Assembly (NCBI GenBank): GCA_902597015.1
Contig: CACJWQ010000002.1
Span: forward strand, 92,383 to 135,440
DNA from: an uncultured Alphaproteobacteria bacterium
GTDB lineage: Bacteria; Pseudomonadota; Alphaproteobacteria; HIMB59; GCA-002718135
Direction of reading: 5' to 3'
DNA: 43,058 bases
Of the stretch, positions 1-43,058 are shown piece by piece. The notes under the pieces are model-generated. The model was not told the DNA's origin. It worked only from the letters and a program-made list of their open reading frames with translations, and made no database searches. Within the stretch, counting starts at the first letter, position 1. Each line of letters opens with the position of its first letter. Both the position numbers and the translations under genes were made by a program.

Positions 1-253
1 CTAAAACTGATACTGAAGTTATGCCAATAGAATTAATATACAGTCTTAAAAAATTTCCTGTAGTCCATGCTTCAATAATATTTTGAAAGACAAATTTTGT
101 TGGTACTCCAAAAGGGTTATTTGTATAATCTTCCATTGATTTGAAAGAAGTAAAAACCATCCACATAAATGGAAATACTATAGTTATTGCAAAAGTTATA
201 AGTAATACATAACATAATACTCTCGCCCAAATTGGAATTTCGTTGATACTCAT
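1..253 (-). CDS. Sugar ABC transporter permease, MalG-type (3' part outside window)
   Basis: Only the N-terminal 84 residues are present; the gene runs off the left edge. The translation starts MSINEIPIWARVLCY, has one membrane segment rich in Ile/Phe/Val, then a 'FPFMWMVFTSFKSMEDY' stretch that is typical of MalG/UgpE-type inner-membrane permeases, followed by the loop and 'YINSIG' that opens the core permease fold. Its ATG overlaps the stop of the upstream permease gene in an ATGA junction, so the two permeases are translationally coupled. It should pair with the MalF-type permease and the binding protein encoded just upstream on the same strand. The ATPase is not in the window. Substrate unknown. 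Confidence 0.85.
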   Translation of the reverse strand, partial: MSINEIPIWARVLCYVLLITFAITIVFPFMWMVFTSFKSMEDYTNNPFGVPTKFVFQNIIEAWTTGNFLRLYINSIGITSVSVL

Positions 254-1134
254 TTTTCAAGAAGTCTTGCAATAATTAGTTGAATTGCAGTTACAATAAC
301 TACGATGAAAAACAAAAGAACAGCGATAGCAGTACCATAACTGATCTGCCCTCTTGAAAATCCATGATAATACATATACGTTGCTAACACTTCTGAAGCG
401 TGATACGGACCACCTAATGTCATTGCATATATTAAATCAAATAACAAAAATGCATTTGTTACAGCAAGTATAATTACTACTAATGAAATATTTCTAATTA
501 ATGGAATAGTTACAAAACGTATTGTAGCAAGAACAGAAGCACCATCAATTTTAGCTGCCTCAATTAAATCTTTGGGCACTGCTTGTAAGCCTGCTCCAAA
601 TAATAAAATTGAAAATCCTAAATCTCTCCAGATATAAACAGTCATTACTGAATACGTTGCCGTTTCTTTACTACCTAACCATTGTACATTTTTAAAGCTT
701 TCTAAATTAAAATAATCCGCAAATTCATTGATAATTCCAGTTGTTGGGCTTAAAAATAATTTAAATAGAAGGCCAACAACTACACTTGAAATTACAATGG
801 GTACAAAGAAGGTAGTCTGAAACATTCTCCAGCCAAAAGGTCTTAAATTTAAAATTAAGGCAATAGCTAAAGCTGTAAAAAAAATAATACTTACACACAC
901 AAATACAAAGAGTAGATTATTTTGAAGAGCTGTAAAAAAAAATCTATCGTTAAACAATTTTAAATAATTTGAAAAACCTGTCCACTTGATATGAGCCCAT
1001 GAAATACCATTCCATCGTGTGAAACTAATCCAAATAGCTACTAGTGTTGGAGTTATCCAAAACATTGTATAGAAAAAAAATGCTGGTCCAATAAAAATTA
1101 AATGAGCGTATCTATTTGTTCTTTTATTTTTCAT
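250..1134 (-). CDS. Sugar ABC transporter permease, MalF/UgpA-type
   Basis: A 294-residue inner-membrane permease, normal length for short MalF/UgpA proteins without the long periplasmic P2 loop. Six hydrophobic segments are visible, the first at about residues 12-35 and the last at about 265-290. The EAA loop that contacts the ATPase is present: DLIEAAKIDGAS near residue 190, followed by the usual 'IPLIRN'. It lies 52 bases downstream of the binding protein gene, with a 10-bp hairpin in the gap, and overlaps the next permease by ATGA. No Shine-Dalgarno sequence is evident before its ATG, which suggests low or coupled translation compared with the binding protein. Carbohydrate import (CUT1 family) is well supported; the exact sugar is not. 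Confidence 0.9.
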   Translation of the reverse strand: MKNKRTNRYAHLIFIGPAFFFYTMFWITPTLVAIWISFTRWNGISWAHIKWTGFSNYLKLFNDRFFFTALQNNLLFVFVCVSIIFFTALAIALILNLRPFGWRMFQTTFFVPIVISSVVVGLLFKLFLSPTTGIINEFADYFNLESFKNVQWLGSKETATYSVMTVYIWRDLGFSILLFGAGLQAVPKDLIEAAKIDGASVLATIRFVTIPLIRNISLVVIILAVTNAFLLFDLIYAMTLGGPYHASEVLATYMYYHGFSRGQISYGTAIAVLLFFIVVIVTAIQLIIARLLEK

Positions 1135-1144
1135 ATTAAATTTC

Positions 1145-1167
1145 GAAAGGACGCTTAGCGTCCTTTC
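1145..1167 (-). promoter_or_regulatory. Intercistronic hairpin between binding protein and permease genes
   Basis: A perfect 10-bp inverted repeat (GAAAGGACGC / GCGTCCTTTC) with a 3-base loop lies between the stop of the binding protein gene and the ATG of the MalF-type permease, ending 10 bases before that ATG. There is no U-run after the stem on the minus strand, so it is more likely an mRNA-stabilising or ribosome-hindering hairpin than a full terminator. Hairpins occupy the same place in two other transporter operons of this window. Confidence 0.75.
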
Positions 1168-1186
1168 ATTAATATTTTAATTATTA

Positions 1187-2485
1187 TTAGTACTTAGTTT
1201 CTATCAAGTCTAGTACACATTGCTCATGATCATCACCAGCTTGTTGAGGTGTAAGATCACCAGTCAATATACCCTGACTTGCATCCCAAGTATGTGGAAC
1301 ATTACATGCATAATCTTCTAACATGTCAAGGAATGGAGCTGAGCTAGTAGATGTTGCAATAATGTTACTAATATCTTGCATGATTGGATCATAAGCCCAA
1401 GATGAAGTATCATACGTGTATGGAGCTAGAGATTGAGTCATTTCAGACCAATCTTTAACTGCTGCTTCGCTTGTATAATAATCTAGGAATTTTTTTGCAG
1501 CTTCAACTGTACCGTTTTCAACTGCACCCCTAGTTATTGTAAGTACAACACTGTTAATAACAAGCTCAGTATTAGTACCTGGAGCACCTTCTACAGCAGG
1601 AAAAGCCATAACTCCTATTGGAGCATCTGGCGCTCCTTTTTTTATCCTTCCTACTACCCAAGATCCGTTTGAGAAAATTGGAGCGTCACCTGTAAATAGC
1701 AACCCTAAAGCAGTTGGATAGTCATCAGCTAAATAGCCTGCAGTGAAATATCCTTTGTCTAGCAAACCTCTATAAAGTTCCCAAGCCTTAACAGCTGCTG
1801 GATCGTTAAATTTCGTTCCTGCCTCTAAAGTAGGGTCATAAGTTCTTAAACCAATATTTATATAATCTTCAGTACTTAACATCCTTCTTAGTAGGTGATT
1901 ATTATAGTGATTACCTGGCCAACCTTCTGAGTTACCAAAAGCAATAGGCGTAATTCCAGCATCTAAAAACTTTTGAGCAACACCAGTGAAACCACTCCAA
2001 GTTTCCATTTCTTTTGGATCAATACCCATTTCTTCGAACATATCTTTTCTGTACCAAATCAAGTTTCCAATATGTAAACCTTGCGGCACTCCCCAAAGTT
2101 TTCCGTCAAATGTATAAATAGATTCAACACCTGGAGCTATTCTATCTGAAATTGAAGTTACAAAATCGGTAAGATCAACTAATCCACCAACTTCAGCATA
2201 TTGATACATATTAGAACCACCATTGATAGTAACAATATCGGCAGGTGTCCCCCCAGAAAAAGATGTTTTCAATGTAGTTTCATAAGGTGTATTTTCGTAT
2301 GCAGTGTGCACTACCTCAATTTCATCTTGCATCGCATTAAAATCATCAACAATTTTATTTAAAGCAGAGAATTTAGGTTCTGCAGAATGTTCACTCCATA
2401 GAGATACTTTGGTCTTAGCATTAGCGTGAGCAGAAAAAAAAACTGCAACGCAGAATGTTAAGAAAAAATTAATTATATTTTTCAT
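1187..2485 (-). CDS. Sugar ABC transporter substrate-binding protein, family 1 (UgpB/MalE-like)
   Basis: A 432-residue periplasmic solute-binding protein. A signal peptide is clear: positive MKN start, hydrophobic core to about residue 20, and cleavage after Ala-Asn-Ala at residue 23. The mature part starts 'KTKVSLWSEH' and contains features common in SBP_bac_1 proteins, such as 'GGTPADIVTINGG' near residues 78-90 and the late 'FSNGSWVVGRIKK' segment. It is the first gene of a leftward operon with two permeases. A strong GGGGAGG ribosome site lies 4 bases before the ATG, and a GntR-type palindrome lies 40-55 bases upstream, where it would cover the promoter. The protein is less Lys/Asn-rich than its neighbours, as expected for an abundant secreted protein. 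Ligand not identified. Confidence 0.9.
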   Translation of the reverse strand: MKNIINFFLTFCVAVFFSAHANAKTKVSLWSEHSAEPKFSALNKIVDDFNAMQDEIEVVHTAYENTPYETTLKTSFSGGTPADIVTINGGSNMYQYAEVGGLVDLTDFVTSISDRIAPGVESIYTFDGKLWGVPQGLHIGNLIWYRKDMFEEMGIDPKEMETWSGFTGVAQKFLDAGITPIAFGNSEGWPGNHYNNHLLRRMLSTEDYINIGLRTYDPTLEAGTKFNDPAAVKAWELYRGLLDKGYFTAGYLADDYPTALGLLFTGDAPIFSNGSWVVGRIKKGAPDAPIGVMAFPAVEGAPGTNTELVINSVVLTITRGAVENGTVEAAKKFLDYYTSEAAVKDWSEMTQSLAPYTYDTSSWAYDPIMQDISNIIATSTSSAPFLDMLEDYACNVPHTWDASQGILTGDLTPQQAGDDHEQCVLDLIETKY

Positions 2486-2489
2486 TTAT

Positions 2490-2496
2490 CCTCCCC
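2490..2496 (-). promoter_or_regulatory. Strong Shine-Dalgarno of the first binding protein
   Basis: GGGGAGG followed by ATAA and the ATG at 2485. The same GGAGG-ATAA-ATG arrangement precedes the binding protein starting at 31479, while most other genes in the window have no obvious ribosome site. It fixes the start codon. Confidence 0.8.
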
Positions 2497-2524
2497 ATTA
2501 ATAATCAAAGTTTTAAATAAACGT

Positions 2525-2540
2525 ATACTAGTATACTAGT
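2525..2540. promoter_or_regulatory. Putative GntR/FCD operator, site 1
   Basis: ATACTAGTATACTAGT, with inner palindrome CTAGTATACTAG, lies in the divergent region between the binding protein gene (start 2485, minus) and the small conserved gene (start 2600, plus). The core T-A-G-T-AT-A-C-T-A fits the T.GT..AC.A pattern known for FadR/FCD-type GntR operators. The same 16 bases recur directly upstream of the gntR gene at 4536-4553, which makes the assignment much stronger than either site alone. Inference: the regulator encoded at 3822-4523 binds both. Confidence 0.7.
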
Positions 2541-2599
2541 TAAATCAAAGACTATTGCTTTATTTCTTGAGAAATATTAGGATATTTTTGAATATTATT

Positions 2600-2863
2600 A
2601 TGAAAAAACAAGATATTTTAATACTATATTTATCTAATTCTAGCTTGGAATCTAAGGTAATTGGTTGGGCGAGACATTATGGAGATAAAAAAAAAATTGG
2701 AATGGCAGGTGACAATGATAGTCCACCTTATGAAAGGGGTATTGAAGCAATACATGATGGATGGAGATTATTTCAAAGTAGCCAATTAGAACAACACTCA
2801 AAAGGTGATGAATATAGAACGGGATATTTAAAATATGAATTTTTTTTTGAAAAAATAAAATGA
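2600..2863 (+). CDS. Small conserved hypothetical protein (87 aa)
   Basis: I do not recognise a named domain. From the chosen ATG the protein begins MKKQDILILYLSNSSL and is soluble, with a Gly/Asp/Pro-rich centre (GMAGDNDSPPYERG) and an aromatic end (YLKYEFFFEKIK). An in-frame ATG at 2555 would add 15 mostly hydrophobic residues. I prefer 2600 because I recall similar small marine proteobacterial proteins beginning near 'KDILILxLSNSS', and because the longer start lies closer to the operator. It shares an ATGA junction with the dioxygenase gene downstream, so the two are coupled and probably act together. Expression is likely controlled by the palindrome at 2525-2540. Function unknown. Confidence 0.7.
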   Translation: MKKQDILILYLSNSSLESKVIGWARHYGDKKKIGMAGDNDSPPYERGIEAIHDGWRLFQSSQLEQHSKGDEYRTGYLKYEFFFEKIK

Positions 2864-3816
2864 AAAAAAGAAAAAAAAATAATTTTTTATTAACGGATAA
2901 TCAAATGGCAGAATTCGTTTCTAAAGGATATTTAATTTTTGAAAATATTATTGATAATAAAACTAATAAAAAATTTTTAAGTGAAATAGGCAATACTTCA
3001 ACTTCTTTGAACAAAAAAAATGCTGATCAAACTTGGTTAGCAGAACATTATAATGAAATTATGAAAAGTAGTAAAATACCATTGGTTAAAGCTGGAACAC
3101 CATTAAAGAAAGCTTATAAAAAAAACTCTGCATTAAATGATGTTATTAATAATCCAGTTTTATCAGGAGCAATTAAAAGTTTGGTGGGAGATAGACCAAA
3201 GTTAGACCATCATTTTCTACATATAACTTTTCCATCTAAATATTATCATGATGCAAATCAAAAAATATCTCAAGGCAATCATAATGATTGCGTAATAGAT
3301 CCAAGAGAAAAAACATTTGATATACAATTATTTTATTTCCCAACTGCAGTTGAAAAAAATATGGGAGGAACGAGATATATTCCAGGATCTCATTTTAGAA
3401 TGGTGAATGAGTTAGCTATAGCAAGATATCATAATATTAGAGGGCAAAAGCATGTAGTTTGTCCTGCCGGGACAGTAATTATTTTTCATCACAATATATG
3501 GCATGGCGCCGGAATTAATAATTCTAAAAAAATAAGATATGGTTTTAAAATTCGATTAATGCCAACACAAAAACAAGTTAAACTATGGACTAAAAAAACA
3601 TATAAAAATAATCATGATGAAGAAGCTCTTTATTGGAATAAAGGTATCGAAAAAAATAGTATCAAAGAAATTCTTCAAAAAACTGAACCGTGGTTTGAAG
3701 CAGATAGTGGAAGATTAGATATTTTAAACAGGATAAGATTATGGCGTCATATTACAAATGACAAAAATTTTGATGCTGCATACTGGCTTACGAGAATTGA
3801 AAATGATTATAATTAA
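2860..3816 (+). CDS. Phytanoyl-CoA dioxygenase (PhyH) family protein
   Basis: A 318-residue member of the Fe(II)/2-oxoglutarate-dependent oxygenases. The iron-binding triad can be placed: H141-x-D143 (in GNHNDC) and the distal H215 (in IWHGAG), with R226 (KKIRYG) as the likely 2-oxoglutarate ligand. The 'MGGTRYIPGSH' motif at 168-178 is typical of PhyH proteins. Such enzymes hydroxylate or oxidatively cleave small organic acids, CoA esters or sugar-like compounds in the cytoplasm; the substrate here is unknown. It starts inside the stop of the small gene (ATGA) and ends 5 bases from the convergent gntR stop. Its link to the sugar importer is through the shared operator region. Confidence 0.88.
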   Translation: MKKRKKNNFLLTDNQMAEFVSKGYLIFENIIDNKTNKKFLSEIGNTSTSLNKKNADQTWLAEHYNEIMKSSKIPLVKAGTPLKKAYKKNSALNDVINNPVLSGAIKSLVGDRPKLDHHFLHITFPSKYYHDANQKISQGNHNDCVIDPREKTFDIQLFYFPTAVEKNMGGTRYIPGSHFRMVNELAIARYHNIRGQKHVVCPAGTVIIFHHNIWHGAGINNSKKIRYGFKIRLMPTQKQVKLWTKKTYKNNHDEEALYWNKGIEKNSIKEILQKTEPWFEADSGRLDILNRIRLWRHITNDKNFDAAYWLTRIENDYN

Positions 3817-3821
3817 TAATA

Positions 3822-4523
3822 CTAATTTATAATATCTTTATACTTTTTAGTTTTTTTTATAAAATCTGTATATCGTTCTAAAGAAGAAATATGTTTTTTC
3901 ATAGATTGAACTACTTTTAGCATATTTTTAGACGATAAATGTTTAACTATTTCTTGATGATCTTTTATCGCTTGTAAAGGCCCAAATGTATTATCGTCCT
4001 CATGTAAATATGAAATATTTCTTACTCTATCAATTTGAGTATTGATCTGGGAAATAATTTGCCACGAAATAGGCATTTTTGCTTGTACTGCTAAGGTTTG
4101 ATGAAACATATTATCAAAATAAAATACTTTTCTATAATTTTTTTTCTTAAGATTATCTAAAATATTTAAATTAATTTGCTTAAGTTTTTTTATTTGAGTT
4201 GAATTAATATTAGAAGATAGTTGTTCAACAACATTTGTCTCTAAAACTATTCTTATTTTATTTGCTTCACTAATTTGATTAGTATTAATTTTTGATACTA
4301 TGGATTTAACCTGAGGAATGGTATTAATTAATCCCTCATTTTCTAATTTTTTTAACGCATCTCTAATAGGAGTTCTGCTTACTTTGATTATTTTTGACAG
4401 TTCACCCTCAGAAATTTCAGTAAGGGGGTATAACTCGGTTGAAATTATTTTTTCCCTTAAACTGAAATAGATTTGCTCTCCAAGAGATTTTTTTCTATCA
4501 AGATGTATTTTTATTTTGACCAT
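3822..4523 (-). CDS. GntR-family transcriptional regulator, FadR/FCD subfamily
   Basis: A 233-residue repressor-type protein. The N-terminal winged helix (about residues 11-75) carries the recognition signature VSRTPIRDALKKLENEGLI at 48-66. The C-terminal all-helical FCD ligand domain keeps the usual metal ligands D137, H141, H189 and H211. FCD members commonly sense an organic acid or sugar acid, often a metabolite of the pathway they control. An 18-bp perfect palindrome 13 bases before its ATG indicates autoregulation, and a near-identical copy before the sugar binding protein indicates control of that transporter and of the divergent PhyH pair. It lies downstream of the SDR/BKACE pair on the same strand, separated by 130 bases. 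Confidence 0.92.
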   Translation of the reverse strand: MVKIKIHLDRKKSLGEQIYFSLREKIISTELYPLTEISEGELSKIIKVSRTPIRDALKKLENEGLINTIPQVKSIVSKINTNQISEANKIRIVLETNVVEQLSSNINSTQIKKLKQINLNILDNLKKKNYRKVFYFDNMFHQTLAVQAKMPISWQIISQINTQIDRVRNISYLHEDDNTFGPLQAIKDHQEIVKHLSSKNMLKVVQSMKKHISSLERYTDFIKKTKKYKDIIN

Positions 4524-4535
4524 TCAATTTTAAAA

Positions 4536-4553
4536 ATACTAGTATACTAGTAT
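4536..4553. promoter_or_regulatory. Putative GntR/FCD operator, site 2 (autoregulatory)
   Basis: ATACTAGTATACTAGTAT is a perfect 18-bp palindrome ending 13 bases before the gntR ATG. It shares 16 contiguous bases with site 1 at 2525-2540. The rest of the 130-base gap to the SDR gene at 4654 is AT-rich with no other feature that I can support. Confidence 0.72.
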
Positions 4554-4653
4554 TTGAAAAAAAATTATTTTATTTTGGTATGTTAGATTTTTTTATGTAT
4601 AAATAAATTGGATGATTGAAAAAGGGTTTTGGATACCTAATGAATTATTAATA

Positions 4654-5469
4654 TCAATCAGTGTTTTTACCTCCATCTAAGGTAATAGATTTTCCAGTTA
4701 TAAAATCTGATTCTTTTGAGCATAAAAAGGCCGCTAAATTTGAAACATCTTCAGTTGTACATAGTCTGCCTAGCGGAGTATCATCACCGTACTCTTTTAC
4801 ATATTTCTTAATAGCTTTATTTAAGTTTGCTTCATTTTTATAAAGTGATTTAACAATATTATTTGTTCTTTCTGTTACTATAGCCCCAGGGCAAATTGCA
4901 TTTACCATTATGTTGTGTTTGCCAAGCTCCTTAGCTAAAACTTGTGTTAAACCTCTTATTGCAAATTTCGAAGATGAATAAGCGCCGTAATTTTCTTTAA
5001 CATAATCTTTCCCAACTGAAGAAGATATATTTATTATTTTTCCACCATTATTATTTTTAATCATTTCCTTAGCTACAAATTTACATGATAAAAAAGTCCC
5101 TTTTAAATTAATATCATGAATATTATCCCAAATTTTTTCACGCAAACTTATTATAGGAACTCTATCAAATTTTGCAGAAGCTGCAGCATTATTGATAAGA
5201 ATATCAATTCTATTAAATTTTTTATTTGTTTTTTTGATTAGAAACTCTACATCTTTGGATTTTGAAATATCACCACAAACAACTAAACAATCAGAAGATT
5301 TTTTTATTATTAATTCTCTTAAATTATTTAATTCTTTAATTTTTGTTTTTAAGTCATTAACTACAATATTTGCTCCTTCACTTGCAAGCCTCAAAGCAAT
5401 TGACCTTCCAATTCCATATTTACCACCTGCACCAGTGATAACAGCTGTTTTGTTTTTTAAATTATACAT
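4654..5469 (-). CDS. SDR-family NAD(P)-dependent dehydrogenase
   Basis: A 271-residue classical short-chain dehydrogenase. Visible motifs: the nucleotide-binding TGAGGKYGIG at 12-21, NNAA at 93-96, and the catalytic Ser151, Tyr164 and Lys168 (YSSSK). The end 'FITGKSITLDGG' is the usual SDR C-terminus. It oxidises or reduces a hydroxyl/keto group on an unknown substrate. Its ATG shares one base with the stop of the BKACE gene (TAATG), so the pair is coupled. The simplest reading is that this enzyme oxidises a 3-hydroxy acid to the beta-keto acid that BKACE then cleaves; that is inference from context. Confidence 0.88.
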   Translation of the reverse strand: MYNLKNKTAVITGAGGKYGIGRSIALRLASEGANIVVNDLKTKIKELNNLRELIIKKSSDCLVVCGDISKSKDVEFLIKKTNKKFNRIDILINNAAASAKFDRVPIISLREKIWDNIHDINLKGTFLSCKFVAKEMIKNNNGGKIINISSSVGKDYVKENYGAYSSSKFAIRGLTQVLAKELGKHNIMVNAICPGAIVTERTNNIVKSLYKNEANLNKAIKKYVKEYGDDTPLGRLCTTEDVSNLAAFLCSKESDFITGKSITLDGGKNTD

Positions 5470-6335
5470 TAATTAAATTTTAATGGCAGACCAAGTATTT
5501 GTCTGGTTTGTTTCCAATTTGCAATTGGTCTTTTATTAATTTTACAAATATTTGCAGTTAATTTTACTAGAGAAGCATTTGAAGGAGCTAGCATATTTTT
5601 ATTTAAACGAATATTATCTTCCATTCCTGTTCTGGTATGTCCGCCTTTCTTAATACACCACTCATTTATTTTATATTGGTATTTTCCAATCCCTGCTGCA
5701 CACCATGAAGCTTCTTTAAATAATTTATCAATTTTTTTAATATAAAAATTAAAAACACTTTTGTCAGCAGGCATTGCATTTTTGATTCCCATTACAAACT
5801 GAATGTATGGACTTCCAGTAATTTTATTATCTTTATATAATTCTGCAGCTTTAAATAAATGCGATAAGTCGAATATTTCAATTTCTGGTTTAATTTTATA
5901 TTTATTCATTTCTTCAATTAACCAATCAATCAATTCTGGAGGATTACTATAAACCGAGTTTGGAAAATTATTTGAACCCACAGATAATGAAGCCATATCA
6001 GGTTTTATTGATAGCATTTTTCCTCTCTCCTTACCAAGTGAATATCTTCCACCTGTTGAAAATTGTATAACCATGCCATGACAAAATTTTCTCAAACCCT
6101 CTTTAAGTTTAAAAAATTTGTCTGGACTAAAACTAATACTTTCATCATTATTTCTCACATGACAATGGGCGATTGTAGCACCTTCCTCAAAACATTCGTG
6201 AGCACTTTCAATTTGTTCATTAATAGAAATAGGAATATTTTTGTTATGCTTTTTTCTTGGCACTGAACCAGTTAAAGCAACACATATTATGCATGGTGAA
6301 GTTTGATAATTATTTTTTATTTTCATTTGTGTCAT
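5469..6335 (-). CDS. Beta-keto acid cleavage enzyme (BKACE, DUF849) family protein
   Basis: A 288-residue TIM-barrel enzyme. Members of this family condense a beta-keto acid with acetyl-CoA and release acetoacetate and a new acyl-CoA; 3-keto-5-aminohexanoate and dehydrocarnitine are known substrates. Visible features: the opening 'PCIICVALTGSVP', the metal-binding H57-x-H59 in AHCHVRN, the 'GGRYS' loop, and the late 'GGHTRTGMEDNI' with the third metal ligand, Glu. The start could be MTQMK or the second Met three codons in. The gene is the first of a pair with the downstream SDR. The upstream region holds a 12-base tandem repeat and a tRNA-like remnant. The substrate cannot be read from the sequence. 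Confidence 0.88.
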   Translation of the reverse strand: MTQMKIKNNYQTSPCIICVALTGSVPRKKHNKNIPISINEQIESAHECFEEGATIAHCHVRNNDESISFSPDKFFKLKEGLRKFCHGMVIQFSTGGRYSLGKERGKMLSIKPDMASLSVGSNNFPNSVYSNPPELIDWLIEEMNKYKIKPEIEIFDLSHLFKAAELYKDNKITGSPYIQFVMGIKNAMPADKSVFNFYIKKIDKLFKEASWCAAGIGKYQYKINEWCIKKGGHTRTGMEDNIRLNKNMLAPSNASLVKLTANICKINKRPIANWKQTRQILGLPLKFN

Positions 6336-6365
6336 TAAAGAATGGTATAATATATAATTGCTAAA

Positions 6366-6387
6366 TTTAATACCTTGTTTAATACCT
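6366..6387. repeat. Tandem 10-base repeat with 12-base period upstream of BKACE
   Basis: TTTAATACCT occurs at 6366-6375 and again at 6378-6387, 31-52 bases upstream of the BKACE start, and the pair is flanked by AAATTT on both sides. The position suits a regulator site, but AT-rich DNA produces such repeats by chance. Nothing else is recognised in 6336-6417. Confidence 0.4.
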
Positions 6388-6417
6388 AAATTTAAGAAGT
6401 AAACAAATCTCAGTTTT

Positions 6418-6490
6418 TGGAGCGACCGAAGGTATACGAACTCTCGACTTCAACTTTGTTCAGGATTATCAATGCATCCCATTGAACACT
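6418..6490 (-). pseudogene. Decayed tRNA-like sequence
   Basis: Read on the minus strand, this stretch has the order of a tRNA: a D-arm-like TTCAATGGGATGCAT, an anticodon-arm-like CCTGAACAAAGTTGAAG, then GTCGAGAGTTCGTATACC as a T-arm, and an end GGTCGCTCCA. It is not intact. The 5' acceptor half that should pair with CGGTCGC is absent, the T-stem has mismatches, the T-loop lacks the conserved A58, and the anticodon loop does not fold cleanly, so no amino acid can be assigned. It sits beside a broken desaturase gene, which fits a recombination scar at a former tRNA locus. Confidence 0.5.
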
Positions 6491-6531
6491 TTATATATTT
6501 CTAAGGTGTTTTTATTTATTTATTAGTTCCA

Positions 6532-6794
6532 GTGCACCCTTTTTTTATACTTTATCATATTTTCTATGCTGGAATTACACCGAATACTGGTCACGGTGGT
6601 TATGATAAAATTATTTTTAAAATGGAAAATGGCTACCATGTAGATATTACATGCATTACCTTCACCATAAGTATTTTGAATGTAATTATTCATCAGGGAA
6701 TACAACTTTTTTAGATTATATTTTTGGTACTTTTCACGACGGATCAGATATTAGTACAAAAAAAAGTTTAGATAGAATGAGAAAAAAAGTTTAG
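6532..6794 (+). pseudogene. Truncated, frameshifted sterol desaturase/fatty acid hydroxylase remnant
   Basis: Only the C-terminal quarter of a gene is left. One frame reads 'FYAGITPNTGHGGYDKIIF', matching 'IHTTIGAQKGHSGYERLIV' of the intact desaturase-like gene next door. At about 6645 the match shifts frame and continues as HYLHHKYFECNYSS, then FGTFHDGS, to a stop at 6792-6794. HYLHHKYFECNY is identical in both proteins, but the rest differs clearly, so this is a diverged paralogue and not a local copy or assembly duplicate. It points toward the intact gene and their ends overlap by 4 bases. No 5' two-thirds is found; upstream lies the tRNA-like remnant. Confidence 0.8.
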
Positions 6795-7801
6795 CTTTTT
6801 TTACCAAATAATTTTTCATGAGTTACTTTAGTTCCATCATGAAAGGTACCAAACCATTTGTCAAATGGATGTGTAATTTCACCATAGTTGCATTCAAAAT
6901 ACTTATGATGAAGATAATGATAGTACCCTGCACTTGGCACAGATTTACCTGTTTTTGGATTTACGATTAATCTTTCATAGCCTGAATGACCTTTTTGTGC
7001 ACCAATGGTTGTATGAATTCCTTGATAAATAAAATGAATTGGATGTGACGGAATAACAAAATGGACAAGTATAGTTGTAAGGTAAAAAATATGCTCAACT
7101 GGATGCATCGATAGTCCCGACCAAGGACCGACATTTACATTTTTATGATGAAGATAATGGAACCATTTATATAAAAAACTAAAATGCATAATACGATGGA
7201 AAAAATAGAAATGAATATGTTGTATCATTGGTACAAACAAAACTAGCAGAACAAAGTAAATTATTATGAATGGAGAAGAGAACCAATCTTTAATAGGAAA
7301 TAACATATAGTCATTAACAAAACACCATAACATTAAAGATTCATAAAATGTTTGAATAGGCACAGCACTAAATAAGCTCCAAAATATATTTTCTTTAGTT
7401 TGAGAACCAAATAGCCAATTTTTTCCTTTACCTAATGGTCTTAAATTAAATCTGTATTGATCTTTTTGAAAGCGGTAAACATGAAGATAGTAATGCCAAG
7501 CACTAGAATAAATTAATACAAAAATAAAATTTCTGATAAATATTATTCCTATCCAATTGATACTTAAGGTAGACAAAGTTTCGTAAGAAGGAAGCAGAAA
7601 AAGATATGAGAGTAACGCTAAACTAAAATGTAATGCTGCCCATGGAAATATATATCCATCTGTTGGATGAAATAGCCATTTTAAAAATTTTAGAGGTTTT
7701 GGAGGCCAAACAAGAAATGGGATTTTATCATGATCAAGTTTACCAGGGGCCCAACCTCCTCCACTATTTATAAGTTCATCATTATTAATACTTGTTTTCA
7801 T
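6791..7801 (-). CDS. Sterol desaturase / fatty acid hydroxylase family membrane protein
   Basis: A 336-residue integral membrane di-iron enzyme. Three to five hydrophobic segments are visible (about residues 55-75, 85-105, 155-200, 240-260). The histidine clusters of the family are present: HFYFFHRIMH, HYLHHKNVNVGPWSGLSMHPVEH, and HYLHHKYFECNYG near the C-terminus. Members hydroxylate or desaturate lipids, sterols or carotenoids. It follows the sugar-catabolic SDR by 23 bases on the same strand, so it may be co-transcribed with the L-fucose-type operon, although its chemistry has no obvious place there. A broken paralogue lies immediately beyond its 3' end. Confidence 0.9.
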   Translation of the reverse strand: MKTSINNDELINSGGGWAPGKLDHDKIPFLVWPPKPLKFLKWLFHPTDGYIFPWAALHFSLALLSYLFLLPSYETLSTLSINWIGIIFIRNFIFVLIYSSAWHYYLHVYRFQKDQYRFNLRPLGKGKNWLFGSQTKENIFWSLFSAVPIQTFYESLMLWCFVNDYMLFPIKDWFSSPFIIIYFVLLVLFVPMIQHIHFYFFHRIMHFSFLYKWFHYLHHKNVNVGPWSGLSMHPVEHIFYLTTILVHFVIPSHPIHFIYQGIHTTIGAQKGHSGYERLIVNPKTGKSVPSAGYYHYLHHKYFECNYGEITHPFDKWFGTFHDGTKVTHEKLFGKKS

Positions 7802-7824
7802 ATGACAAAATATTAAAATTTAAA

Positions 7825-8586
7825 TTATACACTAACCCAACCACCGTCAATTGAATAAGAGGAGCCAGTGATATTTTGAGCATCTTTAGAAATTAGGAAA
7901 TTTACTAAAGACGCAATTTCTTTACCACTTACAAATTTTTGATTTGGATGTTTTTCAAAGAGTAAATTCTTTTTTTCTATTTCTATTGATGTTTTATTTT
8001 TAGATGCTAGTTTTTTTATTTGTTTTTCTACTAAAGGTGTAAGTACCCATCCTGGACTTATAGCATTACAAGTAATTTTGGTTTTAGATAATTCTAACGC
8101 AATTGCTTTAGTTAATCCAATCAAACCATGCTTGGATGCTACATATGCTGATTTGTTTTCTGAAGCTACTAATCCGTGTACTGAGGATATATTAATAATT
8201 CTGCCTGAATTATTCTTTTTCATCACGGGAATAATATTTTTAGAAGTTATAAAACTACTTGTTAAATTTATATCAATAACTTTTCTCCATTCATTTGTTG
8301 GAAAATTTTCTATTTCAGAAATATATTGAATACCAGCACAATTAATCAATATATCAATTGTTTTAAACTTAGAAATAATTTGTTGAATTTTATTTTCTGT
8401 TTTTTTAATTTCTAAAAGATCAGCTTCAAAATAAAAAATATTTTTTTTAATTTTTTTATAATTTTTTTTAAAATCTTTTTTTAAAGTTTTATCTAAAATT
8501 ATTACATTATAATTTTTGTTTTCAAAATAATGAACTATTTCTAGACCAATACCACCTGCACCACCTGTAATTAAAATATTTTTCAT
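7825..8586 (-). CDS. SDR-family dehydrogenase, probable 2-keto-3-deoxy-L-fuconate dehydrogenase (or 3-hydroxybutyrate dehydrogenase-like)
   Basis: A 253-residue SDR with TGGAGGIG at 7-14, NCAG at 82-85, Ser135, Tyr148 and Lys152 (YVASK). The stretch from SSVHGLVASENKSAYVASKHG to PGWVLTPLVEKQI closely resembles D-3-hydroxybutyrate dehydrogenases as I know them, a group that also includes the 2-keto-3-deoxy-L-fuconate 4-dehydrogenases of oxidative fucose pathways. Context favours the second role: it is 21 bases downstream of the lactonase and in line with fuconate dehydratase and an aldo/keto reductase. The cofactor is probably NAD+, since Asp32 follows the second beta strand. The alternative, a link to acetoacetate from BKACE, cannot be excluded. 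Confidence 0.85.
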   Translation of the reverse strand: MKNILITGGAGGIGLEIVHYFENKNYNVIILDKTLKKDFKKNYKKIKKNIFYFEADLLEIKKTENKIQQIISKFKTIDILINCAGIQYISEIENFPTNEWRKVIDINLTSSFITSKNIIPVMKKNNSGRIINISSVHGLVASENKSAYVASKHGLIGLTKAIALELSKTKITCNAISPGWVLTPLVEKQIKKLASKNKTSIEIEKKNLLFEKHPNQKFVSGKEIASLVNFLISKDAQNITGSSYSIDGGWVSV

Positions 8587-8607
8587 TATTAAAAATATAA
8601 ATGAAAA

Positions 8608-9432
8608 TTAAAGATTGTAAAAATTTTTTGCATTTAATGAAAAAATTTTGTTTTTTTCATCTTCCGAGAAAGAGGAGCAATAATCCATAGCTAAATCAAA
8701 CCAATTTCCATATGAATCTGCCATGGTTAATACGGGCCAATCACTTCCCCACATTAATTTATCTGGACCAAATAAATTGAGAATAAAATCTATATAAGGA
8801 TCTAATTGATTTTTTTTATAATCTTTACCCACTTCAGTAACTATTCCTGAAAATTTACAATGAACGTTATTAGCCTTTGATAATTCAGTCATATCTTTTT
8901 TCCATTCATCAATTTCTGAATTAATAATTACAGGTTTAGCAATATGATCTATTACGACTGGTAGAAAATCATATTTATTTACAAATTTAATTAGGTGCTT
9001 AAGATGATTTGGCCTAACTAAGGCGTCAAATGTTAAATTTTTTTTATTCATATATTTTAAATTTTCACTAAGATTTTCTTTTAACATCCATTCGTCATCT
9101 TGAATATCATGTATCATTGGTCTGAAACCTTTTAAAAAATTACTTTCACAAAGTTTATCAATATCATCCTTAGCTTTATCACTATCTAAATCAACCCAAC
9201 CAACAACACCTGCAATAAAATCATGCTTGGATGCTAGACTTAAGGTGAATTCTGTTTCTGCTACTGTATCCGCTGCTTGAACAATAACAGTTTGGGTTAT
9301 ATTTTTATCTTTAATTAACGGTTCAAGATCTTCTGGAAAAAAATCTTTATATAAAACTTTCATATCTGGAGTCATCCATGAATAATCTCCTCTTGAAAGT
9401 TTCCAAAAATGTTGATGACTATCTACGTACAT
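8608..9432 (-). CDS. Amidohydrolase-family sugar lactonase, probable L-fucono-lactonase
   Basis: A 274-residue COG3618-type amidohydrolase. The N-terminal metal motif is H6-Q-H8-F-W, with H163 in IDHIAKP and D231 in the MWGSDWPV motif, which is characteristic of L-fuconolactonase and L-rhamnonolactonase relatives. It hydrolyses a sugar-acid lactone in the cytoplasm. It starts directly at the end of the fuconate dehydratase gene (9433) and is followed by the SDR, matching pathway order: dehydrogenase, lactonase, dehydratase, second dehydrogenase. Length is normal for the family. Confidence 0.88.
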   Translation of the reverse strand: MYVDSHQHFWKLSRGDYSWMTPDMKVLYKDFFPEDLEPLIKDKNITQTVIVQAADTVAETEFTLSLASKHDFIAGVVGWVDLDSDKAKDDIDKLCESNFLKGFRPMIHDIQDDEWMLKENLSENLKYMNKKNLTFDALVRPNHLKHLIKFVNKYDFLPVVIDHIAKPVIINSEIDEWKKDMTELSKANNVHCKFSGIVTEVGKDYKKNQLDPYIDFILNLFGPDKLMWGSDWPVLTMADSYGNWFDLAMDYCSSFSEDEKNKIFSLNAKNFYNL

Positions 9433-10719
9433 TTATTTCCAATATGTTCCATTATTATAATCAAATTCATTAAGAGAACTATCCTTTATTTTTACTGAAT
9501 ATCCTGGATTTGTTGGAGTTACATATCCACCATCTTTTATTATTGCTGGATTTACAAAATGTTCAGAGCAGCTTTCAGCATATTCACTTAATAATAAAGA
9601 GTGATTGGATATTATAAACTTATTAATTAGATTAAGATGTTGAACATATTCACATAAACCGACACCACCAGCGTGAGGAATAACTGGAGTATTATACTTA
9701 CTTGCTATTAAAAGAACTGGTAATATTTCATTAATACTTGCAATTCTACAGCTATCAATTTGACAATAATCTAAAGATTTATTTTCTATAAATTGTTTAA
9801 ACATAACTTTATTTTGTATCATTTCTCCAGTTGCTAGATTAACATCTGGATGTGCATCTTTAATTTTTTTAAAACCTAAAACATCATCAGGATTAGTTGG
9901 TTCTTCATAAAATAAAATATCGAATTGTTTTAATTTTCCAATATTTTCAATGGTCTCATTAACACTCCATATTTGATTTGAATCTACCATCAATTTATTG
10001 TCATTACCTATTAACTCTCTTACTAATTTACAGCGATGAATATCCCTTTCTATATCTTGACCAACTTTCATTTTAAAATGAGTCCAGCCCTTACTTAAAT
10101 TTTCTTCAACTAACCTTTTCATTTTTTCATCTGAATATCCTAACCATCCTGCTGCAGTTGTATATGCTGGAAAAATAGTGGAATTTAAATCATCTAAATT
10201 TGCAGGTAAATTTGTTTTTTTCTGATTAATTATTTTAGCCGCTTCATCTTTAGTGATGACATCATCAATATAAGAAAAAGAAAGTTTATCTAATAAATCT
10301 CTTGTTTCTAATTCTATTATGTATCTCCATAGTGGCTTTTTATGAAATTTAGAAATTAAATCCCATATTGCATTAAAAAAAGCTGCTGCCGCAAGATGTG
10401 TAACACCTTTTTGTGGTCCTACCCAACGCAATTGACTATGGTTTGTAATTTTTTCCCATATCGATGCAATATTCTTTTCTAATTCCTGAATATCTTTTCC
10501 AATTATAAATTCTTTAAAATATTCTATAACTGTACAGCAAAGATCATTACCCTTTCCAATTGTAAAAGTTAAACCAATTCCATTTAAATCTTCTTGATCT
10601 GTGAATACTGTTACATAGGTTGCAGAGTAATCACAATCAACATGAACTGCATCAGTTCCCAAATTATCTTTTGAAGTTGGAAAACGAATATCCTGAGTTT
10701 TAACATCAGTTATTTTCAT
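9433..10719 (-). CDS. L-fuconate dehydratase (enolase superfamily)
   Basis: A 428-residue acid-sugar dehydratase. Counting from an alternative Met nine bases upstream (10728), motifs sit at K219-M-K221 (catalytic base), D249, E275/E276 and E302 (metal ligands), and H352 in PHAGG. The N-terminal 'DIRFPTS...GTDAVHVDCDYSATYVTV' block and 'QKGVTHLAAAAFFNAIWDL' are the fuconate dehydratase signature as I know it, distinct from mandelate racemase relatives. It converts L-fuconate to 2-keto-3-deoxy-L-fuconate. I chose the ATG at 10719 because it forms an ATGA junction with the stop of the aldo/keto reductase, the commonest junction in this window; the start at 10728 would overlap by 13 bases and is possible. 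Confidence 0.92.
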   Translation of the reverse strand: MKITDVKTQDIRFPTSKDNLGTDAVHVDCDYSATYVTVFTDQEDLNGIGLTFTIGKGNDLCCTVIEYFKEFIIGKDIQELEKNIASIWEKITNHSQLRWVGPQKGVTHLAAAAFFNAIWDLISKFHKKPLWRYIIELETRDLLDKLSFSYIDDVITKDEAAKIINQKKTNLPANLDDLNSTIFPAYTTAAGWLGYSDEKMKRLVEENLSKGWTHFKMKVGQDIERDIHRCKLVRELIGNDNKLMVDSNQIWSVNETIENIGKLKQFDILFYEEPTNPDDVLGFKKIKDAHPDVNLATGEMIQNKVMFKQFIENKSLDYCQIDSCRIASINEILPVLLIASKYNTPVIPHAGGVGLCEYVQHLNLINKFIISNHSLLLSEYAESCSEHFVNPAIIKDGGYVTPTNPGYSVKIKDSSLNEFDYNNGTYWK

Positions 10720-11717
10720 ATTGGGCATCTTTCATCAATTAATTTTTCATTAAGTAAATCTTTCCATAAATCTTCAGGAATAGGAAAATTTAAATAATCT
10801 AAATTTTGCTTTACTTGTTCCACTCTATCCATCCCCAAAATCATGGAAGTGACAAGTTTATTCGTATAACAAAATTGAATTGCTGCCGCGGGAACAGGTA
10901 CCTCATATTTTTTACATATGTTAGCAATTTTTAAATATCGTTGTTTAACTTCTTCAGGAATTTTATCATAAAAGTAGGTAATATTTTCACCAACACCTTT
11001 AGCTAAAATTCCAGAATTAAAAATTCCAGCAAGAATAATGCCTATATTATTTTTTTCAGCAATTGGGAAAAAATCATTTAAAGCATTTTGATCTAATAAT
11101 GAATATCTACCAGCTAGCACCATACAATCAAAATCACCAGCTTTAGCAAATCTTGCACATATATCAGAATCATTTACGCCTACGCCAATAGCTTTAATTA
11201 CTTTTTCTTCTTTTAGTTTTTGAACAGCTTTATATGCTCCGTCCATTGCTAATTTGAAATAATGATCAACCTCATTACCAAAATTGAATCGATCTACATC
11301 ATGAATTAAGCAAATATCTACTTTTGAAACAGCTAATCTTAGCAATGATTGTTCAAATGCTCTCATCACACCATCATATGAATAATCTAAATTAGGAGAA
11401 AAATTTAAACTTCCTGCAAATCTTCCCCTATCTATACTTTCTTTTTTTGCTGGAGTAAGATACCTGCCAACTTTAGTTGATAAAAAATAACTTTCTTCAT
11501 CTACAGTTTTTAAAAAGTTACCTAATCTGTGTTCACTTAAACCATAACCATAAAGCGGAGATGTATCATAAATATTAATACCTTCGTTATAGGTTTTTTC
11601 AAGGATATCATAACAATTTCGTTCATCGAGGTTTTCGAATAAATTACCTAAAGGTGCTCCACCAAAACCTATAGCAGTTAAGTTTATATTTGTATTTCCA
11701 AGTTGTCTTTTATTCAT
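10716..11717 (-). CDS. Aldo/keto reductase, probable L-fucose (D-threo-aldose) 1-dehydrogenase
   Basis: A 333-residue TIM-barrel oxidoreductase with the AKR tetrad D51, Y56, K82 and H139 (IYDTSPLYGYGLSE, STKVGR, CLIHDVD). The 'DTSPLYGYGLSEHRLG' block and the insertion after the STKVGR lysine match the D-threo-aldose / L-fucose dehydrogenase branch. It would oxidise the pyranose at C1 to the lactone that the next enzyme opens. The gene overlaps the ABC ATPase by 8 bases and fuconate dehydratase by about 4, so import and first oxidation are co-translated. Other 6-deoxy or threo-configured sugars (D-arabinose, L-galactose) are possible substrates. Confidence 0.87.
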   Translation of the reverse strand: MNKRQLGNTNINLTAIGFGGAPLGNLFENLDERNCYDILEKTYNEGINIYDTSPLYGYGLSEHRLGNFLKTVDEESYFLSTKVGRYLTPAKKESIDRGRFAGSLNFSPNLDYSYDGVMRAFEQSLLRLAVSKVDICLIHDVDRFNFGNEVDHYFKLAMDGAYKAVQKLKEEKVIKAIGVGVNDSDICARFAKAGDFDCMVLAGRYSLLDQNALNDFFPIAEKNNIGIILAGIFNSGILAKGVGENITYFYDKIPEEVKQRYLKIANICKKYEVPVPAAAIQFCYTNKLVTSMILGMDRVEQVKQNLDYLNFPIPEDLWKDLLNEKLIDERCPI

Positions 11718-13218
11718 GAATATTCCTCATAATTGATGAACTCATTTCTTCATAGCTATGATTATTTATTGTTTCACCAACTACTTTAAAATCTTTCATC
11801 GTTATAATTCTATCAGCTAAACTAATCATTTCAGGCATATCACTAGTTATTAAAATAATTGATGTGCCTTTTAAAGATAGTTCAATAATTAATTCATGAA
11901 GGTAAGATTTTGTTTTTATATCAATACCAACTGTAGGTTCATCAATAAATAATATATCAGTTCCAGAAGCTAGCCATTTAGCTACACTAATTTTTTGCTG
12001 ATTACCTCCAGATAAATTAGAAACGATTTGTTGATATGAAGGTGTTTTTACTTCAAGTTGTTTCACGTAAGGATCTACTTTATTATAAACTATACTATCA
12101 TTCAAAAAAGATAATATTTTTTTCAAATTTGACCAGACTGTTATTCCAGCATTGGATAAAACATCATGCATTAGAATTAATCCTTCTTTTTTTCTGTCTT
12201 CACTTATGTATCCGATTTTATATTTTTCTAGTGCATCTTTTGGGGATTTAATTTTAATTTCTTTATTGTTGAGTAAAATCTGTCCAGAATTAATTTTATC
12301 AAGCCCAAGTACACATTTTATTAATTCCGTTCTTCCTGCCCCGACTAAACCATACAATCCAAGTATTTCACCTTTTTTTAAATTTAAATTAATATTTTTA
12401 TGACCAAGGTCAGTGTTTATTGATTGCAGATCTAATAAATTTTCATCCGTAAAATCAATATTTTTTTTAGATTTAATTATTTGTTCATCTCTACCAATCA
12501 TTAATTTAACAAGTTTCTGTCTATTAAGATTAGTAATTTGTTCAGACTCACAAGCATTTTTACCATCTCTCAAAACAGTAACTTCATCACATATTTCAAA
12601 TACTTCCTCTAATTTGTGACTAACAAAAACTATACTTACGTCTTGCTCAACAACTAATCGCTTAAGTAATGCAAATAAATTTTTTGTATCTTGTGGGGAT
12701 AATGATGAAGTTGGCTCATCTAATAACAGTATTTTTGACTCTAAGGATAAAGCTTTAGCTATTTCACACAGTTGCATTTTTGCAACTGTTAAATCTGAGA
12801 CTATAGTATTTGGATCTATATCCAACTCCATAATATCAAGCCATTTTTTTGATTCTTTTGCAACAGTATTATAATCTATTAAACCTAAATTATTTTTAGG
12901 AAGATTGGTTAACATTAAATTTTCACCAACCGAAAACCTCCTAATTAAATTTCTTTCTTGGTGCACAACTGAAATTCCAGCATTCATTGCTTCATTTGGT
13001 GAAGAAAAAGATTTCTCTTGATCATTTAAAAATAGTTTACCTTCGTTTTGGTTGTAAACTCCTGTTATGATTTTAATTAATGTAGATTTACCTGCTCCAT
13101 TTTCACCAAGAAGTGCATGGATTGATTTTTTTTTGAGTTTAAAATTTGCATTATCAAGCGCTTTAACACCAGGAAAATTTTTTGTAATATTATTAAGTTC
13201 TAAAATATAATCACTCAT
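11710..13218 (-). CDS. Sugar ABC transporter ATP-binding protein (CUT2; RbsA/XylG/MglA-like)
   Basis: A 502-residue protein with two tandem ABC domains, the standard size for CUT2 ATPases. The first domain has Walker A GENGAGKS at 38-45 and a Walker B in LLLDEPTSSLS. The second has the degenerate A-loop GLVGAGRTEL, a canonical LSGGNQQK signature and LFIDEPTVGID, which is the usual asymmetry of this family. It energises import by the two permeases encoded just upstream, with 8-base overlaps on both sides. From context the substrate is probably L-fucose or a related 6-deoxy or aldose sugar. Confidence 0.93.
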   Translation of the reverse strand: MSDYILELNNITKNFPGVKALDNANFKLKKKSIHALLGENGAGKSTLIKIITGVYNQNEGKLFLNDQEKSFSSPNEAMNAGISVVHQERNLIRRFSVGENLMLTNLPKNNLGLIDYNTVAKESKKWLDIMELDIDPNTIVSDLTVAKMQLCEIAKALSLESKILLLDEPTSSLSPQDTKNLFALLKRLVVEQDVSIVFVSHKLEEVFEICDEVTVLRDGKNACESEQITNLNRQKLVKLMIGRDEQIIKSKKNIDFTDENLLDLQSINTDLGHKNINLNLKKGEILGLYGLVGAGRTELIKCVLGLDKINSGQILLNNKEIKIKSPKDALEKYKIGYISEDRKKEGLILMHDVLSNAGITVWSNLKKILSFLNDSIVYNKVDPYVKQLEVKTPSYQQIVSNLSGGNQQKISVAKWLASGTDILFIDEPTVGIDIKTKSYLHELIIELSLKGTSIILITSDMPEMISLADRIITMKDFKVVGETINNHSYEEMSSSIMRNIHE

Positions 13219-14179
13219 CTGAAAAAACCTTTGTTCTTCTCTCTTCTCTATATTCTCTGTATCTATTTATAAATACTGCTAATAAAATCATAAAGCCTAA
13301 AAAAATTTGAACAAAAAAAGGATCAATTTTAAAAATAACTAAAGCTTGAGAAATTATAGAAACTAATATCACTCCAAAAGCAGTAGCAATAACATCTACT
13401 TTTCCTCCAGCCAGTATAGCACCTCCAATTACTGGTGCAGCAAATGAAGGTAACAACCACGAATCGCCAATATTAGGTGTCCCAAGTTGTAATCTACAAA
13501 CAACTAACATTCCACCTATGGCTGCCAAAAGACCGGATATAACATGAGCATAGATAACTATTTTTGTTGAAGATATACCTATTAATTCTGATGATTGAAC
13601 ATTATTACCATATGCTAGCATATATCTTCCAAGAGATGTTCTATTCATTAAAATCCACATCAGAATAGTTATAATAATTGGTATGATTACTAAGTAAGGT
13701 ATAGGGCCAAAGATTTTTGCGTTTCCAAAAAATTTTACAGCTTCGGGAATTTCATAAAAAGGTTGAGCCTCTGTTATTCCTAAATTCATTCCTTTAAAAA
13801 TGTAAAGTGTAGCTAGAGTAATAATAAAAGCTGATATGCCAGTTTTAACGGTGATGTATCCATTTATAAAACCACAAGCAAGACCAATTAATAATCCAAT
13901 AAGAACAGCAGGCAAAATAGACATGCTATAAACTTCCATTAATCCGGTAAATGAAATTGCAACTAAGCCTCCAATTGCTCCAACAGATAAGTTCATTTGA
14001 CCAATTGCAATGATAATCATTTGTGACATTGCCACAACGAGCATCAAACTAACACTCAGCATTAAAACATATAAGTTAAATGGAGAAATAAATGCAGGCT
14101 TAAACAATGAAATTAAAATTGAGCCAAAAATTAAAACTAAACCAAGTCCAAACCAATCTTTTTTTAAAAGTGCGCTCAT
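13211..14179 (-). CDS. Sugar ABC transporter permease (CUT2; RbsC-like), second copy
   Basis: A 322-residue inner-membrane permease with about eight to ten hydrophobic segments. Typical CUT2 features are 'IAIGQMNLSVGAIGGLVAI' near residues 57-75, 'GFINGYITVKTGISAFIITLATLYIFKGM' around 107-135 and 'APVIGGAILAGGKVDV' near 248. The end is charged (REYREERRTK). It overlaps the partner permease by ATGA and the ATPase by 8 bases. The two permeases are clearly different sequences and probably form a heterodimer. Confidence 0.92.
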   Translation of the reverse strand: MSALLKKDWFGLGLVLIFGSILISLFKPAFISPFNLYVLMLSVSLMLVVAMSQMIIIAIGQMNLSVGAIGGLVAISFTGLMEVYSMSILPAVLIGLLIGLACGFINGYITVKTGISAFIITLATLYIFKGMNLGITEAQPFYEIPEAVKFFGNAKIFGPIPYLVIIPIIITILMWILMNRTSLGRYMLAYGNNVQSSELIGISSTKIVIYAHVISGLLAAIGGMLVVCRLQLGTPNIGDSWLLPSFAAPVIGGAILAGGKVDVIATAFGVILVSIISQALVIFKIDPFFVQIFLGFMILLAVFINRYREYREERRTKVFSDE

Positions 14180-15162
14180 GAAACAATTGAATTTTTAACA
14201 GTAAAATATTCTCTAGCTCTATCTAGCAGAACAGCTCCTAATAATATGATCCCAAGAAAAAATCTTACCCAGAATTCACCAACGTCGATTAAGTATAATC
14301 CATTATTTATTAATGTTACAAGAATTGCTCCTAGCATTGTTCCAAAAACTGTAACCTTGCCACCAGAAAGAAGTGTTCCACCTAATACTGGAGCTAAGAA
14401 AGCTGGTAATAACCAATCAAATCCTAAATGACCAGCCATAGACGGAATTGCAGCTCCAATTCTTGCTGTTAACATAATACCTGCAAGTGCTGCTAAGAAG
14501 CCTGAAAGCATATGACAATAAATAAACATTCTATCTACAGAAATACCTGATAATTCTGCAGCATCAGGATTAGCTCCAGCTGCGATAAGCTTTCGGCCAA
14601 TATCAGTGTATTTAAAAATGTAATAAAGTACAAAACAAGTCATCACACTGATAATTAGTAATGGTGAAATATACTTATTGAAAAGTTTTAAACTCCCAAA
14701 ATCAGTAAAAGCCTCTGGTAATTTTCTAAATGCTTCTGCTTCAGTGAGCAAGGTCATGAAACCAAAATAAATACTCATCGTTGCCAGCGTAACAATGAAA
14801 CTATGAACACCAGTTCTGACAGTTACAAATCCATTAATCCAGCCTAGAAATGAACCAAAAGCTAAAACTAAAATGATTGTAATAGAAATAGGAATTCCCA
14901 TACTTTCCATACACCAACCACCAAACATTGCTGCAGAAACACCTAAAGCACCTAGAGATAGATTTAAACCTCCAGTAAGTATAACTACCATCATTGCTAA
15001 ACCAATCATTATATCCAGAGCGACTACTCTTGAGAGAGCATAAATATTAAATCTTGAAGTAAATCCATCAGTTGAAAAGGAAAAAATACAAATAAATACA
15101 ATTACCAATATAAGTAAACCAAACTGATTAGTTTTTACAAAATTAGGAATTTTATTATTCAT
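14176..15162 (-). CDS. Sugar ABC transporter permease (CUT2; RbsC-like), first copy
   Basis: A 328-residue membrane protein with the family blocks 'VVILTGGLNLSLGALG', 'GWINGFVTVRTGVHSFIVTLATMSIYFG' and 'APVLGGTLLSGGKVTVFG'. It is the first gene after the binding protein. Its ATG directly follows the U-run of a terminator-like hairpin, and there is no room for a Shine-Dalgarno sequence, so expression should be much lower than that of the binding protein. It overlaps the second permease by ATGA. Confidence 0.92.
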   Translation of the reverse strand: MNNKIPNFVKTNQFGLLILVIVFICIFSFSTDGFTSRFNIYALSRVVALDIMIGLAMMVVILTGGLNLSLGALGVSAAMFGGWCMESMGIPISITIILVLAFGSFLGWINGFVTVRTGVHSFIVTLATMSIYFGFMTLLTEAEAFRKLPEAFTDFGSLKLFNKYISPLLIISVMTCFVLYYIFKYTDIGRKLIAAGANPDAAELSGISVDRMFIYCHMLSGFLAALAGIMLTARIGAAIPSMAGHLGFDWLLPAFLAPVLGGTLLSGGKVTVFGTMLGAILVTLINNGLYLIDVGEFWVRFFLGIILLGAVLLDRAREYFTVKNSIVS

Positions 15163-15186
15163 AAAAAAAGGGGGCTTAATGCCCCC
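15163..15186 (-). terminator. Terminator-like attenuator between binding protein and permeases
   Basis: On the minus strand GGGGGC-ATTAA-GCCCCC is followed by seven T residues, then directly by the permease ATG at 15162. This is a textbook intrinsic terminator placed inside an operon. Partial read-through would give high binding protein and low permease mRNA. Confidence 0.85.
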
Positions 15187-15194
15187 ATATTATT

Positions 15195-16223
15195 TTAACT
15201 TGGGCAGTTTAGATATGTGCTATCAAAAGTTTCTAAAATTTCTAAAGAAATTCCTCTCATAGCCATAACGTATGTATCAACATCACTAATATCAACAAAT
15301 ACAGTACCTGAATCAATAAATTGATCTGTTTGTGCAGTTGATTTCCAAGGTGCATCAGCTTTGAACTCACAACCTTGTCTAACTTTGTCCATTACATATG
15401 AACCAATGTAACCTTGTCCATATGGGTTTTGAAGCATAGTTCCGTGAACATAACCATCTTTAATAGCTTTTAAAACTACTTCGTCATGATCAATACCAAC
15501 CATTTTAATTCTTTTATCACCCATATTAGTTAAAGCTTGTGCTGCTACAACAGCAGGAACCCAAGCAGTAGTAACAATACCATCTACTTCACTTCCTTGA
15601 GCCGCCATAAAAGCATTAATTTTTTCATCAGCTGGTTCATAAGCATCAATATCAGCAATAACTTGAATAATTTCTACTCCACCGCCTGCTTCTGAAACAG
15701 CTTGTTCAACAGCATTGATTCTTAGAGTTGTATTTGGATCAACTAAGAAGCCAGTAAAGTGAGCAATTTTTCCTTTGCCACCTAAAGCTTTAATTAATTC
15801 TTTTGTACCAAGATAAGCTGAGTGACCAGTGTCCGTTCCAAAACAAAATTTTGCTTGAGTTGGTTGCTCAACACAACCAGCTAAGGCAGCTGTTGGTATA
15901 CCAGCATCATCTAGTTCACCTAAAATTTTATTTGTTCCAACTGCATCACCAGGGAATACAAGTACTGCATTGTAACCTTGGCCAACTAAACTTTCAATTA
16001 ACTCATTTTGTTGACTTAGATCCCACTCTGCAGGGACTCTGTAATCTGCTTTTCCTAAACCAAAGTCTTCTACAGCATCTAAACCTGCTTGTTCCCACGC
16101 AGCAAAATACGGGTGTGGGCCACCAGGGACTAGAGCTACTTTAGTAACACCATGACCACCTGCAAAAACAGGTGATGCTAGTAAAGCAAAAAAAGAAGTT
16201 AAAAATATTATAAATTTTTTCAT
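15195..16223 (-). CDS. Sugar ABC transporter substrate-binding protein (RbsB-like, PBP type 1)
   Basis: A 342-residue periplasmic protein. The signal peptide is MKKFIIFLTSFFALLASPVFA, cleaved after residue 21 before GGHG. The mature protein has a ribose-binding-type start 'KVALVPGGPHPYFAAWEQAG', and 'NAVLVFPGDAVGTNKILGEL' and 'YVHGTMLQNPYGQGYIGSYV' in the expected places for the hinge and second lobe. It opens a leftward operon of transporter plus L-fucose-type enzymes. AGGAGG lies 4 bases before the ATG. The 104-base divergent region to uxuA carries the promoters of both sides. The ligand is inferred from the enzymes downstream. Confidence 0.92.
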   Translation of the reverse strand: MKKFIIFLTSFFALLASPVFAGGHGVTKVALVPGGPHPYFAAWEQAGLDAVEDFGLGKADYRVPAEWDLSQQNELIESLVGQGYNAVLVFPGDAVGTNKILGELDDAGIPTAALAGCVEQPTQAKFCFGTDTGHSAYLGTKELIKALGGKGKIAHFTGFLVDPNTTLRINAVEQAVSEAGGGVEIIQVIADIDAYEPADEKINAFMAAQGSEVDGIVTTAWVPAVVAAQALTNMGDKRIKMVGIDHDEVVLKAIKDGYVHGTMLQNPYGQGYIGSYVMDKVRQGCEFKADAPWKSTAQTDQFIDSGTVFVDISDVDTYVMAMRGISLEILETFDSTYLNCPS

Positions 16224-16227
16224 TATT

Positions 16228-16233
16228 CCTCCT
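16228..16233 (-). promoter_or_regulatory. Strong Shine-Dalgarno of the RbsB-like binding protein
   Basis: AGGAGG followed by AATA and the ATG at 16223. It is one of only three clear ribosome sites in the window, all before binding protein genes. Confidence 0.8.
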
Positions 16234-16327
16234 TAAATTTTTTTTAATGTAAGCAGAATTAGAACTTAAATCAACAAAAATAAAATAAAGTATTTATTTA
16301 TAATTATATTGATATTAATATTGTCGC

Positions 16328-17515
16328 ATGCTGTATTCATTTAGATGGTTTGGTCATAATGATCCTTCAAAATTAGATCAAATTCGACAGATAGGAGTTG
16401 AAGGAATCGTATCATCACTAGCACAAATAAAATATGGTGAAAAATGGTCTGCATTTGAAATCAAGAAAAGAAAAAAATTTATTGAAAGTTTCAAAATTAA
16501 TAACAATAAAAATTTAACTTGGAGCGTTGTTGAAAGTCTTCCTGTTCATAATGATATAAAAAAGAGATCAGGGAGATACAAATATTACATAGATCAATAC
16601 AAAGAGTCATTGATAAATTTAGGAAAGAATAAAATTAAAAATATTTGTTACAATTTTATGCCATTGATTGATTGGGTTAGAACAGATTTAAATCATCAAC
16701 TACCAAATGGAGCATTGGCTCTAAAATATAATCATCTTCATGTTTGTGCATTTGAAAATTTTATTTTGAAATCTAAAACAGCAAAAACAAGGTATTCATC
16801 CAAAGACATCCATACCTCAAAAAAAATATTACAAAAAATGAATTCTAGTGATTTAAAAAAACTTAAGATGTCTTTACTTGGAGGATTAGCTGCAAACGAT
16901 AGAAAGTATACAATTAAAGATTTAAATTATGAGATTGATCAATTTGCAGAATTAAATCATAGTGATTTACAAAATAATTTAAAAGATTTTATTGAAGAAA
17001 TTTATCCAATCATAAAAAAATATAATATTCATTACAATATTCATCCAGATGATCCTCCATATAATGTTTATGGATTACCAAGAATTGTTTCTAATGAGAA
17101 AGATATTAATTTTATTGTGAATATAAAAAAAGATACAAATGTAGGTTTTACTTTTTGTACAGGATCCCTTGGTGTTAATAAAAAAAATAACTTAGTCAAT
17201 ATAATCAAAAAATATGGTTCTTATATAAATTTTATTCATTTAAGAAATATAAGACACATTCCAAATTCTCTCGATTTTTATGAAGATGACCATCTTAATG
17301 GAAGTCTGGACATGGTATCTATTATTAAAGCAATACTAAAAGAAGAAAATAAAAGAAAAAAAAATAATCATTCTATAAAACAAATTCCTATGAGGCCTGA
17401 TCATGGTCATACAATACTGCATGACCAATTTAATTCAGTAATACCTGGGTATTCTTTATTAGGAAGAATGAAAGGTTTGGATCAACTAAAAGGTGTAATT
17501 AAAGCTATAAATTAA
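16328..17515 (+). CDS. uxuA: Mannonate dehydratase
   Basis: A 395-residue UxuA-family TIM-barrel enzyme that dehydrates D-mannonate to 2-keto-3-deoxy-D-gluconate. Diagnostic blocks are 'SFRWFGHNDP' at the N-terminus, 'VVESLPVHNDIK', 'ICYNFMPLIDWVRTDL', 'YNIHPDDPPYNVYGLPRIV' and 'MRPDHGHT' near the end. It is the only rightward gene at this place, divergent from the RbsB-like operon, and a TATAAT 23 bases before its ATG suggests a very short leader. Its stop overlaps the convergent Ldh_2 gene by 11 bases. With the UxuB-type and UxaC-like genes nearby it forms a hexuronate branch, although the kinase and aldolase that finish the route are not recognised. Confidence 0.93.
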   Translation: MLYSFRWFGHNDPSKLDQIRQIGVEGIVSSLAQIKYGEKWSAFEIKKRKKFIESFKINNNKNLTWSVVESLPVHNDIKKRSGRYKYYIDQYKESLINLGKNKIKNICYNFMPLIDWVRTDLNHQLPNGALALKYNHLHVCAFENFILKSKTAKTRYSSKDIHTSKKILQKMNSSDLKKLKMSLLGGLAANDRKYTIKDLNYEIDQFAELNHSDLQNNLKDFIEEIYPIIKKYNIHYNIHPDDPPYNVYGLPRIVSNEKDINFIVNIKKDTNVGFTFCTGSLGVNKKNNLVNIIKKYGSYINFIHLRNIRHIPNSLDFYEDDHLNGSLDMVSIIKAILKEENKRKKNNHSIKQIPMRPDHGHTILHDQFNSVIPGYSLLGRMKGLDQLKGVIKAIN

Positions 17516-18554
17516 TTTTTACCTTATATTTATCTGCTAGAAATAAAAAATCAGTTTTTAATTCCTTATCTATCGGAATACCTGTTTTTAATCTTTTTTT
17601 TGAAGTAATTTTTTCTTTTTCGCCTGGATATAAAATTGGATTATTATTTTTTTTTGATTTTTGTTTTTTTAGATCACTCATATAGTTTTTCATACCTTTA
17701 AAATATTGTTTTTTTGTTGTGAAAGCATTTAATGAAATGGCGATTAAGAAATGTCCTAATTTTCTTGGTGTACTAAAATCTGGTCCAATCATTGATAATA
17801 AACGGTATCCATGAGCCATACCAATAAGAGGTCCACACATTATTTCTACAGAAGAAGATAATCCAAAACCCTTATATCCATATTCTTTACCGCCAAGTGG
17901 AGCTAAAGAAACAGCACTATAAGGGTTAGTTGTGTAATTTCCGAATTTATCAAGGGCAATCTCAGAATTTAATTTAGTAGAATTTGCTCTAGCTCTCATA
18001 ACTTTATTCCAGGCTATCGAAGTTGAAGAGAAGTCTGCATGTAAAAAATCTTTCTTACCTATTGGTGTTGTAAAAGAATAAGGATTAGTACCATGAAAAG
18101 GTTTCTTGCCATTATACGGAATGGCAAAAGCATCTGAGTGTGTAAATGAAAAACCAACACAATCATTTTGTGCAATATCCATAGAATATACACCTGCAGC
18201 ACCATAGTGTGAGGAGTTTATTATGCCAATTGAAGCAATTCCATTCTTCTTTGCCATAGATGATACTATTGCTGATGCTTTTAAAGCTGCAACATGCCCT
18301 AAGCCATCATCAGCATCATAGACAGCTACACCTCTGTTTTTTTTTATTAGTTTCATTTTAGGTTTTGCTTTTATTCTTCCATTTTCAATACATTTTACAT
18401 AATGAGAAAATAATCTAATACCATGACTGTCCACACCTCTAATGGAAGAATCTAAAAGTGATTTAATAATTAGATTTCTATCTTTTTTTGGAACAGATAG
18501 TTTTAATAGAATACTATCAAAAAATTTATTTATTATAATAGGTAAAATTTTCAT
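17505..18554 (-). CDS. Ldh_2-family (malate/L-lactate/sulfolactate type) dehydrogenase
   Basis: A 349-residue NAD(P)-dependent 2-hydroxyacid dehydrogenase of the Ldh_2/YbiC/YiaK/ComC family, unrelated to classical lactate dehydrogenase. Recognisable blocks are 'SSIRGVDSHGIRLFSHYVK', 'GIGIINSSHYGAAGVYSM' (read as ASIGIINSSHYGAAG) and 'PYNGKKPFHGTNPYSFTTP'. Substrates in the family include malate, 2,3-diketogulonate, ureidoglycolate and (R)-sulfolactate. The gene follows the UxuB-type gene by one base, which argues for a sugar-acid role here. An (R)-sulfolactate role is worth keeping open because ComDE-type genes occur 17 kb away. The C-terminal 60 residues are Lys-rich and poorly conserved in appearance. 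Confidence 0.87.
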   Translation of the reverse strand: MKILPIIINKFFDSILLKLSVPKKDRNLIIKSLLDSSIRGVDSHGIRLFSHYVKCIENGRIKAKPKMKLIKKNRGVAVYDADDGLGHVAALKASAIVSSMAKKNGIASIGIINSSHYGAAGVYSMDIAQNDCVGFSFTHSDAFAIPYNGKKPFHGTNPYSFTTPIGKKDFLHADFSSTSIAWNKVMRARANSTKLNSEIALDKFGNYTTNPYSAVSLAPLGGKEYGYKGFGLSSSVEIMCGPLIGMAHGYRLLSMIGPDFSTPRKLGHFLIAISLNAFTTKKQYFKGMKNYMSDLKKQKSKKNNNPILYPGEKEKITSKKRLKTGIPIDKELKTDFLFLADKYKVKINL

Positions 18555-18555
18555 A

Positions 18556-19986
18556 TTATGAAATTATTTCTTTTAATAATGATTTTAAAGATTTTTTTTC
18601 CATTAAACTTATATTATTTTTAATATCAGTTAACATTTCTTCTTTTTTATGAATAGACAGATTAAAAATATTTTTGTTATTAACAATTTCTTCAAAAAAA
18701 TTACTCTTATTGTTTTTATAAACTTTGTAGAAATATTCTTTATTAGCATCATCAAGTCTATTTTGATCTTCTTCAATAATTTGAAATAAAAAAAATAACC
18801 AACAAGATATAATAAAGTGGATGTATTTAGTTCCACCTTTATTATTATTATAAGTATCAAGTATTCTAATGGGTATTTTTAAAGATCCATCCATAGCAAT
18901 TCTTAATAATTTATCTTCTATGAAAGTATTTTTAAATCTTTCTAATATTTTGATTTTATATTCATTAATATTAAAATTATCTTTAGTTTCTAAAGTAGGT
19001 AGTACTTCCTTATCTAAAAAATTTAAAATGAAATTATAAATATTTTCATCTTTAATTGCTTCATGAACATAAGTGTATCCACACAAATGACCAATATATG
19101 CTAATGCTGAATGAGAAGCATTGAGAATTTTAAGTTTAATATTTTCATAAAATTTTACGTCATCAACAAACTTAATTTTATTGTTTGCTAAAATATTTTT
19201 TAGTTCATTATTTTTTGATTGAATATACCAATCTCTATAAGGTTCTGTAACAACAATTGCATTATCAAGATAGGGTAAGTTAAAAAATTCAGATTGCTTA
19301 TTATTATTTGGTACAATTCCATCAACCATAGATAATGGAAATTCAATATTTTCTTTAAACCAATCTAAACACTTAGGATATTTTTTTTCTATAAATTCCT
19401 TGATTAAATTTTGTAAAATTTTTCCATTTTCAGATAAATTATCACAACTTAGTACAATTAATTTTTTCTTATTTTGTTTATATCTTTCTATTATTCCAAA
19501 ACCCAAGTGGCCTATCATAGTAGATATATCTTTGTCCTCTAGATCATTTTTGATCTCATTTGAAAAATTCAGTTTTTTATTTTTATCAAAATGATATCCT
19601 TTTTCTGTGACAGTAATAGTGATTAGTTTGATTTTTTCTGATGCTATTAAATTTCTAATTTCATTCTTGTCTTTTAAGCCAAATAGTATTTTTTTTATTG
19701 GATTTAAAATATCAACTTTTTTGTAGTTATTTGATACCCTTACTAAAGTATACAAGTAATCTTGCTTTTTCATTTTTTTGTTTGTTTCGTCTGATCTTAA
19801 ATTAACTCCAATTATGGAAATATTTTCATTATTTTCTAATATTTCATGAATATAAAGCGCCTGATGAGCTCTATGAAAATTTCCAACACCAAAATGCACT
19901 ATAGAGTCTTTATTATTATTAATATTATAAGCTGGAAAAGATTGTTCTTTTAATAGATTTCTGTTTATATTTTTATTTAATTGCAT
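18556..19986 (-). CDS. uxuB: Mannitol dehydrogenase-family oxidoreductase, probable fructuronate reductase
   Basis: A 476-residue polyol/hexuronate dehydrogenase. The N-terminal Rossmann start 'SIVHFGVGNFHRAHQALYIHEIL' is typical of UxuB, UxaB and mannitol 2-dehydrogenase. Later blocks 'MVDGIVPNN', 'VVTEPYRDWYIQ' and 'LKILNASHSALAYIGHLCGYTYVHEA' hold the catalytic Lys-Asn-His region. It would reduce D-fructuronate to D-mannonate, the substrate of UxuA encoded 1 kb away. Mannitol or arabitol dehydrogenase activity is the main alternative. It diverges from the SDR gene at 20017 with only 30 bases between starts, so the two promoters must overlap. The C-terminal part is very Lys/Asn-rich. Confidence 0.87.
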   Translation of the reverse strand: MQLNKNINRNLLKEQSFPAYNINNNKDSIVHFGVGNFHRAHQALYIHEILENNENISIIGVNLRSDETNKKMKKQDYLYTLVRVSNNYKKVDILNPIKKILFGLKDKNEIRNLIASEKIKLITITVTEKGYHFDKNKKLNFSNEIKNDLEDKDISTMIGHLGFGIIERYKQNKKKLIVLSCDNLSENGKILQNLIKEFIEKKYPKCLDWFKENIEFPLSMVDGIVPNNNKQSEFFNLPYLDNAIVVTEPYRDWYIQSKNNELKNILANNKIKFVDDVKFYENIKLKILNASHSALAYIGHLCGYTYVHEAIKDENIYNFILNFLDKEVLPTLETKDNFNINEYKIKILERFKNTFIEDKLLRIAMDGSLKIPIRILDTYNNNKGGTKYIHFIISCWLFFLFQIIEEDQNRLDDANKEYFYKVYKNNKSNFFEEIVNNKNIFNLSIHKKEEMLTDIKNNISLMEKKSLKSLLKEIIS

Positions 19987-20016
19987 ATTAGTATTTAAAA
20001 TATACTTAAACGGAAG

Positions 20017-20769
20017 ATGATCAATAAAATATATAAAAGTGTCTTAATAACAGGTGCTTCAAGTGGTATTGGATTAGAAACTCTTAAAAGATTTTTTAAA
20101 GAAAAAATAAAAATTTATGCTCTTGATAAAGATATTTCAGCATTAGAGAAATTGAAAAAAAAATATAAATTTGAAATCATTCAAATTGATCTCTTTGATA
20201 CTGATCAAATTTATAAAAAACTTGCTAAGCTTAAAGTTGATATTGTAGTTTGTAATGCTGGTATTGGAAGAGGAGCAGAAGGTATATTAAAAGCGTCAAG
20301 ACAAGATATTGAGTTATCTACAAGATTAAATGTTGAGTCTTATCTTCATACCTTAAAAGCTATTGTTCCAGGAATGATAAAAAGAAGAAAAGGTCACGTA
20401 ATTTTAATGGGATCACTTGCGGGTCTATATCCACAAATGAGTACTGTTTATGGTGGTCAAAAAGGTGCTATCCATAGAATTGCTCAAAGCTTAAGAATTG
20501 AACTTAGTGGATCAAGAGTTAAAGTCTCTGAAATATGTCCTGGAAGAACTAAAACAAATTTTGGTAAAGCTGCTTTTACAGATAAAAATAAAGCAAAAAA
20601 ATTTATGTCAGGTTTTACTCTTCTTGAACCAAGAGATATTGCTGATGCAATAATGTTTGCTTTAAGTGTGAGATGGCGAAGTAATATTAGTACTATTGAA
20701 ATTTCTGGTACAGAACAATCCCCAGGTGGAGTGCCAATTATTCCAGTAAAAGATCCAATACTTTCATAA
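20017..20769 (+). CDS. SDR-family oxidoreductase (YdfG-like)
   Basis: A 250-residue SDR with TGASSGIG at 12-19, NAG at 80-82, Ser133, Tyr145 and Lys149 (YGGQK), and 'EICPGRTKTNFG' after it. The shape is close to NADP-dependent 3-hydroxy-acid/serine dehydrogenases (YdfG group). It starts a rightward set with a Gfo/Idh dehydrogenase (41-base gap) and a TIM-barrel isomerase. The substrate is unknown; the neighbours point to a sugar derivative. Confidence 0.88.
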   Translation: MINKIYKSVLITGASSGIGLETLKRFFKEKIKIYALDKDISALEKLKKKYKFEIIQIDLFDTDQIYKKLAKLKVDIVVCNAGIGRGAEGILKASRQDIELSTRLNVESYLHTLKAIVPGMIKRRKGHVILMGSLAGLYPQMSTVYGGQKGAIHRIAQSLRIELSGSRVKVSEICPGRTKTNFGKAAFTDKNKAKKFMSGFTLLEPRDIADAIMFALSVRWRSNISTIEISGTEQSPGGVPIIPVKDPILS

Positions 20770-20810
20770 ATTAATTAAATATTTTTTATTTTAATATAAT
20801 AAAATTAATT

Positions 20811-21914
20811 ATGGAAAAACCTGTCAGATATGGTGTTATTGGCATAGGAGGTATGGGAGCAAATCATGCTAAAAAATTAAAAGAAAATAAAATAGAAAAT
20901 GCCATCTTAGCTGCTGTTGCTGATTCAAATGTAGAATATAAAAATAAATATGAAAATATTCCTTTTTTTGAAAATACTGATAATTTTTTTGATAATAAAA
21001 TTATAGATGCGGCAATCATTGCTACACCTCATAAATCGCACATTGATCTAGCGAAAAAAGCTCTAGAAAATAATATTAATGTTATAATTGAAAAACCCTT
21101 AGCAATAACTAGTAAAAAGTGTCGAGAATTTATTAATATTTCACAAAATTTTAAAGCATTTTTTACTGTTATGCTCAATCAAAGAACTAATCCTGTTTAT
21201 GTTAAGATAAAGGAACTAATTAATGGAAATGAATTAGGTAAAGTTCACCGTTTTCAATGGACAATAACTAATTGGTTTAGAACAAACTATTATTATCAGA
21301 CGTCTAATTGGAGAGCTAAATGGGAAAGTGAAGGGGGAGGCGTTTTAATAAATCAGAGTATTCACCAACTTGATTTGTGTCAGTGGTTATTTGGCATGCC
21401 TGATAGTGTATATACTGATTTGGGATTAGGTCGCTTTCATGAGATAGAAGTTGAAGATGAAGTAACTTCAATCTTTAAATATAAAAATGGATTAAAAGGT
21501 GTATTTATTACAACAACAGGTGAAGCACCTGGTGTAAATAGATTGGAAATTGCATCAGATAAGGGTTTAATTACAATTCAAGATAATAATGTTACATGGG
21601 AAAAAATAGATTCATCTACTGATTTTATTAAAAACTCTAAAACACTTTTTGACATGCCTAAAAAAGAAAAAATTAATTTTAATTTTAATGCGGATATGGA
21701 TCAACATATTGAACATCAAAGGCTTATTCAAAACTTTACAAATTTTCTTTTAGGAAAAGAAAATCTTTATGTGAATGGAAAAGATGGTTTAAATTCAGTT
21801 GAATTAATTAATGCTATGGTCCTATCAGGATTAGAGAAAAAAAAAATTAATCTTCCTTTAGATGAGAATAGATATGAACTAAAATTAGAAGAAATGATAA
21901 GTAAATCAAGATGA
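20811..21914 (+). CDS. Gfo/Idh/MocA-family oxidoreductase (1)
   Basis: A 367-residue NAD(P)-dependent sugar/inositol dehydrogenase. It has a Rossmann GIGGMG near residue 11, the family EKP motif at 94-96 (VIIEKPLAI) and 'GGVLINQSIHQLDLCQWLFG', where the His is the usual catalytic residue. Such enzymes oxidise a secondary hydroxyl, often at C2 or C3 of a sugar or glycoside. It ends in an ATGA junction with the TIM-barrel isomerase gene, a pairing common in 3-keto-sugar pathways. Confidence 0.92.
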   Translation: MEKPVRYGVIGIGGMGANHAKKLKENKIENAILAAVADSNVEYKNKYENIPFFENTDNFFDNKIIDAAIIATPHKSHIDLAKKALENNINVIIEKPLAITSKKCREFINISQNFKAFFTVMLNQRTNPVYVKIKELINGNELGKVHRFQWTITNWFRTNYYYQTSNWRAKWESEGGGVLINQSIHQLDLCQWLFGMPDSVYTDLGLGRFHEIEVEDEVTSIFKYKNGLKGVFITTTGEAPGVNRLEIASDKGLITIQDNNVTWEKIDSSTDFIKNSKTLFDMPKKEKINFNFNADMDQHIEHQRLIQNFTNFLLGKENLYVNGKDGLNSVELINAMVLSGLEKKKINLPLDENRYELKLEEMISKSR

Positions 21915-22681
21915 AAATTAATCAAATTGCTGTAACACTTTATACTGTTAGAGATTTTTGCCAAAATGAAAAAGATTTATTTGAAAGTCTAAAAAAAATA
22001 AAAAATATTGGATATAGTAGCATTCAAATCAGTGGTGTTGGTTTAATTGATCCTAAAACAATAAAAAGAATGTGTGAAGATTTGAGTTTATTTATATGCG
22101 CGACACATGAACCAAATGAACAAATTATAAACAACACTGATGAAGTTATTAATAAGTTAAACATTTTTAATTGCGAATATTCAGCTCTTCCTTACCCATT
22201 AAATTTGGATATGAAAAATTTAAAAGAAATTGATAAATTCATAGAAGATATAAATAATGCTGGCTCAAAGTTTCATTCAGAAGGAAAAGTACTATGTTAC
22301 CATAATCACGCACTTGAGTTCCAAAAAGTTCAAAATGAAATAATTTTAGATAGAATTTATGAAAATACAGATAGTAGATTCATACAAGGAGAACCTGATA
22401 TTTATTGGATACAAAAAGGTGGCCAAGACCCACTAATGTGGTGTAAAAAATTAAAACAACGAATGCCATTATTACACTTAAAAGATTTTATGATGATAAA
22501 CGATCAAGAAAGTTTTTTTGCAGAAGTTGGCTTAGGTAATTTAGACATAAAGAATATTGTTAAAACAGCAACCGATTCAGGTTGTAAATGGTTTATTGTT
22601 GAGCAAGATGAATGTAGTGGCAATCCTTTTGATTCACTTAGGATTAGCTATAATAATTTATTAAAATATGCAGTTACTTAA
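21911..22681 (+). CDS. Sugar phosphate isomerase/epimerase family protein (AP-endonuclease-2 TIM barrel)
   Basis: A 256-residue xylose-isomerase-like TIM barrel. Metal-binding positions are visible as 'CYHNHALEFQK', 'GEPDIYWIQKGGQDP', 'LLHLKDF' and 'FIVEQDECSG'. The family includes IolE/IolI relatives, tagatose epimerases and 3-keto-glycoside lyases or epimerases. The ATGA coupling to the Gfo/Idh dehydrogenase suggests that it acts on that enzyme's keto-sugar product. Its 3' end overlaps the convergent uronate-isomerase-like gene by 8 bases. Confidence 0.88.
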   Translation: MKINQIAVTLYTVRDFCQNEKDLFESLKKIKNIGYSSIQISGVGLIDPKTIKRMCEDLSLFICATHEPNEQIINNTDEVINKLNIFNCEYSALPYPLNLDMKNLKEIDKFIEDINNAGSKFHSEGKVLCYHNHALEFQKVQNEIILDRIYENTDSRFIQGEPDIYWIQKGGQDPLMWCKKLKQRMPLLHLKDFMMINDQESFFAEVGLGNLDIKNIVKTATDSGCKWFIVEQDECSGNPFDSLRISYNNLLKYAVT

Positions 22682-23888
22682 GAAAAAAACTTTTTGCGTT
22701 TTGATTTAATAAATTATTTATATCTCTTTCTATTATAAATTTTGATAGCTCAAAATTTTTCTTCGAAAGATCTAAATAATATTCATATAGAACCTCATGC
22801 AAGATATTTTTGAAATGAGACCATTTATAAACTAGCTGATCGGTAACTCTTGCATCAGAGTGTTGAGGTATAAATGAAAGACCTAGCATATCAATCCTCA
22901 TTTTTAGGATAAATTTTATAATACTTGGTTGGTTCATAAACCACCAAAAACCAAAGATTTTTAAATTAGGATGTTTACGAGCTAAGACAGTTAATTCGTG
23001 CTGATCATTTAAAGATAAACAAGTTACAAGAAATTTGTTTTCTGGGAACGAATTACATAATTTGCTTAATTCTTTGAGATTAATATCACCAATCCCGTCT
23101 CCAGCTAAACCAAAACTACTATTTACAGCTCGTTTAACACCTAACATTAAAGACAATGGGATATTTTTTTCATTTAACCATGACAAAATTAATTTCCAAA
23201 GAGGATCATTTAAGATTTCTTTAAAATTATCTGAATTTGCTGAAATAGCTGCATATACTGGATTTGATATTAAAAAACAGCTATCTAAATAGTTAATTAT
23301 AATATCATCTTGTTTTTGATTTATCTTAGTTTGATTTTTTGCAACGTCGATAGCTTGGGAATTGTTAATGATCAAATCATCTAATCTTAATGATGACTGA
23401 AATATATTTCTATCCCAATCATTATCTTTATATAAATTCCATTCATCAATATCAAATGGATTATTTGTCATTACTAAAGAAGAAACGTTTGATAATTTTA
23501 AAATTTTTTCATCTGTAAGAGATTTATTTTCATATTCATTGTTTAGTTCTTCAAAAGTTTTATTATTATAATTAATATCTAATTTTTGAAGTACAGTTAG
23601 TACGCCTTTACACGCTTCAGAAATTGGTGTTCTATTTTGAAATAATTCTTCCCAGATAAGTTTTGCTTTATTTCTGTCATCCAGAGAGTAAAACTTTTCT
23701 GCACTTATATTTGCATTGGTTAATAATTCTGCAATTAAATAATGATAGTTTAATAAATTAATAAAACCAGAAAGAGAATGACTTTTAAAGGCAGATGGAA
23801 ATAAATGCGTATGAATATCAAAAATTTTTGTATTATTAATAACGTCTTCTAAAGTATCGGATAATTCCTGATTAGACATATTCATCAC
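22674..23888 (-). CDS. Glucuronate isomerase (UxaC) superfamily protein, divergent
   Basis: A 404-residue amidohydrolase-fold protein, shorter than typical UxaC (about 470). Family marks: 'KIFDIHTHLFP' (the N-terminal His-x-His), 'LVMTNNPFD', 'FGFWWFMNQPS', and 'LGLSFIPQHSDARVTDQLVYKWSHFKNIL', equivalent to the uronate isomerase end with its Asp-Ser-Arg. It would interconvert an aldose-type uronate and its keto form, but the low similarity leaves room for another sugar acid. It is the last gene of the eight-gene operon that starts at 31479 and overlaps the preceding Gfo/Idh gene by ATGA. A second possible start lies two codons in. Confidence 0.78.
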   Translation of the reverse strand: MMNMSNQELSDTLEDVINNTKIFDIHTHLFPSAFKSHSLSGFINLLNYHYLIAELLTNANISAEKFYSLDDRNKAKLIWEELFQNRTPISEACKGVLTVLQKLDINYNNKTFEELNNEYENKSLTDEKILKLSNVSSLVMTNNPFDIDEWNLYKDNDWDRNIFQSSLRLDDLIINNSQAIDVAKNQTKINQKQDDIIINYLDSCFLISNPVYAAISANSDNFKEILNDPLWKLILSWLNEKNIPLSLMLGVKRAVNSSFGLAGDGIGDINLKELSKLCNSFPENKFLVTCLSLNDQHELTVLARKHPNLKIFGFWWFMNQPSIIKFILKMRIDMLGLSFIPQHSDARVTDQLVYKWSHFKNILHEVLYEYYLDLSKKNFELSKFIIERDINNLLNQNAKSFFLK

Positions 23889-24904
23889 TTAATATTGCCA
23901 AGCCTAATCGCATTTTTTTGAGCTTTGATTGCCAATTCCATAACTTTTAAACAATGAGATTGATCCATTGCAGTACTAGTTCTGTTTACAACATCACCCA
24001 TTAATCTCTCAAAATATGTTAGGGGTTCTTTAGAAGTATTTTTATATTCATATTTTTTATTATTAACTAAAAAAAGGTGATCTGTACCCTCTCTACCAAC
24101 AAGATCGACATACTTTCTTAATTCAATGTATCCTTTTGTACCTAAAATGGTCAATCTGCCATCACCCCAATTAGGTAAAGCATCAGGAGTGTACCAGTCT
24201 ACCCTAATGTAACCTCTACCCTTATCTCCATGAATTAAAATTTCACCAAAATCTTCAAACTTATTATGTTCAGGATTTGAAAAATTACCTGTTGAAGAAT
24301 TTATAATTTCTACATTTTTAGATCCAGTAAAAAATAAAAACTGATCTATTTGATGTGAAGCAATATCACATAAAATACCACCATATTGATCGTAATCAAA
24401 AAACCAATCAGGTCTAGTTTGAATATTCAATCGGTGAGGTCCCATTCCAATTGTTTGAACAACATCTCCAATTTCGCCCGTTTGAATTAAATCATAGGCA
24501 GCTTGAACTGAAGGCACTTCAAATCTTTCAGAAAAATCAATTGAAAAAATTTTTCCTGTTTTTTTTGCAGTATTTTCAATTTCTTTAAGTTGTTCTAAAG
24601 TTGTACATCCAGGTTTATCTAACATTACATCTTTTCCAGCATTCATACACTCAATAGCTAAAGCTGCTCTTTTAACTGGAATGTCTGCTATCAGTACTAA
24701 TTCAATTTCTTTATTTTTTAATAAATCCTCTTTATTTGTAAAGCGGGGTATATCAGGATGTTTTTCATTAAAATCTTTCGTAATATTATTATCAGTTTCA
24801 TTCCACCAGCCAACACATTTGCATCCCAAATTTAACATGCCATTTAATTGTCCAAAAATGTGTCTATGCTCAACACCCATAGCAGCAACTTTAATTTTTC
24901 TCAT
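23885..24904 (-). CDS. Gfo/Idh/MocA-family oxidoreductase (2), atypical
   Basis: A 339-residue dehydrogenase with two departures from the family norm. The Rossmann turn reads GVEHRHIFGQ instead of GxGxxG, and the EKP motif is DKP (MLDKPGCTT). The conserved 'GGILCDIASHQIDQFLFFTG' block is intact, so it is probably active. It is coupled by ATGA to the UxaC-like gene and separated by 11 bases from another Gfo/Idh gene; the two are not close copies and may catalyse successive steps or form a hetero-pair. Confidence 0.88.
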   Translation of the reverse strand: MRKIKVAAMGVEHRHIFGQLNGMLNLGCKCVGWWNETDNNITKDFNEKHPDIPRFTNKEDLLKNKEIELVLIADIPVKRAALAIECMNAGKDVMLDKPGCTTLEQLKEIENTAKKTGKIFSIDFSERFEVPSVQAAYDLIQTGEIGDVVQTIGMGPHRLNIQTRPDWFFDYDQYGGILCDIASHQIDQFLFFTGSKNVEIINSSTGNFSNPEHNKFEDFGEILIHGDKGRGYIRVDWYTPDALPNWGDGRLTILGTKGYIELRKYVDLVGREGTDHLFLVNNKKYEYKNTSKEPLTYFERLMGDVVNRTSTAMDQSHCLKVMELAIKAQKNAIRLGNIK

Positions 24905-24915
24905 GATTAAATATT

Positions 24916-25944
24916 TTACTCCATTGTAATTAGTATATTTTTTTTAGATGATTCTATCATTGCATCAATTAGATAATGAACTTTCAATGCTTCTTTTCCA
25001 GTAATTTCAAATTTTTCATTTGTGTTAATTGATTTTGCGAAATTAAGTATAAGATCTTTATGCCAATCAAATGGAAAAGCCATAGGATCAGCACTACCGC
25101 CAGTTCCAGATTCCTCTCCATACTCTTCTTGCTCACCATTCCTCCAATTAATAATAAGTGTTCCTGCTTCAAGTTTGACTGTTGCATTTTCACAATGAAG
25201 GACAATTGACTCTGATGAGCCTGGAAAAACACTCGTTGAAGCGAATAAAGATGCAATTACGCTATTTTTAAATTTAATACCTCCGGTTACAAAATTTTCT
25301 GACTCCATTTTATGAAACTTTGTAGTTTCTGCCATTACCATCACCTCTTTAACATCTCCTAAAAGACTGATAGCAAGATCAAGTGTATGAATAGCTTGGC
25401 TTATAAGAACTCCTCCACCATCCCTCTTGTATGTTCCTCTACCTGGTTCATCATAATAGGACTGTTCTCGCCACCATGGAATATTGATTTGAGCTGAAAA
25501 AATTTGACCAAATTTGTTCTCATTTATTAATGATTTTAATTTAATTGAGGATTTTCTAAATCTGTGTTGAAAAACTATACCGAGGTTAACTTTATTATTT
25601 TCACAAATTGAAACTATATTTTTTGCATTTTCTAAAGTTCGTTCAATTGGTTTTTCCATTAAGATATGTTTGCCATATTTACTAAATTGCTCTACTAGTT
25701 CTAAGCGTTGATTTGGAGGGGTGATGATATCCACCATGTCAACTTCAGGATTATTATAAATGCTATCAATGTCTTGAAATGAATTAAAATTATAATTTTT
25801 AGAAAAATTTTCTCTTTTTTCCTCATTTCGAGAAAAAACTCCAACTACATTAATATCATCCTTTAATTCATTTAAAGCCAAGGCATGGGGTTTTGCAGCC
25901 ATACCAGTACCAATAATGGCAAGTCCAATTTTTTTAGAACTCAT
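24916..25944 (-). CDS. Gfo/Idh/MocA-family oxidoreductase (3)
   Basis: A 342-residue dehydrogenase with GTGMAAKPH as nucleotide loop, LMEKPIERT as EKP motif and 'GGGVLISQAIHTLDLAISLLG' with the catalytic His. It shares one base with the stop of the MalK-type ATPase gene (TAATG), so it belongs to the transporter operon and likely oxidises the imported sugar or glycoside. Length is usual for the family. Confidence 0.92.
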   Translation of the reverse strand: MSSKKIGLAIIGTGMAAKPHALALNELKDDINVVGVFSRNEEKRENFSKNYNFNSFQDIDSIYNNPEVDMVDIITPPNQRLELVEQFSKYGKHILMEKPIERTLENAKNIVSICENNKVNLGIVFQHRFRKSSIKLKSLINENKFGQIFSAQINIPWWREQSYYDEPGRGTYKRDGGGVLISQAIHTLDLAISLLGDVKEVMVMAETTKFHKMESENFVTGGIKFKNSVIASLFASTSVFPGSSESIVLHCENATVKLEAGTLIINWRNGEQEEYGEESGTGGSADPMAFPFDWHKDLILNFAKSINTNEKFEITGKEALKVHYLIDAMIESSKKNILITME

Positions 25945-27026
25945 TAAATATTTTTTTTTGATACAGACATGCCATTCTCTTCAAAAAGATGAACTGAATC
26001 TCTTTTAAAACGAAGATATAATTCTTCTCCCTTATTAATTTTATATTGCCCAGTATGATGAACAATTAATTGTTTTATTCCTTCACCCTGACAATAAAAG
26101 TAAGTTTCACTTCCGAGCTGTTCAGTAAAATCAACATGTACTTTTAAATCTGAATTTTGTTGTTCACAAACTTCTATATGTTCAGGCCTTATCCCAAGAG
26201 AATAAGGTGTATTATTTTGTAAATTTTTATGATTTGTTTGCAAATTCAATGCATCTGAAACTAAAGTAAATGAACCAGACTTATCAATTGCATTAACTTT
26301 TATAAAATTCATTTTTGGAGATCCAATGAAACCAGCTACAAAAATATCACTGGGATTATTATATAAATCAAGTGGTGCTCCTGCTTGTGCAACATAACCA
26401 TTATTTAAAACTACTATTTGATCAGCCAATGTCATTGCTTCAACTTGATCATGTGTAACATAAATCATTGTACCACCGATTTTTTCATGAAGTGCTGATA
26501 ATTCTTTTCTCATTGTTACTCTTAACTCAGCATCAAGATTAGATAAGGGCTCATCAAACAAAAAAGCTTTTGGATCTCTAACTATTGCTCTGCCAATAGC
26601 TACTCTTTGTCTTTGACCACCAGAAAGTGCTTTTGGTTTTCTTTGAAGATACTCTTCAATTTGTAAAAGTTTAGCTGCGCTATTAACTTTTTCTTCAATT
26701 GTTTTTTTATCAATTTTTAGATTTTCCAATGCAAAGGCCATATTTTTAAATACAGACATGTGAGGATACAAAGCATATGATTGAAAAACCATAGCCAAAC
26801 CTCTTTCTGAAGCGGGTATACTACTTACTTCATTTCCGTCGATTAAAATTTCTCCTGATGTAATTCTTTCTAATCCAGCAATAATTCTTAATAATGTTGA
26901 CTTACCACATCCAGAGGGGCCAACTAAAACTAGAAATTTTCCACTTTCAACTTTCAAATCAACTCCATGAATTACTTCTGTTTGATCATAACTTTTAAAA
27001 ATGTCCTTTAATATGATTTCAGTCAT
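25944..27026 (-). CDS. Sugar ABC transporter ATP-binding protein (CUT1; MalK/UgpC/MsmK-like)
   Basis: A 360-residue single-domain ATPase with a C-terminal TOBE regulatory region. Motifs: Walker A GPSGCGKST at 36-44, Q-loop Q82, signature LSGGQRQ at 134-140, Walker B FLFDEP at 155-160, and switch His192. The 'LGIRPEHIEV' block marks the MalK/UgpC C-terminal domain. It powers the MalF/MalG-type permeases encoded upstream in the same operon. It could also serve the importer at the left edge, which has no ATPase in view, because CUT1 ATPases are sometimes shared. Confidence 0.94.
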   Translation of the reverse strand: MTEIILKDIFKSYDQTEVIHGVDLKVESGKFLVLVGPSGCGKSTLLRIIAGLERITSGEILIDGNEVSSIPASERGLAMVFQSYALYPHMSVFKNMAFALENLKIDKKTIEEKVNSAAKLLQIEEYLQRKPKALSGGQRQRVAIGRAIVRDPKAFLFDEPLSNLDAELRVTMRKELSALHEKIGGTMIYVTHDQVEAMTLADQIVVLNNGYVAQAGAPLDLYNNPSDIFVAGFIGSPKMNFIKVNAIDKSGSFTLVSDALNLQTNHKNLQNNTPYSLGIRPEHIEVCEQQNSDLKVHVDFTEQLGSETYFYCQGEGIKQLIVHHTGQYKINKGEELYLRFKRDSVHLFEENGMSVSKKNI

Positions 27027-28036
27027 CTATCTCTTCTCATTATTGCTTTGTCAGGGTCAGCATGTTGTAAGTGTATAGGCGGCATCCCATTCAAGATTTT
27101 TTTTATATCATTCATCATCATATCTCTAATATTTTTATATGAATAATCTAAAGCACCTGCAACATGTGAAGTAAATAAAATATTAGATTTTTTTCTAAAA
27201 GTTGAATCTGCTGGCACAGGCTCGACTGGATATACATCTATAGCTGCTCTAAAATATTCATTTTCAGCAAGTTCAATAAATTCATCAAAATCAACAACCT
27301 CCGCTCTACTGACTAGAACTACTGAACTATGTTTTTTAATTAATTTTAATTTATCTTTACTAATAAATCCTTCATTTTCAGTAGTAACTCCAGCTAATAT
27401 GAATATAAATTTATTGTTAGATAATAAATCATCAATCGATACAGGGTTTACACCCTGGCTTTCTAAGTATTCATTAGATAACCATGGATCAAATACTGAA
27501 ATTTTACAGTTAAATGGTTTTAACAAAGGAAGTAAACTTTTTGCTAAATTTCCAAACCCAATTAACCCAACATTTGAGTTAAAAAGTGTATAAGCAAATT
27601 TATTTTCTTTAATTCCATATTGCTCTTCAGAATTTAAAAATTTTTTGTAGACTCCCAAAACATTTCTAGAAAGTGAGATTGCGTAACCTATACAAGCTTC
27701 AGCAACAGCAGGAGCCATGGCAGGTGCAGCTGATAAAACATGAATACCTCTTCTATGTGCTTCATGATAATCAATATTCGGTTCCCAATTTGCTTTGACA
27801 TTTATAATAGCTTTAATTTTTTTTGATTTATCTAAACGTTCTTTAGGCATTGCAGTCTGACCAACTAATATTTCAATTTCTTCAATATTTTTTTCTACAA
27901 GTTCATCAGGAGCTCGACTGCCAAAGTGATAGATTAAATTAGATATTTTTTCTAATTCAGTCTTAACATCATTGGTAAAAACCATTTCTTCATTTCTTGG
28001 ATAAGGATCAAAAAAAATTAGAGGTTTGTCTTGCAT
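27023..28036 (-). CDS. D-isomer-specific 2-hydroxyacid dehydrogenase family protein
   Basis: A 337-residue NAD(P)-dependent 2-hydroxyacid dehydrogenase. The open frame extends 37 codons further, but the start at 28036 (MQDKPLIFFD) is preferred because it makes a TAATG junction with the permease stop and removes a 112-base overlap. Visible parts are the substrate domain, 'VAEACIGYAISLSRNVLG', the nucleotide-binding 'NVGLIGFGNLAKSLLPLL', Arg in 'LVSRAEVVD', 'AAIDVYPVEPVP' in the place of the usual catalytic Glu, and the active-site His in 'LFTSHVAGAL'. It sits between permease and ATPase genes of a sugar importer, an unusual position that implies a role with the imported compound. Confidence 0.87.
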   Translation of the reverse strand: MQDKPLIFFDPYPRNEEMVFTNDVKTELEKISNLIYHFGSRAPDELVEKNIEEIEILVGQTAMPKERLDKSKKIKAIINVKANWEPNIDYHEAHRRGIHVLSAAPAMAPAVAEACIGYAISLSRNVLGVYKKFLNSEEQYGIKENKFAYTLFNSNVGLIGFGNLAKSLLPLLKPFNCKISVFDPWLSNEYLESQGVNPVSIDDLLSNNKFIFILAGVTTENEGFISKDKLKLIKKHSSVVLVSRAEVVDFDEFIELAENEYFRAAIDVYPVEPVPADSTFRKKSNILFTSHVAGALDYSYKNIRDMMMNDIKKILNGMPPIHLQHADPDKAIMRRDR

Positions 28037-29100
28037 TACTTCATACCTGTACTTGCGATTCCTGTTGTTATAAATTTTTGTAAGTAAGCAAATATAATTG
28101 CTATAGGTAATAAAGTTACCATAGTCATTGATAATACATAATTCCACTGACTAGTAAGTTCTCCGTGAAATGCGTTTAATCCAATTTGCAATGTATAAAC
28201 TTCACTTTTTGATAAAACTATTAAAGGCCATAAGAAATCATTCCATCTCCACATTATGGAAAAAATTGCTAAAACTGCAATAGCAGGTATAGATAAAGGT
28301 AGGACAACTCGCCAATAAATTGCCCATTCACTTGCGTGATCCATTCTTGCTGCTTCTATAAGCTCTCTAGGCAATGTAAGCATATATTGACGAAGTAAAA
28401 AAACTCCTGTTGGTGTTGCAGCGCCTGGAAGAATTACGCCCCATAATGAATTTATCATTCCAAAGTTTGCAACAACATAAAAAACTGGAACCAAAATTAT
28501 CGTTAATGGAATTAATAATGTACCTATAACAAAAACAAGTGCAAAATTTTTCCCTCTAAACTCATATATAGAAAGTGCATATGCTGCCATTGAATTTATT
28601 ATTAACGTTATTATTGTTGCTACAACAGTAATGAAAGTTGAATTTTTGAAATAAAGTAAAAAATCATACTTTCTTAAAGGATCAACATAGTTTTGCCACT
28701 GAATTTTAAATTCTCTAATTTTTTCTCTTTTATCAATCGGTACTTTTACTGTTTCTCCTGGGTTTAGAGGATCAACCATTTTAGCATTAATTCCAATTCT
28801 TTTAATTTGTGCTAACTGCTTTACTGACCCATCTTCTTGTGTCACATTAAAAATTGGTAAGGGTTTATCGTATCCTTCAACATCAACTTGAATTTGAGAA
28901 AGTGGTAAAATTGTTGGAGGATATTCTTGTATTCCTGCTAAAGTCTTTAATGAAGATAATCCTAACCACACAACAGGACCAAACATTAGAAGAACACCTA
29001 AAAATAAATAAAAATAAGAAAAATAATCTGTCCAATGATATTTATTTTTATATCTTTTTTTTGTAGCAATTTTTATTATTCTTGAAGTTGTTTCAGACAT
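28036..29100 (-). CDS. Sugar ABC transporter permease, MalG-type, with long periplasmic insertion
   Basis: A 354-residue permease, about 70 residues longer than ordinary MalG/UgpE proteins. The first membrane segment (about 28-50) is followed by the usual 'SLKT...PPT' entry, then an extra hydrophilic stretch of about 65 residues (roughly 75-140, containing 'EGYDKPLPIFNVTQEDGSV') before the canonical 'QWQNYVDPLRKYDFLLYFKNS'. The EAA loop ELIEAARMDHAS is intact. The insertion should lie in the periplasm and may contact the binding protein. It follows the MalF-type gene by one base and shares its stop with the 2-hydroxyacid dehydrogenase start. Confidence 0.92.
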   Translation of the reverse strand: MSETTSRIIKIATKKRYKNKYHWTDYFSYFYLFLGVLLMFGPVVWLGLSSLKTLAGIQEYPPTILPLSQIQVDVEGYDKPLPIFNVTQEDGSVKQLAQIKRIGINAKMVDPLNPGETVKVPIDKREKIREFKIQWQNYVDPLRKYDFLLYFKNSTFITVVATIITLIINSMAAYALSIYEFRGKNFALVFVIGTLLIPLTIILVPVFYVVANFGMINSLWGVILPGAATPTGVFLLRQYMLTLPRELIEAARMDHASEWAIYWRVVLPLSIPAIAVLAIFSIMWRWNDFLWPLIVLSKSEVYTLQIGLNAFHGELTSQWNYVLSMTMVTLLPIAIIFAYLQKFITTGIASTGMK

Positions 29101-29101
29101 A

Positions 29102-30133
29102 TTAGATTTCTTGATGTTTACTTTCTTTATTTCGACTGAAATATAATTGCATAAGTGTTAAAAATAAAAGTACCACACCGAGAACCATAGATGCGGCGGC
29201 TGCAAGACCAAAATTTTGAACAGATCCAGATGAGGCAAATCCTGTGGTAAAAATATATTGAACAATCAATGATGTAGATGTTCCAGGCCCCCCACCAGTT
29301 AAAACATATATTTCATCAAATGTTTGAACACCTTTTATTGAGGCAAGAATAAATACAACTAATAAATTTGGCATTAGAAGAGGTAGAGTTATTCGAAAGA
29401 AAATTCTTTCTCGGCTAGTTCCATCCATTTCGGCTGCCTCATATAAATTTGGAGGTATTGCTTGAAGACCTGCTAATACAATCAGAGTGTAAAAACCCAT
29501 ATGGGCCCATATTGATACAAAGATTACAGATGCCATAGCCCATGATGGATCCGTTAAAAATGATACTTTGTCTCCACCATAAGACTCAATTATAGCATTG
29601 AAAGCTCCATTTTTTAGCAGTATCCATTGCCAAATCAAACCAACAACAACCGGTGATAATAAAACAGGGAAAAAAAATACCGATCTAAAAAAGCCTCTGC
29701 CAATAATTTTCTTATTTAATATCACGGCAGTCAAAACCGAAAAGAAAATCATTAAGCCAACTTGAAAAACAACAAAGAATATAGTGTTATAAACTCCTCT
29801 CCAAAAAAAATCTTCTGTACATGTATTTGGATTTAAATAACTCTCACAATCAAATAACTGATCATATTGTTTTGTTGTAGGAAGTTCTCTCTCAGCAAAT
29901 AACAGTTCGTCACCAGATGATAATGAAAAGAAAAAGTTTGCACCAAGAGGGATTATTACAAATAATCCAAAAAAAATTAAATTTGGAAGCAAAAAAATAT
30001 ATGGCATATTTCTTACACCAATAATTTTTTGAATTGGCCACATGATTAAATCAATAGCATGCATTAAAAATGCAAAGGGAATGTTTAAAATTCTAAGGAA
30101 AAAAATTTTTGTTTGATTTCTAATATTTTCCAT
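29102..30133 (-). CDS. Sugar ABC transporter permease, MalF-type
   Basis: A 343-residue permease with an extra N-terminal amphipathic/hydrophobic part (about residues 1-40) before 'YIFLLPNLIFFGLFVIIPLG'. A periplasmic loop includes a Cys pair (FDCESYLNPNTCTED). The EAA loop NLYEAAEMDGTS and 'TLPLLMPNLLVVFILA' are typical. It lies downstream of the binding protein across a terminator-like hairpin and shows no clear ribosome site. Confidence 0.92.
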   Translation of the reverse strand: MENIRNQTKIFFLRILNIPFAFLMHAIDLIMWPIQKIIGVRNMPYIFLLPNLIFFGLFVIIPLGANFFFSLSSGDELLFAERELPTTKQYDQLFDCESYLNPNTCTEDFFWRGVYNTIFFVVFQVGLMIFFSVLTAVILNKKIIGRGFFRSVFFFPVLLSPVVVGLIWQWILLKNGAFNAIIESYGGDKVSFLTDPSWAMASVIFVSIWAHMGFYTLIVLAGLQAIPPNLYEAAEMDGTSRERIFFRITLPLLMPNLLVVFILASIKGVQTFDEIYVLTGGGPGTSTSLIVQYIFTTGFASSGSVQNFGLAAAASMVLGVVLLFLTLMQLYFSRNKESKHQEI

Positions 30134-30145
30134 TAAATCATTTCG

Positions 30146-30174
30146 AAAAAAAGCTGCTCAAAATGAGCAGCTTT
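30146..30174 (-). terminator. Terminator-like attenuator between binding protein and permeases
   Basis: On the minus strand an 11-bp stem (AAAGCTGCTCA / TGAGCAGCTTT) with a TTT loop ends in a run of seven T, 12 bases before the permease ATG at 30133. Same design and position as at 15163-15186. Confidence 0.87.
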
Positions 30175-30198
30175 ATATTATTATTATTTTGGATATAA

Positions 30199-31479
30199 TT
30201 ATCCGCCGTATTTTTCTTTAAGTTGTTTTTCAACATCTTCATCCATACGCTCCCAAGCTTCTTCCATTGTCATCTCACCAACAATAGCTTGTCCTAATCT
30301 TGAGATAATTGCGTTAAACATTATACGGTTGTCAACGTGTGCCTGAAGATCAAAAGCAACTTGATCAATAGTTGGCACTGCGCCAGCAAAAGTGTTTAAT
30401 GCATGTTTTGCGTTTGGATCATCAGTTTGATAGTCAACTTGTAGATCTAAGTGTCCAGGGATAGCAAGAACTTGACCAATAAAACTACTTAGTTGTTCTT
30501 TACTAGAAAGATAATCCATTACCTTTCCAACAGCTGGATTAGCATTGAATGCTAATAGTGCATTTCCACCTGGCATTCCAGTACATGCAGCAGGACCACA
30601 TGGAGCTGGTACAGCCCACCAATCAAAATCATCTCCTACTTCATTTGCAAATCTTCCAATTTGCCATGAACCACTCATCATGAAAACTACCTCAGCAGCA
30701 TTCCACCAATCATTTGGAGCATGATATTTAGATCCTGAAACTGATCCCCAAAGATCTTTACTCATTGTACCTGCTTGGTGCCAGTCATAAAGCATTTGAG
30801 TCATAGCTTTTAATCCATCATCAACTAATTTTGGATCACCATTTGAATCAAAATATTTCGCACCCATAGAAATCGCAGGGCCTGATACACGGTGACCTGA
30901 TCTATCCCAAGCCATTGGTATAGGAGTACCTGTTTTTTCTGCTACTTCAATTGAAACTGCTGCCCATTCTTCCCAAGTTGCACCAGGGCCTAATAGATCT
31001 ACACCAGCTTGTTCAAATAGAGTTTTATTTACATATGGACCAGTAACGGTCATTGTAGAATGGAAACCATGAATTGAAGTTGTATCTCCAGGCTTACGAT
31101 ACCAATTTAAAAAAGGACCGAAGCTTTTTTCATAGTAACTTGGATCAGCTACATAAGGCGTAATATCAGCATAATATTTGTTTAATCCACCAAGATCAGT
31201 AACACGAGCAATGTCAGGACCTTCACCAGCAGCAAGCTGGATAGGTAGAGTGTTCATTATTGCATCATATGGTACAATATCTAAAATTACATTTATATCT
31301 GGATTAGCTGCATTAAACTCATCAATTTGTGCTGCAATTGGCACATTTTCTTTGTCTCCATCTCCATACCACATAATACGTACATCTGTGGCAGCAAAAG
31401 AAACTGCAGAAATTAAAGTTAATGAGAATGAAACTAAAGCTACAGATATTGCTTTTAAAATAAACTTAAAGTTCATCAT
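30199..31479 (-). CDS. Sugar ABC transporter substrate-binding protein, family 1
   Basis: A 426-residue periplasmic binding protein. The signal peptide covers the first 29 residues and ends SAVSFA, with mature start ATDVRIMWYGDGD. Typical SBP_bac_1 parts are 'LAAGEGPDIARVTDLGG', 'FMMSGSWQIGRFANE' and 'GMPGGNALLAFNANP'. Many Trp and Tyr residues suit a carbohydrate-binding cleft. There are two adjacent ATGs (31479 and 31476); GGAGG lies 4 or 7 bases before them. It opens an eight-gene leftward operon: MalF, MalG, 2-hydroxyacid dehydrogenase, MalK, two Gfo/Idh dehydrogenases and a UxaC-like isomerase. The ligand is unknown; the enzymes suggest a sugar, sugar acid or glycoside. Confidence 0.92.
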   Translation of the reverse strand: MMNFKFILKAISVALVSFSLTLISAVSFAATDVRIMWYGDGDKENVPIAAQIDEFNAANPDINVILDIVPYDAIMNTLPIQLAAGEGPDIARVTDLGGLNKYYADITPYVADPSYYEKSFGPFLNWYRKPGDTTSIHGFHSTMTVTGPYVNKTLFEQAGVDLLGPGATWEEWAAVSIEVAEKTGTPIPMAWDRSGHRVSGPAISMGAKYFDSNGDPKLVDDGLKAMTQMLYDWHQAGTMSKDLWGSVSGSKYHAPNDWWNAAEVVFMMSGSWQIGRFANEVGDDFDWWAVPAPCGPAACTGMPGGNALLAFNANPAVGKVMDYLSSKEQLSSFIGQVLAIPGHLDLQVDYQTDDPNAKHALNTFAGAVPTIDQVAFDLQAHVDNRIMFNAIISRLGQAIVGEMTMEEAWERMDEDVEKQLKEKYGG

Positions 31480-31483
31480 TTAT

Positions 31484-31488
31484 CCTCC
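31484..31488 (-). promoter_or_regulatory. Strong Shine-Dalgarno of the third binding protein
   Basis: GGAGG-ATAA-ATGATG. The sequence and spacing are identical to those of the first binding protein (2490-2496 region). Confidence 0.8.
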
Positions 31489-31518
31489 AATTTTTTTCAG
31501 ACTTAAACATATTAAATT

Positions 31519-31524
31519 ATTATA
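31519..31524 (-). promoter_or_regulatory. Candidate -10 box of the MalEFGK-type operon
   Basis: TATAAT on the minus strand, 40 bases upstream of the binding protein start. The -35 region 17 bases further (TTTCTA) is weak. In such AT-rich DNA this is only a candidate. Confidence 0.35.
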
Positions 31525-31572
31525 TACAAGTAATAAAAACCTAGAAATAATGGCAAATTTTGAAATTAAATA

Positions 31573-31597
31573 ATAATATTTTGTTAAAAAATATTAT
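31573..31597. promoter_or_regulatory. AT-rich palindrome upstream of the isomerase gene
   Basis: ATAATATTTT-gttaa-AAAATATTAT is a perfect 10-bp inverted repeat with a 5-base spacer, ending 18 bases before the ATG at 31615 in the divergent region. It could be an operator for either direction, but chance is a real possibility at this base composition. Confidence 0.35.
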
Positions 31598-31614
31598 AAA
31601 CATATCAAAATTCA

Positions 31615-32988
31615 ATGATTGGTTATTTAGCATTAGCAAGAGATACATTTGATATAAATTATGCTTTAGATAATAAAAAAAGGTTTGAAAAATTTATAGA
31701 TATTTTAGACATTAAATACTCACATTTTAAAGAATTAATTACAGATGATGAAACAGGAAAAAAAGCTATTAGACATTTTAAAAAGCTAAATTGTAACAAA
31801 TATATCATTGCTCAAGCAACTTTCACTGATGCAAAATTTATAACAAGTTTTGCTAAAACATTTAATAAACCAATACATTTAATAAGTTTTAAAGAGCCGA
31901 GAACAGGTAAGCGGTTAAGATTGAACTCTTTATGTGGTGTAAATCTTGCTATGCACTCTTTAATCAAATTAAAATATAAGCCAGAATTTTCAATATTTAT
32001 TAATAATAAATTATTCGAAATGGAAAAAATTAATAATTTTTTAAAAAATAAAAAAATTTTAAAAAATAATACATTGAAAAAAATAAAAAATTCTAAAAAG
32101 AAAAATGACATTATTTTTTCAAAAAAAAAGAATTTAGGACTTGTTGGAAAAAGACCAGATGGATTTTTTACCTGTGATTATGATAATAGAGAAATAGAAA
32201 AAAAATTAAATTATAGTCTTAAGAAAATTAAATTAGAAACTTTGTTTAATATTTCTAAAAATGTTAGCACTAAAGATATTACAAAAACTAAAAATCAAAT
32301 AAAAAAAAATTTGAAATCAGTCTCTAAGTTGAATGCAAATGAATTAAATAAAAGTATTTCAATTTTTCATGGGTTAGAAAAAATAAAAAATGATAATAAA
32401 ATTGATACTTTTGCAATTAAGTGTTGGCCTGAAATGTTTACTCAATTTGGATGTGCATCGTGTGGTCCAATGGCTATGATGAATGAAAAGGGGGTTAGCA
32501 GTGCATGTGAAGCTGATGTTTTAGGAAGTATAAGTTGCGATATTTTAAATAAGATAAATAACAGACCGTCACTTTTAGTAGATGTTGTTGATTGTGATCC
32601 CAAAACTGATACTTTAGTTTTTTGGCATTGTGGATTAGCTCCAATTAGTATGGCAAAAAAAAATACAGCAAGTGCAACTGTACATTCTAATAGAAGGAAA
32701 GCATTGCTACATGATTTTGCATTTAGACCTGGGAAAATAACAATATTTAGAGTTTCAAAATCAGAAAATAAATTAAAATTTATTGTTATTAAAGGTGAAG
32801 TTTTAGATAAAAAAAATTCATTTTCAGGTACTTCGGGTGTTGTGAGATTTCAAACAAATACCTATCAAAAATTAGTTGGATTATTCACGTCTGGTATCGA
32901 ACATCATCTAGCATTCACATATGGAGATGTATATTCAGAAATAAAAAAACTAAGTGCGCAATTAAATATTCCAATTTACACAACATGA
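31615..32988 (+). CDS. L-fucose/L-arabinose isomerase family protein
   Basis: A 457-residue protein whose C-terminal half has the FucI/AraA look: 'FAIKCWPEMFTQFGCASCGPMAMMNEKGV', 'SACEADVLGSISCDIL' (a likely metal-binding Glu and Asp), 'VVDCDPKTDTLVFWHCGLAP', and a late 'GIEHHLAFTYGDVYSEI' with paired His. The N-terminal half is a plausible Rossmann-like domain, then a very Lys-rich linker at about 140-170. It would interconvert an aldose and ketose with a divalent metal. The specific sugar is not readable, and the protein is divergent from named FucI or AraA. It is coupled by ATGA to a Gfo/Idh dehydrogenase. Confidence 0.8.
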   Translation: MIGYLALARDTFDINYALDNKKRFEKFIDILDIKYSHFKELITDDETGKKAIRHFKKLNCNKYIIAQATFTDAKFITSFAKTFNKPIHLISFKEPRTGKRLRLNSLCGVNLAMHSLIKLKYKPEFSIFINNKLFEMEKINNFLKNKKILKNNTLKKIKNSKKKNDIIFSKKKNLGLVGKRPDGFFTCDYDNREIEKKLNYSLKKIKLETLFNISKNVSTKDITKTKNQIKKNLKSVSKLNANELNKSISIFHGLEKIKNDNKIDTFAIKCWPEMFTQFGCASCGPMAMMNEKGVSSACEADVLGSISCDILNKINNRPSLLVDVVDCDPKTDTLVFWHCGLAPISMAKKNTASATVHSNRRKALLHDFAFRPGKITIFRVSKSENKLKFIVIKGEVLDKKNSFSGTSGVVRFQTNTYQKLVGLFTSGIEHHLAFTYGDVYSEIKKLSAQLNIPIYTT

Positions 32989-34073
32989 AAACGAAAATTA
33001 AATATGGAATTGTTGGAAGTGGACTAATGGGTTGTGAACATATTTCAAATATTAATCTTATAGATTCAGCTGAAGTAGTTGCCATCTCAGACAGTAATGA
33101 AAATTCAATAAATAAAGCTAAAAATCTTATCTCAAATGATATTAAAATCTATTCAAATAATAATGAAATTTTTAAAAATAATGAAGTGGATGCTTTTATT
33201 ATTTCTACTCCCAATTTTACCCATCATGATATTATTAAAGAAGCGTTAAAAACAAAAAAACATTTATTAATTGAAAAACCCTTATGTTCAAAATTAGAAG
33301 ATTGTTTTGAAATTAAAAAATTATCAACTTCATATCCATCAGTAATATGGGTGGCTATGGAGTATAGATACATGCCACCTGTTCAAAAAATGATTCAAGA
33401 AATAGATAGTAATAAAATTGGTAAGCTTAAAATGCTTTCAATTCGTGAACATAGATTTCCATTTCTCAAAAAAGTAGATGATTGGAATAGATTCCAAACA
33501 AACACCGGTGGAACATTAGTAGAAAAATGCTGTCATTTTTTTGATTTAATGCGCCTAATTACAAATAGTGAAGTTACACAAGTATATGCAAGTGGTGACC
33601 AAAGTGTAAATCATCTTAATGAAAATTATAATGGAAAAGTTCCTGATATATTGGACAATGCATTTGTAATTTTAGATTTTAAAAATGGAATAAGAAGTTC
33701 TTTAGAACTTTGTATGTTTGCAGAAAATTCAGAAATGCAAGAAGAGCTATGTGTTGTTGGAGATAAGGGTAAAATAGAAACAGGTGTGCCAGCTGATGCA
33801 TCTGGAAAAAACTCTTCAGAAGTTAGAATAGGTTTAAGAAACTCTAAAAATGCAATTAAAGAATTAGTTGAGGTAGATAAAAAAATTTTATCAGCTGGGC
33901 AACATCATGGATCGACTTATTATCAACATTTAGAATTTATTAAAGCAATTAATAATAATTTAAAACCACAAGTTTCTATAAACGATGGTCTTCATGCAGT
34001 GGCTATTGGAGAAGCAGCAGAGAAATCAATAAAAGAAAATCGTGTGGTTAAGATGAGTGAATTTAATCTTTAA
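32985..34073 (+). CDS. Gfo/Idh/MocA-family oxidoreductase (4)
   Basis: A 362-residue dehydrogenase with GSGLMGCEH in the nucleotide loop, LIEKPLCSK as the EKP motif, a conserved 'GGTLVEKCCHFFDLMRLI' containing the catalytic His, and a normal C-terminal sheet domain. It is co-translated with the FucI/AraA-like isomerase (ATGA) and overlaps the convergent 2-hydroxyacid dehydrogenase by 11 bases. The CCH in place of the usual xxH is a minor oddity. Confidence 0.92.
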   Translation: MKTKIKYGIVGSGLMGCEHISNINLIDSAEVVAISDSNENSINKAKNLISNDIKIYSNNNEIFKNNEVDAFIISTPNFTHHDIIKEALKTKKHLLIEKPLCSKLEDCFEIKKLSTSYPSVIWVAMEYRYMPPVQKMIQEIDSNKIGKLKMLSIREHRFPFLKKVDDWNRFQTNTGGTLVEKCCHFFDLMRLITNSEVTQVYASGDQSVNHLNENYNGKVPDILDNAFVILDFKNGIRSSLELCMFAENSEMQEELCVVGDKGKIETGVPADASGKNSSEVRIGLRNSKNAIKELVEVDKKILSAGQHHGSTYYQHLEFIKAINNNLKPQVSINDGLHAVAIGEAAEKSIKENRVVKMSEFNL

Positions 34074-34998
34074 AATTTTCAAAAAATTTATTTGTTTTAT
34101 CAATTATAAAATTACTTACTCTAACGTTTGACTCAGCAGTTACACCTGCAATATGAGGTGTTAAGATGCAATTCATATCATTTGTAATATTATTATAAAA
34201 TGCTTCATTTACTGGTTCATTTTCAAAAACATCTAATGCGAAACCAGAGATATATTTATTTTTATAAGCATCAATTAAGTCTTTCTCATTGATAACGCCA
34301 CCCCTAGAAGAATTAATTATAATTGGTTGTTTTTTCATTTTAATAAAAGCTTGTCTGTCAAATAGATACTTTGTTGCATTATTTAATGGGACATGAATAG
34401 AAATTATGTCGGCCAAATTAAGAATTTCATCGAATGAAACTTTCTTAACATTTTCTGCCTCCATTTGTTTCGAAGTTATAAAAGGATCATATGCAATACA
34501 GCTAACATCAAAAACATTTACAAGATTTAAAACTTTTTTTGAAATATCCCCAAAACCTATTAGACCAAGAGTCTTTCCTTTAAGTTCTTTTGTAACAATT
34601 GATGTCCTTGGCCATTTTCCTTGTAGAGTTTGTTCTTTAATAATTTGAGTTTTTTTTAATAATGTAAGAGAAGAATTCACAACATATTCTGCAACAGAGT
34701 CAGAATTCATACCTGTTGCTGGCTGAACAATGATATTATTTTTTTTACAGTATTCTGTATCTATATTATCAAGACCAACACCTAATCTTCCTATATACTT
34801 TAAATTTGACGCACTTATTAAAATTTTCTTATCTAAACTTGTTTTATTCCTTACGATGATGCCATCAAATTTCTGAATTTCTTTCTCCAAAAAATCTTTA
34901 TTTTGCCAAGCATCTTTTTTATAAATTATATCAAATTTTTTATTTATGTTTTGCAATGATTGTGAATCTATAAATTCTGTAATTAAAATTTTTGTCAT
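34063..34998 (-). CDS. D-isomer-specific 2-hydroxyacid dehydrogenase, possibly sulfolactate dehydrogenase (SlcC-like)
   Basis: A 311-residue phosphoglycerate-dehydrogenase-like enzyme: 'YIGRLGVGLDNID' in the substrate domain, nucleotide loop 'LGLIGFGDISKKV', catalytic Arg in 'INSSRGGVI', Glu in 'ALDVFENEPV' and His in 'LTPHIAGVT'. Known family members oxidise D-2-hydroxyacids, and (S)-sulfolactate dehydrogenase SlcC belongs here. The gene is the last of a four-gene block after comD, comE and a PfkB kinase, with an ATGA junction to the kinase. If ComDE uses sulfopyruvate, this enzyme would supply it from sulfolactate; that role is inference. Glyoxylate/hydroxypyruvate reductase is a fair alternative. 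Confidence 0.85.
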   Translation of the reverse strand: MTKILITEFIDSQSLQNINKKFDIIYKKDAWQNKDFLEKEIQKFDGIIVRNKTSLDKKILISASNLKYIGRLGVGLDNIDTEYCKKNNIIVQPATGMNSDSVAEYVVNSSLTLLKKTQIIKEQTLQGKWPRTSIVTKELKGKTLGLIGFGDISKKVLNLVNVFDVSCIAYDPFITSKQMEAENVKKVSFDEILNLADIISIHVPLNNATKYLFDRQAFIKMKKQPIIINSSRGGVINEKDLIDAYKNKYISGFALDVFENEPVNEAFYNNITNDMNCILTPHIAGVTAESNVRVSNFIIDKTNKFFENFKD

Positions 34999-35903
34999 TT
35001 AATTTTTCTAATTTTTAATTTTTTTAAAAACTTTTTTACGTTGTTTAAATTTGGTATTGAATATATGCCTCCAGCTTTCATGCATTTTAAAGTTGCAGTA
35101 GCTGCTGCTAATTGAATACTTTGAGAGTTTGATTTATTTAATGATAGAGCTGTTGCAAAAGCACCGTGAAAAACATCTCCTGCACAATTTGTTTCAACTG
35201 TTTTTACCTTTGGAACATTACAATGATATAATGAGTTATTTTCAAGCCAATAAACACCTTTTGATCCCATAGTAACTGCTACAAATTTATTTGTTTCATT
35301 GAATATTTGAAAAAGAGCTTTTTGCATATTAATGTTTTTTTTATAAGTTTTCAAACCTTCTTCAGAAAATATAGGGTGAGAAACTTTGTTAACGATTTCA
35401 GAAATTATATTTGAATTCTTAAAATTATCTAGATCAGCTACACATTTAATATTTTTTTTATTGGTATTAATAGCAATATTATAGGCCATATCTATCCATC
35501 TCATATCTATTGAATAAATATCCTTTTTTTTAAAATTTAAATTGGGTATTTTCTTATAATCAAGTAATTTTGGATCATTGTAAGCTGCTAGTAATCTTTC
35601 ACCCTTTGTATCCTCAATTACAAAGCTTTGTGAAGACTGACATTTTTTTATAAAAATTGATTTACTGATATTAATAGAAAATTTTTTTAATTCATTTTTT
35701 AAAAAGATTGATGAATCATCATCTCCAAATTTTCCAATGAATTTTGATTCAGAGCCCAATATTTTTGCAGTAAATGCCGATACTGCTGCTGAACCACCTA
35801 ATCTTTTATCAATACCTCTAGATAAAACTTTAATTGGTTTTTTTGGAAATTTATTAATCCTACTTATGTAATCTGTAAATATTGATCCTGCGCAAATGAT
35901 CAT
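34995..35903 (-). CDS. PfkB-family sugar kinase, sulfofructose-kinase (YihV)-like
   Basis: A 302-residue ribokinase-fold kinase. Visible: 'GGSAAVSAFTAKILG' in the sugar-binding region, 'QSSQSFVIEDTKGERL' at about 89-104, and the ATP/anion motif 'NCAGDVFHGAF', where D243 is the catalytic base (GAGD is here CAGD). Compared from memory with E. coli YihV, the blocks SSQSxxxxDTKGER, DxRWxD, FSExGL, VTxGSxGxxWLEN and AGDVFHGA all correspond. Of the residues I recall as contacting the sulfonate in YihV (Lys27, Asn109, Arg138), this protein has K25 and R135 but Ala107. 2-Keto-3-deoxygluconate kinase is an alternative. It is 10 bases after comE and ATGA-coupled to the 2-hydroxyacid dehydrogenase. Confidence 0.85.
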   Translation of the reverse strand: MIICAGSIFTDYISRINKFPKKPIKVLSRGIDKRLGGSAAVSAFTAKILGSESKFIGKFGDDDSSIFLKNELKKFSINISKSIFIKKCQSSQSFVIEDTKGERLLAAYNDPKLLDYKKIPNLNFKKKDIYSIDMRWIDMAYNIAINTNKKNIKCVADLDNFKNSNIISEIVNKVSHPIFSEEGLKTYKKNINMQKALFQIFNETNKFVAVTMGSKGVYWLENNSLYHCNVPKVKTVETNCAGDVFHGAFATALSLNKSNSQSIQLAAATATLKCMKAGGIYSIPNLNNVKKFLKKLKIRKIK

Positions 35904-35913
35904 AAAATATTAA

Positions 35914-36483
35914 TTAAAGGTATTTAACTTTACCAATAAACTTTCTAAACCTATCTCTTATAGTTATAGGATTGAGTGGAATGGGATCAATTTTAACATT
36001 TCCAGAATTGATCTTTGAGATTATTACATATGAATTATCTTTATCATCAATGGCTTTGTTCAATTCATTAACTGTTTCCTCACCAGAACATTCAACAACA
36101 TTTTTACAGCCAGCTCCTAATGCAACATCCTTTAAGGAAGTTTTCTCATCAGTAAATGTTCGTTGATCTCCTGTTGATCCATAAGAACCATTATCAATTA
36201 TCAATAAAGTATAGTTTGATGGAGCTCTATTGCCTATTGTTGCTAGGGTGTTCATATTCATTAAAACTGATCCATCACCATCTATACTAATGACGTGTTT
36301 ATTTTGGGATAGTGCCAAGCCTAAGCCAATAGAAGACGATAAGCCCATACTACCTAACATATAAAAAAAATTTGGTTGATCACTAATTTTATATAATTCT
36401 TGAGATGGAAGACCTATATTACAAATAACCAAGTTATCTTTAAGAATATTTTGTAACTTATTTAATAAATCAAAACGGTTCAT
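35914..36483 (-). CDS. comE: Sulfopyruvate decarboxylase-like subunit beta (ThDP-binding)
   Basis: A 189-residue C-terminal-type ThDP domain. It has 'CNIGLPSQELYKI', 'YMLGSMGLSSSIGLGLAL', the ThDP/Mg motif GDGSVLMNMNTLATI starting near residue 70, and 'LIIDNGSYGSTGDQ'. This matches the ComE subunit of sulfopyruvate decarboxylase, which with ComD converts 3-sulfopyruvate to sulfoacetaldehyde. Phosphonopyruvate decarboxylase is closely related, but no PEP mutase is seen nearby. The gene overlaps comD by ATGA. Together with comD it makes a complete enzyme split over two polypeptides. Confidence 0.87.
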   Translation of the reverse strand: MNRFDLLNKLQNILKDNLVICNIGLPSQELYKISDQPNFFYMLGSMGLSSSIGLGLALSQNKHVISIDGDGSVLMNMNTLATIGNRAPSNYTLLIIDNGSYGSTGDQRTFTDEKTSLKDVALGAGCKNVVECSGEETVNELNKAIDDKDNSYVIISKINSGNVKIDPIPLNPITIRDRFRKFIGKVKYL

Positions 36484-36980
36484 TTATCATCTTTCATTAA
36501 ATTGAAATCACATAAAATAGCTACTGGTGATTCAACAACTTTGGCATGTTTGCTAAATGTCGAAATTTTATCTAATTCATTTTCAGAAGAACAATGCAAC
36601 ATAGGTATTCTTAACGTTTGTAAAATATCTTCAGTAATTTTAGCCATTCCACCTTGCGCTCCTACTGGCTCACCAGGTGTACCTCTGTAACTAATTAGAA
36701 AAACAACAGGCATTTGATATAATTGTAATAGAGAAACAATTGCATTCACTGAATTCCCAATTCCTGTATTCTGCATCATTATACACGGGAATTTATTACC
36801 TAAATAAGCTCCAGCACAAATACCCATACCTTCTTCCTCTCTTGGTACAGCCGAATAATAAACATCTTTATCATTTTCAAGAATATCAATCATGTTGGCT
36901 AATAACTTACAAGGAACACTTAAGTAAAAATCTACTCCACCTTTTTTTAAATTATCTATGATTTTTTTACTGATTTTCAT
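36480..36980 (-). CDS. comD: Sulfopyruvate decarboxylase-like subunit alpha
   Basis: A 166-residue N-terminal-type (pyrimidine-binding) ThDP domain: 'GGVDFYLSVPCKLLANMIDIL', 'VPREEEGMGICAGAYLG' with the catalytic Glu that activates ThDP, 'IMMQNTGIGNSVNAI' and 'FLISYRGTPGEP'. These blocks are the ComD pattern. It is the first gene of a four-gene leftward block and lies 46 bases after the aldose epimerase gene, with no terminator between. Substrate specificity (sulfo- versus phosphonopyruvate) cannot be fixed from the sequence. Confidence 0.87.
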   Translation of the reverse strand: MKISKKIIDNLKKGGVDFYLSVPCKLLANMIDILENDKDVYYSAVPREEEGMGICAGAYLGNKFPCIMMQNTGIGNSVNAIVSLLQLYQMPVVFLISYRGTPGEPVGAQGGMAKITEDILQTLRIPMLHCSSENELDKISTFSKHAKVVESPVAILCDFNLMKDDK

Positions 36981-37026
36981 TTATGCGGATGTCTATAGAT
37001 ATAAAATTATAAAACAATAAATTAAT

Positions 37027-38079
37027 TTATTTAAAATCATTTCTTAATTTTATTTTTGTATTTGAATTATATGTTTCGCCTACTTTTAATATAGTTGATG
37101 GAAAATTTGGCTGATTAATAGCATCTGGAAAAATTTGCGTCTCTAGACACATACCATATTGTAATCCATAATTTCGATTATGTTTGCCATGATATGAATC
37201 TTTCATCATATTACCAGTATAAAATTGTATTCCAGGTTGATCAGTCGAGTATTCAACTCCCATACCAGTAATATTACTGTAGATGGAAGCTATAGATTGA
37301 TCAATAGTATGCTCTTTGAGAACATAATTGTGATCAATACCACCGCCATCTAAAAAAGATTTATTTATTTCAAATGAATTATTAAGATCATATTTTGTAT
37401 TAACTACATCGAATAATTTACCAGTAGGAATTGATCCCTCATCAGTTTCGCAAATTTGATTAGATGATATTCTTACAACATGGTCAGTAATATTTTTATA
37501 ATTATCTTTATGGCCATGGAAATTCCAATAGTTATGATTAGTCATATTAACAATAGTATCTTGATCTGTAGTAGCATTAAAGGAAATTAGAATTTCGTTA
37601 TTATTATTAAGTTCGTAAATAGTTTTACAATTTAGGTTGCCTGGATAATTTTCTTCTAAATGTTTAGACTGGTAAGTGAGCTCCACTTTTATACTTTGGC
37701 TTGTTTTTTTAATATCGGCTATTTTCCAAATCTTTTTATTGAAACCTACCTCTCCACCATGAAGATGATCAGGTTTAGTATTTGAATATAAATTATATTC
37801 TTTCCCATTAAGAGTAAATTTACTTTGCCCTATTCTATTACAAACTCTTCCAATAATTGAATTGAAATATCCATGAGCTTCCAGGCAATCATCTAAATTA
37901 CCATAACCTAATAAAACATCCTCTGTTTCAGAAACATTCGATGAAATTGGAATACAAACTTCACTCATATAACCACCATAAGTATAAAAACTAAAACTAT
38001 AATTGTTTGAGTTAATAATATTAACTATGTCAATATCTAAACCTTTATCATTTTGAAGTTTGGTAATTTTATATTCCAT
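37027..38079 (-). CDS. galM: Aldose 1-epimerase
   Basis: A 350-residue GalM-type mutarotase. Recognised from 'GRVCNRIGQSKFTLNGKEYNL', 'HLHGGEVGFNKKIW', the catalytic His in 'TNHNYWNFHG', 'GGGIDHNYVL' and the catalytic Glu in 'CLETQIFPDA'. It interconverts alpha and beta pyranoses before dehydrogenase, isomerase or kinase action. Its ATG shares a base with the EamA transporter stop (TAATG). In the context of the ComDE/kinase block it could act as a sulfosugar mutarotase, since YihR-type mutarotases are in this family, but no residue proves that. Confidence 0.92.
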   Translation of the reverse strand: MEYKITKLQNDKGLDIDIVNIINSNNYSFSFYTYGGYMSEVCIPISSNVSETEDVLLGYGNLDDCLEAHGYFNSIIGRVCNRIGQSKFTLNGKEYNLYSNTKPDHLHGGEVGFNKKIWKIADIKKTSQSIKVELTYQSKHLEENYPGNLNCKTIYELNNNNEILISFNATTDQDTIVNMTNHNYWNFHGHKDNYKNITDHVVRISSNQICETDEGSIPTGKLFDVVNTKYDLNNSFEINKSFLDGGGIDHNYVLKEHTIDQSIASIYSNITGMGVEYSTDQPGIQFYTGNMMKDSYHGKHNRNYGLQYGMCLETQIFPDAINQPNFPSTILKVGETYNSNTKIKLRNDFK

Positions 38080-38978
38080 TATGTTTTCCTTAATCTTTGA
38101 AAATTATTTTTTCTTTGTTGAAGATAAATGATTAATCCACCTAAAACTATGAAAAAAGCACCTGGGAAAAGTTGATCAACTGGCCATTCTGCAAAAAATA
38201 TCCAACCTAAAATAAGTGCAAAAAATATCTCGATATAATCAAATGGCATAATTTTACTAAGTTCTGCTTTTCTAGCACCATATATTAAAAGTAAAGTTCC
38301 AGATCCTCCTGCAATCCCCATTACACAAACTACTAAGAAATCATTTATACTTTTGAAATTTTCCCACATACCAAAAAACACCACTAACATACATGCAACT
38401 ATGATTGTACCTGTTTGACCATACAAGTTGATAAGTGGTGAAGGAACATGATCCTCAAAACTTAAGGATGTTACCCTTGCTAATGAATATCCAAAAGCAG
38501 CAAGTATAGGAAGTAATAACATATAATTAAAGTCTGATGACCAAGGTTGCATAATTAAAACGATACCTACAAAACCAGAAATTACTGCACTCATTTTGTA
38601 CCAACCAAATTTTTCACCTAATAAAGGAATAGCAAGAAGGGTGACCATCATGGGCCCAGTGTATTCCATGGTAGCGACTAAAGCAAAAGGTAAGTAAGCA
38701 TAGGAAGTATAGAGACATAATTGAGCCAATGCTACAAATACTCCGCGGAATAATCCTAACTTCCATTTCGTTATTTTTATTTGTCTACCGTTTTGATGCC
38801 AATCATGTGAAAAATATAAAGCAATAACACATGGGATCATTCCAAATAAATTTCTAAAAACAGAAAGTTGAGCTGCTGGATATTCGTTTCGTAAAAACTT
38901 TATCGCAATCCCCATACAATCCAATAAAAACAAACCTGAAAGTGATAATATAACAGCTAAAAATAAATTACTTTTCAT
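38079..38978 (-). CDS. EamA/DMT-family transporter
   Basis: A 299-residue membrane protein with ten hydrophobic segments in two repeated EamA halves (about residues 5-140 and 150-285). Typical short motifs are 'FRNLFGMIPCVIAL', 'TMEYTGPMMVTLLAIPLLGEKFGW' and 'FDYIEIFFALILGWIFFAEWP'. DMT proteins export or exchange small metabolites; the direction and substrate are unknown. In this run it might export an end product of the nearby pathway. It lies 13 bases after a Gfo/Idh gene and one base into galM. Confidence 0.9.
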   Translation of the reverse strand: MKSNLFLAVILSLSGLFLLDCMGIAIKFLRNEYPAAQLSVFRNLFGMIPCVIALYFSHDWHQNGRQIKITKWKLGLFRGVFVALAQLCLYTSYAYLPFALVATMEYTGPMMVTLLAIPLLGEKFGWYKMSAVISGFVGIVLIMQPWSSDFNYMLLLPILAAFGYSLARVTSLSFEDHVPSPLINLYGQTGTIIVACMLVVFFGMWENFKSINDFLVVCVMGIAGGSGTLLLIYGARKAELSKIMPFDYIEIFFALILGWIFFAEWPVDQLFPGAFFIVLGGLIIYLQQRKNNFQRLRKT

Positions 38979-38991
38979 TAATCATAATCTA

Positions 38992-40050
38992 TTATTCTAA
39001 AATAATTTCTTTTCCTACTTCTTGACTTTTATAAATTCCATCTAAAATTTTCATTACTTGTAGAGAGTGTTCAGCCGGAATAGCAACTGGTTGATCGTTT
39101 GCAACAAACTCTGCAAACTCGATACATTCTTTGGCATGAGGTTCAATAGTGTCTTGTAAATTTCCTTCAATTTTTTTAGTTATATGAGTTTGAGAATTGA
39201 TATCATTTTTTATAATCTCACAATTAGGCCAATGCAAACCAGCTTCTCTTCCATATAACCATACCTGCATATCTTCTATTTTATCTTCTGGCAGTTTATG
39301 ATGAAGCATCCATGATACTTCAAGCATTAAGGTTGCACCATTTTTAAACCTAACAAACGCAGCTGCAAAATCTTCAACGTTCATTGCTTCCTTGTCATAC
39401 TCTCCATTATAACTAAAAGAATTTGGCTGCTTTGCTAATTCAGTTTTTGAGACACCCGTCACAGAAAGTGGTTCTGGATTGTTCATAAACCAAAGAGTTA
39501 AATCTAATACGTGCACCCCTATATCAATACAAGGCCCTCCCCCTGAATTTTCTTTTTTTAAAAAACCAAGTGAGACTGGTAAAAAATTTCTTCTAAGCAT
39601 CCAAGAACGTGCATGATATATCGAACCAATTGATCTGGATTGATCTTTTATTAATTCAGAATCTTTTCTGAATCTAAAGTGTTGAGCACACATTAATTTT
39701 TTTTTCGTTTGATCTCTTACTTCAATCATTTTTTTTATTTGTGAGGCATTTGGAGCTAAAGGTTTTTCACATAAAACATCTTTGCCAGCTTGCATTGCTT
39801 TAATTGCTAAATCACAATGATAGTTATTAGGTGCACAAATATCTATCACATCTATATCTGGGTCATTAATCATATCTAGGGGATCAAGATATAATTTTTT
39901 TATTTGATTTGTATTACCCCAATCTTCGAGAGTTGATTTGTTTATATCAGAGCCTGCTATTAATTCAGCATGTTCTGACAGATGCCAACCAGGTACATGT
40001 AACTTCGCAATGCCACCGACTCCAATAATGCCAACTTTTATTTTACTCAT
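38992..40050 (-). CDS. Gfo/Idh/MocA-family oxidoreductase (5)
   Basis: A 352-residue dehydrogenase with GVGGIAKLHVPGW in the nucleotide loop, LCEKPLAPN as EKP motif and 'GGPCIDIGVHVLDLTLWFM' with the catalytic His. The later 'NVEDFAAAFVRFKNGATLMLEVSWML' is the usual beta-sheet domain core. It is preceded by another Gfo/Idh gene (15-base gap) and followed by EamA (13-base gap), so it is part of the long leftward run downstream of the Dpp-type ATPases. Confidence 0.92.
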   Translation of the reverse strand: MSKIKVGIIGVGGIAKLHVPGWHLSEHAELIAGSDINKSTLEDWGNTNQIKKLYLDPLDMINDPDIDVIDICAPNNYHCDLAIKAMQAGKDVLCEKPLAPNASQIKKMIEVRDQTKKKLMCAQHFRFRKDSELIKDQSRSIGSIYHARSWMLRRNFLPVSLGFLKKENSGGGPCIDIGVHVLDLTLWFMNNPEPLSVTGVSKTELAKQPNSFSYNGEYDKEAMNVEDFAAAFVRFKNGATLMLEVSWMLHHKLPEDKIEDMQVWLYGREAGLHWPNCEIIKNDINSQTHITKKIEGNLQDTIEPHAKECIEFAEFVANDQPVAIPAEHSLQVMKILDGIYKSQEVGKEIILE

Positions 40051-40065
40051 ATTTATATTTTTAAT

Positions 40066-41055
40066 TTAGATATTTATCCATTTTTTTTCTTTTTCTGATT
40101 GGTAAATTGATTCCATTATACTACTTCTCAATGCTGCTTCTGAAGGAGTAATTAAGTTTTTAGTATTGTTATCAATTAATGAATTGAGAAATAAATCAAA
40201 TGCATGAGGTAATGCTTTTGGTAAATTTTCTTCTATTCTTTCTGTTTTTTTACCATCCTTATTTTCGTTTATAATTAGTTGCTCATTCGTCGTTCTTGCG
40301 TGAGCTTTTGTGCCACTTACAAAAATAGTGTATGGCTGAGCTACATCTATCCATCCTGCAGCAATACTAGCTATCAACCCACTTTTAAATTTTATTAATG
40401 CTTCTCCACTCTCTTCACAACCTGGATATTGATTATATACTTTTGTAAAGGTTGCACTTACTGACTCAACATCAGAAAAAAACCACAAAAGAAGATCTAA
40501 AACATGTGTTCCTAAATCACCAAAAGCTCCAACGCCAGCAACTTTGAGATCTGTCATCCATTGATATTTTTTGAAAATATCCCTCATAATACCATCGTGA
40601 CAATTAAGGAGTCGAATTCTTGAAATTTCACCAAAATAATTAGCAGTAATTAATTCTTTAAGTTTTATGTAAACAGGATTGCTTCTCATGAAATATCCAG
40701 TTTGAAAAATAATATTTGAAGACTCAATAAGATTTGCCATTTCAAAAGAATCTTTTTTTCCTATCCCCAAAGGTTTTTCTATGAAACAGTGTTTTTTATT
40801 CTCGGTAATCTTTTTAACTAATTCATAGTGCAAATTAGTTTCTGAACATACAATAACACCATCTAAATTAGGTTCTTTCAATAAATCAAGATAGTTATCA
40901 TAATTCTTACATTGCAGTTTTTCAGAGTCACTTTTTGACCTGTTCTGATCTTTGTCCCAAACACCAATACAATTAATTTGATTGTTTGAAATTACCTTAG
41001 AAATAAAATTTGGCGTGTGAATATGAGATGTACCAAGAAAAGCTATATTCTTCAT
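40066..41055 (-). CDS. Gfo/Idh/MocA-family oxidoreductase (6), atypical nucleotide loop
   Basis: A 329-residue dehydrogenase. The Rossmann turn reads GTSHIHTPNF instead of GxGxxG, similar in kind to the GVEHRHIFGQ loop of the enzyme at 23885-24904. The EKP motif (FIEKPLGIG) and 'AGVGAFGDLGTHVLDLLLWFF' are present. It follows the DppF-type ATPase gene by 11 bases. The loop variant suggests a distinct subgroup of the family. Confidence 0.9.
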   Translation of the reverse strand: MKNIAFLGTSHIHTPNFISKVISNNQINCIGVWDKDQNRSKSDSEKLQCKNYDNYLDLLKEPNLDGVIVCSETNLHYELVKKITENKKHCFIEKPLGIGKKDSFEMANLIESSNIIFQTGYFMRSNPVYIKLKELITANYFGEISRIRLLNCHDGIMRDIFKKYQWMTDLKVAGVGAFGDLGTHVLDLLLWFFSDVESVSATFTKVYNQYPGCEESGEALIKFKSGLIASIAAGWIDVAQPYTIFVSGTKAHARTTNEQLIINENKDGKKTERIEENLPKALPHAFDLFLNSLIDNNTKNLITPSEAALRSSIMESIYQSEKEKKWINI

Positions 41056-41066
41056 AAAAAAAATAT

Positions 41067-42059
41067 TTAATCACAATTTACACAACATTGATCAACCCAA
41101 TGTTCAGGTTCAACCTCAACTAATCCCATCTCAATATCACCACCTTTGCATCCTTCTGTAGGGTTAGGACATCTTGTTCTAAAAACACAACCTGAAGGAG
41201 GATTTAAAGCACTTGGTATTTCTCCTTTTAATTCAATAGCTTTGGATTTATTTTCTGGATCAATTGATGGAATTGATGAAAGCAATGCTTTTGTATAAGA
41301 ATGTTTTGGGTTTTTAAATAATTTTCTTGATGGTGCCATTTCTACTATATGACCTAAATACATGACAGCAACTATATCGCATACATGTGCGACTACACTT
41401 AAATCATGACTTATAAATAGGTAAGTAAGATTAAGTTCAGTTTGAAGCTGCTTTAAAAGATTTAATATATCTGCTTGTATAGATACATCTAATGCAGCAA
41501 CACTTTCATCTGCAACAATAAATTTTGGGTTACTTACTAAAGCTCTTGCTATTGAAATTCTTTGTCTTTGACCGCCTGAAAAAGCGTGGGGGAATCTTCT
41601 TAAATGCTCTAAGTTTAATCTACATTTTGAAGCTATATCTCTCACCCTTTCATCAGTTTCTTGCCTTGAGTTCGTTATTTTCATAACCTCTAAGGGTTCT
41701 GCTATAATATCTCTTACGGTCATACGTGGACTTAAAGCAGCATAAGGATCCTGAAAAATTAATTGTGCTTTCTTTCTATATTCTTTTAAATCTTGTTTGT
41801 TTATTGTTGTCAGGTCATAATCTCTTTCATCATCATGAAAAATAACATTTCCAGAGCTAATTTTATTTGCACCAAGTATCGCTCTTCCTAAAGTTGTTTT
41901 TCCAGAACCTGATTCACCAACTAATCCAAAAAAAGATCCTTTTTTAATTTTGATATTAATATTATTAACAGCATGTATTTTTTGTTTCTTTGAAATAAAA
42001 TTTTCTTGATAATCAAAATTTACAGAAACATTGTTAACTGATATTAAATTTTCACTCAT
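41067..42059 (-). CDS. Dpp/Opp-type ABC transporter ATP-binding protein (DppF/OppF-like)
   Basis: A 330-residue ATPase from the chosen start MSENLISV; a Met four codons upstream would overlap the preceding gene, whereas 42059 leaves a 2-base gap. Motifs are Walker A GESGSGKTT near 50-58, 'FSGGQRQRISIARAL', Walker B 'FIVADESVAALD' (Ser replaces the usual Pro after Glu), and the oligopeptide-type C-terminal domain. The tail has a cysteine pattern SGCVFRTRCPN...GC...CCVNC, shared with the partner ATPase and likely to bind an iron-sulfur cluster as in known DppD/OppD proteins. Genes downstream are sugar enzymes, so the cargo may be a saccharide and not a peptide. Confidence 0.92.
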   Translation of the reverse strand: MSENLISVNNVSVNFDYQENFISKKQKIHAVNNINIKIKKGSFFGLVGESGSGKTTLGRAILGANKISSGNVIFHDDERDYDLTTINKQDLKEYRKKAQLIFQDPYAALSPRMTVRDIIAEPLEVMKITNSRQETDERVRDIASKCRLNLEHLRRFPHAFSGGQRQRISIARALVSNPKFIVADESVAALDVSIQADILNLLKQLQTELNLTYLFISHDLSVVAHVCDIVAVMYLGHIVEMAPSRKLFKNPKHSYTKALLSSIPSIDPENKSKAIELKGEIPSALNPPSGCVFRTRCPNPTEGCKGGDIEMGLVEVEPEHWVDQCCVNCD

Positions 42060-42061
42060 AA

Positions 42062-42748
42062 TTAACCACAATTAATGCAACATTTATCGACCCAATGTCC
42101 AGGTTCGACCTCAATAAGACCCATTTCAGCCATGCCTTGACTACACTCATGACTAGCATTAGGACATCTAGTTCTAAAAACACAACCTGAGGGCCTATCC
42201 AAAGGGCTAGGTATATTTCCAGGAATTGGTCTTAAAGGTTCATCCAAATTATTTACATCAGGAAGTGCTTGAAGTAATCCTTTTGTATAAGGATGTTTAG
42301 GGTTTTTTAATATTTTATTTACAGGCCCCTTCTCTAAAATACTACCAAGATACATTACTGCTACTTCATCTGCAACTTGAGCTATTACACCTAAGTCATG
42401 AGTAATAAATATAACACCCATTTGATACTCTTTAATAATATCTTTTATTAAATTTATAACTTGAGCCTGAATAGTTACGTCTAAAGCTGTTGTAGGCTCA
42501 TCAGCTAATAATAATTTAGGCATTGTAGATAATGCCATAGCAATCATCGCTCTTTGACGCATACCTCCTGATAATTCAAATGCATATTGATTAAATCTTT
42601 TTTCTGCATCAGCTATTCCCACTCTTTGAAGCATATTTATTGAAATTTCTTTGGCTTCTTTTTTATTAATATCTTTGTGAATTAACAATTGTTCTACCAT
42701 TTGAGCGCCTATTTTTATTGCGGGTGCAAAACTTGCCATTGGCTCTTG
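42062..42748 (-). CDS. Dpp/Opp-type ABC transporter ATP-binding protein (DppD/OppD-like), 5' end cut off
   Basis: The C-terminal 228 residues or so of a roughly 330-residue ATPase. From the Q-loop (QEPMASFAP) onward it is complete: 'ELSGGMRQRAMIAMAL', Walker B 'LLLADEPTTALD', 'FITHDLGVIA', and the tail SGCVFRTRCPN...CCINC. The Walker A half is missing. Upstream of 42748 the DNA suddenly encodes a DppC-type permease on the other strand, so an ATG-initiated product from 42739 would be an ATPase without its P-loop and surely inactive. This is a broken joint, not a natural short protein. Confidence 0.85.
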   Translation of the reverse strand, partial: QEPMASFAPAIKIGAQMVEQLLIHKDINKKEAKEISINMLQRVGIADAEKRFNQYAFELSGGMRQRAMIAMALSTMPKLLLADEPTTALDVTIQAQVINLIKDIIKEYQMGVIFITHDLGVIAQVADEVAVMYLGSILEKGPVNKILKNPKHPYTKGLLQALPDVNNLDEPLRPIPGNIPSPLDRPSGCVFRTRCPNASHECSQGMAEMGLIEVEPGHWVDKCCINCG

Positions 42749-42750
42749 GT
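42737..42750. other. Inverted junction between dppD-like and dppC-like fragments
   Basis: The bases ccattggctcttgg read as part of Gln-Glu-Pro-Met on the minus strand (DppD Q-loop) and as Leu-Ala-Leu-Gly on the plus strand (DppC). Coding homology switches strand within this shared stretch, the mark of a microhomology-mediated inversion or a fold-back chimera. Confidence 0.75.
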
Positions 42751-43058
42751 GTATTTATATCTTTTGTTCTATCCCTAATAATAGGCGGGATCTCAGGTTA
42801 CTATGGTGGTTGGATTGATAGCGTATTACAAATGTTTACTGATGCAATTCGAACGGTTCCACCCATACCTCTGTTTATGTGTCTTGCTGCCTTTGCGCCA
42901 TTAGAATGGAGTTCTGAATTACGGTTCTTTTTTATTTCTTGTTTACTTGGATTAATTTCATGGCCAACACTTGCTAGAAGAGTAAGAACACATCTACTTA
43001 GTGAAAGAAGCCAAGAATATATTCTTGCTGCAAAACTTTGTGGAGCATCATCTACTCA
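42739..43058 (+). CDS. Dpp/Opp-type ABC transporter permease (DppC-like), internal fragment
   Basis: An open frame without stop to the right window edge. It encodes 'LALGVFISFVLSLIIGGISGYYGGWIDS' style membrane sequence, 'DAIRTVPPIPLFMCLAAF', then 'WPTLARRVRTHLLSERSQEYILAAKLCGAS', the EAA loop of DppC/OppC permeases. About 90 N-terminal residues expected in the family are missing and there is no start codon context. In normal operons dppC lies just upstream of dppD on the same strand; here it points the opposite way and touches the truncated dppD directly. Confidence 0.85.
   Translation, partial: MALGVFISFVLSLIIGGISGYYGGWIDSVLQMFTDAIRTVPPIPLFMCLAAFAPLEWSSELRFFFISCLLGLISWPTLARRVRTHLLSERSQEYILAAKLCGASST

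What the first reader, a model, noticed from the sequence alone, without database searches (positions are those of the whole stretch)
2525..4553. Twin palindromes define a small GntR/FCD regulon: sugar importer, PhyH pair and the regulator
ATACTAGTATACTAGT occurs at 2525-2540 and 4536-4551, and nowhere else that I noticed. The core fits FadR/FCD operators. One copy covers the divergent promoters of the importer and of the small protein/PhyH pair; the other sits just before gntR. This gives a testable link between a 2-oxoglutarate oxygenase of unknown function and a sugar ABC importer.
Basis: partly seen in the sequence, partly recalled or inferred. Interest (0 to 1): 0.6.

Follow-up and report, generated by a model that had tools for sequence, protein, structure and literature searches.

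The report
Self-regulated fucose-use switch, marine bacterium
Two copies of one DNA palindrome are almost certainly the docking sites of a nearby regulator protein that switches on a fucose-scavenging gene set (importer, fucosidase, sugar enzymes and a little-understood oxygenase pair) in an ocean bacterium; the kind of switch is well known, but this one and its link to the oxygenase had not been described in the papers I could search.

Summary
ACTAGTATACTAGT occurs only twice in the 1.2-Mb parent assembly, even allowing two mismatches (reversed control: 12). The copy before gntR is a 22-bp perfect palindrome. Of 143 genomes of the same order, the degenerate site occurs only in the six holding this gene cluster, only at these two places. 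Site columns are invariant where about half of the surrounding intergenic columns vary. Blind test: FCD regulators fetched across Alphaproteobacteria by protein profile only; 31 of 49 close homologues carry a match of at least 10/14 upstream, against 11 of 826 control windows and 2 of 20 remoter FCD homologues. Operator bases co-vary with the recognition-helix residue equivalent to FadR Arg45. The importer heads a seven-gene operon with an alpha-L-fucosidase, mutarotase, KDG-type kinase and KDPG-type aldolase, apparently the fucose operon reported for AEGEAN169 'Ca. Indicimonas', whose regulation that paper does not discuss. The small protein and PhyH always travel together and elsewhere in the genus sit in other sugar-importer or sulfatase clusters without this regulator. 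DNA binding, repression and inducer are inferred, not shown. New member of a known kind.

The parts
2523..2540 (.). Site 1: GTATACTAGTATACTAGT, two overlapping 14-bp palindromes (2523-2536 and 2527-2540), predicted operator in the divergent intergenic region between the importer operon and the small protein/PhyH pair
   Evidence: conserved in 6 genomes
4534..4555 (.). Site 2: 22-bp perfect palindrome AAATACTAGTATACTAGTATTT, predicted autoregulatory operator 10 bp upstream of the gntR start codon
   Evidence: ACTAGTATACTAGTA core invariant in the 5 genomes that reach this place
3822..4523 (-). GntR/FCD regulator (233 aa), predicted metal-dependent sugar-acid sensor; recognition helix SRTPIRDAL; D137, H141, H189, H211 invariant
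   Evidence: Pfam GntR 5e-14 and FCD 3e-14
1187..2485 (-). Sugar ABC importer substrate-binding protein, first gene of the predicted seven-gene fucose operon
   Evidence: Pfam SBP_bac_1 5e-30
250..1134 (-). ABC importer permease 1 (UgpA/MalF type)
1..253 (-). ABC importer permease 2; continues beyond the window, followed there by GH29 alpha-L-fucosidase, RhaM-type mutarotase, PfkB (KDG-type) kinase and KDPG-type aldolase, nearly contiguous
   Evidence: L003 gene map, Pfam
2600..2863 (+). Small protein (87 aa), no Pfam family, constant neighbour of PhyH
2860..3816 (+). PhyH-family Fe(II)/2-oxoglutarate oxygenase (318 aa); H141-x-D143...H215 facial triad and R226 invariant
   Evidence: Pfam PhyH 1.5e-13
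2520..2548 (-). Weak candidate sigma-70-like promoter of the importer operon, TTGATT-17-TACGTT (TACATT in four relatives), with site 1 filling the spacer
   Evidence: conserved in alignment; below the threshold of the consensus scan

Best explanation
The FCD-type GntR protein at 3822-4523 is a local, self-regulating transcription factor, most likely a repressor. As a dimer it binds the ACTAGTATACTAGT operators. Site 1 lies between the divergent importer/fucosidase operon and the small protein-PhyH pair and would shut both. Site 2, 10 bp before its own start codon, would give autorepression. The FCD pocket probably binds a metal-coordinated sugar acid made from fucose (such as L-fuconate or 2-keto-3-deoxy-fuconate), which releases the protein and turns on uptake, fucosidase, mutarotase, kinase and aldolase together with the oxygenase pair. 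Shown here: the sites, their uniqueness, their conservation, the subfamily-wide association of this operator with this regulator type, and residue/base co-variation. Inferred: physical binding, repression rather than activation, the inducer, and that the PhyH promoter is controlled as well as the importer's.
For: Only two sites in the genome, both beside the regulator. Across 151 genomes, CTNGTATACTAGTA occurs in the six genomes holding the cluster and otherwise once, inside a coding gene of a distant genome. Site columns are invariant, 14/14 and 15/15, against 54/100 and 53/112 for other intergenic columns. Site 2 is kept although the gene upstream of gntR differs between genomes. Subfamily survey by protein profile only: a match of at least 10/14 within about 300 bp upstream in 20/29 and 11/20 homologues, against 9/486 and 2/340 control windows from the same loci, and 2/20 (none at 11 or more) among lower-scoring FCD homologues. 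Homologues with Arg at the FadR-R45 position have G at operator position 5 in 14 of 19 cases; those without Arg never do, 0 of 13 (Fisher p = 3e-5); this regulator has Arg and its site has G. Several homologues carrying the operator adjoin UxuA, fructuronate-reductase-like, KDG-kinase-like and TRAP genes, which fits a sugar-acid ligand. FadR-subfamily operators are TKGT/ACMA, with 2-nt spacing in UxuR, GntR and others, and single sites in divergons usually control both sides (PMC4494728).
Against: No binding or expression data exist. The assembly is 66.7% complete, so further sites could be missing, although G134 (84% complete) also has only these two places. The sites are inherited together with the genes, so co-occurrence within the genus is not six independent events, and the homologues in the survey are phylogenetically related. 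Hexamers around site 1 are poor sigma-70 matches, and no clear promoter for the PhyH side was found. The other fucose genes in the window (4654-16223) carry no such site, so coordination of the whole pathway is incomplete.
Confidence: 0.86

Rival explanations
1. The palindromes are operators of this regulator, but site 1 controls only the importer/fucosidase operon; the small protein-PhyH pair is expressed from an independent promoter and merely lies beside it.
For: In dozens of relatives the pair occurs without this regulator and without the motif. The conserved hexamers around site 1 point towards the importer. No convincing PhyH-side promoter overlaps the site.
Against: The site lies near the middle of a 114-bp divergent spacer, the arrangement in which single FadR-family sites usually control both sides (PMC4494728). 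The oxygenase pair, regulator and importer stay together in all six genomes.
Confidence: 0.2
2. The regulator is an activator, or a dual regulator, rather than a repressor, recruiting polymerase from site 1 and repressing only itself.
For: FCD proteins of both signs exist (general knowledge); C. glutamicum GntR1/2 repress gntP and gnd and activate ptsG (PMC2230225).
Against: Site 1 fills the spacer between the conserved candidate -35 and -10 hexamers of the importer, and site 2 lies 10 bp before the start codon, positions typical of repression (inference).
Confidence: 0.12
3. The repeats are not a simple palindromic operator but AGTATACT direct repeats with an 8-bp period, bound cooperatively by several dimers in the manner of E. 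coli NanR on (GGTATA)3.
For: Both sites read as two or more RGTATA units 8 bp apart; the overlapping second unit of site 1 is invariant in all six genomes. NanR is a related FCD protein that binds such repeats as three dimers (PMC8012715).
Against: NanR cooperativity needs a 32-residue N-terminal extension, which this protein lacks. Many subfamily members carry only one palindrome, such as ACTAATATATTAGT.
Confidence: 0.12
4. The palindromes are chance or structural elements (for example hairpins or a mobile-element footprint) unrelated to the regulator.
For: The genome is AT-rich, and short palindromes such as AAAAAATATTTTTT are common in the window.
Against: Uniqueness in the genome, invariance in relatives, the subfamily-wide survey and the residue/base co-variation.
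Confidence: 0.02

Closest known systems
UxuR and other FadR-subfamily GntR regulators with 2-nt half-site spacing
   Same: GntR winged helix plus FCD domain; palindromic TNGT-AT-ACNA core; autoregulated and next to target genes; several subfamily homologues sit beside hexuronate/aldonate genes
   Different: Only 27-31% identical to the distant subfamily members aligned here; the targets are a fucosidase/fucose importer operon and an oxygenase pair, not uxu genes; no known ligand
E. coli NanR
   Same: FCD regulator of a sugar-acid scavenging regulon; RGTATA units repeated at an 8-bp period
   Different: Lacks the N-terminal extension needed for NanR's cooperative assembly; its sites are palindromic and the subfamily motif is a single palindrome
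Fucose utilization operon of AEGEAN169 'Ca. Indicimonas' (PMC11366302)
   Same: A single GH29 fucosidase in a conserved gene cluster with fucose catabolism genes, present in a minority of genomes of an AT-rich marine alphaproteobacterial lineage
   Different: That paper's main text does not mention a regulator or a dioxygenase; its supplement was not read, so gene-by-gene identity is not confirmed
PhyH family 2-oxoglutarate oxygenases (PF05721)
   Same: Pfam match and intact iron-binding HxD...H residues
   Different: Substrate unknown; always paired with an unclassified ~90-aa protein and associated with sugar importers and sulfatases

Membership tests
FadR/FCD subfamily of GntR regulators | N-terminal GntR winged helix-turn-helix | tested here: met
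   PF00392, 52 bits against a cut-off of 27
FadR/FCD subfamily of GntR regulators | C-terminal FCD domain with the conserved Asp/His metal-binding set | tested here: met
   PF07729, 54 bits against 24.3; D137, H141, H189, H211 invariant against distant homologues
FadR/FCD subfamily of GntR regulators | Operator with TNGT/ACNA half-sites, 2 or 3 nt apart | tested here: met
   TAGT-AT-ACTA at both sites; published rule in PMC4494728
FadR/FCD subfamily of GntR regulators | Binds the operator and responds to a carboxylate effector | not testable with these tools
   needs binding and ligand assays
UxuR (hexuronate regulator) | 2-nt spacing of the operator half-sites | tested here: met
UxuR (hexuronate regulator) | Operator located at uxu/hexuronate genes | tested here: not met
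   the only two sites in the assembly flank the fucosidase/importer operon, the PhyH pair and gntR
NanR | Close sequence match to the NanR model | tested here: not met
   NF003011: 51 bits against a cut-off of 260
NanR | N-terminal extension of about 32 residues required for cooperative binding | tested here: not met
   the GntR domain match starts at residue 15; requirement from PMC8012715
PhyH oxygenases | PhyH domain with HxD...H iron site | tested here: met
   PF05721, 51.9 bits against 22; H141, D143, H215, R226 invariant in 11 sequences
PhyH oxygenases | Oxidation of phytanoyl-CoA or another identified substrate | not testable with these tools
   needs enzyme assays; structure prediction also failed (pLDDT 32)

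The most novel reading that the evidence does not exclude
The ~90-aa protein and its PhyH partner form a previously unrecognised two-part 2-oxoglutarate oxygenase that removes or modifies a blocking group (for example a methyl or sulfate-linked substituent) on imported marine sugars. Here it is switched on together with fucoside import by a sugar-acid-sensing FCD regulator, and in sister genomes it is built into other sulfatase/importer operons.
Probability: 0.3. Interest if true: 0.65.

Novelty: new member of a known kind. Interest (0 to 1): 0.43.

Why it matters
It gives a cheap, well-defined test system for how a streamlined open-ocean bacterium controls fucose scavenging, a trait reported for AEGEAN169 without any discussion of regulation. 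It ties an orphan oxygenase pair to sugar uptake through two independent lines, a shared regulator here and shared operons in relatives. The survey also yields an operator (ACTNRTATRYTAGT) and a hint of a recognition code for a whole subfamily of alphaproteobacterial sugar-acid regulators, which can be used to annotate other genomes.

Tried and rejected
Chance occurrence: rejected by the own-genome scan and its reversed control. The single extra hit in a distant genome (G150) lies inside a coding gene and was treated as chance. Structure prediction of the PhyH protein (pLDDT 32) and the small protein (pLDDT 56) was too poor to interpret, so no fold search was made. Literature search for the operator strings found no relevant paper; the PMC library is incomplete and RegPrecise could not be queried, so 'not described' is a limited statement. 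A residue-35-to-base relation (FadR Arg35 position) showed no simple pattern beyond the absence of Arg among sites scoring at least 10; the position-45 relation did. ORF calls in the GC-rich distant loci are approximate; only the ten proteins scanned have confirmed families, and other neighbour labels there (UxaC-like, IlvD/Edd-type, ManD-like) are read from sequence by eye.

Full report
What was claimed and what is there. Allowing three mismatches, no third place in the window matches the 16-mer, and the parent assembly (G000, 1.2 Mb, 66.7% complete) holds CTAGTATACTAG only at these two places. With up to two mismatches ACTAGTATACTAGT is still found only there, while the reversed control pattern occurs 12 times. 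Site 2 extends to a 22-bp perfect palindrome at 4534-4555, the longest in the window; site 1 is a pair of overlapping 14-bp palindromes.

Gene context. The regulator has GntR and FCD domains and PhyH is a true Pfam match. Leftward, the importer operon continues beyond the window: binding protein, two permeases, GH29 alpha-L-fucosidase, RhaM-type mutarotase, PfkB kinase closest to 2-dehydro-3-deoxygluconokinase, and a KDPG-type aldolase, with overlaps or gaps of at most about 50 bp. To the right in the window lie further sugar-acid genes, including a fuconolactonase-like amidohydrolase and an enolase-superfamily dehydratase. They carry no matching site. A fucose operon with a single GH29 gene and conserved gene order is reported for about 20% of 'Ca. 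Indicimonas' (AEGEAN169) genomes, with no regulator or dioxygenase mentioned in the main text (PMC11366302).

Conservation. Regulator orthologues were found in five other genomes of the genus, four at 91-99% identity and one partial at 78%. All keep site 1, and all whose contig reaches it keep site 2. In 151 genomes searched, CTNGTATACTAGTA occurs in exactly the six genomes with the cluster, plus one hit inside a coding gene of a distant genome. In the intergenic alignments the 14-bp core of site 1 and the 15-bp core of site 2 are fully invariant, while only 54/100 and 53/112 of the other intergenic columns are; these are also the longest invariant runs. The gene upstream of gntR differs: a divergent 330-aa fatty-acid-hydroxylase-like gene in three relatives, a different hydroxylase gene in the fourth, and an SDR/BKACE pair in the window; yet site 2 stays.

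Blind test of the regulator-operator link. A profile of the regulator (window and genus orthologues plus three distant homologues, fetched before their operators were examined) was used to fetch homologues from 376 alphaproteobacterial genomes. Scoring the 330 bp around each start for the window's own 14-mer gave at least 10/14 in 20 of 29 top homologues and 11 of 20 further high-scoring ones, against 9/486 and 2/340 control windows in the same loci. Remoter FCD homologues gave 2 of 20 at 10 or more and none at 11 or more. Many hits are symmetrical sites such as ACTAATATATTAGT or ACTTGTATACAAGT in genomes of 60-70% G+C. Homologues fall into recognition-helix types: those with Arg at the FadR-R45 position mostly have G at operator position 5 (14 of 19), those with Gln, Ser, Ala or Val have A (13 of 13; Fisher p = 3e-5, ignoring relatedness), scored with positions 5 and 10 left out of the match. 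The window protein has Arg (SRTP) and its site has GTATAC. This is the strongest evidence that the palindrome is the cognate operator.

Mechanism. Published rules say FadR-subfamily operators are TKGT/ACMA pairs, 2 nt apart in groups such as UxuR and GntR, that a single site in a divergent spacer usually serves both operons, and that these proteins sense carboxylates (PMC4494728). Site 1 sits near the middle of the 114-bp spacer and fills the gap between weak but conserved hexamers of an importer promoter, TTGATT-17-TACATT in four relatives and TACGTT in the window; these hexamers do not reach the consensus-scan threshold. Site 2 ends 10 bp before the gntR start codon. Both positions suit repression. 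Several homologues that carry the operator adjoin UxuA, mannitol-dehydrogenase-type (fructuronate-reductase-like), PfkB kinase, enolase-superfamily and TRAP genes, so the ligand class is probably sugar acids; for this operon, a fucose-derived acid is the natural candidate. Binding, sign and ligand are inferred.

The oxygenase pair. The 87-aa protein and PhyH genes overlap by 4 bp and stay together in all six genomes, and PhyH relatives of about 55% identity occur in some 40 other genomes of the genus. In the eight such loci examined the PhyH relative again has its small partner next to it; they lie beside other sugar ABC importers and, in most, sulfatases, and in four of them directly behind two permeases (one sulfatase confirmed by Pfam). 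The pair also occurs in an unrelated GC-rich alphaproteobacterium. Iron-binding residues are intact. So the oxygenase-importer link does not rest on the palindrome alone. Whether site 1 controls the pair here is likely but unproven.

Verdict. A real, conserved, self-regulated divergon of the FadR/FCD kind; a new member of a known kind with a useful bearing on an orphan oxygenase and on the regulation of fucose scavenging.

Noticed in passing
window 4618-4677 and 6460-6791: Remnants of a 330-aa fatty-acid-hydroxylase-like gene (with stop codons) flank the SDR and BKACE genes at 4654-6335; the gene is intact and divergent from gntR in three relatives (L049-L051). The two-gene cassette appears to have been inserted into or to have replaced it.
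   Followed up: yes
L054-L061 (genus relatives) and L084:7848-9034: The small protein-PhyH pair recurs outside this regulon, beside sulfatases and other sugar ABC importers in the genus, and in an unrelated GC-rich alphaproteobacterium.
   Followed up: partly
L088-L136, regulator upstream regions: Recognition-helix types of this FCD subfamily track operator variants: SRTP often with GTATAC, SRQP mostly with GTATGG, S[QSAV]TP with AATATT or AATGCATT. This looks like a usable recognition code, with several exceptions.
   Followed up: partly
window 1145-1167: A 10-pair hairpin (GAAAGGACGCTTAGCGTCCTTTC) lies between the binding-protein gene and the first permease gene, possibly limiting read-through or protecting the upstream message.
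   Followed up: no
window 8608-16223: A second, ribose-type ABC importer with fuconolactonase-like, dehydratase and aldo-keto reductase genes lies on the same strand; its upstream region has no operator match, so it must be controlled in another way.
   Followed up: no
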